From NCBI GenBank assembly GCA_020629315.1, contig JAHDDO010000004.1:110383-174382 (forward strand): a stretch of 64,000 nucleotides of DNA. The letters run 5' to 3'. The translations under genes and the position numbers were made by a program. Each line of letters opens with the position of its first letter. The first letter of the stretch is position 1. This DNA is from Saprospiraceae bacterium. GTDB lineage: Bacteria > Bacteroidota > Bacteroidia > Chitinophagales > Saprospiraceae. The notes beneath the pieces were generated by a model. The model searched no databases, was not told the origin of the DNA, and was given only the letters and a program-made list of their open reading frames with translations. Shown here piece by piece: positions 1 to 64,000 of this stretch.

Positions 1-2
1 AT

Positions 3-1124
3 GCTGCTTATCCAGCTATACTTTGGGTGATATACCGATTTAGAGGTCAAGATAAGGATGCAAAAAAAATAGAGCACTTTCCAGCTTTTAGTATTATCAT
101 TCCAGCCCACAATGAAGAGTCCTGCATAGCCGACAAATTAATATCTATCATCAACAGTGACCTAAGTGGATGTACGTTTGAAGTATTGGTGGGATCTGAT
201 AACTCCACTGATGCCACTAATGCTATAGTATTTGAATTTGCGTCTAAACACAGCTTTATTCAGTTTTATCCATATTCCGAAAGGCAGGGCAAAATAGGTA
301 TGGTAGAGAAGTTGGTTGCAAGAACTAAATATGATATTCTCATACATACGGACGCGAATGTTTTATTTGAAACGGATTGTATTAAACGACTGATAGCTGC
401 TTTTTCGGATCCTACTTTAGGTGTGATTGGGGCTAATATTGTGAATACAGATATTTCTAAGGATGGAATCTCAGTTCAAGAAGCGAGTTATGTAAATATT
501 GAAAATCGTATCAAGTATTGGGAGGGTGCTATTTTCGATAGCATGATGGGTGCTTTTGGGGGCTGTTTTGCTATGCGCAAGTCCTTGATGAAGGCTATAC
601 CTAAAAACTTTATCGTTGATGATTTTTATTTGACCTTTCAATGTATGGTCCAAGGATTTGCTTCCCGCTATGATTTAAGTGCCATTTGTTTCGAAGATGT
701 TTCCAATGATTGGAGAGAAGAGTTCAGAAGAAAAGTCCGAATTGGTATTGGTAATTACCAAAATCTACGATTTTTTAGGACTTGGGCTTTTCGTCCTTTT
801 CACCCCATCGGTTATTGTTTTATATCCCATAAGGTATTGCGTTGGATAGGGTGGACCTTTATTCTTATGGCAATCTGTAGTGCTTTTTATTTATCTTTTT
901 ATGTTCCTTTCTTTGCTATCATAAGCGCAGGGATTATTGGTGTACTATTCATAGTACTCGTTGATCCGATGTTAGCCAAAATGGGTATTCATATCAAAGT
1001 GTTTCGCTATATTTTCCATTTTTTTACAATGAATGTAGCCTTAGCTGTTGCTTTCTTTAAGTATATCTCAGGTGTGAAAACTAATATTTGGACACCTACA
1101 AAGCGTCATCAGCTTAATAGCTAA
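3..1124 (+). CDS. Glycosyltransferase family 2 protein, 5'-truncated by window edge
   Basis: PAFSIIIPAHNEESCIADKLISI, HTDANVLFE and C-terminal TM helices. The frame is open upstream of the called GTG at 27 (AAYPAILWVIYRF), so the true start is outside the window. Confidence 0.9.
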   Translation, partial: AAYPAILWVIYRFRGQDKDAKKIEHFPAFSIIIPAHNEESCIADKLISIINSDLSGCTFEVLVGSDNSTDATNAIVFEFASKHSFIQFYPYSERQGKIGMVEKLVARTKYDILIHTDANVLFETDCIKRLIAAFSDPTLGVIGANIVNTDISKDGISVQEASYVNIENRIKYWEGAIFDSMMGAFGGCFAMRKSLMKAIPKNFIVDDFYLTFQCMVQGFASRYDLSAICFEDVSNDWREEFRRKVRIGIGNYQNLRFFRTWAFRPFHPIGYCFISHKVLRWIGWTFILMAICSAFYLSFYVPFFAIISAGIIGVLFIVLVDPMLAKMGIHIKVFRYIFHFFTMNVALAVAFFKYISGVKTNIWTPTKRHQLNS

Positions 1125-1126
1125 AG

Positions 1127-2188
1127 CTAGAATTGCGGGCAGAAATTAAACTCATTTTCATGTTCGCCAATAAAACGAATGCTTAATTCAAAGGCATTCA
1201 AACTGGTATTACCGGCCAATGTTTCTCCCATAAACACATCGTAGCTAAGGCCGAGTAAAAATGCGTTCTTTTCAAAACCAACCATTGGAGAAACATATCT
1301 TGGCGCAAAGCCATCTAAACCATGAATAGTTTTAAACCAGCTGCCTAAATAGAAGGCAGACTGCGATTCGATAAATTCCCATTTAACACTCAAACCTACA
1401 TCAGCTTCAGATTGGTTGCCATGTTGTATATACACTAATCTCGGTAGGATACTAAAAAAGTCACCAAGCGCTACATTAGTACTTCCATGGAAGGTATACT
1501 TTGCCGCATAATCAAAATCAGTCTCTGTATCAGGGTTTATAGTTTGAGATTGACCATAAAAACTAAGACTCGGTGTATTAAAGTGATGGATAGCGGCTCC
1601 GATTGCAAAGCGAACACCATCATTAGGAATAGCGCTATAGGTTATGCCAAGGCCTAAGTCTAGAAAACCAAAGTTGTTAGGAGGTAGAATCTCACTGGTT
1701 TGTTGGTCATAGGCATTCACATCATTGAACTCGTCTCCAAAATTCAAGTTGTCGTAGTTTATGTTTCGTTGCTGAACACCAAATTCAACCCCAGCTGAAA
1801 TATAACTTTTGGTTTTATAATTCAGTAGTTTGTGATAGGCTGCTTGAAGAGCTAGTTTATTTGTGTTCATTCGAAAGACCTGGCCTCTATCTGTAAAGAA
1901 GAATACCCCAAGACCCGCTTTATCGCCGCCTTTGAGTTTCTCTTCACCCACATTGAATTTTACATCACCACCAACGCCATATGATTGCATTGGCGTTTCT
2001 AAGCCCGTTCGCCATTGATCTTTATAAATGGTCATGATACGATATGTACCTTCAATATTCCCAGACAAGGCGGGATTCAGGTTTTGCGGTGCAGCAAAAG
2101 ACTGAGTAAAATGAACGTCTTGTGTGTGTCCAAGCTTTATAAAAAAGCTAAAACAAATTAGTATGAATGCGGCTTTACAAATCTTCAT
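1127..2188 (-). CDS. PorP/SprF family type IX secretion system membrane protein
   Basis: QDVHFTQSFAAPQNLNPALSGNIEGTYR signature after a signal peptide. Start reassigned to the ATG at 2188 (MKICKAAFILICFSFF); the ORF-track N-terminal extension is probably untranslated. Confidence 0.9.
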   Translation of the reverse strand: MKICKAAFILICFSFFIKLGHTQDVHFTQSFAAPQNLNPALSGNIEGTYRIMTIYKDQWRTGLETPMQSYGVGGDVKFNVGEEKLKGGDKAGLGVFFFTDRGQVFRMNTNKLALQAAYHKLLNYKTKSYISAGVEFGVQQRNINYDNLNFGDEFNDVNAYDQQTSEILPPNNFGFLDLGLGITYSAIPNDGVRFAIGAAIHHFNTPSLSFYGQSQTINPDTETDFDYAAKYTFHGSTNVALGDFFSILPRLVYIQHGNQSEADVGLSVKWEFIESQSAFYLGSWFKTIHGLDGFAPRYVSPMVGFEKNAFLLGLSYDVFMGETLAGNTSLNAFELSIRFIGEHENEFNFCPQF

Positions 2189-2205
2189 CTCTATAAACAA
2201 AAGTA

Positions 2206-2230
2206 CAAATACGTTTGAATAACGTATTTG
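2206..2230. promoter_or_regulatory. Perfect 10-bp inverted repeat (CAAATACGTT-TGAAT-AACGTATTTG) between divergent genes, overlapping an exact TAnnTTTG motif (TACGTTTG, 2210-2217)
   Basis: Read directly; lies between the porP-like start (2188, -) and the NlpC/P60 start (2271, +). Confidence 0.55.
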
Positions 2231-2270
2231 AAGTGCTAAGATTCTTAATTTCGCGATGAATTTGCGATAA

Positions 2271-3074
2271 ATGCAGTTAAATTTCGGCATATGTAAGGTC
2301 AGTATAGCGCCACTGCGCAAGGTAGCTAGTGATCGGTCTGAACAAGTATCTCAATTACTGTTTGGTGAATGTGTTGAAATAATAGAGATAAAAGGCCGCA
2401 GTTGGATCTTTGTTCGCTCACTTTTTGACGGGTATGAGGCTTGGATGGATCCTAAGCAACTGCACCTTATCGATGAAGCGACGGCCGAAAAATTAAGATA
2501 CTCTGATCATATTGCCCTAGAGATGGTCGACTCGATCCGTTCGCAAAAGCAGGCTATGCCTATTTTAATGGGATCGTCTCTACCTACTTTCGATGGCTTA
2601 TCACTTCGATTACCTTTTGGTAAATTTGAGTATTCGGGTTTATCCATAGATCTGACAAAGCCCTTCAATCCTATAGATATATTACAGAATGTGGCGAAGA
2701 AATATTTACATGCGCCATACTTATGGGGTGGACGTTCTCCATTTGGGATTGATTGTTCTGGTTATGTACAAGTGGTATATAAAGCTATCGGCATAAACCT
2801 GCCTCGTGATACCTCAGAACAAGTCAATGTAGGGGAACTGGTTAATTTTGTTCCAGAATCAAAAACGGGCGATCTGGCTTTCTTTCATAACCAAGATGGT
2901 CGCATTCATCATGTTGGAATCATCATTGAGCAAGGACGTGTTATCCACGCCTCTGGTAAAGTACGTTTAGATCCACTGGATCAATATGGCATTTATAATC
3001 TGGAGAAGCAGAAATATACCCATCGTTTGCGCGTCATTAAACGACTAGATTTAGGGGTAACTGAGGATGAGTAG
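2271..3074 (+). CDS. SH3-like + NlpC/P60 (C40) peptidase
   Basis: HAPYLWGGRSPFGIDCSGYVQVVYKAIGINLPRDTSEQ and HHVGIIIEQGRVIHASGKV, the NlpC/P60 Cys/His motifs. Confidence 0.92.
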   Translation: MQLNFGICKVSIAPLRKVASDRSEQVSQLLFGECVEIIEIKGRSWIFVRSLFDGYEAWMDPKQLHLIDEATAEKLRYSDHIALEMVDSIRSQKQAMPILMGSSLPTFDGLSLRLPFGKFEYSGLSIDLTKPFNPIDILQNVAKKYLHAPYLWGGRSPFGIDCSGYVQVVYKAIGINLPRDTSEQVNVGELVNFVPESKTGDLAFFHNQDGRIHHVGIIIEQGRVIHASGKVRLDPLDQYGIYNLEKQKYTHRLRVIKRLDLGVTEDE

Positions 3075-3158
3075 TATCTAATATCTCGTAACTCATATCT
3101 GGTATCTGGTATCTTGTATCTTGTATCTTGTATCTTGTATCTTGTATCTAGTATCTCG
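3075..3158. repeat. Heptanucleotide tandem repeat, 12 in-register units of TATCTNN (core TATCTTG x5)
   Basis: tatctaa tatctcg taactca tatctgg tatctgg tatcttg x5 tatctag tatctcg; starts immediately after the stop at 3072-3074 and ends 2 bp before the opposing stop at 3161. Confidence 0.95.
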
Positions 3159-3160
3159 GA

Positions 3161-3628
3161 TCACATTCCTGCGTCTCTAACCATGGTGGTGAAAAAGATG
3201 AATGCTTTTTCAAACCAAAAATTGAGATTTAGTAGGAACATTATAAGCAAGGCTAGATTGACATTCAGTCTATATTTTTTTATCCAAAAGAGCTGTGTTA
3301 GCAATAGGGGAACCCAAATGACTAAAAGATACAGTATCCAATAGTAACTAAGGGTTTTACCGAAAAGTGAAACATCAAAGTAGCCATAGCCCGTATACCA
3401 CCCCATAATGGCTTCTGCAGCATATGTGGCAGCCAGAATGGTCACAAGAATGCAACATACTAGATGGGCGATATTAAGTGGTCTCTCATAGGTTTGGGGG
3501 GGAATACGAAATAGTTTAATAGATAGCAAACATAAAAATAGAATGATAGCCAGGACAGAGAGGAGTAAGCCTGTACAGTAGTAAAAAGGATGTATCGTCA
3601 CATGCCACCCTGGAATATCATCATACAT
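3161..3628 (-). CDS. Hypothetical multi-pass membrane protein (155 aa)
   Basis: Several hydrophobic segments (LLLSVLAIILFLCLLSI; VCCILVTILAATYAA; YWILYLLVIWVPLLL; LALLIMFLLNLNFWF). Confidence 0.7.
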   Translation of the reverse strand: MYDDIPGWHVTIHPFYYCTGLLLSVLAIILFLCLLSIKLFRIPPQTYERPLNIAHLVCCILVTILAATYAAEAIMGWYTGYGYFDVSLFGKTLSYYWILYLLVIWVPLLLTQLFWIKKYRLNVNLALLIMFLLNLNFWFEKAFIFFTTMVRDAGM

Positions 3629-3759
3629 GTATACCTTGATTTAAATGCGAAATATAGTAAGGTAGGTATAAGATAGCTATCCCTTATTAGATACAAGAAA
3701 AAAGCTTTCCATTTCAAGCCTTATTCTTATATCATTATCTCTGCGATAGGGGTATTAGT

Positions 3760-3847
3760 GGGCCGTAGGCGTCCAGAAACTAGCAAAGCTAGATTATGGA
3801 CCTAGCCACGAATGACCCGCCTCCGACCGTAAGCGTCGGGGATCGCC
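3760..3847. other. Structured GC-rich intergenic element (two predicted stem-loops); possible structured RNA, repeat or attenuator
   Basis: GGC-cg-TAGG-cg-TCCA-gaaa-CTAGC-AAA-GCTAG-atta-TGGA-CCTA-GCC, then CTCCGAC-cgtaagc-GTCGGGG. Confidence 0.4.
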
Positions 3848-3886
3848 ATAAAAAGAATAAAAGAGGATTACTGGATCAGGCTTAGA

Positions 3887-4867
3887 CTAGTCTAACCAAT
3901 CATTTTCACGCATCCAATCGTCGTTGTAAATCTTAGCAACATATCGACTACCGTGATCATGAAAAATAACAACTACGACATCATCTTCCGTCAAACGATC
4001 GCCTAATTGAAGGCAACCTTGGATAGCGGCGCCACAACTGTAACCGAGTAATAAACCTTCTTCTCTAGCCATACGTCTTGCAGCTACAGCCGCATCTTTA
4101 TCCGTTACTTTTTCGAAAAGATCGATTAGATCGAAGTTCACATTTTCAGGAAGGATATCTTCTCCGACCCCTTCTAGCTTATACGGATAAATTTCATTCT
4201 TATCGAAGATGCCCGTTTCTTTATATTTCTTGAATACAGAACCATAGGAATCGATACCCCAAACCTTGATGTTCGGATTTTTTTCCTTTAAGAATTTGGC
4301 TGTACCGCAAATGGTTCCTCCCGTACCTACTGGAACGATCAGGTGTGTGATTTTACCATCCGTCTGATCCCAAATTTCAGGGCCAGTCGAGTGATAATGA
4401 CCTGCAGTATTCGACAAATTATCGTATTGATTGCACCAGAATGAGTTTTCAATCTCTTTGGATAGACGTTCTGCTACGCTGTAATAAGATCTTGGATCTT
4501 CTGGTTCAACATCTGTCGGACAAACATGAACGGTACCACCTAAAGCCCGAAGCATATCGATTTTTTGTTGCGCTTGCTTATCCGTAGTACTAAAAATACA
4601 TTTATAACCTCGTACGGCTGCTACTAGCGCTATACCCATACCTGTATTTCCTGATGTACATTCTATAATAGTACCGCCCGGCTTTAACAGCCCTGCTTTT
4701 TCGGCATCATCGACCATCTGCACAGCCATTCTATCTTTGATACTATTTCCTGGATTGAAGTACTCTACCTTACCAAACACCTGAGCAGGAAGGTGAGCCG
4801 TTATCTTATTTAATTTAATGAGTGGTGTATTACCAATTGCCTCAAGAATATTGTTTAAATACTTCAT
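3887..4867 (-). CDS. PLP-dependent cysteine synthase / cystathionine beta-synthase-like protein
   Basis: IGNTPLIKLNKI, NPGNSIKDRMA, ECTSGNTGMGIALVAA, VGTGGTICGTAKFLKE. Confidence 0.92.
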   Translation of the reverse strand: MKYLNNILEAIGNTPLIKLNKITAHLPAQVFGKVEYFNPGNSIKDRMAVQMVDDAEKAGLLKPGGTIIECTSGNTGMGIALVAAVRGYKCIFSTTDKQAQQKIDMLRALGGTVHVCPTDVEPEDPRSYYSVAERLSKEIENSFWCNQYDNLSNTAGHYHSTGPEIWDQTDGKITHLIVPVGTGGTICGTAKFLKEKNPNIKVWGIDSYGSVFKKYKETGIFDKNEIYPYKLEGVGEDILPENVNFDLIDLFEKVTDKDAAVAARRMAREEGLLLGYSCGAAIQGCLQLGDRLTEDDVVVVIFHDHGSRYVAKIYNDDWMRENDWLD

Positions 4868-4886
4868 TCATTGCTTATTGAGGCGG

Positions 4887-4894
4887 CAAAGGTA
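4887..4894 (-). promoter_or_regulatory. -7 box TACCTTTG (TAnnTTTG), 19 nt upstream of the ATG at 4867
   Basis: Exact match to the Bacteroidota -7 consensus on the minus strand. Confidence 0.45.
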
Positions 4895-4896
4895 CA

Positions 4897-5742
4897 TTAT
4901 TCAAAGTATTTCATCTCTACTAGGAATCTTGAATCTAAAGCACCCAATCTTTTTGCTGTGGCTGGCGATAATATGACATCTATATCAGCAGGATAGGTAT
5001 TCGGTGGAATATTAGCTACCACTCTTGCATTTACTCGTTCGCCTATGACAGGGTTATAGAGCTCTATTTCCGAGTTTATACGGGCCGTGCGGTGCATAAC
5101 AAATAATTGCGTAGTGCTTGATTTTTTGTCCCAGAAGGCGATTCCTTTTTTATATCTGGCTTGATTTTCCCAACTAGGCGGGCTTACTTCAATTGAATCT
5201 ATTTCTCCTGTTTCTGAAACAACACCTAGTGAATCGAGAGGCGCCGACGCTTGTACATTTTTAGATGCATCCATTTTTAAGTAGCCTACGGTTACATATT
5301 GGCCAATGTCCAGTTTGTCTTCAGTTAGCTTATTCAGCGATTTAAAATCTTGGGTTTGAATGTCGAAGTAAATACGAGATATTCTGAAAACGGTTTCCTT
5401 TGCTTTTACTTTATATACAATGGGAATACTAGTTCCTTCAAGAGGACGATGGGGTAGTACAATGCCATCTTTAAGGGGAATGAAAACGGTTTGTCCGATT
5501 TCCAGTGTCTGATTCTTATCCAGTTTATTTATTTTACTGACATAAGAAACGGGCAATTCAAACAAGCTGCAAATGCCATACAAGGTCTGTTTTGCCTGTA
5601 CGGTATGTGGATAGACTTTATTGAGATCCTTGGTGAGGATTACTTTTACACTATCCCCATTGCTTAGAATGGGGGCGAATAATTCTTGGGCTTGTACGTT
5701 TAAACAAGAGCTAAGAAGTGCTATAAGTATGAGTGTTCGCAT
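4897..5742 (-). CDS. LysM peptidoglycan-binding domain protein (secreted)
   Basis: Two LysM-like segments (HTVQAKQTLYGICSLFELPVSYVSKINKLDKNQTLEIGQTVFIP; YKVKAKETVFRISRIYFDIQTQDFKSLN). Start reassigned to the ATG at 5742 (MRTLILIALLSSCLNVQAQ). Confidence 0.82.
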   Translation of the reverse strand: MRTLILIALLSSCLNVQAQELFAPILSNGDSVKVILTKDLNKVYPHTVQAKQTLYGICSLFELPVSYVSKINKLDKNQTLEIGQTVFIPLKDGIVLPHRPLEGTSIPIVYKVKAKETVFRISRIYFDIQTQDFKSLNKLTEDKLDIGQYVTVGYLKMDASKNVQASAPLDSLGVVSETGEIDSIEVSPPSWENQARYKKGIAFWDKKSSTTQLFVMHRTARINSEIELYNPVIGERVNARVVANIPPNTYPADIDVILSPATAKRLGALDSRFLVEMKYFE

Positions 5743-5760
5743 TGGAAGACCTTTAGTGTA

Positions 5761-5768
5761 CAAAGATA
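5761..5768 (-). promoter_or_regulatory. -7 box TATCTTTG, 18 nt upstream of the ATG at 5742
   Basis: Exact TAnnTTTG on the minus strand. Confidence 0.45.
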
Positions 5769-5823
5769 TTAATACTTTTTATCATATATTTAATTCAGCA
5801 ACTCTCTGATTTAACATTTAATT

Positions 5824-6549
5824 ATGCGCATAATATGCATCATACCAGCCCGAATGGGTTCTACTCGTCTAGAAAATAAACTTATGCGAAGAGTAGGTGA
5901 TCAGACGATACTGGGTATGGTGTACAAATCGTGTTCTTTAGTGGACGATTTTTCAGATGTAATTATTGCTACGGACTCCATTGAAATCAAAGGACAAATG
6001 GAAGCTCTAGGCGCCCATGTATCCATGACACGTTCCGATCATCCTTCGGGTACAGATAGGATTATAGAGGTAGCTTCAAGCTTGGATTCATATGATTATA
6101 TAGTAAATGTTCAGGGAGATGAAGCCTTGATCAGTCCAGAGCATTTGACAACGCTTCTTACTCATCTAAAAGAACAACTACCTGATATTTGCACCGCTTA
6201 CAGTAAGAATAGGTCATTGGATGATTTTCAAGACCCTAATAAGGTTAAGCTAGTACGAACAGGGCATCGAGTATTGTATTTTAGTCGAGCAGCTATTCCT
6301 TGGGATCGCGAGACGCCCTCTGGCTTTTCTGGTTCATTTGATCATCATGCTGGGATATACGCATTTTCAAAGGACAGTATAGCTAGGATAGCTGAGCTCG
6401 AGCCATCTACATTGGAAATGAAAGAGCGATTAGAACAACTCCGCTGGATGGAAGCCGGGTTACATATAGATGCGGTGGAGATTCCCGGCGGATTGTTTGG
6501 GATCGATACGGAAGACGATTTAGAACGTCTCAGGCAAATGAATGGCTAA
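5824..6549 (+). CDS. kdsB: 3-deoxy-manno-octulosonate cytidylyltransferase
   Basis: CIIPARMGSTRLENKLM, RSDHPSGTDRI, VNVQGDEALI. Confidence 0.95.
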   Translation: MRIICIIPARMGSTRLENKLMRRVGDQTILGMVYKSCSLVDDFSDVIIATDSIEIKGQMEALGAHVSMTRSDHPSGTDRIIEVASSLDSYDYIVNVQGDEALISPEHLTTLLTHLKEQLPDICTAYSKNRSLDDFQDPNKVKLVRTGHRVLYFSRAAIPWDRETPSGFSGSFDHHAGIYAFSKDSIARIAELEPSTLEMKERLEQLRWMEAGLHIDAVEIPGGLFGIDTEDDLERLRQMNG

Positions 6550-7034
6550 TCATTAGAAAAACTAAAAGACAAGGGCAGTAGTGGCCCGATTCCGTCGAAT
6601 ATATAGATCAATCCTGCTTTGCCCATTAGATAAAGTTTCATTGGCTCTCCTTGTCTATGCTCTTGTTCAGAAATAATTTGACGACATGCGCCACAGGGAG
6701 GAACCGGGTTTTCGTTGCTAAGGAATTCAGATTGTACAGTAACAGCCATAGCTTTGATGCAAGACCCAGGGTTTGACATGTTTGCAAAATTTAGCACAAC
6801 CTGTTCAGCGCAATTACACAGCGGATATGATCCATTCTCTTGATTGGCTCCTTTTAAAATGGTACCATTTTCAAGAAGGATAGCTGCACCTACATAAAAT
6901 TTAGAGTAGGGCGCATAGGAAAGTGAACAAGCATCTAAAGCTGCATCAAGCAATGCATTCGTTTTGTCACTGAGTTCAGTTCGATCTGAACAAATAGTGA
7001 AGCTTGATTCGAGGGTCCTTTTTTTCATCTTCAT
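6546..7034 (-). CDS. cdd: Cytidine deaminase
   Basis: SYAPYSKFYVGAAI, NGSYPLCNCAEQVVL, PPCGACRQIISE zinc-binding motifs. Confidence 0.93.
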   Translation of the reverse strand: MKMKKRTLESSFTICSDRTELSDKTNALLDAALDACSLSYAPYSKFYVGAAILLENGTILKGANQENGSYPLCNCAEQVVLNFANMSNPGSCIKAMAVTVQSEFLSNENPVPPCGACRQIISEQEHRQGEPMKLYLMGKAGLIYIFDGIGPLLPLSFSFSND

Positions 7035-7084
7035 GATATATGTTTATTTAGGACGAAATTTTTGCGTAATGTATACATTTGCAT

Positions 7085-8083
7085 ATGCCATTATTCATTG
7101 GAGGGTGTGGAAGTACGGGAAGTTCTCTATTGAGACAAATCCTAAATCGGCATCCAAATATTTACATCAGCAATGAAAGCCATCTTTTTTGCAAATCGGC
7201 TTTGTACGAGGATTGGAACAAAAACAAATCCAAATTTTTCGCACGGTCGGTTTTTGGACTTAGAAGTAGTGGCTATAAGATGTACACAGGCATTGATTTA
7301 GCCCAAGATTTTACAAAGGCAAGCCTTAGAAGAGCCTGGCAAATGGCAGATGATTTTTCCGTGTTTTCCAATGTAATTTATGGAGAGGTAGACAAGGTGG
7401 GTTCTCAGGTGTTATGGGGCGACAAAACACCTGCTAATATATTTCACTTTGAAGACATCAAAAAGGCGTTTCCTGAAGCCACAATGATCCATACGAGGCG
7501 CCGGCCAGAAGATACCTTGGCCTCTTTAGTACGCCGAGGTATGAGTGTTTATCATGCGGTATGTCGGTTTTTATTATCCGTAAACGCAGCGGAAAGAGCT
7601 GCTTCACGACAGGTTTCCTTCTACGAGTTAGACTATGAGGCCTTGCTTTCAAGGCCGCAGAAAGAACTAGCGTCTATTTGTACCTTCATCGGGGTCCCTT
7701 ATGATGAAGTAGTATTACACCCATCCAAAGCGCCAGATTACGAACGCACTAAGATAGCTGGTTGGTCATTTGATGAATCTGATGCCATTGAAGTAAAGAC
7801 CAATCCCAGTTTTGAGAAATTGACCGATGGACAAAAATCAGAAATTCGGTATGCTATTACCCATCTTAGGCTTACGAATACGTTTTTGAATGAAAATGAA
7901 TACCCTTATCCCAATATTTTAGCCTATATGGAGGCTAGGAAATATAGTGTGCCGGAAGGAGTATCTAACAAAGGAAGTTTAGAAAAACAAGCGTTGATTG
8001 ATCTTTGGCAACGAACCCTTCGAATGTATCCCTTTCATTTCTTTGATCATCCATTTTACTTCTATGAACGCGCAGGATCGTAA
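7085..8083 (+). CDS. Sulfotransferase family protein
   Basis: PLFIGGCGSTGSSLLRQILNRHPNI (PAPS-binding-like loop), MIHTRRRPEDTLASL. Start moved from TTG 7079 to ATG 7085. Confidence 0.82.
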   Translation: MPLFIGGCGSTGSSLLRQILNRHPNIYISNESHLFCKSALYEDWNKNKSKFFARSVFGLRSSGYKMYTGIDLAQDFTKASLRRAWQMADDFSVFSNVIYGEVDKVGSQVLWGDKTPANIFHFEDIKKAFPEATMIHTRRRPEDTLASLVRRGMSVYHAVCRFLLSVNAAERAASRQVSFYELDYEALLSRPQKELASICTFIGVPYDEVVLHPSKAPDYERTKIAGWSFDESDAIEVKTNPSFEKLTDGQKSEIRYAITHLRLTNTFLNENEYPYPNILAYMEARKYSVPEGVSNKGSLEKQALIDLWQRTLRMYPFHFFDHPFYFYERAGS

Positions 8084-8870
8084 AGCTCAATTTTATACAT
8101 CCTTATCCGCTCGTTATGATGTCCGGAGCATAGACTTTATGTATAGTTACTATAGCATCTACGCACTAGAAAAGGACATTGGACCTAAGGAGTTAGCATC
8201 AGATATTGCCAAATTATTAGATCAATATCCTATCCAGTATTTAGTAGGCTTTTGTGATTTTTATAATGATCGCTTTATCGTTAATGAGAATGTGCTTATT
8301 CCAAGGCCAGAGACAGAAGAGTTAGTACATGCTGTTATCCAAGCCAAGTCAAGGGATGCTCGCTTATCTATAATAGATATTGGGACTGGGTCTGGGTGTA
8401 TTCTTTTAAGTCTATTGAAGGGCTTACCTTCATCAAATGGGCTAGGTATTGACACCAGTCTAGCAGCACTAAACGTAGCGAAAGCAAATGCAAATCGATT
8501 AGCACTAGATTGTAGTTTTAGGCAGTTAAATTTTTTGGATACGGTCCAATGGCCTTCTTTAAAAACATTTGATATCATTGTTAGCAATCCGCCATATATA
8601 GGCAGTGAGGAAGCGGATAGAATGGGGGAGAGTGTCCTTCAGTATGAACCCCATGTTGCGTTATTTTCAGGGGATGATCCAGATATCTTTTACAAAGAGA
8701 TAGCCGCATTTGGTCTGACTCATTTAAATAAAGATGGGGAGATCTGGGTAGAAATGAACGAATATAGATATGGCTCGATCCAATCTGTGTTTGAGGAACG
8801 GGGTTATCACTGCCAGGTATTTGTCGATTTACAAGGAAAGCATCGTATGTTAAAAGCCGTCATTTCCTAA
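8064..8870 (+). CDS. prmC: Peptide chain release factor N(5)-glutamine methyltransferase
   Basis: VLIPRPETEELV, DIGTGSGCILLSL, IIVSNPPYIGSEE. Start reassigned to ATG 8064 (MNAQDRKAQFY). Confidence 0.93.
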   Translation: MNAQDRKAQFYTSLSARYDVRSIDFMYSYYSIYALEKDIGPKELASDIAKLLDQYPIQYLVGFCDFYNDRFIVNENVLIPRPETEELVHAVIQAKSRDARLSIIDIGTGSGCILLSLLKGLPSSNGLGIDTSLAALNVAKANANRLALDCSFRQLNFLDTVQWPSLKTFDIIVSNPPYIGSEEADRMGESVLQYEPHVALFSGDDPDIFYKEIAAFGLTHLNKDGEIWVEMNEYRYGSIQSVFEERGYHCQVFVDLQGKHRMLKAVIS

Positions 8871-8965
8871 AGAAATATTAAAATAGGTGGGCTTATTTTT
8901 TAAGGTGTGTTAAGTATGTTACTTGTCCAATCTCAAGTTGTATTTTAAGAATAAATATCAACTTC

Positions 8966-9727
8966 ATGCGTCATATCTTTTTCCTATTTGCTTCCTTTCT
9001 TTTTATCACTTCATGTGGTGATTTTTCAAACGTAAGTAAAAAAACACTCTCACCCACTAGCCAATCATTCAGTGTCAAGGGTGAAATGATTCAGCGAAAG
9101 GCTCCTATGACTAAAAGTAAAGTGGCAGATTGGAACCTAGCGGCGAATACTGATAAAGACTTTTTTCATGCGGTCTTAGTTAGTTATGACAACAAAATGG
9201 TTGATGCTGATACCATTATCACAGATGGTGGCGGCTGGATATTTAAAAATATCGTTACAGAACCAACAATTACAGTTACCCCGATGTACAGTACCGCTTT
9301 GGAGGGTGCTGCTCAATATTCAATAGCGATTTTTGAAAATGAAATCGATAATGATAGCTCCGAAGTCTATTTTTCATTTGATGAAGAATGGAGTCCAAGA
9401 ATACGGATTGAACGACCTAACTCATATCCCGCTAATGAACGGTATGTTGCTAGAAACCTTGACCAAAATGTACCGTTTAAATTATACAAAAGTTCAATTG
9501 CAGTGAGTAGTCTAGAGTTTGAATCTAAAAATGTCTATCACGGCATCGTAGGTGGTTTTTCTAATGGCACGATGGAGGAATTTGCAGAGAAGTGCAATAA
9601 CTATTGGTTAGCTGGGTCATTCATAGGGATCTCAGACCGATTGGACCTTCCTTTAGATAGTGAAGAACTAGATGATTTACAAAAAAGAGAAAAAACGGAT
9701 AGCCATTATATTCCGGACAATAACTAG
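8966..9727 (+). CDS. Hypothetical lipoprotein (253 aa)
   Basis: Signal peptide with lipobox-like FITSCGD; no recognised domain. Confidence 0.75.
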   Translation: MRHIFFLFASFLFITSCGDFSNVSKKTLSPTSQSFSVKGEMIQRKAPMTKSKVADWNLAANTDKDFFHAVLVSYDNKMVDADTIITDGGGWIFKNIVTEPTITVTPMYSTALEGAAQYSIAIFENEIDNDSSEVYFSFDEEWSPRIRIERPNSYPANERYVARNLDQNVPFKLYKSSIAVSSLEFESKNVYHGIVGGFSNGTMEEFAEKCNNYWLAGSFIGISDRLDLPLDSEELDDLQKREKTDSHYIPDNN

Positions 9728-10083
9728 CCTCCAGAAAACTTGACATCTTTGGCTCCTTTTTTCAATAGAATCTCTTTTATTCTATCGCGTTTATCGCCTT
9801 GAATAATGATCTCTCCATCTTTGGTACTTCCGCCAACGCCACAAGCTTTCTTCAATTCTTTTCCTAAGTCTTTTAAGGCATCATCAGGCAACTCAATGCC
9901 TCTTATTATACTTGCGGTTTTCCCTCCACGATGTTTCTTTTCTAGATGGATTCGGATGGTAAATACACTTAAATCTGAGCTTTCATCAGTCTCATTATCT
10001 TCAAATTGGGGGACATTCTCAGGGCTCCCCAACGCCTGGAAGTCCTCCCAACTCAAAGATTTAAATTTCTGTTCTTTAGACAT
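9724..10083 (-). CDS. SUI1/eIF1-like translation initiation factor (YciH family)
   Basis: RGGKTASIIRGIELPDDALKDLGKELKKACGVGGSTKDGEIIIQGDKRDRIKEILLKKGAKDVKFSGG. Confidence 0.93.
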   Translation of the reverse strand: MSKEQKFKSLSWEDFQALGSPENVPQFEDNETDESSDLSVFTIRIHLEKKHRGGKTASIIRGIELPDDALKDLGKELKKACGVGGSTKDGEIIIQGDKRDRIKEILLKKGAKDVKFSGG

Positions 10084-10131
10084 GAGCTAAACTTTCTTTA
10101 AAGATAAGGTCTGTCTAACAAAACAGATTCA

Positions 10132-12969
10132 TTATCTGGCGATCACCATTTTGGCGATCTCCTTTTTATTCTGTGCAAACATCTCAATGAAGTACATGCC
10201 ACTTGGAAAATCTACCTCGATTTGGTAGTCATTTACCTGAGGATGTATTTCAATGACCTTTCCGTTAGCATCAAATATTCTCATATTTGATATTACTTCT
10301 GGGTTTGAAAATTCTATAATATTATCGTGGATAAAGTATTGAATCTCTTCATCTACTAATTCACTTTCTTCGTCGTCTTCTACAAAGTCATCACATTCTT
10401 GACCGAAATAAATATGCATAGAGCAGCCCGGATCATCAGAATCAATAACAAGCAAATCGTGAGCATCTGCAGACCCTTGGAATGGACCTAGATCAATACC
10501 GCCACCATAATCATGCGTAGAGTGATACTCGTTGTCAAGATATAAGTGGTAGCTATCACCTAATCCGCTATGATTTACCTCGATGCTAATAAAGTATTCG
10601 TCTTCTTCGCAAGGGAAATATTCAATGGAAACACTCTCCATAGAACATTCTGGAAGGTCACCACAGCAAACGGGTTCTTCTAACTCTATATATGTAAAAC
10701 AAGAATCTTGGCATTCTTCTATTAAGACAAATTCGTATAAGGTTTCGCAATCGCCCTCCAGGTTTTCGATGTAGATCAGATCCTGAGGATACTCGAAGAA
10801 GCCATAAAACTGACCATTGCCAATAACGTTAAATCCTGGACAATCTGATTCTGGTGCCTCTAGGTAAAGAATGACGTCAAATAGGCCATTTTCATTGCAT
10901 TCGGTTACTTCATATTCCAAAATATCCAACAAGCATCCGTTTTCATCTTCACAGCAGATAGGCTCATCAAAATAAATGTCATTAGAACACACTTCTTGTG
11001 CATTATCAACTAAAACAAATTCGTAAAGGGTTATACAATCGGCTTCTAAAGGACCGATAATGACTCGATAATCTTCTGTGTAATCAAATTCACCATAGTT
11101 TACACCATTACCAAAAACACTGAAGGTATTGGACGGAGGTGCTTGATTAGACGGATAGAATATTTCTGCATAGAATACGCCATCTTCGCATTCGATAGCA
11201 TTCAAGAATAGTTGATCAAATATGCATAGACCTTCTACTTCACATGGTACTTCAATATCATAATAGAAGAAACAATCATACTCATTTAATTGATCACAAA
11301 TCAACAAAGTGAAGACTGGACCATTTACATAGTTTAGGTCAATGGCAATGGTTGAAATAGGGAGATCAGCATAGGCATAGGTACCAATAAGGACTAAATC
11401 AGGACTTACAATATTGAATGAATCAGACGCATTATCATGATATAAGTTAACACCTTCTAATAGCAAGTGACCATCAGTACAGACCACATTTTCGATTTGT
11501 AGCTCTCCAATATTACAAGGGTCGCTATCACAGCAGATCGGTTCTCCTAAGTTGAATTCTATGGAACAACATGGATCCTGAGCATCAACTAAAGTAAAAT
11601 CGTAAATGGTTTCACAATCTCCCGCAATTCCGCCAATCTCGATGAATCCTTGCTGGCTGTAGGAAAATGGGCCTCGGCTATCATTATTAAATAATACAAA
11701 GAACTGACCGTCATTGCTTGTATTACCATACCAGATATTGACCTGAAATTCTCCACCTGGATTACAATCGTGTACTTCATATTCTACGTATTGCCAGTCA
11801 CAAGGTCCGCTTTGTTCCCAACACGGGTTTTCTAAAACTAATGAAGTTGTACAATAGCTTTCAAATGAAAGGCTAATAGTAAATTGTGGAGATCCGCTAA
11901 TTATACTTTGTGGTATAGCTATGTTTGTAGGAGTTTCTCTGGGAATATCAAAGAAGTATCCATCATTTACCCAGAAATTAATTGTTTCTACCTCTTCCAA
12001 GTATATTTCTCCAACAAGATCAATAATGTATAGGTATTCTTCATCACACTCTATATGACTGAAGCTTGGTGTAGGAATATAACATTCGGTCGAGTCACAG
12101 CATAAAAGATCAATGTTTAATTCTGTTTCACAACCTAAGACCTCATCATATAGCAATACATCTAAAGACTGATTGCAATTTACGCTTAATGGTCCTACTT
12201 CGTAACTTGTGCTTCCGTAAGGGAACGTAAATAACATATCCCCAACAATAACATTGAAATTTCCATCACCAGACAATGACTCTTCTGATTCAAGAACTAG
12301 ATAAGGTTCAAATTCGTCAGTGCAGAGGTAAGGTAGTGTCTCTAATTCGTCCAGCACACATTCACCACAGAACATGGCTGGTACTGGAATATAATCACAA
12401 CACAGTTCATCACTTTCTAAGCAAACAGTAATACTGTATGGTTCACAAATTTCTAGTTCGTATATGGCTAATGGAAAGTCGTCATATTCTACGGTTTCAT
12501 AAAATAAATCATTAACCTTTACTATCAAAGAGCCTACATTTTGTGGATAATTACCATCAATATAAGCCGTATATAGATCGCCAGACCATTCAACGGTATC
12601 TAATAAGACCCCGCCAAATAAAGGGCAATCAAAACCTGGACAGCAAGCAACGGAAGGTTCCGTATATTCAATAGTGCATGTATCGGTTGGGGTCCAGTAG
12701 CTTAAGGTAAAGGTATACTGAGTTTCACAATCGCCAATAAGGCCATCCATCAAATATTGATCTTCTCCAAAATCGTATTCGCCTAGGAAAATATCATTGG
12801 CAGAAATATTGAAATAACCGCCATGATCTTCAGGTGTATCCAGAAAGACGTTAAAAAAGATATTATCATTTTGGCATTCGAGCCATTCTACGTGTGTGAT
12901 CTCAACGTCACATTGACCAAGTAAGAAAAAGGGGAGGCAAGTAATAATGGAAACTAGGAACTTTTTCAT
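10132..12969 (-). CDS. Secreted Cys-rich repeat protein with T9SS-type C-terminal sorting domain (945 aa, 9 modules)
   Basis: Signal peptide; nine ~90-97 aa modules starting with C and mostly ending in CC; C-terminal VISNMRIFDANGKVIEIHPQVNDYQIEVDFPSGMYFIEMFAQNKKEIAKMVIAR is typical of a T9SS CTD. Confidence 0.88.
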   Translation of the reverse strand: MKKFLVSIITCLPFFLLGQCDVEITHVEWLECQNDNIFFNVFLDTPEDHGGYFNISANDIFLGEYDFGEDQYLMDGLIGDCETQYTFTLSYWTPTDTCTIEYTEPSVACCPGFDCPLFGGVLLDTVEWSGDLYTAYIDGNYPQNVGSLIVKVNDLFYETVEYDDFPLAIYELEICEPYSITVCLESDELCCDYIPVPAMFCGECVLDELETLPYLCTDEFEPYLVLESEESLSGDGNFNVIVGDMLFTFPYGSTSYEVGPLSVNCNQSLDVLLYDEVLGCETELNIDLLCCDSTECYIPTPSFSHIECDEEYLYIIDLVGEIYLEEVETINFWVNDGYFFDIPRETPTNIAIPQSIISGSPQFTISLSFESYCTTSLVLENPCWEQSGPCDWQYVEYEVHDCNPGGEFQVNIWYGNTSNDGQFFVLFNNDSRGPFSYSQQGFIEIGGIAGDCETIYDFTLVDAQDPCCSIEFNLGEPICCDSDPCNIGELQIENVVCTDGHLLLEGVNLYHDNASDSFNIVSPDLVLIGTYAYADLPISTIAIDLNYVNGPVFTLLICDQLNEYDCFFYYDIEVPCEVEGLCIFDQLFLNAIECEDGVFYAEIFYPSNQAPPSNTFSVFGNGVNYGEFDYTEDYRVIIGPLEADCITLYEFVLVDNAQEVCSNDIYFDEPICCEDENGCLLDILEYEVTECNENGLFDVILYLEAPESDCPGFNVIGNGQFYGFFEYPQDLIYIENLEGDCETLYEFVLIEECQDSCFTYIELEEPVCCGDLPECSMESVSIEYFPCEEDEYFISIEVNHSGLGDSYHLYLDNEYHSTHDYGGGIDLGPFQGSADAHDLLVIDSDDPGCSMHIYFGQECDDFVEDDEESELVDEEIQYFIHDNIIEFSNPEVISNMRIFDANGKVIEIHPQVNDYQIEVDFPSGMYFIEMFAQNKKEIAKMVIAR
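10360..12912 (-). repeat. Nine protein-level modules of the 945-aa protein
   Basis: Manual module segmentation (CDVEI..., CPLFG..., CVLDE..., CYIPT..., CDWQY..., CNIGE..., CIFDQ..., CLLDI..., CSMES...). Confidence 0.8.
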
Positions 12970-13041
12970 GCTATTTGTATCAGTAAAGAAATATTCGTTT
13001 ACTATTAATAGCTTCTTTCTTTACGAAACGTTGCGTACCTT

Positions 13042-13081
13042 AAAAAAAAAGCAGGCCGCTTCCATTATGGAAACAGCCCGC
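13042..13081 (-). terminator. Intrinsic terminator of the 1501-aa protein gene
   Basis: Minus strand GCGGGCTGTTTCCATAATGGAAGCGGCCTGC hairpin followed by T9. Confidence 0.8.
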
Positions 13082-13106
13082 CCGTTCAAAGCTGTGTTAC
13101 AGATCT

Positions 13107-16100
13107 CTAATATTTGAAGATCTTTTTACTGTATAGAACACCATCCATTTCATAGACCATGATGTATATGCTGGCATCAAAGTCAGCAATACTCATGCGT
13201 CCAGAGCCTTGGAGCGAATATTTTCCAACTTCTCGTCCAGTATTCTGATAAATCATTAATTCAAAACCATTAGGTGCTGCACTATATATTATTTCGTTGT
13301 GACCATATTGAATGCGGAAGCCTGATTCACAGCAAATGGGACCAAAGTCGCCTGCAATGAAGCAATCTTCGTTTATTTCATCAACTATATAAAGGTCATA
13401 TACCGTTTCACAGTCCCCTTCGAAAGGACCGACTGTATAATAGTCTTCTCCATATTGGAAGTTTTCAATGAACTCGTCATTGACAAATACATTGAATGAT
13501 CCTGCGTCTGGGTCAATCGCATCAAATTCAAAATCGATGTAAAAATCGCCTTCTTCATCACATTCTGAAGTTTCTATGATTAACCCATCAAAAAGACACT
13601 CGGAGTCTTCCTCTTGGCAATCCGGTGTTTCAAATTCAATAGAAGTACAGCAATCTGGATTGTCATTGATACAAACCTCGACGACTATCGTTCCTTGGGC
13701 AATTATATCTTCGACTAGAATAGGTAATTGATCTAATTCGAAGAAGTCATAAAAGTCTTCGTTAATAAAGACATCGAAGAATTCATCAGTGGCATTTTCA
13801 TAATTGAAGCTTAGGTAGAAACTGAATAGGTCCTCATTTAGACAAAGAATATCGAAAACTTCTAGGTCCCATAGTTCACACTCTTCCTCCTCTTCTTCAC
13901 AACATACTGGACCAAATTCGTCGGCCACGAAGCAGTTTTCATTTAGCTCATCTACAATGAAAAGGTCATATATAGTTTCGCAATCCCCATCGAATGGACC
14001 GACCGTATAGAATAGCTCGCCATACTGGAAATTATCTATAAACTCATCATTGACAAAAACATTGAATGACCCTGCGTCTGGATCAGATACATCGAATTCA
14101 AAATCCACTAGAAACCCACCTACTTCATCGCATTCATGAGCTTCGATAAATAACTCATCCATAATGCATTCGCCATCTTCTTCTTCACAATTAGGTGCTT
14201 CAAATTCAGTAACAGTACAACAATCTGGATTATCATTAATACAGACTTCAACTACCACCACGCCTTCTGCGAGTACTTCCTCAACTAAAACAGGTAGCTC
14301 TTCAAGCCCATAGAAACCAAAGAATGACCCATTTACAAAAAGATCAAAGAATTCATTATCCGGATTTTCGTAGGCGAAGTTTATGTAAAAGCTGAAGTAC
14401 GATTCATCATTGCAATCAATATCGAAGACCTCCAGGCCAAACACTTCACATTCTGGTTCTTCATCATCACAACAAACTGGTCCAAATTCGTCAGCGATAA
14501 AACAATTTTCATTGATCTCATCTACTAGGTAAAGATCATATATTGTTTCACAATCTCCATCAAATGGCCCCACGGTATAGTAGGGTTCCCCATATTGGAA
14601 ATTAGCTATAAAGGCATCATTTACATATACATTGAATGAACCCGCATCAGGATCTGTCACATCAAATTCAAAATCAATTAAAAAGTTACCCTCTTCATCA
14701 CATTCATATGTCTCAATAAACAACCCTTCCATTACGCATTCATCATCCTCATCTTCACAATTAGGTGCTTCAAATTCTATAGTTGTACAACAATCCGGAT
14801 TATCATTGATACACACATCTACAATAACAAGTCCTTCAGCAGGAATTTCTTCTACAAGAATAGGTAGTTCTTCAAGCGGGTAAAAATCATAAAAGTCTCC
14901 ATTAATGAAGAGATCAAAGAATTCATTGCCAGGATCTTCATACGAAAAGTTGATATAGAAAGTAAAGTAATCATCGCTTACACAGATAAAATCAAAGGCC
15001 TCTAGATCGAATACTTCACAAAACTCCTCTTCCTCATCACAGCAAACAGGACCAAATTCATTGGCAATAAAACAGTCATCATTCACTTCATCAACCAAGA
15101 AAAGATCATATACTGTTTCGCAATCGCCTTCAAATGGACCTACCGTATAAAAGGGTTCACCATATTGAAAGTTACTAATGAATTCTTCATTCACGAAGAC
15201 ATTAAATGAGCCTGCATCCGGTTCTATAACTTCAAAGGCAAAATCAATTAAGAAGCCACCTTCTTCGTTGCACTCATATGTTTCAATGAATAAACCATTC
15301 ATTTGACATTCGCTATCTTCACTGCAATCCGGACCTTCAAATTCTATCGTAGAACAGCAATCTTCATTGTCATTTATACAAACATCAATGACCACAATTT
15401 CTTCAATAGGCACTTCTTCGACAAAGAGCGGTAGATCTTCTAAAGAGTAAAACCCATAGAAATCTCCATTTACATATAAATCAAAGAATTCATTATCAGG
15501 ATTGACATAATTGAAATTGATATACAAACTGAAATAATCCTCATTCAAACAAATGAAATCAAAAGCTTCCAAATCAAAGACTTCACAAGATTCTTCTTCA
15601 TTACAACAGACAGGACCAAATTCGTTAGCGATGAAGCAGTCTTCATTTACTTCATCTACGAGATATAGATCATAGATTGTCTCACAATCTCCATCGAATG
15701 GACCTACGGTATAAAATGTTTCTCCATATTGGAAATTGGCAATAAAGGCATCATTTACAAAAACATTAAATGAGCCTGCATCAGGGTCTGTCACATCAAA
15801 TTCAAAATCAATTAAGAAACCACCATCTTCGTCACAGTCATAGGTTTCAATGAACAGACCCGTCATTTGGCATTGTTCTTCTTCTTCGCTACAATTAGGT
15901 CCTTCAAATTCAAAGGCGGTACAACAATCAGGATTATCATTGATACAAACCTCTACCACTATAATATCCTCAAGCAAGGCTTCTTCTACTTGAGTCGGCA
16001 AATCCTCTAATGAATACAGCCCATAAAATTCATCATTGACAAAAAGGTCAAACCACTCACTCTCTGGGTTTTCATAGCCAAAGTTTATATAAAAGCTAAG

Positions 16101-17612
16101 ATAATTCTCATCTAAGCAAACTATATCAAATACTTCTAGGTCAAATACTTCACAGATGACATCCTGACTACAACAGACTGGTTCCAAATCCAATTCGTCA
16201 ACACATGCTGGATTTTCGGTGTCCATTATTTTTAACCAAGGCCCTTCTTCACAGTTTTCTTCAAAAGGTCCAACCGTATAAAAGTCCATCCCATACGCAA
16301 AGGTTCCTATAGTATCCTCATTGAATATGAAGTAGAATGAATCAGCCGTACTTCCTTCTACGAAGAAAGAAAAGTCGATCATGAACATATCCTCTTCATT
16401 ACAGCCATATGCTTCGGCTACAAGATCCAAAAGGGTACAGTCATTAGATTCGCAGCACGGAACTTCATAGATGTAGCTATCTGAACAATCCTCGTTTAGT
16501 TCATCTTGTACGTATAATTCAAGCTCCCCAGCGCAGTTCCCTTCGAAGGGACCAATTGAATAAGGGCCTTCTTCTTCATAGGGAATATTCTCGATAAACG
16601 CATCATTAAGATATACATTGAAGGATCCTGCCTCCGGATTTTCGATTTCAAAATCGAATACCACTTGATAATTACCATCGGCATCGCATTCACTTATTTC
16701 TGCAAATAATTCTGATATAATACATTCTGTGGCCTCACATTCTTGTGGAGGAATAATCATAGTAGCACAACAATCTGGAACATCGTTAATGCAAACCTCC
16801 ACCTCATTTTCAAGAAACGCAGACAAGGGACCAATTTCAAGAGGCAATTGATTTAACAAATAATAATCAAGATAAACGCCATTAACCCATATCTCAAAAT
16901 ACTCATTGCCTGGATCTATGACATCGAAATCAATATTTACAAGATATTCATTATCACTGAGGCAAGTTACATCCTGATAAGCAAGGTTTTGTATTTCACA
17001 CATGGCTACTTCGCAGCATATAGCTTCTTCAAGAAATGTAAACGTGGAACAATCAGGATTTTCGTTATCGGTTAAGACAAATTCATATATAGTTTCACAA
17101 TCCCCTTGCAATCCTTCTATTAACACAAAGGGATCGTCATATGAATACTCTGTTCCATATGTAATTCCATTTCCTTGAACCGTAAATGTGGCAGCATCAG
17201 GATTTAAGATCTCCCAAGTTAAGTATACATCAAATGTACCATCATCATTACAGAAGGTCGGATCAGCAAAGACTTGGGTCCAGTAGCAGTCACAGCAAGG
17301 TTGTAGTATTTCAGCTTCTATATTACAAGAAGGATCGGCATCATCCACCAAACTAATGGCTTCGTAATAGGATGGACAAACGCCTTCGAAAGGACCTATT
17401 GTATAGAACGTTTCACCATACTCGAAAGTCTCCACATAATCTTGGCCAAAATAAACGGTAAAGGTTCCAGTAGCATCATTTTCAAATTCGAAATCGATTG
17501 TGAATGTATTTGATTCAGAACAGTCAGAAAACTCGGTAACCAAATTGGAGAATTCACATTGTGAGTGGAGCAAAGAGGGGAGTAGTAAGAAGAAGGATAA
17601 AAGTTTTTTCAT
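13107..17612 (-). CDS. Secreted acidic Cys-rich repeat protein with T9SS-like C-terminal domain (1501 aa, 15 modules)
   Basis: Signal peptide MKKLLSFFLLLPSLLHSQ; 15 modules of ~90-96 aa; C-terminal GFELMIYQNTGREVGKYSLQGSGRMSIADFDASIYIMVYEMDGVLYSKKIFKY. Confidence 0.9.
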   Translation of the reverse strand: MKKLLSFFLLLPSLLHSQCEFSNLVTEFSDCSESNTFTIDFEFENDATGTFTVYFGQDYVETFEYGETFYTIGPFEGVCPSYYEAISLVDDADPSCNIEAEILQPCCDCYWTQVFADPTFCNDDGTFDVYLTWEILNPDAATFTVQGNGITYGTEYSYDDPFVLIEGLQGDCETIYEFVLTDNENPDCSTFTFLEEAICCEVAMCEIQNLAYQDVTCLSDNEYLVNIDFDVIDPGNEYFEIWVNGVYLDYYLLNQLPLEIGPLSAFLENEVEVCINDVPDCCATMIIPPQECEATECIISELFAEISECDADGNYQVVFDFEIENPEAGSFNVYLNDAFIENIPYEEEGPYSIGPFEGNCAGELELYVQDELNEDCSDSYIYEVPCCESNDCTLLDLVAEAYGCNEEDMFMIDFSFFVEGSTADSFYFIFNEDTIGTFAYGMDFYTVGPFEENCEEGPWLKIMDTENPACVDELDLEPVCCSQDVICEVFDLEVFDIVCLDENYLSFYINFGYENPESEWFDLFVNDEFYGLYSLEDLPTQVEEALLEDIIVVEVCINDNPDCCTAFEFEGPNCSEEEEQCQMTGLFIETYDCDEDGGFLIDFEFDVTDPDAGSFNVFVNDAFIANFQYGETFYTVGPFDGDCETIYDLYLVDEVNEDCFIANEFGPVCCNEEESCEVFDLEAFDFICLNEDYFSLYINFNYVNPDNEFFDLYVNGDFYGFYSLEDLPLFVEEVPIEEIVVIDVCINDNEDCCSTIEFEGPDCSEDSECQMNGLFIETYECNEEGGFLIDFAFEVIEPDAGSFNVFVNEEFISNFQYGEPFYTVGPFEGDCETVYDLFLVDEVNDDCFIANEFGPVCCDEEEEFCEVFDLEAFDFICVSDDYFTFYINFSYEDPGNEFFDLFINGDFYDFYPLEELPILVEEIPAEGLVIVDVCINDNPDCCTTIEFEAPNCEDEDDECVMEGLFIETYECDEEGNFLIDFEFDVTDPDAGSFNVYVNDAFIANFQYGEPYYTVGPFDGDCETIYDLYLVDEINENCFIADEFGPVCCDDEEPECEVFGLEVFDIDCNDESYFSFYINFAYENPDNEFFDLFVNGSFFGFYGLEELPVLVEEVLAEGVVVVEVCINDNPDCCTVTEFEAPNCEEEDGECIMDELFIEAHECDEVGGFLVDFEFDVSDPDAGSFNVFVNDEFIDNFQYGELFYTVGPFDGDCETIYDLFIVDELNENCFVADEFGPVCCEEEEEECELWDLEVFDILCLNEDLFSFYLSFNYENATDEFFDVFINEDFYDFFELDQLPILVEDIIAQGTIVVEVCINDNPDCCTSIEFETPDCQEEDSECLFDGLIIETSECDEEGDFYIDFEFDAIDPDAGSFNVFVNDEFIENFQYGEDYYTVGPFEGDCETVYDLYIVDEINEDCFIAGDFGPICCESGFRIQYGHNEIIYSAAPNGFELMIYQNTGREVGKYSLQGSGRMSIADFDASIYIMVYEMDGVLYSKKIFKY
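13323..16154 (-). repeat. Five tandem copies of a two-module (B-A) unit, ~189 aa each
   Basis: Modules 6-15 alternate CEVFDLEVFD...CINDNPDCC...PNC (B) and CxMxGLFIETYECDEEG...GSFNVFVNDxFI...GPVCC (A). Confidence 0.9.
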
Positions 17613-18070
17613 GTGTACATTTTCAATTTGATAGAGAGTGTTAGATTAAAAAACGCTGCTTTAGGATAATACTATCACTTTAAATATACGGATAGTCTAT
17701 GCATGTTATCCATGATGTATTATTAGTTCATATTATTCATAATATACTTATTATCAATTTATAATACATTTGAATATATCTTAATATATGTACCTGTATG
17801 TTGTCCCTATTTTCTTCAATTATGATTCGATACATGAATGCTCTATACCGTAAACCATAGCTACTAGAAAAAAAGTAATTATTTTTTTTGTTTGCGATTT
17901 TGGGACTATACAGTGATATACATTTAGATACACTTTAGCATTTTTTATAATCTGAATTCATATTAGAAAGACTTATAATTTGATGGTCAGTTTGGAATAA
18001 ATCTTGGTCTTTAGACATCGATAATACTTTTTTAGGCTTGTCGTCAGCTTACACATTGGCGGCTCGTCTC

Positions 18071-21000
18071 ATGAGTAGAAACGAATTTTACAAAAACCGA
18101 AAATCGATGAGAAGACCATTACTTACACTATGTAAACGGTTAACCAAGATTCAGATGAGCAGATTTACTCAGATCTGCATTGTGTTATTTTTCATTTCGG
18201 GAACTTCATTGCTTAACGCTCAAGCTACCTTAACAGCTGATTTCAATACAATTTGCGACCTTGATGGTTGTGATTGTGTATATGAGATCACTATTTGTTT
18301 TGATGACGACGACCCAGTATATAATGGTGCGTACGAGTTTGAGATCCCTAGTGTGATTATTCCTAGTACATCCGGCTTGTTTGCCGATCCGTGCTTTGCA
18401 GCTGGGGAATCCTTTTTCCTAGTTAGTGTAAGTGCTGATCCTTTAGACCCTGATGTATATTGTATTACGGGTAACATGCACGCTATGACGGCTGGTACTG
18501 TTGAAATTAACGAGGTCCGTGATACAGATGACAATGTTATTTTCCCAGGACTTACGGAGACTTTTATGGCTCCAGATTGTCCAAGTTATCAAATTATGGG
18601 AGATAATGATATTTGTCAAAGCGAACTTACTGGTCAAGTGTATACCATTGATGGTGTCCTTGCTGCTGGTAATACTGCTGGCTGGAGTGTTTCTGGCGGT
18701 GGAACTATTGTAGGTGCCACTGATGGAAATTCAGTTACAGTTGATTGGACAGCTGCTACACCCGGCACCTATCAATTATCATTTGAGGGTAAAGATGCCT
18801 ATGATAATTGTGATATCACTCATAGTATTGATGTCGAAACGTATATTATTGAAGACCGTTTAGAAATTCAAGGTTCTACCTTAGTGGATTGTGGTTCGAG
18901 ACATTGCTATATATTGGCAGGGATCTCTTTACCTAATGATCCAATGACCTCTATAACTTGGTCTACAACAAATCCTGCGTTGAATGTAACAGATCCTGTT
19001 ATTAATGCGGGTGGTCTTTCGAAAGCAGAAATCTGCGTCGATTTTTTGGCTAATCCTGTGCTAATGCCAATGGAAACATTGACAGCTATGGGAACAACCT
19101 TTGATGGTTGTGATTTTACTGAAACGATCGATATAGTGCTCCAAGCTGATGGAACAGTGTATGATGTGATTTCTTTGGATACAGAATCTCCGGTATGTTA
19201 TGGACAAAGTGTAGAGCTTTGTTTTGATGCAGATCAGGATGATACATTCCCTAGAGATGCCGATGCAACTACACTTATGTGGGGTACCAATGGTGGGACT
19301 TTGACTCCTGTAGCTCCGGCTGCTGGAGAAACTTGTGTTGACTTGGTTGTTCCAGCTGGTGTGGCTGCGCCTAACTCAGTTACTGTTACATTAACAGGTA
19401 ATTACGATGGTGCTGCTTCTGCTTGTGGTTTTGGTGCAGAACTAACGATCGATTTTGTAGACTTAAGTGATGACTTAACATTAGAAGGTGAAGTAAACCC
19501 TACGTGTGAGTCTACACAACGATACGAATTAACAGGTATTGATGCAGCAGATTTAGTATTGCCACTTACATGGAGCTTCCCTGCAGGCATTAGTGCACCT
19601 ACTATGATAAATGCTACCACTTATGATGTAGTCTGGGATGGTGGTTTTGCTGGCAACTTCGTAGAAGTGTCAGGTGTAACAATGGATGGTTGCGAATTTA
19701 GCTTACGAAGTGACATATTCGTTGAAGCGCTTTCAGATGCACCGATTGAAGGTGATACATATGTTTGTGCAGGTGAGACATCTTGTTACACGATTGATAT
19801 TGCGGACCAATTGCCTGCTGGCGCAAACTTAAGTTGGCGTTTATTAGAGCAAGGGGGTGGGGCAAACAATGTGGATACTGACACAGGTGATCCTACTTAC
19901 CCTACAAATACGGCTTTAGTAAGTATTACTGAAATGGGTACTTCTCAAGTAACGGTTTGTTTAGATTTTGATGAGACATTAACAAGTTCTTTTGATCTTG
20001 AGGTATTTGACAATTCAGTACCTGCTATAGCTTGTTTTGGGCCAAATGCTATATTAAGAGATATTCAAGTTGTGGCTGATCCAGTATCAGAGCAAATGGC
20101 TTGTAATAATTCTGTGATCATTTCTTTAAATGGTTTGTGCGAATTAGCTATTTCCCCTGATATGGTACTAGAAGGAAATTATGCTGGCGGTTATGATCAA
20201 TTTACATTGATCATTAAAGATGCTGAAACTGGTGTAATGGTTCCAGATGGAGTACTAGATGCTTCATTTATAGGGACAACCTTAGAAGTAATGGTACGTC
20301 AGGATTGTACACCTAACAGCTGTTGGGGATATATTACCGTAGAAGATAAATCGGTTCCTACACCTCCATGCCCAGAGGATATCAATAATGAAGCTATGTT
20401 AGCTTCTGGCGACTTTACTGTGACAACAGGCGCTGGTGATGGAACTGTGGATATGGCTTCTTTCGATGCCGATGGGTCTATAGTATTAACCAGTTCGAAC
20501 AATGGTACTGAAGACGACGCTCAGGTTTGTTTTATGGTGCCTATGGATGGTAGAGTAAGTTTTGATTGGGATTATGTTTCTGATAATTCTTTCGCTTGTT
20601 GGGATCCATTTGGTTATTCAATTGATGGTGTTGTAACGCAAATATCTGAAGGAAATATTGATTGTGATCCATTTGAAAATGGTGATATTGAGCAAATTGG
20701 AGCAGAGTGTATTGATGTGCTCGCAGGGACTGAATTCTGTCTAATTGCTTCTACTTTTGATGGTATTTTTGGAGCATCAACGACTACTGTTACTAATTTT
20801 CAATTAACAGATTGGATAGACTGTTCAGACCTTAATGATGTGGATCCTTCAGCGCTAGGTTTTGATGATGACGTTGTTATCACAGAAGTTAGTGATTCGG
20901 AATGGACATTAGAGAACTTTGATAATTGTACAGATGCAACATTAACATACATTGATGACGTAGATGATGATGCGCCATTCTGTGACCCAGGTGATCCAGG

Positions 21001-24000
21001 TTCTATTGTTCAAAGAACATGGACTGTTACAGATGCATTCGGTAATTCGGCTTCTTGTACGCAAGAAATATATGTAAAGAGACCATCTGCACTTAACCTA
21101 GTATGGCCTCCAAATTGGGATAGTGCTATCGCCGGCTCTAATGCATCATTAGATGCATGTGGTGATTGGCCAGAAGATGATAATGGAAATCCTCATCCTG
21201 ACTTTACAGGATATCCTGATGGATTATTCTGCATGAATCTTAGCCTAATTGGGTATACAGATTATAAGGAAATTCCTAAGTGTGGAGAAGGTTCTCCAGC
21301 TAGAAAGATATTAAGAAAATGGACAGTTTGGGACCAATGTACTGCCGAAGACTATGAGCATACGCAGATCATTACATTGGCTGATGTTGATCCTCCAGTG
21401 ACGAATGTGATTAGTGATAGATTTGACTATCCTGCTGATCCATACAATTGTAGTGCACAAGTGGATATTGATCCGACTCCAGGAAATGGAGGAATTGGTG
21501 AGCTTCAAGTTTTTGGAGAATGTTCTGAGGTGACTATTAGAGCTTTTTACCTACCACCAGTTGTGGGTACTGCTTTACCTGCACTTGATGTAGACTTTAT
21601 TGAAGTGCCAAGAAACGCTGATGGAACCTTTACGATTCCTGCCGTTGATGGACAGGCAGTTTGGGTACGATATATTATTGAAGATGCTTGTTTCAATGGC
21701 AGTACTATAGCAGGAATGCAATTAGATGATCAAGGTAATCCTGATCCATCTGATCCGAGAGTGGCAGCCTTTGAGATATTCTTCGAAGATGTAACGCCAC
21801 CTACACCTGTATGTGACTTATATACTGTAGTTACATTAGATGATGAAGGTTGTGCTTATGCCCAAGCTTCAAGTATTGATGACAAATCTTGGGATGCATG
21901 TGGTATAGATACTATGTTAATCCGAAGAATGGATACAAACTGTGGAGATTACTCTGATTGGGGTAACTTAGTTAAATTCTGTTGTACAGATTTAGGTGCT
22001 CCAGTGATGGTTGCTCTAGGTGTGTGGGATGAAGAAGGTAACTTCAATGAATGTATGGCTGAGGTTAATGTTAAGGATCCAGATGGTCCTAATTTCAGTT
22101 GTCCAGCAGATCGAGATGTTGATTGTGGTTCATATAACCTAGACAATCTATCAAACTTCGGTTCTCCATCAGGTGATGATAATTGTAACTATGATAGTGA
22201 GCTAGTTAGTGAAGTGGCAGACTTAGATGAATGTGACTTAGGTACTATCACAAGAACATGGAATATATTAAGTAATGGTGAGGCTGTGAGCCAATGTGTT
22301 CAGGTCATTACTGTTGAAAATCAAACGCCATTTAGTGAAAATGCAAACATTAATTGGCCAGGTGATGAAGATGTTTCATGTACTGAAGGTACAAGCCCAG
22401 AAGATACAGGAGTACCAACATATAAAGGTAACTTAGGTTGTTCTGATCCATTCAGTTCATATGATGACCTAGAGTTCCAATATGTTGATGACGCTTGTTT
22501 GAAGATATTGCGAACATGGACTGTGGTAGATTGGTGTAACAATGGTGCTTCATTTACGCACACGCAGGTCATTAAAGTTTTAGACGGAAATGGTCCTAGT
22601 ATCACAAACTGTCAGGATGAAACATATGAAGATGTAGAATTAGATGCTAGTTGTCATTTACAGATAGATGACCTAACGGCTGGTGCTGATGATAACTGTA
22701 CGGATCATTTACTATGGACTGTAAGTATTGATATAGATAATGATGGATCTTATGAAGTTGTAGATGCACCTACTAATGATGCATCAGGACTTTATCCGGT
22801 GGGTACACACTCCATTAAATTTTCAGTTCTAGATGATTGTGAGAATTCTTCTTCTTGTGAGAAGTTAATCACCATTGTTGATGATAAGGAGCCTACACCG
22901 TACTGTTTAGAGGAATTGGTTGTTGTGATCAATCCAGAATCAGAGTGTGCTGAAGTTTGGGCTAGTGATTTTGACAGAGGAAGTTTTGACGGTTGTGACT
23001 TGAATGCACCTGTAACTATGGCTTTCTCTCCAAATCCATCTGATAGATCTATGGATGTATGCTGTGGAGAACTTGAAAATGGTGTAGTTGATACATTCAG
23101 TGTTCAAGTATATGCTATCGATGCTGAAGGAAACTCTGAGTTTTGTACAGCAAGTTTAATCGTTCAAGATAATTCTAACGTTTGCGAAGACGCAGAAGTT
23201 AATCTATCAAGAATTGCAGGTGAGATTTACAATGAGCAAGATGTAGATCTTGAAAATGTAGAAGTTCATATAGAAGCTACATTACCAGAATTCCCTTACT
23301 CAATGATTACAAACGATGGTTCATATGCCTTTGAGCAATTGTTGAATCAGGAAGACTACATGGTTTATCCTAAGAAAGATGATAACTATCTAAATGGTGT
23401 CTCGACACTGGATATTGTTATTATCCAAAGACACATTTTGGGTCTTGAAGACTTGGATTCTCCGTATAGAGTTATAGCAGCAGATGCAGATAATTCAGAA
23501 ACAATAACTGCATTTGACTTAGTAGAGCTTAGAAAACTGGTATTAGGCATTTATGAAGAACTGCCATCTAATGAGTCTTGGAGATTCGTTAGAGAGGATT
23601 TTGCCTTCACAAATCCTGCACAGCCATGGCCATTTGATGAGGAGATTTCAATTAGTCAATTATCACAAGATGAAAATCAAAATGATTTCATCGCAGTGAA
23701 AATAGGTGATGTGAATTTCTCTGCTATCATGGATGTCGATGGAGAAGAAGCAGATACAAGATCGGCAGGTACTATACATCTAGATATAGAAGATGCTAGC
23801 TATACTGCTGGAGAAAAGATTTATATAGCTATGAATGTAGCGGAGGCAACGGACATGATTGGATTCCAATCAACAGTCCAATTCGATGCTTCAAGTTTAC
23901 GATTCAGAAGCGCAAGTTCAGACGTGATAAATATCATGAATGCAAACATTAATCGACTTCGATCAGAAGAAGGATTAATCAGCTTAAGTTGGAATGATAG

Positions 24001-24445
24001 TCAAAATATCAGTTTCGCAGAAGGCGATGCATTGATTACTCTAGAATTTGAAACAATAGGCACCGGAAACACATTTGAATCCATTCAATTTTCTGATGCA
24101 TTGCTTTCCACGGAAGCATATGTAGAAGAGAATGGCCACATTGACATCCTACATATGGATCTTAATGAAGGTAACACTGGATCTAGTTTCGCACTTTACC
24201 AAAACAAGCCTAACCCGTTTAACAATAATACAATCATCGGTTTCAACCTTGAAATGGATGAGCTAGTAACATTGAGGGTTATGGATGTTAATGGTAAGCT
24301 TGTTCATAAGGAAAACGCTCATTATAAGAGAGGATATAATGAGATCCTATTGAACACAGAAACAATAAATGGCTCGGGTGTACTCTATTATCAGATTGAT
24401 ACCAAAACTAATAGTGCGATCAGAAAAATGATCTTAATTAAATAA
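18071..24445 (+). CDS. Large secreted T9SS protein with HYR/PKD-like repeats, dockerin-like and cohesin-like domains and C-terminal sorting domain
   Basis: Signal peptide near MSRFTQICIVLFFISGTSLLNAQ. NGVSTLDIVIIQRHILG...AADADNSETITAFDLVELRKLVLG is dockerin-like; IHLDIEDASYTAGEKIYIAMNVAEATDMIGFQSTVQFDASSLRF is cohesin-like; C-terminal FALYQNKPNPFNNNTIIGFNLEMDELVTLRVMDVNGKLV is a T9SS CTD. Exact start uncertain (TTG 18038 or ATG 18071 or later). Confidence 0.88.
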   Translation: MSRNEFYKNRKSMRRPLLTLCKRLTKIQMSRFTQICIVLFFISGTSLLNAQATLTADFNTICDLDGCDCVYEITICFDDDDPVYNGAYEFEIPSVIIPSTSGLFADPCFAAGESFFLVSVSADPLDPDVYCITGNMHAMTAGTVEINEVRDTDDNVIFPGLTETFMAPDCPSYQIMGDNDICQSELTGQVYTIDGVLAAGNTAGWSVSGGGTIVGATDGNSVTVDWTAATPGTYQLSFEGKDAYDNCDITHSIDVETYIIEDRLEIQGSTLVDCGSRHCYILAGISLPNDPMTSITWSTTNPALNVTDPVINAGGLSKAEICVDFLANPVLMPMETLTAMGTTFDGCDFTETIDIVLQADGTVYDVISLDTESPVCYGQSVELCFDADQDDTFPRDADATTLMWGTNGGTLTPVAPAAGETCVDLVVPAGVAAPNSVTVTLTGNYDGAASACGFGAELTIDFVDLSDDLTLEGEVNPTCESTQRYELTGIDAADLVLPLTWSFPAGISAPTMINATTYDVVWDGGFAGNFVEVSGVTMDGCEFSLRSDIFVEALSDAPIEGDTYVCAGETSCYTIDIADQLPAGANLSWRLLEQGGGANNVDTDTGDPTYPTNTALVSITEMGTSQVTVCLDFDETLTSSFDLEVFDNSVPAIACFGPNAILRDIQVVADPVSEQMACNNSVIISLNGLCELAISPDMVLEGNYAGGYDQFTLIIKDAETGVMVPDGVLDASFIGTTLEVMVRQDCTPNSCWGYITVEDKSVPTPPCPEDINNEAMLASGDFTVTTGAGDGTVDMASFDADGSIVLTSSNNGTEDDAQVCFMVPMDGRVSFDWDYVSDNSFACWDPFGYSIDGVVTQISEGNIDCDPFENGDIEQIGAECIDVLAGTEFCLIASTFDGIFGASTTTVTNFQLTDWIDCSDLNDVDPSALGFDDDVVITEVSDSEWTLENFDNCTDATLTYIDDVDDDAPFCDPGDPGSIVQRTWTVTDAFGNSASCTQEIYVKRPSALNLVWPPNWDSAIAGSNASLDACGDWPEDDNGNPHPDFTGYPDGLFCMNLSLIGYTDYKEIPKCGEGSPARKILRKWTVWDQCTAEDYEHTQIITLADVDPPVTNVISDRFDYPADPYNCSAQVDIDPTPGNGGIGELQVFGECSEVTIRAFYLPPVVGTALPALDVDFIEVPRNADGTFTIPAVDGQAVWVRYIIEDACFNGSTIAGMQLDDQGNPDPSDPRVAAFEIFFEDVTPPTPVCDLYTVVTLDDEGCAYAQASSIDDKSWDACGIDTMLIRRMDTNCGDYSDWGNLVKFCCTDLGAPVMVALGVWDEEGNFNECMAEVNVKDPDGPNFSCPADRDVDCGSYNLDNLSNFGSPSGDDNCNYDSELVSEVADLDECDLGTITRTWNILSNGEAVSQCVQVITVENQTPFSENANINWPGDEDVSCTEGTSPEDTGVPTYKGNLGCSDPFSSYDDLEFQYVDDACLKILRTWTVVDWCNNGASFTHTQVIKVLDGNGPSITNCQDETYEDVELDASCHLQIDDLTAGADDNCTDHLLWTVSIDIDNDGSYEVVDAPTNDASGLYPVGTHSIKFSVLDDCENSSSCEKLITIVDDKEPTPYCLEELVVVINPESECAEVWASDFDRGSFDGCDLNAPVTMAFSPNPSDRSMDVCCGELENGVVDTFSVQVYAIDAEGNSEFCTASLIVQDNSNVCEDAEVNLSRIAGEIYNEQDVDLENVEVHIEATLPEFPYSMITNDGSYAFEQLLNQEDYMVYPKKDDNYLNGVSTLDIVIIQRHILGLEDLDSPYRVIAADADNSETITAFDLVELRKLVLGIYEELPSNESWRFVREDFAFTNPAQPWPFDEEISISQLSQDENQNDFIAVKIGDVNFSAIMDVDGEEADTRSAGTIHLDIEDASYTAGEKIYIAMNVAEATDMIGFQSTVQFDASSLRFRSASSDVINIMNANINRLRSEEGLISLSWNDSQNISFAEGDALITLEFETIGTGNTFESIQFSDALLSTEAYVEENGHIDILHMDLNEGNTGSSFALYQNKPNPFNNNTIIGFNLEMDELVTLRVMDVNGKLVHKENAHYKRGYNEILLNTETINGSGVLYYQIDTKTNSAIRKMILIK
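23392..24150 (+). other. Dockerin-like + cohesin-like tandem in the upstream giant protein
   Basis: Sequence pattern of paired dockerin helices followed by a beta-rich cohesin-like segment. Confidence 0.6.
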
Positions 24446-24465
24446 TTAAATCATTGACTGACAAC

Positions 24466-27400
24466 ATGAGTATAAACATGAATATCACGATTTTAAAAAA
24501 GATGAAAATGAGAAATTTCTTAAGATCAATTAATAAAACCAAAGCGATCGCACAGCTTACTATGGGTCTAATGACTATGATGATCTCAGTCATTAGCTTT
24601 GCCCAGCCAGCCAGTTGCGATGAGGCTTACATTGCCTGCAACGATGGTGTACAAATCTCATTGAATGAGGATTGTCTAGTTGTCGTAGGTTATGACATGA
24701 TCGTAGAAGATCCATATCCAGGCACCTATGATGATGACGATGATGTAGGTACGCCAGAGGTTCCGTCTTATGCAGTAGAACTATTGGATGAGGACGAAAA
24801 CCCTTTGTTAGATAGCAATGGAGATCCTTTGACAGAGCTTGATGCTTCTTTTGAAGGTCAAACGATTAAAGTAAAAGTTACGTATTTACCTTGTGACATT
24901 AGTTGCTGGGGTAGAGCTACTATTGAGGATAAATTCCCACCACAGATTGTTACCTGTGCTGATATAACAGTATCATGTGATGTTGAGGTGGATACTTTAT
25001 CATTAAAGAATAATCCTTTATATAGTGCATTCTACAGACCAGAAGTTAATGAAAACTGTGGTGGTGAATTATATGAGCATGTTGACTTCCCAAGCGCTGT
25101 GCTTTGTGAGGATGGATTTGCTCAGATTTATACAAGAGTATGGGAGATCTCTGACATGTTTGGTAATACAGCCGGATGTGTGCAAAAGATCTTTATCGAA
25201 AGAGGTGATGTCGATGACATTATGTTCCCAGATGATTACATTGTAGACGTTGATGTAGATACACCTTGTAGTGCATTTAATAAAGACAATCTTACTCCTG
25301 ATGTGACAGGTGAGCCTTCACATTTTACATGTCCAAACCTGGATTTCTTTTATACAGATACAGAGTTTGATATGTGTGGAGCAAGTGTAAAGTGCTTACG
25401 AACGTGGTTTGCAATTGACTGGTGTACTGGAGAAACAAGAGAAGAGGGACAAAACATAGAAGTCATTGATGATGTAGCTCCGGTAGTTTCTTGTCCGGTA
25501 GACTATTTAGGTGTTCTACCTTTAGCAGTTGAAATGGATGGAGGTACTTGTACCAGTGATATCGTTTTAGATCCATTTGGTAATCTATCTCCAAATAATG
25601 GAACAGAATTCAACTTCTTGTTTGAATGTTCAGAATATATCTTCAGAATCGAATACAAATTTGCGGATGATGAAGGTCTACCAGATCCTGATGAAGATTT
25701 TACTTCTGATGGTGTAATTGAAAATGCTGATGGGACATATACTATTCAAGATGTACCCGCACCAAGAATTTGGATCAGATATTTCATTGAAGATGTTTGC
25801 GGTAATTCAGTACAGCAAGTAACAGATGGTGATGCATCATGTGCATTTGAGATTGATCTTGATTTCGATGAAGATCCTCAAGCTATTTGTGAAGCTTTTA
25901 CAGATATTGAGTTAGGAGCTGATCAAACAGCAACAATGACAGGTGAGATCCAATTGGATGACAACAGCTTTGATCCATGTGGAAGTATAGCTAGCTATAT
26001 GATAAAGAGAGTAGATGATCACTGTGATGGTTTTGCTACAGACTTAGAATATGGTGATTTTATTACCTTCTGTTGTGAGGACTTAGGAAAGACAGACATC
26101 GCTGTTATGCTAAAAGTTACAGATGATGATGGTAATATTGACGAGTGCACAGGATACGTTAATGTAAATGGTAATGTACCTGTTACAGTAACTTGTCCAC
26201 CGAATACGCCAGTAAACCTCGATTGTGGTGAAGATCCAGAAGATCAAAACTATCCTGCGGTTTCGGTAAGTTCTGATTGTGATGTAACAACAACTCAGTC
26301 GGTTAACTTCTCAGGAACATTAGATTGTGGTGTAGGTACCATTACACGAACGGTAACAGTACGAGATGCTGGTGGTTCTACGATAGAAACTTGCCAAACT
26401 ACGATCAATATTGAAAACAATGACCCGTTTAGCCAAGCGGATATTGATTGTCCAGATGATGTAGTAGTTGATGGTTGTGGTTCTTCTACAGATCCAGATC
26501 TAATTGGCGGAAAGCCAACACTTTCCAATAATTCAAGTTGCTCAGATCTTATATTATCTCATGAGGATTATCCTGCTGAAGATGGATATGTAAGTCCACA
26601 TTGTTACTCTTTCAAGAGAGTTTGGACGGTCATAGACTGGTGCAGATACGATGTTGACAATCCGGATGAAGGTGTATTCTATTGTGAGCAATACATCCAC
26701 GTAAATAGTGCGTCTGGTCCTGTATTCACTTCTGATTGTGATGATCTAAATGTAGATGCTGGATTTGATTGCGAAGAAGAAGTTAGTTTGATTGCAGTTG
26801 CCATTGACTCTGATGGTTGTACGCCTAGTAGCGACATTGAATATAGCTGGATGATTGATGCTAATAGTAATGGTACTTATGAATTCAGTGGCTCAGGTAA
26901 TGATGCGTCAGGTACATATCCTGTAGGAACACATAAGGTTAAGTTTACAGCAACAGATGCGTGTGGTAATAGTGAAATGTGCATGTACACATTTACCATT
27001 ACAGGTTCCAATGGACCTACACCAATATGTAGAGCACATTTGATCATAGGAATAGATAACGATGGTACTGCTGAAATTTGGGCTTCAGACTTTGATATTA
27101 AGAGTGAGGCTGGATGTGGAGCAGATGAAGATCTTACATTTTCATTTACTTCAGATGGAAATACGCCTGCATTAGAATACGATTGTGAGGATATTGTCAA
27201 TGGTATCGGACAAGTATTCGAATTACAGATGTATGTTATAGATGCAGATGGTCAATTCGAATTCTGTGAGGTTACCTTAGAAATTCAAGATAATAAAGAT
27301 GTGTGTCCTGATGCAGATGATAATGCACGTATTCAGGGTAAAATTTACAATGAAGACTACGATGGTTTAGGCTCTTTTGACGTAAATCTACACGAATCGC

Positions 27401-28551
27401 AAAATGCATTCTCTGACAGTGAAATCACAAATGATGAAGGTGATTATAGCTTTGAATCAGTAGCATTTTATGATGCATATGAAGTAGATCCAGTAAATGA
27501 CCAACATCCTTTAAATGGGGTTACTACTTTGGATATCGTAATTATTCAGCAACACATTTTAGGACTTGCAGACTTAAATAGTCCATATAAAATTATTGCG
27601 GCTGACGTAAATAATTCTGATGATGTGACAGCGATGGACCTTTTGGAAATTAGAAAGATGATTTTAGGTCTTATCACTGAATTCCCTAATAATGAATCAT
27701 GGTCTTTTGTTAATGCAAACCATGTATTCCTTGATCCAGCAAACCCTTGGGATTACCCAAGAACCTTTACTATTCCTAGCATGTATGTAGATATCACGAA
27801 TGCAGAGTTTGTAGGAGTAAAAACAGGTGATGTTAATGGATCAGTTATGGAAAGCTTTGGTGAGGAAGCTGATACTAGAAATAGAGAAGCCTTCACTTTG
27901 ATGGCACAGAATCGATCCTTTAAAGCAGGTGATAGAGTAGAAGTAGCTATAATGGCTTCTGAAGCAATACAATCACTTGGTTTACAAGTTGCCTTTGATG
28001 TAAATAGCAGTATTCAAGACCTTACTATTACAAATGGATTGATCAGTTTGCATGATTCTAATATTGCAACAAGCGCTAATGAAATCAGATTAAGTGTTGA
28101 CCAAGTCAATGGCGTGAATGCAAATGAAGGAGAAGTGTTATTTACACTTGCCTTTACTGCCATGACTGAAGGTACTGTAGAAGATGTTTTAGAAATAAAT
28201 GATAATCTAGCAGCAGAAATATATACTAAGGATCTAGAAAGCATGGATCTAAATATCACTTTTGCTGATGATCAAGCAGGTGTGGTAAAGGCATTTGAAA
28301 TTTATCAAAATGAGCCGAACCCATTTGCAAACACCTCTACTTTACCATTCTATACACCTGAAGCAAGTAGTGTACAATTAAGTATCTACGATGCAGATGG
28401 AAGACTTGTCTATAGCGACAATCAACAATTTGCTAAAGGATTTAACTCCTTTACTGTAAACGCAGCTGATATTGACAAATATGGTGTTCTTATCTACCGA
28501 TTAGAGTCTGAAAACTTTAGTGGTATGAAAAAGATGATCATTACCAAATAG
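24466..28551 (+). CDS. Large secreted T9SS protein (paralogous C-terminal half), dockerin-like + cohesin-like + sorting domain
   Basis: NGVTTLDIVIIQQHILGLADLNSPYKIIAADVNNSDDVTAMDLLEIRKMILG and AFTLMAQNRSFKAGDRVEVAIMASEAIQSLGLQVAFDVN; CTD FEIYQNEPNPFANTSTLPFYTPEASSVQLSIYDADGRLV. ATG 24466 preferred over TTG 24454. Confidence 0.88.
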   Translation: MSINMNITILKKMKMRNFLRSINKTKAIAQLTMGLMTMMISVISFAQPASCDEAYIACNDGVQISLNEDCLVVVGYDMIVEDPYPGTYDDDDDVGTPEVPSYAVELLDEDENPLLDSNGDPLTELDASFEGQTIKVKVTYLPCDISCWGRATIEDKFPPQIVTCADITVSCDVEVDTLSLKNNPLYSAFYRPEVNENCGGELYEHVDFPSAVLCEDGFAQIYTRVWEISDMFGNTAGCVQKIFIERGDVDDIMFPDDYIVDVDVDTPCSAFNKDNLTPDVTGEPSHFTCPNLDFFYTDTEFDMCGASVKCLRTWFAIDWCTGETREEGQNIEVIDDVAPVVSCPVDYLGVLPLAVEMDGGTCTSDIVLDPFGNLSPNNGTEFNFLFECSEYIFRIEYKFADDEGLPDPDEDFTSDGVIENADGTYTIQDVPAPRIWIRYFIEDVCGNSVQQVTDGDASCAFEIDLDFDEDPQAICEAFTDIELGADQTATMTGEIQLDDNSFDPCGSIASYMIKRVDDHCDGFATDLEYGDFITFCCEDLGKTDIAVMLKVTDDDGNIDECTGYVNVNGNVPVTVTCPPNTPVNLDCGEDPEDQNYPAVSVSSDCDVTTTQSVNFSGTLDCGVGTITRTVTVRDAGGSTIETCQTTINIENNDPFSQADIDCPDDVVVDGCGSSTDPDLIGGKPTLSNNSSCSDLILSHEDYPAEDGYVSPHCYSFKRVWTVIDWCRYDVDNPDEGVFYCEQYIHVNSASGPVFTSDCDDLNVDAGFDCEEEVSLIAVAIDSDGCTPSSDIEYSWMIDANSNGTYEFSGSGNDASGTYPVGTHKVKFTATDACGNSEMCMYTFTITGSNGPTPICRAHLIIGIDNDGTAEIWASDFDIKSEAGCGADEDLTFSFTSDGNTPALEYDCEDIVNGIGQVFELQMYVIDADGQFEFCEVTLEIQDNKDVCPDADDNARIQGKIYNEDYDGLGSFDVNLHESQNAFSDSEITNDEGDYSFESVAFYDAYEVDPVNDQHPLNGVTTLDIVIIQQHILGLADLNSPYKIIAADVNNSDDVTAMDLLEIRKMILGLITEFPNNESWSFVNANHVFLDPANPWDYPRTFTIPSMYVDITNAEFVGVKTGDVNGSVMESFGEEADTRNREAFTLMAQNRSFKAGDRVEVAIMASEAIQSLGLQVAFDVNSSIQDLTITNGLISLHDSNIATSANEIRLSVDQVNGVNANEGEVLFTLAFTAMTEGTVEDVLEINDNLAAEIYTKDLESMDLNITFADDQAGVVKAFEIYQNEPNPFANTSTLPFYTPEASSVQLSIYDADGRLVYSDNQQFAKGFNSFTVNAADIDKYGVLIYRLESENFSGMKKMIITK

Positions 28552-28571
28552 TGTAAACAATGGTTTATATT

Positions 28572-28598
28572 ACGCCGGTTAACCTTGTTGACCGGCGT
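28572..28598 (+). terminator. Strong intrinsic terminator after the two giant T9SS genes
   Basis: ACGCCGGTTAA-CCTTG-TTGACCGGCGT followed by a T-rich tract. Confidence 0.88.
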
Positions 28599-28613
28599 TT
28601 TTTATTTTAGGAT

Positions 28614-29123
28614 ATGACGATAGGATTAATTTCAGATACTCACGATAATAAATTAGATGCAGATGTTATTGAGCATTTAGCTGATTGCACAGAGGTGTGG
28701 CATGCCGGAGATATAGGTGGCATTGAACTAGCAGAATATCTCAATGAAAAATATACTTGTAGAATGGTATATGGCAATATTGATGGTACTGAGATCAAAG
28801 CTTTGGCCCCCTTAAATGAAAGTTTTGAACTTAATGGTTTGAAAGTATTTATGACCCATATTGGCGGTTATCCAGGAAGGTATACACACCGGGTAAAAAC
28901 AACATTGGAACAACTAAAACCAGATCTGTATATCTGTGGTCATAGTCATATTCTAAAAGTGGTAAAAGACAGTAAGCTAGGCATTCTTCATATGAATCCA
29001 GGTTCCTGTGGACATAAAGGCTTTCACACCTTTAGAACGCTTTTAAAATTTGAAATTGAAGATGGGGAGATCAAGAATTTAAGGGCCATAGACCTGGGTA
29101 AACGAGGTGCGATTAAAGAGTAG
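28614..29123 (+). CDS. YfcE/MJ0936-type metallophosphoesterase
   Basis: GLISDTHDN, VWHAGDIGG, VYGNIDGTE, MTHIGGYPG, ICGHSHILKV, LHMNPGSCG. Confidence 0.93.
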   Translation: MTIGLISDTHDNKLDADVIEHLADCTEVWHAGDIGGIELAEYLNEKYTCRMVYGNIDGTEIKALAPLNESFELNGLKVFMTHIGGYPGRYTHRVKTTLEQLKPDLYICGHSHILKVVKDSKLGILHMNPGSCGHKGFHTFRTLLKFEIEDGEIKNLRAIDLGKRGAIKE

Positions 29124-29125
29124 AT

Positions 29126-29860
29126 ATGGATCTGAGAAAACTGAAGAAAAACTGGGAAGCCTTTGGTAAAGAAGATCCGTACTGGGCCATTTTAACACAT
29201 CCTAAAGCAAAGAATAATAAATGGGATTTGGAAGACTTTTTTAAAAGTGGCGAACACTCAATTGCTATGTTGAAGAAGAGAATGCAACAACATGGTTTTG
29301 AGTTTGGCAAAGGCCGAGCTATGGATTTTGGTTGTGGAGTGGGCCGGTGTACCTTGGCCTTAGCTGATTATTTTGATCAAGTTGATGGTGTTGATATTTC
29401 AAGCGAAATGCTAACCTTAGCAAAAACACATATTGGACATAGAACAAATGTGGACTATTTTGAAATCAAGGATGCTAGTCTTTCACAGTTTGACAGTGAG
29501 TCCTATGATTTTATTCACACTGTACTTACGCTACAACATGTCAATCCAAGGTACTCCAAGGAGTATATAAAACGGTTTATTGATTTATTGAAGCCAGCGG
29601 GTTTATGTTATCTGCAAATTCCATCAAAACCACCATTAGGTTTGACGGGTTTATTACTACGAATTATTCCAGGACCCATGCTTAATGTAGCAAGAAAAAT
29701 AAAATATGGGTCAGAGCCGGTTATGGAAATGCATTGGATTTCAAAATCAGAAATAGAGAAAATAATACGTGACGCTGGAGCTAGCTTAGCACATTATTAC
29801 GCTAGACGTACGGAAGGAGGCTTTGAGTCCTCTTGGTATTTCATAAAGAAAAACGCCTAG
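29126..29860 (+). CDS. Class I SAM-dependent methyltransferase
   Basis: AMDFGCGVGRCTLALADYFDQVDGVDISSEML. Confidence 0.9.
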   Translation: MDLRKLKKNWEAFGKEDPYWAILTHPKAKNNKWDLEDFFKSGEHSIAMLKKRMQQHGFEFGKGRAMDFGCGVGRCTLALADYFDQVDGVDISSEMLTLAKTHIGHRTNVDYFEIKDASLSQFDSESYDFIHTVLTLQHVNPRYSKEYIKRFIDLLKPAGLCYLQIPSKPPLGLTGLLLRIIPGPMLNVARKIKYGSEPVMEMHWISKSEIEKIIRDAGASLAHYYARRTEGGFESSWYFIKKNA

Positions 29861-31053
29861 CTTATTGCTAGTGCTTTGTCTAAATCAGCAATCAAATCAT
29901 CTATGTTTTCAATGCCCACAGACATACGGATTAAACCGTCACTGATACCCGCCTGTCGTCTAATTTCTGGCGCCACATGGAGATGGGACATAGAAGCTGG
30001 ATGGAGGATTAAGGTATCTACATTTCCAAGAGTTGGCACCAATTGGCATATGTCAACTTCGTTCATCATACGTTTGCCAGATTCAAAACCTCCTTTTAAT
30101 TCAAAGCTCATCATACCTCCAAATTTTGCCATCTGAGATGCTGCAATTTCATGATCTGGATGAGTGGTTAAACCAGGATAGTTCACTCGATCTACTGAAG
30201 GATGCTCACTTAGAAAGTCAGCCATCCGTTGCGCATTATAACTATGCTTTTCCATTCGAAGTGATAATGTTTTCATGCCATTATGCAACAGCCAAGCCTC
30301 AAATGGTGAAGGATTTGTCCCTAATAATTTATAATGTCCCCAAATTTTTCCATACCAATTATTGGCAGCAATTATAGCACCTCCCATTCCATTGCCGTGG
30401 CCATTCAAATACTTAGTCGTGCTGTGGATTACAATATCTACGCCCATCGATAATGGACGCTGCAAAGCCGGCGTAGCAAAGGTATTATCCATTATGCTTA
30501 TGGCATTATGTTCTTTTGCTAAAGCGGCTAGTTTTTCTATCGGAAGACAAGAAAGGGTAGGATTAGCAGGCGTTTCAAAATAAACAAGCTTCACCTCTTT
30601 TTGAGTTAATTTTTGGCTTAGCAGATCCATATCTGATAGATCTATTGTCTCGATAGTAACCCCAAACTTTGACAAAATGCGTTGCATCAGTTCAGTGGAC
30701 CCACCATAAATATTAGGCTGAGTCAAAACTATATCTCCTTTTTCTAATACTGAAACCAATGCAGTCGTGATGGCTGACATCCCTGTGTTTGTCAGTAGGC
30801 AAAAATAGTCACCATCTGCATCGTATGATTCTAAGCGCGCCAACTTAGTCGCGACTGTATCAATAGTAGGATTTGCAAAGCGACTATACAGATGTTTTTC
30901 AGATGGATTCAGAAAGGCATCAATGCCTTCTTCTATATTTTGAAAACTAAAGCCTGAGGTAGCATATATGGGCAGAACATGAGGATCTATGGTCCGTTGC
31001 TCCTTGCTTTCCATTACCATTAGTGTTTCTAGGCTAACCTTTCTATTTTCCAT
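29857..31053 (-). CDS. Trans-sulfuration family PLP enzyme (cystathionine gamma-synthase / methionine gamma-lyase-like)
   Basis: SRFANPTIDTVATKLARLE, NIYGGSTELMQ, IMDNTFATPALQRPLSMGVDIVIHSTTKYLNGHGN (PLP Lys). Start reassigned to ATG 31053 (MENRKVSLET). Confidence 0.92.
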   Translation of the reverse strand: MENRKVSLETLMVMESKEQRTIDPHVLPIYATSGFSFQNIEEGIDAFLNPSEKHLYSRFANPTIDTVATKLARLESYDADGDYFCLLTNTGMSAITTALVSVLEKGDIVLTQPNIYGGSTELMQRILSKFGVTIETIDLSDMDLLSQKLTQKEVKLVYFETPANPTLSCLPIEKLAALAKEHNAISIMDNTFATPALQRPLSMGVDIVIHSTTKYLNGHGNGMGGAIIAANNWYGKIWGHYKLLGTNPSPFEAWLLHNGMKTLSLRMEKHSYNAQRMADFLSEHPSVDRVNYPGLTTHPDHEIAASQMAKFGGMMSFELKGGFESGKRMMNEVDICQLVPTLGNVDTLILHPASMSHLHVAPEIRRQAGISDGLIRMSVGIENIDDLIADLDKALAIS

Positions 31054-31072
31054 GATTATTTGTACTATTTCG

Positions 31073-31080
31073 CAAATGTA
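31073..31080 (-). promoter_or_regulatory. -7 box TACATTTG, 19 nt upstream of the ATG at 31053
   Basis: Exact TAnnTTTG on the minus strand. Confidence 0.45.
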
Positions 31081-31158
31081 AACAGATATTAAAGCTTTAA
31101 CATAGTAAGCCAACTATTGCTTACTTTTGGCCTTTAAGATCGTGATAAAAACCAATGG

Positions 31159-32181
31159 ATGGAACCTCGTTTTGAAGAAATACAGATCCTAACAGATCCC
31201 GGACAAACACCAATCCGATTGGATAAGTTTTTATTAGATCGATTAGAGAAGACCTCTCGTTCTAAAATTCAGAGCGGCATTAAACAAGGCCTAGTCTTAG
31301 TGAATGGGAAAACGGTGAAATCTAACTATTTAGTTAGGCCCAACGATACCATTGATGTTTCCATTCCCAGGTTTCATGATGAGTTTACTATACTCCCTGA
31401 GGATATCCCATTAGATATACGATATGAGGATGATGATGTTCTTGTGGTACATAAGCCGCCAGGGATGGTGGTTCATCCAGGGGTTGGGAATTGGAGTGGC
31501 ACCTTAGTAAATGCCTTAGCTCATTATTTTAAAAATAGTCCTTTGCCTATTAAAGAAGGAAACTTTGAAGATCGGCCAGGGCTAGTCCACAGAATTGATA
31601 AGGACACCTCAGGTTTACTTTTGATTGCAAAGACAGAAGAAGCTATGTCTAATTTAGGCAAGCAATTTTTTGACCACACTATAGACCGAGAATATGCTGC
31701 TATTATTTGGGGTCAACCGGAAGAAGAATCTGGAACTATTGAGGGTAACATTGGACGGTCAAAAGAAAATGCTACCAAGTATAAAGTTTTCGAAGACGAG
31801 GGTAAACACGCTATAACTCACTATAAAGTAGAAGAAGGATTGTATTATGTAAGTCACGTTAGCTGCAGACTAGAAACGGGTCGAACACACCAGATTCGTG
31901 TGCACATGAGCCACCTAGGCCACCCCTTATTTAACGATGAAAAATATGGAGGATCTAGGATAGTAAAAGGTACTGTGTTTAGTAAATACCGACGATTTGT
32001 AGAGCACGGATTTGATATGTGTCCACGACAAGCCTTGCATGCGCGATTACTAGGATTTACACATCCAAGGACGGGTGAACGGATGACGTTTGAAGCAGAT
32101 ATGCCGGAAGATATGTCTGCCGTACTCACTCGTTGGCGAAACTATTTAACGAGCCGAGAAAAAGCGATGAAAGATCTATGA
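31159..32181 (+). CDS. rluD: RluA/RluD family 23S rRNA pseudouridine synthase with S4 domain
   Basis: RLDKFLLDRLEKTSRSKIQSGIKQGLVLVNG (S4), GLVHRIDKDTSGLLLIAKT, CRLETGRTHQIRVHMSHLGHPL. Confidence 0.93.
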   Translation: MEPRFEEIQILTDPGQTPIRLDKFLLDRLEKTSRSKIQSGIKQGLVLVNGKTVKSNYLVRPNDTIDVSIPRFHDEFTILPEDIPLDIRYEDDDVLVVHKPPGMVVHPGVGNWSGTLVNALAHYFKNSPLPIKEGNFEDRPGLVHRIDKDTSGLLLIAKTEEAMSNLGKQFFDHTIDREYAAIIWGQPEEESGTIEGNIGRSKENATKYKVFEDEGKHAITHYKVEEGLYYVSHVSCRLETGRTHQIRVHMSHLGHPLFNDEKYGGSRIVKGTVFSKYRRFVEHGFDMCPRQALHARLLGFTHPRTGERMTFEADMPEDMSAVLTRWRNYLTSREKAMKDL

Positions 32182-33191
32182 TGAGTCTAGAAGAGAGAAT
32201 TGAAGCATTAGTATCATTGGGAGACACCTTGGATCTGAATGCTCCCTCATGGGTCAGCGCTATCCATAGATCAGAAATAGAGAACCCATGGTTTAGTCAG
32301 GATATGGTTTCTTTGATGTTGTCCAATGTTATTTCTGATTTTTTTACCAAAGAAGTCCTTGAAGAATTCTCTAAAAAGTATGACATCAAAGATCAGCAAA
32401 AGCGGATAGGCCTGATCTTAGCCGGTAATATTCCTATGGTGGGGCTCCATGATTTGCTCTGCGTTTATTTGTCTGGAAATATCGCTATCTACAAACCTTC
32501 AGACAAAGATGCTATCTTACTTGAAACCTTATTGGAAGAATTGCATAGCATTGAACCTAAAACAAAAACATACTTCCAGAAAGTAAATAAGCTGCAAGAC
32601 CTGGATGCAGCCATAGCCACTGGAAGTAATAATTCCGCGTTGCATTTTGCCTACTATTTTAAAAACATTCCCCATATAATACGGAAGAATAGAAACGCGG
32701 TAGCGGTGATCACGGGTGTAGAAAACAAGGAAGATTACGAAGGCTTAGCGGACGATATTTTTAGCTATTATGGATTAGGTTGTAGAAATGTATCTAAGAT
32801 ATATTGTGTGGGGGCTTTTCCCAAGGACGCCTTTTATGAGGCTCAAGAAAAGTATTCTCCAATCATCAACCATAGTAAGTATAAAAATAACTATGATTAT
32901 AACTATGCCATTTATCTTCTGAATAAAATGGATTTCCTGACGAATAATGTCCTTATATCCTTACGTTCGGAAGCTATCCAATCAAGAATAGGATCCATTC
33001 ATTATGAAGAATTTGATAGCTTAGAATCTATACGGAACGCGATAAACGAAAAAGAAGAAGAGATTCAAGTAGTGGTGAGTAAAGAAGGTGGATTTTTCAG
33101 AAATTGCACTTTTGGGCAAAGTCAAAAGCCCTCCATATTTGATTATGCTGATGGCGTAGATACGATGGCTTTTTTAACGGAGAGGCTATGA
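32178..33191 (+). CDS. Acyl-CoA reductase (LuxC-like)
   Basis: GLILAGNIPMVGLHDLLCVYLSGNIAIYKPSDKDAILL, IIRKNRNAVAVITGVENKED, YYGLGCRNVSKIYCV. Start at ATG 32178 or 32181. Confidence 0.85.
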   Translation: MMSLEERIEALVSLGDTLDLNAPSWVSAIHRSEIENPWFSQDMVSLMLSNVISDFFTKEVLEEFSKKYDIKDQQKRIGLILAGNIPMVGLHDLLCVYLSGNIAIYKPSDKDAILLETLLEELHSIEPKTKTYFQKVNKLQDLDAAIATGSNNSALHFAYYFKNIPHIIRKNRNAVAVITGVENKEDYEGLADDIFSYYGLGCRNVSKIYCVGAFPKDAFYEAQEKYSPIINHSKYKNNYDYNYAIYLLNKMDFLTNNVLISLRSEAIQSRIGSIHYEEFDSLESIRNAINEKEEEIQVVVSKEGGFFRNCTFGQSQKPSIFDYADGVDTMAFLTERL

Positions 33192-33826
33192 AAAAGGCAG
33201 CGATAGTAGAAGATATCAGTAGAATTTTAGAAGAGTTATATCCAGAAACTCCAGTGCCTTTGGATCATAAAGATCCGTATACCTTATTGATAGCTGTGTT
33301 ATTATCTGCACAGTGCACTGATGAAAGAGTCAATAAAACAACGCCTGATCTATTTGCTATGGCTGATGAACCATATGCAATGGCGCAATTAGATCAGGCA
33401 AGCATTCAAGCAGTGATAAGGCCTTGTGGTCTGTCTCCTGCTAAGTCTAAAGCCATAAAGACCTTATCACAAATCTTGATAGATTCATATGATGGGGAAG
33501 TGCCACAGAGTTTTGAAGCATTGGAAGCACTACCTGGTGTGGGACACAAAACCGCATCAGTGGTCATGTCCCAAGCTTTTGGAGTCCCCGCATTTCCTGT
33601 CGATACACATATTCATCGATTAGCGTACCGTTGGAAACTGAGTACAGGCAAAAATGTAACAAAAACCGAAGCGGATCTTAAGCGCTTGTTTCCCAAAGAA
33701 TTATGGAATAAATTACACCTTCAAATTATTTTCTTTGGAAGAGAGTATTGTCCAGCTCGAGGACATGACCCTTTTGCTTGCCCTATATGCTCCAAGTATG
33801 GGCGTAAAACGCTATTTAAAAAATGA
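33188..33826 (+). CDS. nth: Endonuclease III
   Basis: LLSAQCTDERVN, LPGVGHKTASVV (HhH), FPVDTHIHRLAYR, C-x6-C-x2-C-type 4Fe-4S cluster motif near the C-terminus. Confidence 0.95.
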   Translation: MKKAAIVEDISRILEELYPETPVPLDHKDPYTLLIAVLLSAQCTDERVNKTTPDLFAMADEPYAMAQLDQASIQAVIRPCGLSPAKSKAIKTLSQILIDSYDGEVPQSFEALEALPGVGHKTASVVMSQAFGVPAFPVDTHIHRLAYRWKLSTGKNVTKTEADLKRLFPKELWNKLHLQIIFFGREYCPARGHDPFACPICSKYGRKTLFKK

Positions 33827-33893
33827 TAGCTTACGAATTGGCCGATTGACTTGATAAAATAGTGTATGCGGGCATAATTTTGATAAAATTTGT

Positions 33894-34046
33894 ATGAATA
33901 GGATTTCGGCGGGATCTTTATCTAACCTCGCTTATTTGGCCTGGGATTACTTGTTTGATATGGAACACCATCTTTCTCAGATAATAGCTGATTATGAAAA
34001 TATCTTGCCACCCATCACAGATATGGAGTGGTATCAGAATGGATAA
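33894..34046 (+). CDS. Candidate small protein, 50 aa (MNRISAGSLSNLAYLAWDYLFDMEHHLSQIIADYENILPPITDMEWYQNG)
   Basis: Uninterrupted ATG-TAA ORF below the ORF-track size cutoff, in the gap after nth; overlaps the 3' end of the convergent TamL-like gene by 13 bp. Confidence 0.35.
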   Translation: MNRISAGSLSNLAYLAWDYLFDMEHHLSQIIADYENILPPITDMEWYQNG

Positions 34047-36394
34047 TTAATAGCAATAAAACTATTGCCAAGCAACGTATTGGCTTCGAACGGATTTAAC
34101 CAATATTTTGGACTATCAGCAGTGATATAAGGGTTTCGAATACGGTAGCCAAAGTCAAATCTAATAATGAAATAACTGAAATCTAAACGCAAACCATAGC
34201 CTACGTTCATGGCGATTTGTTTATAAAACTGGCTGCTTAACTGTGCACCAGGCCTATCTGGGTCTTCTGCGAGAGTCCATATGTTCCCCGCATCGGCAAA
34301 GATAGCGCCTTCAAAGATCGAGGCTATATCAAACCTATATTCTATACTTGATTCTAATTTGAAATCACCAGCTTGAAAATATCTAAACCCTGGAGGTCGG
34401 TCTATACCATCAAAATAGGATCCAGGACCTAATTCTCTGGGTTGCCAACCTCGTAAACTAGATGGACCACCATTAAAGAATTGTCGGATATATGGAACCG
34501 CATCATCATCCCCATATTTAAAAGCTATACCGCCCAGCAATCTAAACGCCAATGAACTGCGATCATTAATAACTCTATTGAAACGTTCATCAATTTCTAA
34601 CTTGACAAAATTGGCAAAGTCTAATTCTTTAGAGAATCGGAACGTATCTTGACTATTAAATAAATTATTGTACAAATAATTAACGCCGGCTATTTCTAGA
34701 CCTGAAACTTCTAGTTCTATAAGACTGGTCAAATTAAGCTGTGTATTTGGAATTCGTAAGTTTCTGACATAAGCGATCTCTTGAAAAAAGAAACCCGTAA
34801 ATAAATTATCATTGAAACTATTAGCCAAGAGCTGATTATTAGCAAGGTCGTCTAAGAAGGCTTGGGATTTTTCGGTATAGAGAATGAGGTCAATACCGGT
34901 TTGATTCACGAAGACCCGGTCATTTTGGTTGGCCCTATAGTCAAAACCATAGGAAAAGTTGAAACTAACCAAGGTATTATAATTGAAGGCGTTATTATAG
35001 GTGTAACCTAGATTAAATTCAGTTTCTGCGTTATCACGTATTTTTTTCGCATCTATATCACTCACAAGCCCTAGATTGTTTACAAAGGTCAAGCTATTGT
35101 ATAGATCAATGAACTTTGGGAATGCAAATTTATTTTGAAGACTAAAAGTGGCGGTTCGGATGCGCTCAATCGTATCCGTTCTAAAGCTTTGGAGATTAAA
35201 TTCTACCCCAGCTTCTCCTGATAAAGAATATACCTCTGAGCCTCTAAATGCATTTCGATTTTGAATACTTCCACCTAGGGATAGTCCAATGTTATTTAGG
35301 GTAGAATAATACACATCATTATTAAGACTACTTACCCATCGGTTTGTTTGAGGCGAAAGGAGGATATCATAATTCAGAATGGTATCATTAACTTCTGATA
35401 GCCGAGGGGTCATTTTGACGAATCGATAGGCTGATAGATTGGTCAACTTTCGAATCGTCGTATAGTAATCGTCCTTATTATAAATTTGACCCTCCTCTAA
35501 AAATACTTTTTTGTCTAGCAGTTTAGGTTTAACAAGGAATTTAGGCCTGTAGCTAAGGTACGTGCGTTCGCCAATGTCCTTTTCTTGTTGAACGCTCCCA
35601 TCGATTTCTAGATTTTTATCTGTATACACATTGATTTCACCTATTTGGAATCGCTTGTGTAGCTCACTATCGGATGGATTCAGGATTTCAATGAATACCT
35701 CTACCTGCTTTCCGTAATTAGTACTATCTCCTTTAATGGCAATGTGATTACTATTAAAATTGGCATACCCCCGATTTTGAAGGTAGTTTACTATTCGTTG
35801 CTTCTCCAAATCAAATTCAAAAGCATCGATGGGTGTTCCTGGTTTGATTAACGATTTTTCTTTTTCTTCAATCAGTTGTTTGATGATGTTAAAATCATTA
35901 CCGATAAAAACCGCATTTTTCACATAAGATCGATTCTGTAATGCCACATTATAGTCTACAAATGCTTTGTTTTTACCCAATACTGGCTCATAGCTAACGT
36001 TGGCATCGTAGAAGCCCTTTTTGTTACGTAGGTACTTTTCTAGCCTTTCAGCAGACTCTTGCGAGCTTATAGAATCATATAAGGACGGCGCTTCCGCTAT
36101 TCGTCGGTAAATAAAGGAATTTAGTTTACCTAAATTGTTTTTCTCATGCAGTTTCAAGTAAATCCATTCGCGAGGAATAAACAGGAAATTCTTGTTTGGA
36201 TTTGAAATTAGTAGAGAAGATAATTCGTATCTAAGATCCGTTCGATCAACAGGATCACGAACATCTTCTATATTGATTCGGTTTTTCGTAAGCAGTTGCT
36301 CGTCCTCTTTTAGTAATTTCGCAGGAGCACAAGAAGATAAGAACGACAGAATACCAATGATACAGGCTATCTTCTTGAAATAGTTAGCTTTTAT
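34034..36394 (-). CDS. TamL-like lipoprotein / BamA-TamA family outer membrane protein
   Basis: C-terminal Omp85 barrel with FFNGGPSSLRGWQPRELGPGSY. The frame continues upstream of the called TTG (36157) to ...KANYFKKIACIIGILSFLSSCAPAKLLKEDEQLLTKNRI, a lipoprotein signal and TamL-like N-terminus. The 36394 boundary is a proposed ATA start and is uncertain. Confidence 0.8.
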   Translation of the reverse strand: MKANYFKKIACIIGILSFLSSCAPAKLLKEDEQLLTKNRINIEDVRDPVDRTDLRYELSSLLISNPNKNFLFIPREWIYLKLHEKNNLGKLNSFIYRRIAEAPSLYDSISSQESAERLEKYLRNKKGFYDANVSYEPVLGKNKAFVDYNVALQNRSYVKNAVFIGNDFNIIKQLIEEKEKSLIKPGTPIDAFEFDLEKQRIVNYLQNRGYANFNSNHIAIKGDSTNYGKQVEVFIEILNPSDSELHKRFQIGEINVYTDKNLEIDGSVQQEKDIGERTYLSYRPKFLVKPKLLDKKVFLEEGQIYNKDDYYTTIRKLTNLSAYRFVKMTPRLSEVNDTILNYDILLSPQTNRWVSSLNNDVYYSTLNNIGLSLGGSIQNRNAFRGSEVYSLSGEAGVEFNLQSFRTDTIERIRTATFSLQNKFAFPKFIDLYNSLTFVNNLGLVSDIDAKKIRDNAETEFNLGYTYNNAFNYNTLVSFNFSYGFDYRANQNDRVFVNQTGIDLILYTEKSQAFLDDLANNQLLANSFNDNLFTGFFFQEIAYVRNLRIPNTQLNLTSLIELEVSGLEIAGVNYLYNNLFNSQDTFRFSKELDFANFVKLEIDERFNRVINDRSSLAFRLLGGIAFKYGDDDAVPYIRQFFNGGPSSLRGWQPRELGPGSYFDGIDRPPGFRYFQAGDFKLESSIEYRFDIASIFEGAIFADAGNIWTLAEDPDRPGAQLSSQFYKQIAMNVGYGLRLDFSYFIIRFDFGYRIRNPYITADSPKYWLNPFEANTLLGNSFIAINYPF

Positions 36395-36413
36395 ATGTGT
36401 GTTTCGATTCGCT

Positions 36414-37157
36414 ATGTTGACAAATAATTTGAAGAAATATATCCGGTCCCTTCACCAAACCAAGTACAGACAAAAGTATAATAAATTCCTCGTGGAAGGA
36501 CCGAAATGGTTGGACGAAATCATTACTTATCATACGGATGAAATATCCCAATTATTTTGTACATCAGATTGGATAAATCAAAATGCAGGTAGAATTGATG
36601 AATCTATCATGCTTACTCCAGTGTCTCAAAAGGAATTAGACGGTATTTCCCAGCTTAAAAACCCTAGCGCTGGATTAGCAGTGATGGAGATGCCCGAAAT
36701 TACTTTTAGACCGGATAAAGTGCCTGAGGATTGGTGTGTTTTTTTAGACGATGTGCAAGACCCTGGCAATGTAGGGACTATCTTACGAACAGCCGCTTGG
36801 TTTGGTTATAAAAAAATCTATTTATCGGAGAAGTCAGCCAGCATTTTCAATCCAAAAGTGGTGCAGTCTAGTATGGGGAGTGTGTTTAAAGTGAGAACAG
36901 AAAGAGTAGAATGGGAGGTACTGAAAAGTCATTGTGAACTACCAGTAGTATGTACCAGTTTGAAAGGCAATAGCGTAAAAGACTGGAAAGCGCCAGTGAA
37001 GGGATTAGTAGTCATAGGAAACGAAAGCAAAGGCGTTCAAAAATCGATATTGGAACAATGTGATCATCTGATCAAAATCCCAGGTGCAGAAAGCACAGTC
37101 GAATCTTTGAACGCCTCAGTAGCCTTGGGTATAGTATTATACCATCTGTCTGATTAG
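36414..37157 (+). CDS. TrmH/SpoU family RNA methyltransferase
   Basis: FLDDVQDPGNVGTILRTAAWFG, VIGNESKGV, IKIPGAESTVESLNASVALGIVLY. ATG 36414 preferred over GTG 36399. Confidence 0.93.
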   Translation: MLTNNLKKYIRSLHQTKYRQKYNKFLVEGPKWLDEIITYHTDEISQLFCTSDWINQNAGRIDESIMLTPVSQKELDGISQLKNPSAGLAVMEMPEITFRPDKVPEDWCVFLDDVQDPGNVGTILRTAAWFGYKKIYLSEKSASIFNPKVVQSSMGSVFKVRTERVEWEVLKSHCELPVVCTSLKGNSVKDWKAPVKGLVVIGNESKGVQKSILEQCDHLIKIPGAESTVESLNASVALGIVLYHLSD

Positions 37158-38269
37158 AGCAGCTTCTGTATCTCTTGCTCTAAATTATATCTTGGATTTA
37201 GTGCTGCTATCTTACCTTCTCTATCGATCAAAAATGTAGTAGGGATAGATCTCACCCCATATAACCTAGATGCTTCAGAATCCCATTTTTTAAGATCACT
37301 CACATGAGAATCCCATGCCAGTTGATCTTTTTTGATGGCATCTTCCCATTTAGCTTTTGACATTTGCATTCGTCGGTCAATATCTTCCGGCGTTTTTAGC
37401 CTTGACTTCGTTCTTGAATCCAAACCATCTAAAGAAACACTGTACACCGTAAATCCGTCTTTCTTGTATTTGTTGTAGGTTTCAACCACATGTGGATTCG
37501 CTTTTCTACATGGCCCACACCAACTGGCCCAAAAGTCCAATAAAACGATTTGTCCTTTAAGATCAGATAACTTTCTAACCTTGCCATCCAAACCAGGTAG
37601 TGCAATTTCAGGAGCAGCTTCTCCTATATCTACAGCATACTTTCCTCTTTTAGGCTTAGATTTGGCTTCTACTTTGGCGATATGACCTTTATATTCTTTC
37701 GTATAATTTGCGTCTGGGTATGCTGATTCTAATCGAGCTAACACATTTTTATGATCCTTGACGCTTGTGCCTGAAAAATTGTAAATTTTTGTCGCTAGTG
37801 CCGAAGCCAACAATGGATCTTCCGAGTTAACTAAGCTAGTTACGGCATCTTTACTAAGCTCTCGCTTTATGTATTTACTCATGTGTTGCTGGTAAGATGT
37901 CGAAAGAGGGGAACCATCAACGGTATACGCATAGGTTTGCAAAGTCGATATATCGCCAGTAATATCAATAGATTTTTCTGTGCCATTAAGAACCAAGTCA
38001 ACACTTTTATTCCCTAATCGAACTCTATATAAGCCTGGACCAGGCGCTTCTTCTAAATTAATAGTAAAGCTTCCATTTCCAGAGGCTTGTGACTGTCCCA
38101 GTCTCATAAATGCATTATCGTAGGATGTTTTATCCAGATAAACATTCATGTTATCGGCTTTGTCTACTTTTCCTTTTATGCTAAGACCATTGGCTCCTCC
38201 TCCAGAAGAGCAAGCGGCAAGTAGAAGCAAACTAAAACTGATCAAAGCATACTTTATGATAAATTTCAT
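37154..38269 (-). CDS. TlpA-like thioredoxin-family lipoprotein
   Basis: Lipobox LLLAACSS; IVLLDFWASWCGPCRKANPHVVETY; YGVRSIPTTFLIDREGKI. Confidence 0.92.
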   Translation of the reverse strand: MKFIIKYALISFSLLLLAACSSGGGANGLSIKGKVDKADNMNVYLDKTSYDNAFMRLGQSQASGNGSFTINLEEAPGPGLYRVRLGNKSVDLVLNGTEKSIDITGDISTLQTYAYTVDGSPLSTSYQQHMSKYIKRELSKDAVTSLVNSEDPLLASALATKIYNFSGTSVKDHKNVLARLESAYPDANYTKEYKGHIAKVEAKSKPKRGKYAVDIGEAAPEIALPGLDGKVRKLSDLKGQIVLLDFWASWCGPCRKANPHVVETYNKYKKDGFTVYSVSLDGLDSRTKSRLKTPEDIDRRMQMSKAKWEDAIKKDQLAWDSHVSDLKKWDSEASRLYGVRSIPTTFLIDREGKIAALNPRYNLEQEIQKLL

Positions 38270-38291
38270 AGTATAAATAGTTTATTATGAA

Positions 38292-40538
38292 CTAGTTAAG
38301 ATGTGTGTCTAAAGTTTTGTCAAATATATTAATAAAATCAGCTATGCTACCTAAGTCTTGATCTTGGAAAGAAAGACTTCCGTCGGTTACACTACCTATT
38401 TTCTGTAAAGGAACCCCATGTTGTGAAGCTACCTGACTAAGTTCTTCTAGCTTTTCGGCTTTACAACTGATCACAATTCTACTTTGCGATTCCCCAAACG
38501 CTAAAGCATCTAGTCTGATTTCGTCTGCACAGCGAACTGTAAATCCAAGTTTATTTTTGAAAGCTGACTCTAATAGACAAAAGACCAAACCTCCTTCTGA
38601 AACGTCATGAGCGGAAAGTATCGTATCTTTTTCTATCAAGGTAAGTATCGTTTCTTGAAGCGATTTTTCAGCCTTGAGATCAAAATGAGGCACAGGACTT
38701 TCTGACTGTCCAACGATATTTCGTAAATATTCACTTTGATTGATGTCATTCTTATTTTCACCTAGCAATACGATAACATCTCCTTCTTTCTCAAAAGATA
38801 ATCCCATTCGATGATCCACATCGTGCAGTAGTCCAATCATACCTATCGTTGGGGTAGGATAGACGGGTTCTACTTTTCCAGCTAATTGTGTTTGATTATA
38901 AAAACTTACATTACCTCCGGTTACAGGCGTATCAAACATTTCACAAGCCTCTCCCATACCTTTGATTACATTAACAAATTGCCAATAGACCTCTGGGTTA
39001 TATGGATTTCCAAAATTCAGACAGTTTGTAACGGCTAAGGGTCTTGCTCCAGTACATGCGATATTTCTAGCAGCCTCTGAAACGGCAATCATAGCGCCTA
39101 CATATGGATCTGCATACACATATGCGGAATTACAATCTACCGAACTGACTATCGCTTTGTTACTTCCTTTAAGACGCGTAATAAAGCCATCAGAAGGATC
39201 ATTAGTATGCATGCTATTCGTGCGGACCATCGAATCATACTGCTCAAAGATCCACTTTTTAGACGCTAGATTGGGTAAAGACATCATTTGTAATGCCGTT
39301 GATTTTACGTCTGTAATATCGTTTATCTCCGTAATGTTGAATTTGGATAAAGCAGCAAAATACGTTGCTTCAGTGAATTCTCGGTCATACACTGGAGCAC
39401 CGCCACCTAGCACAAGATCTTCAGAAGGAACATCAACTACCTTTTCGCCTTGCGTATAAAACTCTAATCGTCCTGAATCTGTAACTTCTCCGATTAACTC
39501 ACATTCTAGATCCCATTTATCAAAGACTTCTTGAAGTAACGATTCTTTTCCTTTATGACAGACAATTAGCATTCGCTCTTGAGACTCAGAAAGTAGAATT
39601 TCAAAAGGCAACATATCTTTTTGTCTTTTCGGCACTTTATCTAGATCGATTCGCATACCAGTTCCAGACTTTGCACTCATTTCCGACGTGGAACAAGAAA
39701 TACCAGCAGCGCCCATATCCTGCATTCCGACAATAGCACCTGTTTTTATAGCTTCCAGGGTCGCCTCTAATAATAATTTCTCTTGAAATGGATCGCCTAC
39801 TTGTACAGCTGGAAGATCATCTGCAGAGTCTTCCGTCAGATCTGCAGAAGCAAAAGTAGCACCGTGAATACCATCTTTTCCTGTAGCAGAACCTACAATA
39901 AATACCGGGTTTCCTGGGCCGTCAGCAATAGCAGACACTGTATCTCCCACCTTAACGACTCCAATGGACATTGCATTCACAAGAATGTTTTGGTTATAGC
40001 ATTCATTAAAGTACGTTTCACCACCTATGGTAGGCACACCTAAACAATTGCCATAATCGCCAATCCCTTTAACAACTCCTTTGACTAAGTGCTGCGTATG
40101 GGGCAAACTAAGATCACCAAAACGTAAAGAGTTTAAGGCTGCAATAGGCCTGGCTCCCATGGTGAAAATATCTCTATGAATACCACCTACACCAGTAGCT
40201 GCCCCTTGGTAGGGCTCTATAGCAGAAGGGTGGTTATGAGACTCGATTTTAAAAGCACAGGCCATACCATCGCCGATGTCCACAAGACCGGCATTCTCTT
40301 CTCCCGCTTCTACTAACAAAGCAGAACCTTTACGAGGTAACGTCTTTAAGTATTTTATGGAATTTTTATACGAGCAGTGCTCAGACCACATCACAGAGAA
40401 TACACTCAATTCAGTGAAATTCGGTGTCCGACCTAATATTTGCTTGATCTTTTCGAACTCATCTTCTGTGAGCCCTAATTTTTTTGCGGTATCAACATTC
40501 GTTAGTTGATTTGAAATGCTTTGGTTCATGCTTGCCAT
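38292..40538 (-). CDS. purL: Phosphoribosylformylglycinamidine synthase subunit PurL (748 aa, small type)
   Basis: [72 protein letters not shown]. Confidence 0.95.
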
Positions 40539-40545
40539 TGAGCCA

Positions 40546-40553
40546 CAAAGATA
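40546..40553 (-). promoter_or_regulatory. -7 box-like TATCTTTG close upstream of purL
   Basis: Exact TAnnTTTG on the minus strand, 7 nt from ATG 40538, 16 nt from the alternative ATG 40529. Confidence 0.35.
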
Positions 40554-40602
40554 ATTTTCAAATATTCAATTTTAATAATACGAAGCCCCTAATTGTTAGG
40601 AA

Positions 40603-41199
40603 TTACTTGATTAAGTAGTTTATTAAAAAGAAAACAACCAGGTATATCCACAGGATATCTAAAAAGTGCCAATAAATAGTCAATAATTTCAATCGACGTG
40701 CTTTTGTATCATCCGAAAAATATACCAGAACACTGACCGGTTCTTTCATTTTCTTGATGGCAATAAACCAGAAATACGCCAAAAAAGGAATACCACCAAT
40801 TAAATGAAGCATGTGTATAAAGCTAATTACATACATGTATGAGGCCATAGTAGAGTAGGTAAGATGGATGCCTGCTTGTATTAATTGCCACCAAGCAAAT
40901 ATTTGCATGACTAGGAATAATATCGAAAGTAATAAAGTAAAGAGAAGACTTTGCTTGTACTTTTCAGTTTGGTCATTGATATAAGATCGTTTGGCTCTAA
41001 CCAAAGTGTAACTTGAAAGTAATAATATCACCGTGTTAAAGTAAAATAGATTTGGTAAGGCCAGGGGGGGTAAACCGGCTTGTACTCTATTGTACATGAA
41101 GGCTGCCGAAAATGCTACAAATAAGGCTGACATACCAAACAGCATTAAGTATACGACCAGTACTTGTGGGTGGATTAAATAGTTCTTAGCCTGTGACAT
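40603..41199 (-). CDS. Heme-copper oxidase subunit III-like membrane protein
   Basis: Multi-pass; LFYFNTVILLLSSYTLVRAKRSY, MLHLIGGIPFLAYF, YWHFLDILWIYLVVFFLINYL, characteristic of cytochrome c oxidase subunit 3. Confidence 0.88.
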   Translation of the reverse strand: MSQAKNYLIHPQVLVVYLMLFGMSALFVAFSAAFMYNRVQAGLPPLALPNLFYFNTVILLLSSYTLVRAKRSYINDQTEKYKQSLLFTLLLSILFLVMQIFAWWQLIQAGIHLTYSTMASYMYVISFIHMLHLIGGIPFLAYFWFIAIKKMKEPVSVLVYFSDDTKARRLKLLTIYWHFLDILWIYLVVFFLINYLIK

Positions 41200-41237
41200 T
41201 ACTTAGAAACAGGATTTTAATTAGGTGGTTCAAAAGA

Positions 41238-41264
41238 AAAGCCGGAGTTTTAGGCTCCGGCTTT
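41238..41264 (-). terminator. Intrinsic terminator downstream of the C25 peptidase gene
   Basis: AAAGCCGGAG-ttttagg-CTCCGGCTTT, flanked by a T-rich run on the minus strand. Confidence 0.82.
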
Positions 41265-41268
41265 AGTT

Positions 41269-44200
41269 TTATTTTATTACAATTTTTTCAGTGATTGTCC
41301 TTTGATCAGTATGCACCTTAATTAGATATATACCGGCGGGTATATTTTCTATGTTAAGATTATAAGTATCTAATTGATTCTGATTTCCTAATATGTGATT
41401 TTGAATCAAAGATCCTGACAAACTAGTAATCTGTATTCCAGTGATAGCTTGATCTTTTGATGCGATCGTTAATACCTCAATAGCAGGATTTGGATAGATC
41501 TGTACCGCATCTAAACGAGCTTCTTCTACATTAGAAGGTGTAATTTCTTGATAAGGAGGTAGAATTATGTCATCAATCCAAACGGCATCCTCACCCGAAC
41601 TTATAATTTCATCCTTATAGTATTCCCAAACTAATGTGTGTTCTCCTACAGTTAGATCATAACTGACTTCAGACCAGTCTTTGTTGCCGCTCCATCCATC
41701 CATGCGTTCACCATCAATAGAAAAGTATAAGAAGTCATAAGATCCTTCTGAATCAGTTCTAAAAGAGAAAAAACAAGGTCCAGCTTCTAAAACATCTATA
41801 GTCAATGTGTGGTACGTTGATGCGTCATGACCGATGGTTCCGGATTGTAAACAGTATTCACCTTTATATGGGTTTTGATCAGTCCTAAACCATGGAATAC
41901 TTTCGTCAAACGTGAATGGATGTCCAGTTTCGTCATTTTCAAAATCCTCAATGATTAAGTTAGCCCTAAACTCTTCAGCACCTGTTGCGTCATAAAATTC
42001 ATCACCGACTAAATATTGAAAATCTACAATTTGATTATACGGCATGGCAGCATCTACAAATACTTCATACGTAGTGATCATATTTCCATTATCACCCATG
42101 ATTTGAGCAATTGGACTATCTGGTGAACTAATATTTATTCCTGCACTTGAACTACTAAGTGTTCCAATGATATCTTGAATGTCACTACTGCCTACATTAT
42201 AATTCTCAACAGATATAAGCACTGTTTCATCAGCATCCATTCTTCCATTGCCGTTTCCGGTGGTTGCATCGTCAATCGTGATGGCCCCAACTTTTAATTC
42301 CGGCGCATTTAGTTTAATCTGCAAACTAGAATTCCATTCGTGTCCATCAGCCTCGATCTTTATACCAAAAGGAACTACATAACCATCTTCGACGCCTTCT
42401 GCTACTTGAATCTCAAAATTCTCCAATTGGGTGTGTAATTCATCAGCTATTATATTTCCATGCTGACTAGCATCTTGGGTAATGCTTACCTTATCATCTG
42501 ATGAACTAATAGTAAGCCTTACATTAGTAGCTGTTTCCACACCTACATTTTGAAGGTCAATGTCGAGGGCAAAACGTTCTGCATGATCTGCTAATCCATT
42601 GTTATTACCAGCTACATCATTTACTCTAGCTTCAGTAAGAATTACATAAGGTCCTTCTGCTGGAATTACGGAAATTGTACCTTGGTAAGGTATTGTATTA
42701 AAAGCAGTTGCAGTAACAATAATATCTTCTGGAGATAGTAGCCCTTCTCCTTTTATTTCAATAGTAGTCTGACCATTTTCTATATAGCCTGTACCCACAC
42801 TTTCACCTCTGTAATACAATCCTATCATTGCATCCTCTGTATTACTACTTACCGTAATACTACTTGTTCCAATAAACACGGATTCTATATGTGTTACCGT
42901 CAGTTGTTGTGGAAATGCAGTTCTGATTTCCATCGTAGGATCACCAAATAAGCACCACGTGTCCATCATATCTTCACCGCCTCCTTGGTATTGATCAATC
43001 ATATAACCGCCACCATGCACTAGTATTGAACCAAAGCTATGTCGGGTTTTGTAGGCGGCAGAACCTGCAATGATCCTATTCATTTCATCTTGTCCAGCCA
43101 TTGGAGGTGACCAACTTTGAAGGACTGAAGAAAATAGACCGCCGATACCTCCAGTAGGAGCACCCGTGGCTTCGTCTGTGGCTTTCATCCAGCGTTCTCC
43201 AAAACAATCTCCAGTACCATCTGATTCATCAAAATCACCCACGCAACACGCAACGGCGATACAGAATGGATAAGCACCTGTGTTTACCATAGCATCAATG
43301 GCCTGGCTATTCAAACCTCCGGTTACCAAAATACCATGTGAACCATGACCTACATAATTGTACAATGAAGTTCCTTGTCCCTCTATTACAGCTAGTAATT
43401 CACTAACCCCCGGCCATTCTGCATCATCGCTAGTATGACTGCCAGGCGTCGGTGATGAAGAAGATTGGTCTCCTTCATAAAACTCATACACCTCTTCATA
43501 GGTAAAATCAAGTAATAATTCCTTTATGATATTCATATGCTCAAAATCATACTCACCATTATCTCCAGGTCCCTCTTGCGAACCGGCCCCAATAGCTGTT
43601 GAAAACCATTGTGGTTTATCTGTATTGGGCGAAATTTCGTACTCCATTAATTTTTCAATAACTGGGGCTAATTCTTCCGCATTATGAGTGATCAGTCTTC
43701 CGATAAGTACTTCTGGGTAATGGTCATCTCCGGCTAAGTAGCCATAACAATTGTCACAATATCCATCTCCAAAACCTAAAAACAACTCTGAAGTAACTTG
43801 ATCCTCATCACCTACGATAATTACATAGGATATATATTTTTCAGCATACATGCTGGCTACATATTCTTGTACGGCAGTTAAGTCAGTTCCAAAATCATCT
43901 GTATTAGCTACAAATACCTCATGCCCTTTTTGTCTCTTCCAAGTAATATAAGGAGCCATGACTTCATCATATTCACTATTCATTAGCACTAATATGCCGC
44001 CATACTCATCCGTATACTCATATCTATTTTCAGTAGATTGAAAATTAATGAATCGTTCCTTAAATATATTTTCGAACGAAACATTTACAGGAGGAACAAC
44101 AGCAGGAGCTTTAAATCCTGCATCCGTATTCTTGCTAGCCTTGATTAGTAATCGAGTATGTACTCGGATACTTTCTGACGCTGGATTGTACTGCATAGGA

Positions 44201-44688
44201 AAGATCTTTACACTTTGACCCTTCACACTTCTGAATACATATGCCGCTTTCTCATGAATTAATTGCTTAGGGAAATACTGATCTTGATCATACACATCAC
44301 CAAAAGGATAGGCAATAGTCGATGGATCAGTATCACGTAGAATGTTCCCTTTACTAGGGGCAACTGGAGTTGAAGCCAAGTCTATATGTTCTGAACTAAG
44401 AACTTCGAATGTTAAAAGATCATCAAACTCAATAGCAAAGCTCGGGTTAATCGAAGGTAGATCGGGTTGCCCTAGGTTTAAGTTTCGAGCTGCACCCGAA
44501 AAACCAGGAATGAAATACTCACCTTCATCTGTACTCACTCTCTCAAAAGAGTAGTCATTCATTTGTACTTCAAACAAAATAGATGAGGCATCTTCAGATA
44601 ACACTTCAATAGTATAATCTGGAGAGTGGGCTAGTAATGAGCCAAAAACAAAACACAATAAAAAAGAATAAAGGAACCGTATTTTCAT
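41269..44688 (-). CDS. Gingipain-like C25 family cysteine peptidase with T9SS sorting domain (1139 aa)
   Basis: YVIIVGDEDQV, GDGYCDNCYGYLAGDDHYPEVLIGRL, LYNYVGHGSHG, FCIAVACCVGDFDE (catalytic His/Cys context); CTD VQIYPNPAIEVLTIASKDQ...ITEKIVIK. Confidence 0.93.
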   Translation of the reverse strand: MKIRFLYSFLLCFVFGSLLAHSPDYTIEVLSEDASSILFEVQMNDYSFERVSTDEGEYFIPGFSGAARNLNLGQPDLPSINPSFAIEFDDLLTFEVLSSEHIDLASTPVAPSKGNILRDTDPSTIAYPFGDVYDQDQYFPKQLIHEKAAYVFRSVKGQSVKIFPMQYNPASESIRVHTRLLIKASKNTDAGFKAPAVVPPVNVSFENIFKERFINFQSTENRYEYTDEYGGILVLMNSEYDEVMAPYITWKRQKGHEVFVANTDDFGTDLTAVQEYVASMYAEKYISYVIIVGDEDQVTSELFLGFGDGYCDNCYGYLAGDDHYPEVLIGRLITHNAEELAPVIEKLMEYEISPNTDKPQWFSTAIGAGSQEGPGDNGEYDFEHMNIIKELLLDFTYEEVYEFYEGDQSSSSPTPGSHTSDDAEWPGVSELLAVIEGQGTSLYNYVGHGSHGILVTGGLNSQAIDAMVNTGAYPFCIAVACCVGDFDESDGTGDCFGERWMKATDEATGAPTGGIGGLFSSVLQSWSPPMAGQDEMNRIIAGSAAYKTRHSFGSILVHGGGYMIDQYQGGGEDMMDTWCLFGDPTMEIRTAFPQQLTVTHIESVFIGTSSITVSSNTEDAMIGLYYRGESVGTGYIENGQTTIEIKGEGLLSPEDIIVTATAFNTIPYQGTISVIPAEGPYVILTEARVNDVAGNNNGLADHAERFALDIDLQNVGVETATNVRLTISSSDDKVSITQDASQHGNIIADELHTQLENFEIQVAEGVEDGYVVPFGIKIEADGHEWNSSLQIKLNAPELKVGAITIDDATTGNGNGRMDADETVLISVENYNVGSSDIQDIIGTLSSSSAGINISSPDSPIAQIMGDNGNMITTYEVFVDAAMPYNQIVDFQYLVGDEFYDATGAEEFRANLIIEDFENDETGHPFTFDESIPWFRTDQNPYKGEYCLQSGTIGHDASTYHTLTIDVLEAGPCFFSFRTDSEGSYDFLYFSIDGERMDGWSGNKDWSEVSYDLTVGEHTLVWEYYKDEIISSGEDAVWIDDIILPPYQEITPSNVEEARLDAVQIYPNPAIEVLTIASKDQAITGIQITSLSGSLIQNHILGNQNQLDTYNLNIENIPAGIYLIKVHTDQRTITEKIVIK

Positions 44689-44690
44689 AA

Positions 44691-45377
44691 TTAATATTTC
44701 TGTACTACCGTTTGGAAAATATGTTGATCGTTTTGTAAACGTAATATATACTGACCTGAGATCAGTGTACTCATTGGCACAGTTAGCCCTTTACCACCTA
44801 ATACCATCTGACCAGTAGTAGGGTGGAATAGCTGCCATTCTGTATCTTCTGTAAACGATTCATTCGAAATATTCAATCGGGTATCAGCCGGATTAGGAAA
44901 TATTTTGATATCGGATACATTTACGTTTTGCGTTGTGGTCGTCGGTGATGGATTAAAATAAAAATGCGCAATCTTGAAATTGTCATCATCACCATTCTCA
45001 GAAACCCGGAAGGTCATATATGCCGGCGTATTTGATCCTTGGGGATTTACCGTTAATTTTAAGAAAGCATCTTCTCCAGGTGCAATCGGATTTTGGATGG
45101 CTGTATTGGGGATTATAGAATAGCAAGTCGTATTATCACATAACTCAATAAACCACTCCTCAGGAAACTCGTCTTCAATTAATCGCCATTTCAAGGTGAG
45201 CATATCATCTGATTCATTTCGTAAGTAAATAAAATGAACAGTCGCTATATGATCTAGATCGTTCACAATGAGTGAATCCGTAGGCTGCATACTGAATAAG
45301 TCCTGCGCTTCAAGACTGGCCGTTGTTGCCTGAAAAAGAAAGGCAAAAAATATGGGTATAAGAAATCTATAATTCAT
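44691..45377 (-). CDS. Secreted T9SS type A sorting-domain protein (small)
   Basis: Signal peptide MNYRFLIPIFFAFLFQATTASLEAQ; CTD DIKIFPNPADTRLNISNES...GQYILRLQNDQHIFQTVVQKY. Stop is 2 bp upstream of the C25 gene start. Confidence 0.82.
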   Translation of the reverse strand: MNYRFLIPIFFAFLFQATTASLEAQDLFSMQPTDSLIVNDLDHIATVHFIYLRNESDDMLTLKWRLIEDEFPEEWFIELCDNTTCYSIIPNTAIQNPIAPGEDAFLKLTVNPQGSNTPAYMTFRVSENGDDDNFKIAHFYFNPSPTTTTQNVNVSDIKIFPNPADTRLNISNESFTEDTEWQLFHPTTGQMVLGGKGLTVPMSTLISGQYILRLQNDQHIFQTVVQKY

Positions 45378-45480
45378 ATGAGTAATATACAATTTAACAC
45401 TTGATTTCTTTTAGCAATACATGGTATAATTCTGCTAAATGTCTTTAGAATAGAAACATTTTGCATTTTTATGTATTACT

Positions 45481-45921
45481 ATGAGTATGACATACGTTTC
45501 GATCTTCCAACGAGGGACGCATCCTATTGTACAGTTAGGCTTTTTTGTAGTTCTGTTGCTTGTAAGTCAACTTATTATTTGGCAAGGTATCTCTGATGAT
45601 TCTGACGGAATGGTTTCTTGGGAGGCCTCATTTACCATCTTATTGTTGTTTAGTTTGTCCAATGCTATTATTAGTCTCTCTACAAAAAATCTGCAGAAAT
45701 ATTGGCTGTTTAGTATCTTTTCCTACGTGGGTTTGGCCTTTCTGGGAGGTGTCTTAGCTACAAATATTTCTGGGGTCACCGTAGATGAAGCAGGGCATTT
45801 TAGATGGTTGTACATGGTATTTACGTTTATCTTTTTGATCATTCTTACCATAGCGCAAACCATGCGGAAAATCGTCGAGATCGCAAAAAAGCAAGATGCA
45901 AGACTTAGAGGCGAAGAGTGA
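45481..45921 (+). CDS. Hypothetical membrane protein (146 aa)
   Basis: Four hydrophobic segments; no recognised domain. Confidence 0.7.
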   Translation: MSMTYVSIFQRGTHPIVQLGFFVVLLLVSQLIIWQGISDDSDGMVSWEASFTILLLFSLSNAIISLSTKNLQKYWLFSIFSYVGLAFLGGVLATNISGVTVDEAGHFRWLYMVFTFIFLIILTIAQTMRKIVEIAKKQDARLRGEE

Positions 45922-45924
45922 TTC

Positions 45925-46863
45925 TTATTGCTTTATAAAGAGTTGTTTTTTCGCTCCTACACATAACAAATACGTACCTCTAGAAAAACCACTCACATCA
46001 ATCGCGTCACCAGTACTAATAGCTCGATAGTGACATTGACCTACCATATCATAAATCTGTATCTCAAGGCCAACTTTTACATCTGCATATAACACTTGTT
46101 GGACGGGATTAGGATATATGGATAAGGCCTTTTCTGTTTGTGTTTCAATGCTGTTTATGATTTCATATTCGAAATCATCGATGCAAAGATATGTAGGCGT
46201 ATTTACCCCGAAAGCACCCGTGTCTGAAGAATACCAACTGATATGGATCTCATCAATAATACCTAATGGTGTTAAATCAACAGCGGTCCAATCATCAATA
46301 ATATAGTCTTCACTATTATCTTCAAATCGATAGTCGGCCAAATAAAAATTTAGGGAATCACCGGTTGACAAACCATCTTTAACGCCTTTGAAGCTTACGT
46401 AAAAGTAATCAGGATCAGTCCCATCAACACCGCCAAATTTCTTAGCAAAAGAATCCCCATTTAACATGCTGTAATAGGCATACGAATTGTTACTAACATA
46501 CATTTCCATTGGAGCGCCTTGACCTTGGCCAATAATAATACGAGTAGGGTCAAGAATAGAATTAAAATTATAAGCTACCATATAGGTATCCGAACCATTA
46601 TTACCCTTGCCTGCTATGCTAGCGTATTGATTTTCAAAACCAGGTGTAACTGGATCATTCATCGCGGACACAGCCCAATGAAAAAAAGAATTATACGTAG
46701 GATCATAAACATTAGGAAATCGGAGATCAAATACTTCCCACATGTCATTTTCAGCATCATTTAAAAATGTTCCTTCCTCCAAATCAAATATTTCAAAATC
46801 GATTTGCGAATAAAGAGTCGGAAGGCAAAAAATAAATAGAATTAGGGCGAGAATGGACTTCAT
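45925..46863 (-). CDS. DUF4465-like secreted protein with T9SS sorting domain
   Basis: WEVFDLRFPNVYDPTYNSFFHWAVSAMNDP..., ADYRFEDNSEDYIIDDWTAVDLTPLG, YLCIDDFEYE; CTD LSIYPNPVQQVLYADVKVG. Confidence 0.78.
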   Translation of the reverse strand: MKSILALILFIFCLPTLYSQIDFEIFDLEEGTFLNDAENDMWEVFDLRFPNVYDPTYNSFFHWAVSAMNDPVTPGFENQYASIAGKGNNGSDTYMVAYNFNSILDPTRIIIGQGQGAPMEMYVSNNSYAYYSMLNGDSFAKKFGGVDGTDPDYFYVSFKGVKDGLSTGDSLNFYLADYRFEDNSEDYIIDDWTAVDLTPLGIIDEIHISWYSSDTGAFGVNTPTYLCIDDFEYEIINSIETQTEKALSIYPNPVQQVLYADVKVGLEIQIYDMVGQCHYRAISTGDAIDVSGFSRGTYLLCVGAKKQLFIKQ

Positions 46864-48668
46864 ATTTTTATTAGGTATCTAAGAATAAATTGCCGACCGG
46901 GTAATGGCCGTCGTTCAATAATTTCGTAATAGGCGTCAAAGATATTATTACATAACAGATTCCACTCATTTTCGATACCCATTATAGAATATTTGCCTGT
47001 AAGGCTGACATCCTGCACCCAATATTCAGAAATGTTTGCATTAATACCCCTAGAGGAGGAAGACCATTGTCCATCCCAACGAATTTCAAAATGGCTGAAG
47101 CTATAAGCTAGGGTATGCTGCAATTGATGCAGGGGCATGTACCACTGTTGATCACCTGCAGATATTTTTGGAAAATTCAAATCCTCTAAAAATATGGATC
47201 GATTAAAATCATAGCTAAGCCTTATCTCAAGACTCGAACCTATGTAGCGAGTTGTGAGATTAGCCCCCGTACTATGGACACTTTCAATATTATATGCCTC
47301 CCAGAAAGAAGTGTTATCACCAAAACTCCATAAGATTTGATTGTCTATCTTTTTATGATATGCACGACTACTAATGACTATGTTTGGCTGGGGGGTCCAA
47401 TGTCCTTCTAGTATAGCTTCCCATCCTATTTCAGGTGAAAGTGATTCCTGACCACCTGGCCTCCAATACAGTTCGTTCAGTGATGGCCATCGGACTCTTC
47501 TACCTACTATTAAACTGAGGTTCAAGCTTGGAGACGTTATATAACTCAAGGTGCTTTGACCACCAGGTAAAAACTGTTCGAAATCTCGGGCTTTTACATA
47601 CAATTGATGGCTCCAAGAAAGCGAAGAACTATTTATTTTAAAAAAACCAGAGACCTCCGTTCTATTTTCATTTACTACAGTTTCATAACTGTTGATGTCG
47701 GCTCGTAAGTGGCTAGATCTATAAGCTAAAAACCATTCTTTTTTTTCCGTACTTTTTTTTACTTTTCCTTGAAGAGTGCCTTGATCAAACTCGGATAAAA
47801 TAGCTGCTGAGCTCAAGGAAGCTGTATAGAGAATTCTATCCTTGCTGAAACTTATACTATGTTCATTTTGGAAACTGTTATTTTGATTGTTCCAAGTTAA
47901 ATGACCTCTAGCAATATGGTCTTTTTGAGAAGCCGTGCTTTCATTTTGCACGATTGTAGGTGGTAATTGCCTATCGTGACTTTGGAGCCAAACTGAACTT
48001 TTAAACGTATTGGAAGGATTCAAATGGTATCGTGCTTGGAAAACACCCGCTGTTCGTTTACTGGCCGCATTGGTATTTGTACGACGAACATCCGTATTAG
48101 GTATAGTATACTCAAAATCATTGTCGGTACTTTCTGAAAGAATGCGATGTTTAAACGCCCATTTATTTGAAACATAGCTATGCCCCAATCCAATACTTCT
48201 ATGGCCAAAGCTTCCTTTCTCGATTACAGTCCATAACGAAGGATCGCCAACTGTAAAGTCACTAGATACATGTAACTGGCCACCTATTTGGGTATTCGTT
48301 GTTTTTTCAGGACTATGGCTTATAGATAATTGGTCTATCAGGAAGGGATGAAGCTGACTAAGATCAAGTTGACCAACCATAAAATTATTGATAGGGACTC
48401 CATTCCAAAATGATGAAACTTGATTGGGGGTCGAACCATTTATACTAATGCTGGCTAGGGTATTGGTGCCATACTGTCGTAATTGTACACCTGGCAAAGA
48501 TTCAAGATTTTCGAATACTTCGTGCTCAGCCCCGAGGTTTAAAACCTTTTCAGTACTAGAAGCTTGTATAAAAATAGTATCACTCTCTACTTTTGCTGCA
48601 ATTTGGGCCTGCAGATAAATAGATGTAAGACTAAAGGAAATGCATAGTATATACTGAGTAATCTTCAC
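46860..48668 (-). CDS. TonB-dependent receptor (BtuB-like), GTG start
   Basis: Plug motifs FENLESLPGVQLRQYGTNTLASISINGSTPNQVSSFWNGVPINN; beta-barrel ending FILRYLIKI; ATGA overlap with the DUF4465 gene. Confidence 0.86.
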   Translation of the reverse strand: MKITQYILCISFSLTSIYLQAQIAAKVESDTIFIQASSTEKVLNLGAEHEVFENLESLPGVQLRQYGTNTLASISINGSTPNQVSSFWNGVPINNFMVGQLDLSQLHPFLIDQLSISHSPEKTTNTQIGGQLHVSSDFTVGDPSLWTVIEKGSFGHRSIGLGHSYVSNKWAFKHRILSESTDNDFEYTIPNTDVRRTNTNAASKRTAGVFQARYHLNPSNTFKSSVWLQSHDRQLPPTIVQNESTASQKDHIARGHLTWNNQNNSFQNEHSISFSKDRILYTASLSSAAILSEFDQGTLQGKVKKSTEKKEWFLAYRSSHLRADINSYETVVNENRTEVSGFFKINSSSLSWSHQLYVKARDFEQFLPGGQSTLSYITSPSLNLSLIVGRRVRWPSLNELYWRPGGQESLSPEIGWEAILEGHWTPQPNIVISSRAYHKKIDNQILWSFGDNTSFWEAYNIESVHSTGANLTTRYIGSSLEIRLSYDFNRSIFLEDLNFPKISAGDQQWYMPLHQLQHTLAYSFSHFEIRWDGQWSSSSRGINANISEYWVQDVSLTGKYSIMGIENEWNLLCNNIFDAYYEIIERRPLPGRQFILRYLIKI

Positions 48669-48707
48669 AAGTCTGCGAAGATAAATCGCTTATATTGAAT
48701 TAGTGAA

Positions 48708-49136
48708 TTAACTAAAGTTAAACACGTTTGAAGGTCGATACCTAATTTTATCACGCAACTGATCAATAGATGTCATAGTCCAATGGCTGTAGAAACTCGT
48801 TTCAGATTCTACGTGACAAAGAAGCCCTAAGGCTTTTTTATAAAAGCCTACCGCTAGTTCTTCATTGTTTCTTTCTTCTTCTAACACTCCAAGATCCATC
48901 AGGTATTGTGAGATTAACTTGATCTTTGCAATGGGTAGTGTGGAGACTTGGTGTACGAAAATGCCTGGTCTACTTCTTAAGATCCAATGGCGGCTCATTG
49001 TTGTTTGTGCAACAAGAAGTTCAAATACTATATCAATTTCCTTTTGAGTTTCAGGATTTGTATTTGATATACTAGCTATCGCTTGTTTGGTCCTATTAAT
49101 AGGTACAGAAATAGCATTATCAGTGTTAAAATGCAT
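48708..49136 (-). CDS. Hypothetical protein (142 aa)
   Basis: Complete ORF, no recognised family. Confidence 0.6.
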   Translation of the reverse strand: MHFNTDNAISVPINRTKQAIASISNTNPETQKEIDIVFELLVAQTTMSRHWILRSRPGIFVHQVSTLPIAKIKLISQYLMDLGVLEEERNNEELAVGFYKKALGLLCHVESETSFYSHWTMTSIDQLRDKIRYRPSNVFNFS

Positions 49137-49209
49137 CTCAGGGTCGTTTCCTCTAAAATAGGTATCAATACCTACATTTGCAAAATAAACCCCTATAAAA
49201 AATGTTAAA

Positions 49210-49238
49210 AAAGGGACATATGTTTTATATGCCCCTTT
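49210..49238 (-). terminator. Intrinsic terminator downstream of the S46 peptidase gene
   Basis: Minus strand AAAGGGGCATAT-AAAAC-ATATGTCCCTTT (12 bp, one G-U) followed by T-rich sequence. Confidence 0.8.
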
Positions 49239-49262
49239 CTTTTCATTTTACGTTTATCAGGA

Positions 49263-51290
49263 TTACTGCATTAATTCAGCAATCAGCGCATCAGCTTTGT
49301 ATACATATTTAAGGGCGGCATAAATACCACCAGCGTGTACGGCTACGGATCGATTTTCCTTTTCATCAAAAATGAAATTACCAGGCAACGATTCAATGTT
49401 GCCATCAAAAATTAAACCTACCGCTTCTTTATTGGCATTTATAATGGCACTGCCTGAGTTGCCACCAATAATATCATTGGTACTTACAAAGTTCAATGGT
49501 GCCCTTAGTAACTCCATAGGCGGGTTTTGCCACTTCTCAGGTAAATCCCAAGGAAAGGTCTCCGCATGTGAGTAGTGACGATCATACAGACCAAAGTAGG
49601 TGGTCATGACAGGTGCTTCTGTACCATTGTATTCATATCCTTGTACTCGTCCGTCACTGATACGTAAAGTAAACGTTGCATCAGGTGGCAGATCTGTGCC
49701 AAATACACCAAAAGCTTGATTGGCCACATTCTGCTCTAACATTTTTATGTTATCCTTATTCGATTCATATTTTTCTACGGCTTCACTAAATCTGCTGCCC
49801 ACTACACTTGATGACTTGATTAAGGCATCATCTGATTTCATCAGGTTTTTGGATTTCGACAAACATTTTTCTCTTTTTGAATCATCAAATAATTCAGAAT
49901 TGAATACAGCATCAACATATTGTGGGATTGTCTTCCCATCCAACATATTATTTAATGTATTATCGCCTGGATATATGTCCGCTTTAATTTCTTCTAATAG
50001 CACCGTAAACAATTTACGCTCACGCGGATTGTCAACAGAGCCTAACATGTCTAAAAGTCCTGTTTTCATTTCAGACGTAACATCTTCTCCTGCATCCACA
50101 CTCATAGCATCTTTATATTGGCTCAATGCATGCATTAATTGAAGCATGCCTCCTCTGTAAGGTGATGGAGCTAAATGAGAAAAGGCCCAAGCATCTTTTT
50201 TTGCATTCCCAAATACAGACTCTAGATCATCCCAGTAAGATGTATTAGAGGCTTTAGAACGTATCTCTTTTTCCATGCTTCTTTTCTTACTCATAAGTCT
50301 TTCATCGTGGAGTCCTCCGATTATTCCATTGTATGCCTTGATTGAATTTGAAAAGTTGTTAATGTTACCTAATAACTCTTGTGCTTCTCTAACCATTGAC
50401 GGATCTGCGCTCATCACATCATACTCTTCTTGCATAAGATCTCTTCGATTGGTTAAGAATCGTAATAGTTGTTTATATCTATAATCACGATCAAATTCTA
50501 ATTGAGCAACTGTGCGATATCTTTCAGTTCTAGCTGGATTGCCAACTACAAATACTGGTGTTCCTTCAGCTATGCCATCAATATTGAATTTGTAATAATT
50601 CTCGCTTGAATTTACAGGCTGTCCATTTTCATAGGCTCTCCAAAATGTACAATCTAGATTATATCTTGGATACGTAAAATTATCAGGGTCTCCACCGTAA
50701 AACCCTAGGTCATTTTCTGGGATCATGACTAATCTGATATCATCATATCGCTTATATCCATAGATGGAATACTTACCACCTGAATAAAAAGTAACAGATC
50801 TAACAAAAAGATCTTCCCAACCCTTTTTAGTTTTATATTCCTCTACCATGGCAGCTAATGCTACGGATGGATCTTTTGCAGAAGAAACAGATTCTGTAAC
50901 GTCCACTACTTTTATAAGTTGGTCGACAAAAAGACCTTCTACTTTTCGCTCCTGTTCTTTGGTTGACGCGTAAAACCCATTCTCGTCAAAGTTTTCTGTT
51001 CCTTGTTGAACCGTTATTGATTCATCTCTTGAACAATGGTGATTAGTCATTATGAGACCATCAGGAGAGACAAATGAACCTGAGCACCAACTAGCAAATT
51101 TCAAAGCTGATTTTCGGACATCTTCAAACCATTCTTCATCTGGTGTAAATTCATAGTTTTCTTGAAACCATTCTGTTGGAGGATGTTCGAATGTCCACAT
51201 TTTTCCAAAATCAAAACGGCTATGCTCGTCTTGCCCTATAAGAATCATAGGTAAGGTGATAAAGAACAAGATGTAATTCAGTCTACTCAT
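49263..51290 (-). CDS. S46 family peptidase (DPP7/DPP11-like)
   Basis: CSGSFVSPDGLIMTNHHCSRD, GNPARTERYRT, NDIIGGNSGSAIINANKEAVGLIFDGN, characteristic of S46 peptidases. Confidence 0.95.
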   Translation of the reverse strand: MSRLNYILFFITLPMILIGQDEHSRFDFGKMWTFEHPPTEWFQENYEFTPDEEWFEDVRKSALKFASWCSGSFVSPDGLIMTNHHCSRDESITVQQGTENFDENGFYASTKEQERKVEGLFVDQLIKVVDVTESVSSAKDPSVALAAMVEEYKTKKGWEDLFVRSVTFYSGGKYSIYGYKRYDDIRLVMIPENDLGFYGGDPDNFTYPRYNLDCTFWRAYENGQPVNSSENYYKFNIDGIAEGTPVFVVGNPARTERYRTVAQLEFDRDYRYKQLLRFLTNRRDLMQEEYDVMSADPSMVREAQELLGNINNFSNSIKAYNGIIGGLHDERLMSKKRSMEKEIRSKASNTSYWDDLESVFGNAKKDAWAFSHLAPSPYRGGMLQLMHALSQYKDAMSVDAGEDVTSEMKTGLLDMLGSVDNPRERKLFTVLLEEIKADIYPGDNTLNNMLDGKTIPQYVDAVFNSELFDDSKREKCLSKSKNLMKSDDALIKSSSVVGSRFSEAVEKYESNKDNIKMLEQNVANQAFGVFGTDLPPDATFTLRISDGRVQGYEYNGTEAPVMTTYFGLYDRHYSHAETFPWDLPEKWQNPPMELLRAPLNFVSTNDIIGGNSGSAIINANKEAVGLIFDGNIESLPGNFIFDEKENRSVAVHAGGIYAALKYVYKADALIAELMQ

Positions 51291-51305
51291 TATGCATTTT
51301 TTTAT

Positions 51306-53036
51306 TTAACGTAATTCCAATTCTTTCTTTACTTGAACTTCTATATTCTTGATCTCTGATGTTAGAACGTGTTGTTCGTTTTCGATCCAGTCAATAGTTT
51401 TTTGTTCATCTTCTAGAAGCATATCAAAATCATGGAAGTTTTGATCAATTTTGAATTTTATATTCTTAGTATAATCAACAAGCTTTTCAGTGACTTCTTC
51501 TTCTATTTTTTGCCGTCCTTTATCTACCTCTTCTTCAAATTGGCTAAGTATTTTTCGCTTTCGACTGCCTACTGTAATCCCGGCAAAAATAAGCCCTAAT
51601 GCAGTCATAATGCCACCTGTAATATCTAAAAGGGCAGTATTGGTTACAGCAGTCAAAATAATACCTACGATAGCTGCCGTACTTCCTTTGGCAATATTGG
51701 GCAATAGTTTCTTTCCTTCACTTTGCATGCCTTCTGCATAAAAATTCTCATTGTTTTTCATGAAGTCCGTAAAGGCTTGTTGAAGATCCCTCAGAATATT
51801 CGCTCTACGTTCTGCTATATTGGCAAAAATATCGTGATTGTCTTTCAGAACCGTTTCGCTGGTTTTTATTTTAGCATCCACAAGTTTGGCCATATCCTGA
51901 ATATCTTCAGCGATATCTATAACTCCATTTTGTAACTTGTCCCGCAAGGCTCCATTCAGCTCTAACTCCATACTTTTGAAGAGATCATCCAACCATTGTT
52001 TGACATTTTGAGTGCTACCAAATATGGATGAGAAACTCCTTTTCAAAACATTGACAAAACCAAAACCAGTCTCTAATTCTTTAAAATATTTAGCCGTGAT
52101 TTTATCATATTTTGATATCAAGTTTTCTACCAGAATAATGATATGATTTTTGGTCTTTTCTTCTTGTCCATCCAAGACCTCTTGTACTTCGCCTCTAAAC
52201 CGTTTATCTATTTCAAATTGTCGTTTTCTATCCTTAAGCCCGTCTTCAATTTTTAGGTTTATTGTTTGGGCGGTATTTAAATTACTAAGCAGTTTTTGAA
52301 AAGGCGCTTTACCTCCAGTAATGGATTCATTTATGTATTCATGAATAGAATCAAAACCACTATTCTCTTTCTTTTCTTGTTCCATTTTGGCGGAAACAGC
52401 AAATACAGGAACATTAACCATTCCTTTCTTTATACCATATTCCTTTACACCATTTACATTTATCGCCAGATCACTTTCATTCATCAAATCTTTCTGCTGT
52501 AAGACAAAGATTATTTTTTTACGCCACTCATCATTTATAAAGTCAAAGAACTTCCAAGCTGATTCTCGATACGGATTTTTACTTTCAAATACAAAAATGA
52601 TTAGGTCTGAAACCGGAACAAATTGTTCAGTTATTTCTTGATGGTACTCTATAATAGTATTGGTGCCAGGTGTGTCCACAATGGCAATATCTTTTAGGAT
52701 ATCAACAGGTTGTGTGATTCTTTTTAAGTGAGGTCCTATTTCTGTTATACTTTCCTGTGGACCATATACGATTTGTTGGATCGTATCTGTCATAGGGGAG
52801 GGAGCAACCTTGCAAATTTCTTTTTCGCTACCCAGTAAGGCATTAATAAAACTACTTTTTCCTGCTTTCACTTCACCCACAATTACAAACATGAATGGGT
52901 CATTAATGCGTGCGATCAAGTCTGCAACACGCTCTTGCATCTCAGAATGCCCAATTTTTACTGTAATGTGTTGTAATCGCTCAAGAGCCGAAAGAATGGA
53001 GGATTTATCTTCTTGGGTAAGATTGGTTTGTAACAT
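51306..53036 (-). CDS. Dynamin-family GTPase (bacterial dynamin-like)
   Basis: VIVGEVKAGKSSFINALLG (G1), DIAIVDTPGTNT (G3), FVLQQKDL (G4-like); C-terminal hydrophobic segment TAAIVGIILTAVTNTALLDITGGIMTALGLIFAGI. Confidence 0.9.
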   Translation of the reverse strand: MLQTNLTQEDKSSILSALERLQHITVKIGHSEMQERVADLIARINDPFMFVIVGEVKAGKSSFINALLGSEKEICKVAPSPMTDTIQQIVYGPQESITEIGPHLKRITQPVDILKDIAIVDTPGTNTIIEYHQEITEQFVPVSDLIIFVFESKNPYRESAWKFFDFINDEWRKKIIFVLQQKDLMNESDLAINVNGVKEYGIKKGMVNVPVFAVSAKMEQEKKENSGFDSIHEYINESITGGKAPFQKLLSNLNTAQTINLKIEDGLKDRKRQFEIDKRFRGEVQEVLDGQEEKTKNHIIILVENLISKYDKITAKYFKELETGFGFVNVLKRSFSSIFGSTQNVKQWLDDLFKSMELELNGALRDKLQNGVIDIAEDIQDMAKLVDAKIKTSETVLKDNHDIFANIAERRANILRDLQQAFTDFMKNNENFYAEGMQSEGKKLLPNIAKGSTAAIVGIILTAVTNTALLDITGGIMTALGLIFAGITVGSRKRKILSQFEEEVDKGRQKIEEEVTEKLVDYTKNIKFKIDQNFHDFDMLLEDEQKTIDWIENEQHVLTSEIKNIEVQVKKELELR

Positions 53037-53048
53037 GTTCTTATCCGT

Positions 53049-53693
53049 CTATTGGATTTTATTTTGGACAAATGAGTCCAACAGTGTTTTTTTAAAGTAT
53101 TGTCTTAATTCTGGTCCTGTGTTAAATATCGCATCCAAAATACTAAGATTATTGGCGAAATCGAACTTGTGATCAAAAACCTGATTGTAGACCATAGATA
53201 CTTTAATAGCTTGATAAAAATCAACCTGCCTAAGATCTATAATTTGATCAGCACTTTTTTCAATTATAAGGGTATGATCAAAGAACCGACGCAATACGTA
53301 ACGATGTATATCTTCATTCAGTTCCCACAGTGTTTTCTTGGCTACGTATATAGATTCAATCTCTTGGATGTAAAAGTCAAAGTAAGGTGATTTCCCATAG
53401 CAAGCATGTAATGCTTGGAGATGATGCTTAGTCCAAGGATCTTCATTGTACAATCTTACATCTTGAATACTTTGTTGATTATTCTTTCCTTTTGCAAGAG
53501 GAACACTCAAACGTTCTGGCCCATTTGGCCCAAGAACAATAGTGCGATTGCGACATGTTCTTTTCTGATAATTTTCTTGTGACTCAACTACGCAAGGATA
53601 AAAATAATTGAGTGCATAGTATAAGCAAGATCCCCAGTAGGCAGTGGGTAATCGAAAAATCCTATCTTGTCGATCTATTAAACTTGTTGACAT
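53049..53693 (-). CDS. WbqC-like family protein
   Basis: PTAYWGSCLYYALNY, ENYQKRTCRNRTIVLGPNGPERLSVPLAKGKNNQQSIQDVRLYNEDPWTKHHLQALHACYGKSPYFDFY. Confidence 0.88.
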   Translation of the reverse strand: MSTSLIDRQDRIFRLPTAYWGSCLYYALNYFYPCVVESQENYQKRTCRNRTIVLGPNGPERLSVPLAKGKNNQQSIQDVRLYNEDPWTKHHLQALHACYGKSPYFDFYIQEIESIYVAKKTLWELNEDIHRYVLRRFFDHTLIIEKSADQIIDLRQVDFYQAIKVSMVYNQVFDHKFDFANNLSILDAIFNTGPELRQYFKKTLLDSFVQNKIQ

Positions 53694-54957
53694 TTCGACC
53701 CTAAAAATAAAGAGAAAAGCAATAGATTCTTACTTCGATAGATATCCGTATCGAGGTCCAGTATTACAGTGGAATTCTGATACAGAGATGATTGTCGTAA
53801 TTCCCGTTTTCAATGAAGTTTTTGAGCTAACTGTAAACACCTTGCGTAGTTTAGAAATAGCGCATTCACATACCCCATTCCATGTAGTGACTTTATGGGT
53901 GATTAATGATTATGTAGGCAGTGATCCTAGTATAACGAAGAGAAATAAAAGCTTTATAAAAGCATTTGACGATGCAAAGCAAAAAGGACATTGGAAAATC
54001 GAGCATCATATAATGAATGTTAGTTTTCCAAGTTTTAAAAAGGGTGGAGTAGGTTTTGCTCGAAAGTTTGGAATGGATGCTGGTTTGTTTTACTTTAAGG
54101 AGATTGAGAAACCTAATGGTATACTCATATGCTTAGATGCAGATACTACAGTCTCGGAAAATTATTTTCTAAGCATACAAATGGCTTTTGCCTCTACCAA
54201 TAGACTAGCTGCAAGTATAGGCTTCGCTCACCCTTTAGATAGTCAAGCTATAATTGAATACGAATTGCACCTTCGCTATTTCATAAATATGCAACGCTTG
54301 GTTCACTTACCATTTGCCTTTCAAACAGTGGGTAGTGCGATGGCCCTTAGGTCTTTTGCCTATGCTAAAGAATTGGGAATGCCTACTCGACAAGCAGGGG
54401 AAGACTTTTATTTCTTACAGAAATTTATATCGAAGGGTCAGTTGTTTGATATTAACGAAGTATTAGCTATACCTTCTTCCAGGCAATCCGATAGAGTGCC
54501 TTTTGGTACAGGAAGGGCGGTGCTGAAATATGAAGAAAAACAAGAGTTATTAACTTACCATCCAGATTCTTTCTTAGAAATTAACCTGATTTGGGACTGT
54601 CTTTTGCACTACTGGAAAACACACGAATTTCTCCTTCGTGATGGCTATTTTAAGGCGTATTTATTGGATCAAAATGTATTGGAAATTCTTAATAAAAACT
54701 CAATTCAGGCTACCAGTGAGTTCAGCTTTATTAAACTATTTTTTAGCTGGTTCAATGCCTTTAAATTATTTAAATACCTCCATTTTGCCAGAGAGAAGGG
54801 TAGACTAGACATCCCTGTTTTAGAGGCTAGCAACACTTTGTTTGCAACACTGAAAAAATCAAAGAAAAGTACTTCCCAAGAAGCGCTTATCGAACTCCGA
54901 AGAATGGATGCCCAATCGTCCTACGTTCCGTTTGCTAATGTAAAGCAGGTCGAATAG
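53644..54957 (+). CDS. Glycosyltransferase family 2-like protein
   Basis: MIVVIPVFNEVFELTVNTLRSLE, ILICLDADTTVS, GSAMALRSFAYAKELGMPTRQAGEDFYFLQKFI. Start ambiguous (GTG 53644 overlaps the divergent wbqC-like start). Confidence 0.82.
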   Translation: MGNRKILSCRSIKLVDISTLKIKRKAIDSYFDRYPYRGPVLQWNSDTEMIVVIPVFNEVFELTVNTLRSLEIAHSHTPFHVVTLWVINDYVGSDPSITKRNKSFIKAFDDAKQKGHWKIEHHIMNVSFPSFKKGGVGFARKFGMDAGLFYFKEIEKPNGILICLDADTTVSENYFLSIQMAFASTNRLAASIGFAHPLDSQAIIEYELHLRYFINMQRLVHLPFAFQTVGSAMALRSFAYAKELGMPTRQAGEDFYFLQKFISKGQLFDINEVLAIPSSRQSDRVPFGTGRAVLKYEEKQELLTYHPDSFLEINLIWDCLLHYWKTHEFLLRDGYFKAYLLDQNVLEILNKNSIQATSEFSFIKLFFSWFNAFKLFKYLHFAREKGRLDIPVLEASNTLFATLKKSKKSTSQEALIELRRMDAQSSYVPFANVKQVE

Positions 54958-55519
54958 GTAAAGCCTCTATTGCTTCAGCCTCTCGGTCTATCCACCAGGC
55001 TAAACGATCATAAACGGCATCTTTTTCAAAATAGTGTAAGGCCATTTTTACAAAGATATGTCCGTGTTTTGCTTCAGATACCCATAGCATTTTATAAAAC
55101 TTAGCCATTTCAGGATCGTCTTGAGCATCAGCCACCATTTTGAAACGCTCAGCTCCTCTCGTTTCTAATACTGAGGCGATTAATAATCGATCCATAAATC
55201 GTTCTTCTCGCCCAGAATGACATTGCTTTATTAAGCCCTTTACATACAAGTCTTCACCTATCGAATGTTGCAATGGAATACCTCTTGAAGCCATTAAGTT
55301 ATACACCATTTCAAAATGTTGTAACTCCTCAATTCCCGTTTCAATTAGTTCAGGAATTATTTCCTTTCTATCTGGGTATTTGGCAACAAAACTCATGGCC
55401 ATCGCTGATGCTTTTCGTTCACAATCTGCATGATCTTGCAAAAAGGATGGAAAATCAGCGAGCACAGTTTCTAGCCATTCTTGCTTGCTAGGTACGGCTA
55501 TATCTAAATTTAGTTTCAT
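54935..55519 (-). CDS. miaE: tRNA-(ms2io6A)-hydroxylase
   Basis: FLQDHADCERKASAMAMSFVAKYPDR, ETGIEELQHFEMVYNLMASRG, RGAERFKMVAD, SEAKHGHIFVKMA di-iron ligands. Confidence 0.92.
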   Translation of the reverse strand: MKLNLDIAVPSKQEWLETVLADFPSFLQDHADCERKASAMAMSFVAKYPDRKEIIPELIETGIEELQHFEMVYNLMASRGIPLQHSIGEDLYVKGLIKQCHSGREERFMDRLLIASVLETRGAERFKMVADAQDDPEMAKFYKMLWVSEAKHGHIFVKMALHYFEKDAVYDRLAWWIDREAEAIEALPIRPALH

Positions 55520-55525
55520 AGTAAT

Positions 55526-56101
55526 TTAGTCAATAAAGCGTTGTAAATGTGAGTATAAAGAAGCCGTAGGTAGACCCATAATATTGGTGTATGTACCTTT
55601 TATTTCTATAACTTTAGATAAACCAATCCAGTCTTGGATCCCATAAGACCCAGCCTTGTCCAAGGGTTTGAATGCATCTAAATACATTTGAATTTCGGTC
55701 GTTGCAATGGGTGAGAACTTGACTTCTGCAACTTCGTGAAAATGGATTGTTTTTTTAATGGTTCTCAGTGTTACACCGGTATCTACAAAATGGACTCGAC
55801 CACTCATTCTTTGGATATACTCAAACGCTTGTTCCATGTCACGAGGCTTGCCTAGAATTTCATCATCCAAGATCACTACGCTATCAGCTGTGATAAGGAT
55901 TTCACCTTCAGTTATTTGAATAGCTTCAGATTTTTTGTTCGCAAGATAACTGGCTACGTCAAAAGGATTCATCTTCGGATCATAGCTCTCGTCGGTATCC
56001 TCAGTGCGGATGCTATGTGCAATGCCCATTTGCGACAATAAGTATGTTCGTCGAGGCGACTTTGAACCCAATATAACTGAATAGATTTCGTCTATTTTCA
56101 T
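55526..56101 (-). CDS. maf: Maf-family nucleotide pyrophosphatase
   Basis: ILGSKSPRRTYLLSQMG, ITADSVVILDDEILGKP, AGSYGIQDWIG. Confidence 0.94.
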   Translation of the reverse strand: MKIDEIYSVILGSKSPRRTYLLSQMGIAHSIRTEDTDESYDPKMNPFDVASYLANKKSEAIQITEGEILITADSVVILDDEILGKPRDMEQAFEYIQRMSGRVHFVDTGVTLRTIKKTIHFHEVAEVKFSPIATTEIQMYLDAFKPLDKAGSYGIQDWIGLSKVIEIKGTYTNIMGLPTASLYSHLQRFID

Positions 56102-56991
56102 GTAAAGAAAATGCTTGCACCCAAAGTTAGTAATCCCAGAAACATTAGCAACTTAAGCAGGGTACTCAATCGGCTAAAATCTTGCTTGGTTTCCATCGAC
56201 CAAATCAATCGGGAAACCAGAAAGCAAGGATATAGCAAGAGTATAGTTGAAAATAAGGATAGTGGCAATGACATTTTAAATTGCAAATAGAGGTAACACA
56301 AGATGCAAAGGCAAGCAGTAAACCATATAAATAGACTGATGGCCTTTGTCCTTCCTAAGCCGAAACGAATGATAAGTGTATTATATCCAGTGGATCTGTC
56401 ACCAATTTCATCTTCACAATCTTTAATTATTTCCCGAACCCAACTGAGAAAGAAAGCGATGAATATAAATGTATTACTCATCATTTGTCTTTCCGAAGAG
56501 AATCGTAATTCTGGTAAAATGATGGGTATTAACAAACAAATGCCCATGGCACATGCTGAAAAAATAGCAACAAGAACATTGCCATAGGTCCCTTGTTTTT
56601 GTAACCAATACGAGTATAGGAATAGGGAAAAAACACCCAAAACAAAGATGGGCGTTAAAGACCAAGCTTGGTACCTAATGGCACCATACACCACTAGAAT
56701 GCTACTTGCGCTTAGACTAAGTATGTATAGTAGCCACAGATGCTTCTTGGGGAGTTTGGATGACTTTACATTAATCTGGTCAGTATCATAATCAAAAATA
56801 TCGTTAATGATATATCCATTGGCTGCGACTAAAGTGCAACAAATGGCTAAGAGGAAAAAGATATGTGCTTCAGCAGAATTGAAGTGTATTTTCAAATGGC
56901 CATTGACCGAAAAAAAAACGATAATCTGACTAATAAAAAGAAGTAGGAGATTCAAAGGTCGTAAGGTACGAATGAATTGCATGCTTACCAC
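56098..56991 (-). CDS. UbiA-family prenyltransferase (geranylgeranylglycerol-phosphate geranylgeranyltransferase-like)
   Basis: NGYIINDIFDYDTDQINVKSSKLP and REIIKDCEDEIGDRSTGYNTLIIRFG prenyl-diphosphate motifs; multi-pass. Confidence 0.9.
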   Translation of the reverse strand: MVSMQFIRTLRPLNLLLLFISQIIVFFSVNGHLKIHFNSAEAHIFFLLAICCTLVAANGYIINDIFDYDTDQINVKSSKLPKKHLWLLYILSLSASSILVVYGAIRYQAWSLTPIFVLGVFSLFLYSYWLQKQGTYGNVLVAIFSACAMGICLLIPIILPELRFSSERQMMSNTFIFIAFFLSWVREIIKDCEDEIGDRSTGYNTLIIRFGLGRTKAISLFIWFTACLCILCYLYLQFKMSLPLSLFSTILLLYPCFLVSRLIWSMETKQDFSRLSTLLKLLMFLGLLTLGASIFFT

Positions 56992-57482
56992 TTATCCTGT
57001 ATTCGCATTACCCGCTCTATGATCGACCGAACACAAGCTTCTCCTCCATTTTTAGGGCTAATAAAATCGCAAGAATGTAACACCTCTATTACAGCATCAT
57101 TAGGACAAGCCGAGACGTAGCAGGCTTGCAAGACAGGTAGGTCGCTAAGATCATCGCCTAGATATAAGTCATAAAGCTCACCAGATACCAGCGTTCTGTA
57201 ATTTTCATAGGCCGGCAATTTAGCCCCAGTCAACTGATAAATATGCTTCACACCCAATTGCTCAAATCTATATTTTACAGGTTTGGATATAGCTTTAGTG
57301 ATAATAGCTACATTATACCCAGCTTGAACCGCACGCTTTACGGCATATCCATCTTGGGTATGCATGATCCGCTCCCATTCATTTTCAGCGGAAAGTATGA
57401 TTTTGGAAGGAGTAAAAACACCATCAACATCAAAAATGAAGGTGTTTATTTTCGCTAGTTTTTGGTGGATGTTCAATGCCAC
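56985..57482 (-). CDS. kdsC: 3-deoxy-D-manno-octulosonate 8-phosphate phosphatase (KdsC-like HAD)
   Basis: TFIFDVDGVFTPSKI, TQDGYAVKRAVQAGYNVAIIT, LGDDLSDLPVLQACYVSACPNDA. Confidence 0.9.
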   Translation of the reverse strand: MALNIHQKLAKINTFIFDVDGVFTPSKIILSAENEWERIMHTQDGYAVKRAVQAGYNVAIITKAISKPVKYRFEQLGVKHIYQLTGAKLPAYENYRTLVSGELYDLYLGDDLSDLPVLQACYVSACPNDAVIEVLHSCDFISPKNGGEACVRSIIERVMRIQDKW

Positions 57483-57484
57483 TA

Positions 57485-57730
57485 TTACTGATTATCACGC
57501 CATTCGTAAACCCACTTAGCTTGGATCTGTTCTAAATGACCTTCACTACAGTCTTCCCTTTTTCCTTGGAAATTAGGTAACTCTAAAATCCAATCCAATA
57601 ATTCAGTAAAGCGGATTCTGTAGATCTTGCTCTCGGAAAATTCATCACCGAATTTATCATAAAGACCCATAGCAATATCCTCGTGATCGCTCCATTCTAG
57701 GGGCATATTATTAAAATCGTCGAAACTCAT
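57485..57730 (-). CDS. iscX: Fe-S cluster assembly protein IscX
   Basis: PLEWSDHEDIAMGLYDKFGDEFSESKIYRIRFTELLDWILELPNF. Confidence 0.92.
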   Translation of the reverse strand: MSFDDFNNMPLEWSDHEDIAMGLYDKFGDEFSESKIYRIRFTELLDWILELPNFQGKREDCSEGHLEQIQAKWVYEWRDNQ

Positions 57731-57733
57731 AGC

Positions 57734-58075
57734 TTAGTGTTCGTGTCCAATTATTTGAGATTGATCCGGAATTCGGACCACTAATTCTGCATTTTCATCT
57801 TCAATAATACATTGACAACCCAGTCTAGAATCTAATGTAGGGTTGATCGCTCTGTCAATGAAATCTTCTTCTCTATCGGTGATTTCTGGTAGAAATTCAT
57901 GTCCTGATAGAACATAAACATGACAGGTGCTACAAGCACAAACACAACCACAATTGTGGTTGAGATGAATGTCATGATCCTCTGCCACATCCAAAATAGT
58001 ATCTCCTTTTTTAGCAGAGTCTATTTCTCTTGCTGCAATGGAGTCATCCTCAAAGGTAAATTTGATCTTTGCCAT
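57734..58075 (-). CDS. fdx: 2Fe-2S ferredoxin (ISC type)
   Basis: LNHNCGCVCACSTCHVYVLSG and RLGCQCIIED cluster ligands. Confidence 0.93.
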   Translation of the reverse strand: MAKIKFTFEDDSIAAREIDSAKKGDTILDVAEDHDIHLNHNCGCVCACSTCHVYVLSGHEFLPEITDREEDFIDRAINPTLDSRLGCQCIIEDENAELVVRIPDQSQIIGHEH

Positions 58076-58172
58076 AATCGCCTGTAAAAGTACGTATTTA
58101 GCCTAACAGAAAGAAGTATAAAAAGGTTAGCCTATTAGGTACTTTTTTTTAATGGGTCCCACAAAAAAAATA

Positions 58173-58204
58173 TTGACATATATCCTTAAAATATAGTAAC
58201 ATTG
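58173..58204 (+). promoter_or_regulatory. Candidate promoter: TTG (58173) - 21 nt - TAACATTG (58197-58204; one mismatch to TAnnTTTG), 19 nt before ATG 58224
   Basis: Spacing and motifs fit the Bacteroidota -33/-7 architecture. Confidence 0.45.
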
Positions 58205-58223
58205 AAAATAGAAAGTCTTTTCA

Positions 58224-60845
58224 ATGGAAAACGAAGGAAGAGAACAGAAAAAGAACTACAAATTCAAAGAACTAAGAGTCTATGGCTCTACAGAATGGTT
58301 AGCTTCCAATCTGAAGAAATATCGTCAAGTTTTTGATAGATATGAAACGAGTTATATATATGCCGAACTTAGCTTTTATAATAAACTCTTTGATGAGCAG
58401 TCCTGGAAAGTTAAGGTGATCCTCAATTGCTATAAAATTGGCGAAACAAAAAGAAAAGTTTGTAGCCTCGACTTTGAAAAGAAAGTAAGTAAATATGATA
58501 ATGTAGTTCACATTCGAGAGGGCTGGGGTAATAAAAGAAAAGGCGCCTTTTGGAAAAAAGGAACGTATTATTGGGAAGCGCTCATAGATGGGGAGCTGGC
58601 AAGTGCTAAATACTTTTATGTAGAAGATGGTGGATACTCGTGGAAATCAATTGAAGAGAATCCTTACTTCAATTTTAAATCACTTCGCATTTACGAAGGT
58701 AAGTATGATGATGTTATTGAAAACGAGCGAAGGTTTATGAAAATGTTTTCGTCCGAGGAAACAAGATATGTTTACGCTGAAGTAACATTGGAAAACAAAC
58801 TCCTTACAAATGACTGGTTCTTAGAGATGTTTGTCAAATTTAGTAACGAAGCGAAAGAACTTAAAGGGCATATTGCTAAATTGATAGAAATTAGTCGGAA
58901 TGATAATGAAATAAAACTAACTGCAGGCTGGGGTTCTAACTCCACCGGAAGCTGGCGCCGAGGAAAATATACCGTTGATCTTGTATTCTTAGATAAAACA
59001 GTTGCCACACTTCCATTTGAAGTAGGTGATGAATTTCAAGAAGGAAATAATAAGGTGTACTTACCCTATGGTAAGGAGCCTCTGATCATAACAGAAGAAG
59101 ATGATCCTAATGTTTCTTTTGAAGAAGTCCTTAAAGATCTAGAATCCCTTATAGGCCTTCATGAAATAAAGAAAAAAGTAAAGGAGCACGCCAAGTACAT
59201 CCAGTTTCTTCAATTGCGAAAGGAAAGGGGATTTAGCGATATGGATTCCATAAATATCCATTCTGTATTTACGGGTAACCCTGGCACGGGAAAAACAACC
59301 GTTGCTAAAATGATGGGTAAACTATACAAGAAAATGGGTCTGCTTAGTAAAGGACATGTTCACGAAGTAGATCGGGTAGATCTAGTAGGAGAGTACATTG
59401 GCCAAACAGCACCAAAAGTTAAAGAAGCTATCGAAAAGGCAGCAGGTGGTGTTTTATTTATAGATGAGGCCTATGCACTGGCTAGATCCAATGATGACAC
59501 AAAGGACTTTGGGCGTGAAGTGATTGAAATTCTTGTTAAACACATGTCTGGAGATAATTTGGATATGGCTGTTATAGTGGCTGGTTATCCAAAAGAAATG
59601 GATCATTTCATTAATTCTAACCCGGGACTAAAATCAAGATTTAAGCATTTCTACTCTTTTAGAGATTATATGCCTCAAGAACTATATAGTATTGCTAAAT
59701 ATGCATCAGCTGAAAAGGAAGTAAGTTTCACTACCGAAGCAGAAGTAGCTTTGCATAATATAATAGTGCGTGCGTTTAGAGATCGAGATAAGACCTTTGG
59801 CAATGCTCGTTTTGTCTTTGATCAAGTAGAGAAAGCCAAAATCAATTTAGGCTTACGGATTATGAGTAACAAACAGCCACATGCTCTTGAATCAGCATTG
59901 CTCTCAACAATAATTGAAGAAGATGTCTTGAAGATATCTGAAGATCTGGATACTATTCTACCAGAAATTCCAATTGATGAAGAATTGCTTGAAATAGCAA
60001 TCGAAGAATTGGACGCTTTAATTGGTATTGATGAAGTGAAAAATGAAATTCATGAATTAGTAGAAATTATCAAGTACCAAAAATCAAAGAGGAAGGAAGT
60101 GCTAAATAAGTATTTCTTACATACCGTTTTTGTGGGTAATCCAGGCACAGGGAAAACCACTGTAGCTAGAATAATGGCAAAAATCTATAAAGCCTTAGGC
60201 CTGATAGAAAGAGGTCATATAGTAGAAACGGACAGACAAGGATTAGTAGCAGGCTTTGTAGGCCAAACAGCTATTAAAACATCTGAAAAAATTGATGAAG
60301 CTATGGGAGGTGTGTTGTTTATTGATGAAGCATACACACTTTCGAATTTTAACGGATTGCAAGGTGATTACGGTAATGAGGCTATCCAAACGATACTTAA
60401 ACGCATGGAAGATGACCGCGGTAAATTTTTCGTCTTTGTAGCCGGTTACCCGGAGAATATGCAACGATTTTTAGAAGCAAATCCAGGATTGAGGTCTAGG
60501 TTTGACAAGACCCTTAATTTCCATGATTATTCAACCGAAGAATTAGTGTCAATTGCAAAAAGTATGTTGAATGAGCTGGAATATAACCTTTCGTCAAGAG
60601 CTGATACACAACTAAATCATTGGATAAATGGGCTAGAAAAAGGAAGAGATAAATTCTTTGGCAATGCAAGGACCGTCAGACGCATGATCTTAGCGCTTAT
60701 ACATCAGCAAAATGTTCGTGTAGCCACCTTGTCAAAGCAAGGCAAAAAGAATGTACAAAGTAGACAAATACTACCCACTGATTTTGAAAACTTGCAAAAC
60801 GCATCAGAAGGTCAAGTATTTGAGCGAAAAAAGATCGGATTTTAG
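58224..60845 (+). CDS. Double CbbX/SpoVK-type AAA+ ATPase with duplicated N-terminal domain (873 aa)
   Basis: Two Walker A (GNPGTGKTTVAKMMGK; GNPGTGKTTVARIMAK) and two Walker B (GGVLFIDEAYAL; GGVLFIDEAYTL); two related N-terminal ~120-aa segments. Confidence 0.9.
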   Translation: MENEGREQKKNYKFKELRVYGSTEWLASNLKKYRQVFDRYETSYIYAELSFYNKLFDEQSWKVKVILNCYKIGETKRKVCSLDFEKKVSKYDNVVHIREGWGNKRKGAFWKKGTYYWEALIDGELASAKYFYVEDGGYSWKSIEENPYFNFKSLRIYEGKYDDVIENERRFMKMFSSEETRYVYAEVTLENKLLTNDWFLEMFVKFSNEAKELKGHIAKLIEISRNDNEIKLTAGWGSNSTGSWRRGKYTVDLVFLDKTVATLPFEVGDEFQEGNNKVYLPYGKEPLIITEEDDPNVSFEEVLKDLESLIGLHEIKKKVKEHAKYIQFLQLRKERGFSDMDSINIHSVFTGNPGTGKTTVAKMMGKLYKKMGLLSKGHVHEVDRVDLVGEYIGQTAPKVKEAIEKAAGGVLFIDEAYALARSNDDTKDFGREVIEILVKHMSGDNLDMAVIVAGYPKEMDHFINSNPGLKSRFKHFYSFRDYMPQELYSIAKYASAEKEVSFTTEAEVALHNIIVRAFRDRDKTFGNARFVFDQVEKAKINLGLRIMSNKQPHALESALLSTIIEEDVLKISEDLDTILPEIPIDEELLEIAIEELDALIGIDEVKNEIHELVEIIKYQKSKRKEVLNKYFLHTVFVGNPGTGKTTVARIMAKIYKALGLIERGHIVETDRQGLVAGFVGQTAIKTSEKIDEAMGGVLFIDEAYTLSNFNGLQGDYGNEAIQTILKRMEDDRGKFFVFVAGYPENMQRFLEANPGLRSRFDKTLNFHDYSTEELVSIAKSMLNELEYNLSSRADTQLNHWINGLEKGRDKFFGNARTVRRMILALIHQQNVRVATLSKQGKKNVQSRQILPTDFENLQNASEGQVFERKKIGF

Positions 60846-62467
60846 AATAAGTACCTAAATCCTCCTAATAATTGACGTTGGAAAGAGAAATAATTCTCGT
60901 ATTGCAAGTACTCTTTCCCTAATAAATTTCTCCCTTCAAAGTATATACTTATGTTTTCCTTGATATTGTACCTAGCTAAGAAATTTAGATCCCAAATAGG
61001 GTCATCTAAAATGCTATATTCATCCCTGACTATATCATTTCTAGTAAGGTAGTATATGACTGGACTTAAGACAAGCTTCTCAGAGAATAATTTATAATTA
61101 CCAGATACCTTTAGTTGCGTTTCGGGCAATAATGAAAGTTCGGATGCAATCCCTTCCAAATACAAATTATATCCGATCGATACCTGATAATCAAACGTAG
61201 TGTTTATGTTTTGTTGATGCCTAATGCCAATCTTGATTTTCTCATAATCCACATAATTGGCTTTTACACGTTGCATACTCGTATCATAGACAACATTCAG
61301 GTCATTTTCAACCTGTGCATACAATAGTGAAAATGATTGATCACTTGACTTTTGCTTGAGGTTTAGTTTTAGTCCAATGTCCTTTTGAAGAAAAGACTTA
61401 AAAGCGACAGGTGAAACTACAGGCATTTGCATAAAGTAATCATGTAAACTAGTAATAGCGGTTTGTGTCCTACTTTGTAATTCAATGTAATTTTGACTCT
61501 CATCAAATCGATATGATACTTGGAGTGCAGGCCATAGTGTAAGACTGTCCGAAAAGACCCCGTAAACGCCACCAGATGCGGTCCAACGATTATTTTGCCA
61601 TTTTATATTTGGATGGAATAAGGATGTATGCAAGCTAAGAAGACTATCTAGGCTATTTGTTCTAGCCCATTCATGATACGCATGTAAGTGCACGCTTGCT
61701 TTGTCATTGATTTCTTTACTTATAAATCCAGTATTCGTTACTGACTGCTCTCGATAAAGAGAATCTCTTGAAGAGCCTAATTTGAGCTCGCTTTTAATGC
61801 CATATAATAAGCCCTTTTCACTATATGGATATCCATCTAGAGATACACTAAAAGAAAATCCTTGATTTCGTTGAGATATTAAAGCTTCAGGAATTGTATC
61901 ATATAGTACACTCAGCGTCGAGTCGCGAAGGCCTGCTCGGGCTCCCAACACCTTCGCATTGGCACTTAGCCTTGTATTGGAGTTTATAAAATACTCACCA
62001 AAAAGTTGCCCCTTCAAATGACGAGCATTCGTCTGAAATCGAGAGGGATCAGTAATGGAGTTATAGCTAATTGAACCCCCTATACCATACCAATTTTCAG
62101 TAAAATAATGGTATCCAATATCAGCTCGAATTTGGTTCGGAGTACCATATGCAAGATCAAGAAATCCATCATAATATTGAATCTCCCTATCTATCGAGTA
62201 ACGAAGGGGTCTTATTTGAGCTTGGATAGGACCGAAGTCATGCTCTAAATCTAGCTTTTCTATAGCGCTAGTTAAGGTGCTTGGCTCTGCTTGTTCAGGA
62301 GGATCTATAGTAATAGAGGGAAGTGGGATTTGAAGCCACTTTATATTGGCTTCCTTTTGCACTTGCTGGATATCAGTGATCGATGGATTTTCCTCTTGTC
62401 CCAATGCCATTTGGGCCAAACACATTAAAGTAATTAATAATATATAATTATTGACCTTTATCATCAT
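60842..62467 (-). CDS. TonB-dependent receptor-like outer membrane beta-barrel protein (541 aa)
   Basis: Signal peptide; repeated amphipathic beta-strands; C-terminal NISIYFEGRNLLGKEYLQYENYFSFQRQLLGGFRYLF. Confidence 0.75.
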   Translation of the reverse strand: MMIKVNNYILLITLMCLAQMALGQEENPSITDIQQVQKEANIKWLQIPLPSITIDPPEQAEPSTLTSAIEKLDLEHDFGPIQAQIRPLRYSIDREIQYYDGFLDLAYGTPNQIRADIGYHYFTENWYGIGGSISYNSITDPSRFQTNARHLKGQLFGEYFINSNTRLSANAKVLGARAGLRDSTLSVLYDTIPEALISQRNQGFSFSVSLDGYPYSEKGLLYGIKSELKLGSSRDSLYREQSVTNTGFISKEINDKASVHLHAYHEWARTNSLDSLLSLHTSLFHPNIKWQNNRWTASGGVYGVFSDSLTLWPALQVSYRFDESQNYIELQSRTQTAITSLHDYFMQMPVVSPVAFKSFLQKDIGLKLNLKQKSSDQSFSLLYAQVENDLNVVYDTSMQRVKANYVDYEKIKIGIRHQQNINTTFDYQVSIGYNLYLEGIASELSLLPETQLKVSGNYKLFSEKLVLSPVIYYLTRNDIVRDEYSILDDPIWDLNFLARYNIKENISIYFEGRNLLGKEYLQYENYFSFQRQLLGGFRYLF

Positions 62468-63998
62468 TTATATCTTTGAATTCTATAGTATTCGCTTCAA
62501 GTACCCTTTCTGAAGAAGGCGTATTTTGAGCATCTATTTCTTGTAATATATTATCAGCTTTTTCTAGCAATATAGGATCCTGGGTATAGTTTTCTTTTAA
62601 TGCTAAAGCACTAGCTTTTGCATTCAGATAATCCTGTTGTGAAAGGTATATTTCTGACAATAACAAGAGACTTTTGGCCACCCACTTTGGATGAGACTGT
62701 GCACTTTTGATTGCCGCTAGGCACTGACGTTCCGAGGCTTCTGCATCACCTATACTATAGAGAAGCTCGGCTATTGTATAACTTGATTCTGCATGAATAT
62801 TGGAATGCAATGGTACAGCTCTGATAGCCTCAGAGAATAGTGCAATGGCTTCGGTTGGATCTGTATCTTGAATCAATTTTGCTTTGTGGTAATAACACTT
62901 TCCTTTTAGTTCTGTAGCGGATAGGGGGTGGTCAATGATATTTTGACTGTATAGACTTATTAAAGCTTTGTCTTGCGTTTTTAGGCTACAAAATAATATG
63001 GATTCCGCGATCTCAAGTCGTATGGCGTCTGTAATGCTTTCATCAGCGTATAATTGTGTAAAAAGAATTTTCGCTTCTTCATAATTCTGCAAATTATTTA
63101 AATATATCAAGGCAAGTTTCTTTACAGATGATTGATATTCAGTGTTTTGGGATTTATTTATTACGTTTTTATAATAAGGAACACTGGCAACGTATTCTTT
63201 AAGTAAGGCATATGATTCAGCGATCATATAATTAGCTTCAATAGTAAAAATGGGTTTGTTATATTGGTTTAAATAACTTTCTAAATGTATGATTGCCTTG
63301 TGATATTCTGCTGCATTATAATACTCTTTGGCTGCGTGAAACTGTATGGAATCTTTACTTAAGGACGATATCTCATAATCTGTATTTTCTTCTATGTAGC
63401 TGAAATAGGCATCTGTTTCTTTAATGTCACTTAGATAAATTTCTTTCAGGGCCGAAATAGCAATTACCTTTTGGGCATTAGGACTGTTAATTTCGACTAC
63501 TCGTTTATATAGTCGAATAGCTTCTTTTATCTGTCCTTGATTGTACTCCAATAAAGCTAGTTTTAAATAAGCCTCCCCGGCTACATTTGGAGAAGTCGAA
63601 AGAGTCATTTCTTTAAGTTTAGATTCAGCCAGATTACTCTTTCCAGAGGCAATCAATTCTTCTATTTCGACCATATGTAATCCTTCGGAATAAGGAGAAT
63701 CAGGATAGGTACTAACTAAGGTGGAAAGTGCGTCTAAATACGCTTCTTTTTGGAAAAGATTTCGATAAATATATGTAGATAAATATAATGCGTAATCACT
63801 GACTTTAGACGTATTTTGCGTGTAATAATGCATATATTCAGCCGCTTGTTTAAATGACTTTTTCTGTAGTAATAATTCAGTGATTCGCAAGGGCATTACT
63901 TCAGTATGAAGAGGATCAGTAGAGGCGTTTTCAGCAAGCACTTTTTCTAAATACTTCAGTTCATTTTCTGTTTGATTCAATTGCCTGTAGGCAAAGGC
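62448..63998 (-). CDS. TPR-repeat protein, 5'-truncated by window edge
   Basis: TPR-like repeats (YLKLALLEYNQGQIKEAIRLYKRVVEINSPNA; YYNAAEYHKAIIHLESYLNQY). The frame is open beyond the called TTG at 63980 (AFAYRQLNQTENEL), so the true start is outside the window. Confidence 0.85.
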   Translation of the reverse strand, partial: AFAYRQLNQTENELKYLEKVLAENASTDPLHTEVMPLRITELLLQKKSFKQAAEYMHYYTQNTSKVSDYALYLSTYIYRNLFQKEAYLDALSTLVSTYPDSPYSEGLHMVEIEELIASGKSNLAESKLKEMTLSTSPNVAGEAYLKLALLEYNQGQIKEAIRLYKRVVEINSPNAQKVIAISALKEIYLSDIKETDAYFSYIEENTDYEISSLSKDSIQFHAAKEYYNAAEYHKAIIHLESYLNQYNKPIFTIEANYMIAESYALLKEYVASVPYYKNVINKSQNTEYQSSVKKLALIYLNNLQNYEEAKILFTQLYADESITDAIRLEIAESILFCSLKTQDKALISLYSQNIIDHPLSATELKGKCYYHKAKLIQDTDPTEAIALFSEAIRAVPLHSNIHAESSYTIAELLYSIGDAEASERQCLAAIKSAQSHPKWVAKSLLLLSEIYLSQQDYLNAKASALALKENYTQDPILLEKADNILQEIDAQNTPSSERVLEANTIEFKDINDDKGQ

Positions 63999-64000
63999 TT

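Follow-up and report, generated by a model that had tools for sequence, protein, structure and literature searches.

We analysed a window of 64,000 nucleotides from a Saprospiraceae bacterium, in which two neighbouring genes of one family encode protein A and protein B. The features of the window that are discussed in this report are as follows, with the evidence for the module array being Cys spacing, alignments, and an AlphaFold2 model of three modules.

13107..17612, minus strand: protein A, 1501 aa, with a signal peptide, 15 six-Cys modules, and a type IX secretion system (T9SS)-type C-terminal domain
17562..17612, minus strand: signal peptide of protein A, aa 1-17, MKKLLSFFLLLPSLLHS, with a predicted cut before Gln18 (Bacteroidetes Q-rule) and 2 of the 7 Lys
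13329..17558, minus strand: module array of protein A, aa 19-1428, 15 modules of six Cys
16230..16232, minus strand: Lys461, the only basic codon of the module array
13317..16229, minus strand: longest run of protein A without Lys or Arg (K/R), 971 aa (aa 462-1432)
13110..13328, minus strand: C-terminal domain of protein A, aa 1429-1501 (73 aa), with normal K/R (4 Lys, 3 Arg)
Type alpha modules of protein A, spacing C-12-C-50-C-16-C-10-CC: aa 19-107, 109-200, 297-387, 392-481, 581-670, 769-858, 959-1048, 1149-1238, 1339-1428
Type beta modules of protein A, spacing C-12-C-57-C-7-CC-10-C: aa 205-292, 487-574, 676-763, 865-952, 1055-1142, 1245-1332
10132..12969, minus strand: protein B, 945 aa, a neighbouring paralogue with nine modules of protein A's family and a tail that passes the NCBIfam cut-off for the T9SS type A sorting domain
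18038..24445, plus strand: T9SS cargo, 2135 aa, divergent to the protein A gene
41269-44688: C25 (gingipain-family) peptidase with a propeptide and a T9SS tail

Head-to-head pairing of an A-like gene with a homologue of the 2135-aa cargo gene recurs in at least seven related loci (L104, L105, L107, L108, L111, L112, L122). The genome assembly (3.95 Mb, 86 contigs) contains at least 150 T9SS tails. In the named collection, its relatives are Saprospiraceae metagenome-assembled genomes (MAGs), and a literature search for the habitat of related MAGs gave no result.

Modules and predicted export of protein A

Protein A contains 90 Cys, exactly six in each of the 15 modules and none outside them, and the six probably form three disulfides per module. 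The modules follow one another as a a b a a b a b a b a b a b a (a, alpha; b, beta) and are joined by short linkers rich in Asp and Glu. An alpha-beta-alpha stretch was modelled with AlphaFold2 using 49 aligned sequences, which gave three beta-sandwiches of seven strands each at a pLDDT of 92.1. The modules are confidently predicted to be Ig/FnIII-like beta-sandwiches. With Foldseek, the best PDB neighbours of the three-module model were FnIII/Ig arrays, SiiE, and GhpA of Aureispira, and a sequence search of solved chains found nothing similar to the modules. The Pfam model BetaGal_ABD2 (PF13364, a beta-galactosidase jelly-roll) scored 34.5 bits over the whole protein (cut-off 23) with no single stretch above the cut-off, and we read this score as weak matches summed across the repeats. 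The six-Cys module family has neither an adequate Pfam model nor a solved relative.

On inspection, the N-termini of protein A, protein B, and their orthologues have a charged start, a hydrophobic core, and a Ser/Ala/Gly/Thr-Gln site, and the S/A/G/T-Q pattern is present ahead of the first Cys in most homologues. Under the Q-rule of Bacteroidetes, signal peptides are cleaved before Gln, which leaves a pyroglutamate N-terminus (PMC5837995, PMC10653852). At the other end, the tail of protein A scored 14.2 bits (E 0.032) against TIGR04183, the T9SS type A sorting domain, which is below the cut-off of 23. However, all 21 related tails matched this model at E<=1, the tail of protein B passed it with 28.3 bits, and the tail of protein A was modelled as a beta-sandwich, with one of its fold matches being to a chain of 75 residues in the T9SS extended translocon 8gl8 (TMt 0.59). 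For these reasons, protein A is taken as a predicted T9SS cargo.

Depletion of lysine and arginine and its conservation

Protein A has only seven Lys (residues 2, 3, 461, 1464, 1496, 1497, and 1500) and three Arg (1433, 1460, and 1472). The signal peptide holds two of the Lys, and the last 70 residues hold four more and all the Arg, so that residues 4-1432 have a single Lys and lack Arg. A sequence-only reading of this DNA had described a single Lys near residue 461 and no Arg between the signal peptide and the C-terminal domain, and had given protein B one Lys and three Arg. Both descriptions agree with the residue positions, those of protein B being K151, R344, R432, and R635 between its signal peptide and sorting domain. 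His is also almost absent from protein A. The mature part (residues 18-1428) has 370 Asp plus Glu, one Lys, and one His, for a net charge of about -369, and the pI of protein A is about 4.05. At the pooled K+R rate of the genome's sampled T9SS cargo bodies (3.95%), the chance of no more than one K/R in 1411 residues is about 3.5e-23.

To place these values within the genome, 864 kb containing 558 open reading frames (ORFs) of at least 120 aa were sampled. Protein A ranked lowest in K+R among the 558 and had the longest K/R-free run by far, the runners-up being 556 and 553 aa. The 58 sampled T9SS cargo proteins averaged 4.38% K+R in their bodies and 8.13% in their tails, and protein A (0.07%) and protein B (0.48% in its module array) were the two lowest bodies. 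That reading had also allowed that other secreted proteins of the organism might be equally free of K/R. This is true to the extent that the cargo is depleted as a group and a few bodies fall at 0.5-1.3%, but none of those sampled equals protein A.

The family was searched for more widely. A contig search with the single protein gave no match, and the same search with the module alignment gave 22 loci. A module homologue is carried by 184 of 298 Saprospiraceae genomes (~60%), and the modules are also present in other families of the order; plasmid records were searched with no match. In 19 named homologues, mean K+R was 1.2% in the module arrays versus 8.5% in the tails. Whether homologues keep the depletion depends on the relative: two same-genus orthologues have zero K/R in the module array over 1408 and 1035 aa, but the range across 24 homologous proteins is 0 to 12.3%. 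Normal K/R in some homologues means that the depletion is specific to the lineage and that the fold does not require it. GC content had no explanatory power for K+R of the homologues (rho 0.19, 18 genomes). Six acidic columns of the module (9, 16, 33, 62, 73, and 84) are conserved in both high- and low-K/R members and are candidate structural or cation sites. Columns 73-78 make up a conserved loop rich in Asp, and columns at which relatives have Lys or Arg include 4, 10, 36, 61, 70, and 81. The depletion of protein A is the extreme end of a trend that is both family-wide and secretome-wide.

The same-genus orthologues also allowed the depletion to be compared with mutational expectation. Of the amino-acid changes that one base substitution can produce in protein A codons, about 10.7% yield K/R, a figure that ignores ordinary amino-acid preferences. 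On this basis, about 70 of the 659 module differences between protein A and the first orthologue would be expected from mutation alone to involve K/R, and only one does. About 32 would be expected among the 299 module differences between the two orthologues, and none was found. In alignment, Lys461 is the sole K/R difference of protein A from each of them. By contrast, 6 of 40 differences in the cleavable sorting domain of the same gene involve K/R. These comparisons strongly support purifying selection as what holds the depletion, confined to the module region, and thus the earlier suggestion of selection rather than drift. Judged from the same alignments, the target of selection is the portion that would remain on the mature protein.

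A founder effect, in which a single K/R-free module was duplicated recently and has had too little time to regain K/R, could be proposed from the four alpha-beta units inside protein A, which are 68-76% identical in protein sequence. However, synonymous sites between these units are saturated (pS 0.75-0.83), and so the depletion cannot be put down to young repeats. In addition, hundreds of residue differences separate the orthologues, and at none of them has an orthologue gained K/R. We consider this explanation refuted, with a probability close to negligible.

Possible causes of the depletion

The sequence-only reading offered three explanations: resistance to Lys/Arg-specific proteases, a strongly anionic, cation-binding surface fibre, and adaptation to high salt. 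Across the 24 homologous proteins, K+R of the module array was anticorrelated with D+E (rho -0.68) and correlated with His (rho +0.61). Across 18 genomes, it tracked the pI of the other proteins with a signal peptide (rho 0.65) and not cytosolic pI (rho 0.11); phylogeny is ignored in all of these coefficients. Because K+R falls as D+E rises, falls together with His, and follows the secretome rather than the cytosol, charge on exposed proteins is favoured as the selected trait. Of the three explanations, the anionic surface fibre fits best with these correlations and with the near absence of His. High-salt adaptation of the salt-in type fits poorly, as the non-secreted ORFs (those with no signal peptide) are ordinary, with a median pI of 6.1, 11.3% K+R, and 12.4% D+E.

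Protease evasion would mean that K/R was shed because the fibre is surrounded by extracellular peptidases specific for Lys/Arg, among them the bacterium's own T9SS-exported C25 enzymes, with pyroglutamate and disulfides completing the protection. The genome has three C25 genes, one of them the T9SS-tailed peptidase gene in this window, and the Gln that would become N-terminal after the signal peptide is found in most homologues. The basic residues left over in some relatives also point in this direction. In L116 and L117, from one genus, they are 59 Lys and 2 Arg, and in L107, L121, and L114 they are skewed to Arg when compared with the K:R ratio in the remaining secreted proteins of each genome. 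Counted by alignment column, L117 has 18 Lys versus 1 Arg (p 3e-5) and L107 has 6 Lys versus 15 Arg (p 0.001), with some dependence between columns and with tests picked after looking at the data. Avoidance of Lys with Arg kept, or the reverse, is what residue-specific peptidases would give, and the skews are a lead for residue-specific avoidance, for example of Lys- or Arg-specific peptidases. Pure selection on charge fails to predict such Lys-only or Arg-only leftovers, and this counts against the anionic-fibre reading.

However, the number of C25 genes does not follow the depletion, since G195, G090, and G164 have one C25 match and 0.7-1.6% module K+R while G271 has three and 5.7%. His is lost along with K/R and D/E goes up, a pattern that weighs against protease evasion. 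A compact beta-sandwich rich in disulfides usually resists proteases without shedding every Lys and Arg, which also counts against this explanation. Overall, protease evasion seems unlikely to be the cause.

Another possible explanation is that the external medium, through its salinity, pH, or cation level, sets the acidification of the whole secretome, with proteins A and B forming the tail of the distribution. Marine microbes have more acidic proteomes than their freshwater relatives, with the strongest effect on secreted proteins (PMC6706942). As a group, the sampled T9SS cargo is low in K/R (mean 4.4% K+R versus 11.3% in non-secreted ORFs), and the correlation of homologue K+R with the pI of other secreted proteins is consistent with this idea. 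On the other hand, cytosolic pI does not track K+R and is ordinary in the source genome, and zero K/R in 1408 aa is far under even the other cargo of that genome. We therefore regard an effect of the medium as quite unlikely to account for the depletion.

Economy of amino acids was also considered, in which costly or nitrogen-rich residues are shunned in a secreted protein that is lost to the cell. Protein A does contain little side-chain nitrogen per residue (0.089 versus 0.315 across sampled ORFs), but its synthesis cost per residue is not lower (24.2, compared to 24.1 for all ORFs and 23.1 for cargo). It is rich in Phe (10.8%) and Cys (6.4%), and its Asn is not reduced (6.5% versus 5.2%). 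The cost and Asn figures largely refute economy, leaving it very improbable.

A proposed anionic surface fibre and its relation to known systems

The reading that we prefer, though we hold it at roughly even balance, is that protein A forms a stiff and anionic stand-off fibre or adhesin that probably binds cations, and that selection acts on its surface charge. Protein A would be exported by the T9SS and its sorting domain removed. The cut before Gln18 would give a pyroglutamate end, so that the mature protein may carry a single free amine. A single FnIII/Ig module is about 4 nm long. The mature chain, cleaved at both ends and held by disulfides, would then form a rod of ~55-60 nm with 6-7 negative charges per nm, close to the linear charge density of double-stranded DNA. 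With all positive charge purged, the fibre would stay extended and repel both itself and the anionic cell surface, and its dense carboxylate face would hold water and divalent cations. Such a fibre could serve as a stand-off stalk, an adhesin, or a matrix fibre, similar to an RTX extender, with protein B as a shorter sibling. The same modules are retained in family members at 6-12% K+R, which means that the function of the family does not depend on a polyanionic surface.

A broader proposal, which we regard as doubtful, is that one Saprospiraceae lineage forbids positive side chains on its surface fibres as a rule, along with nearly all free amines if the N-terminal Gln cyclises. Its fibres would be a protein counterpart of acidic polysaccharide, namely polyanionic rods that bind divalent cations and resist Lys/Arg-directed proteases and amine-directed chemistry.

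Protein A is a clear example from nature in which a large folded surface admits no positive charge, and the sorting domain serves as its internal control. Its graded homologues (0 to 12% K+R on one fold) make the cause of K/R loss in secreted proteins directly testable, as charge, protease specificity, and the medium each predict different outcomes. We searched the literature for secreted proteins free of K/R, and for T9SS cargo that is acidic or poor in K/R, and found nothing relevant. K/R-poor proteins give almost no tryptic peptides and, thus, standard proteomics would miss them.

Protein A is predicted to be a modular T9SS surface protein, a kind already known, and its depletion is real, under selection, and extreme. 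Like other T9SS type A cargo (TIGR04183 / PF18962), it has a signal peptide with a predicted Q-rule site and a large modular body, and its putative C-terminal Ig-like sorting domain is homologous to tails that match TIGR04183. Unlike the other sampled cargo of its genome, its body is far poorer in K/R and its own tail is below the cut-off. It shares seven-stranded beta-sandwich modules in tandem with FnIII/Ig arrays, but there is no detectable sequence relation, and the Cys pattern and composition differ. GhpA, the grappling-hook protein of Aureispira, which we take to come from the same bacterial family as the source of protein A, is likewise a large multi-domain beta-sandwich surface protein (PDB 9flw, 9flv, 9fls). 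However, the likeness is one of generic fold only (TM 0.13-0.20 with the three-module model), with no sequence match or sign of hook assembly. The giant Ca2+-binding Ig-like adhesins, SiiE and the RTX extenders of MpIBP, MhLap, and AhLap, also have long tandem arrays of acidic beta-sandwiches, and the cell surface is the probable location of protein A as well. RTX adhesin extenders, which act as stiff stalks, are beta-sandwich repeats with Ca2+ in their linkers, and predicted ones are consistently over-rich in negative residues (PMC7493085). SiiE and the RTX adhesins are type I secretion substrates, in contrast to protein A, which has six Cys per module and in which no type I (RTX) secretion signal was found. 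Since its tail is instead T9SS-type, protein A may only work like an RTX adhesin rather than be one.

Genes near A and its annotation

The giant T9SS (type IX secretion) cargo at 18038-24445 begins with a Lys/Arg-rich extension (MSRNEFYKNRKSMRRPLLTLCKRL...) that precedes the hydrophobic signal core and is also kept in the divergent neighbour of relatives (loci L104, L105 and L112). This start is predicted to be an extended signal peptide. A SUI1/eIF1-type translation factor gene (9724-10083) adjoins gene B, the paralogue of A, and holds the same position in two same-genus relatives (L104, L105). Three C25 (gingipain-family) peptidase genes were found in A's genome, including the following:

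41269-44688: C25 peptidase with a propeptide, C25_C domain and T9SS tail

As a whole protein, A (13107-17612, minus strand) exceeds the gathering score of Pfam BetaGal_ABD2; no individual stretch does. Automated annotation could wrongly label A a beta-galactosidase domain protein.

Lys/Arg-poor proteins in the same genome

Three further secreted-type proteins of A's genome have a Lys+Arg content of just 0.9-1.5%, and a 553-aa run without either residue was found among them. A search of this genome found no relation between A and these proteins:

L082 659-2890
L098 1544-2755
L080 6867-18120

Lys and Arg in homologues of A

The module arrays of five homologues showed a Lys:Arg imbalance:

L116 6003-8720
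L117 6432-8552
L107 6786-9935
L114 6085-9177
L121 5962-11604

The leftover basic residues were nearly all Lys in L116 and L117, which belong to one genus (59 Lys vs 2 Arg), and chiefly Arg in the other three. These imbalances depart from the Lys:Arg ratio of other secreted proteins sampled from the homologues' own genomes (G271, G135, G195 and G004).

The L119 homologue (6747-9905) carries 12.3% Lys+Arg in the same modules and is a natural contrast to A; the remaining secreted proteins of its genome are also less acidic (median pI ~8).
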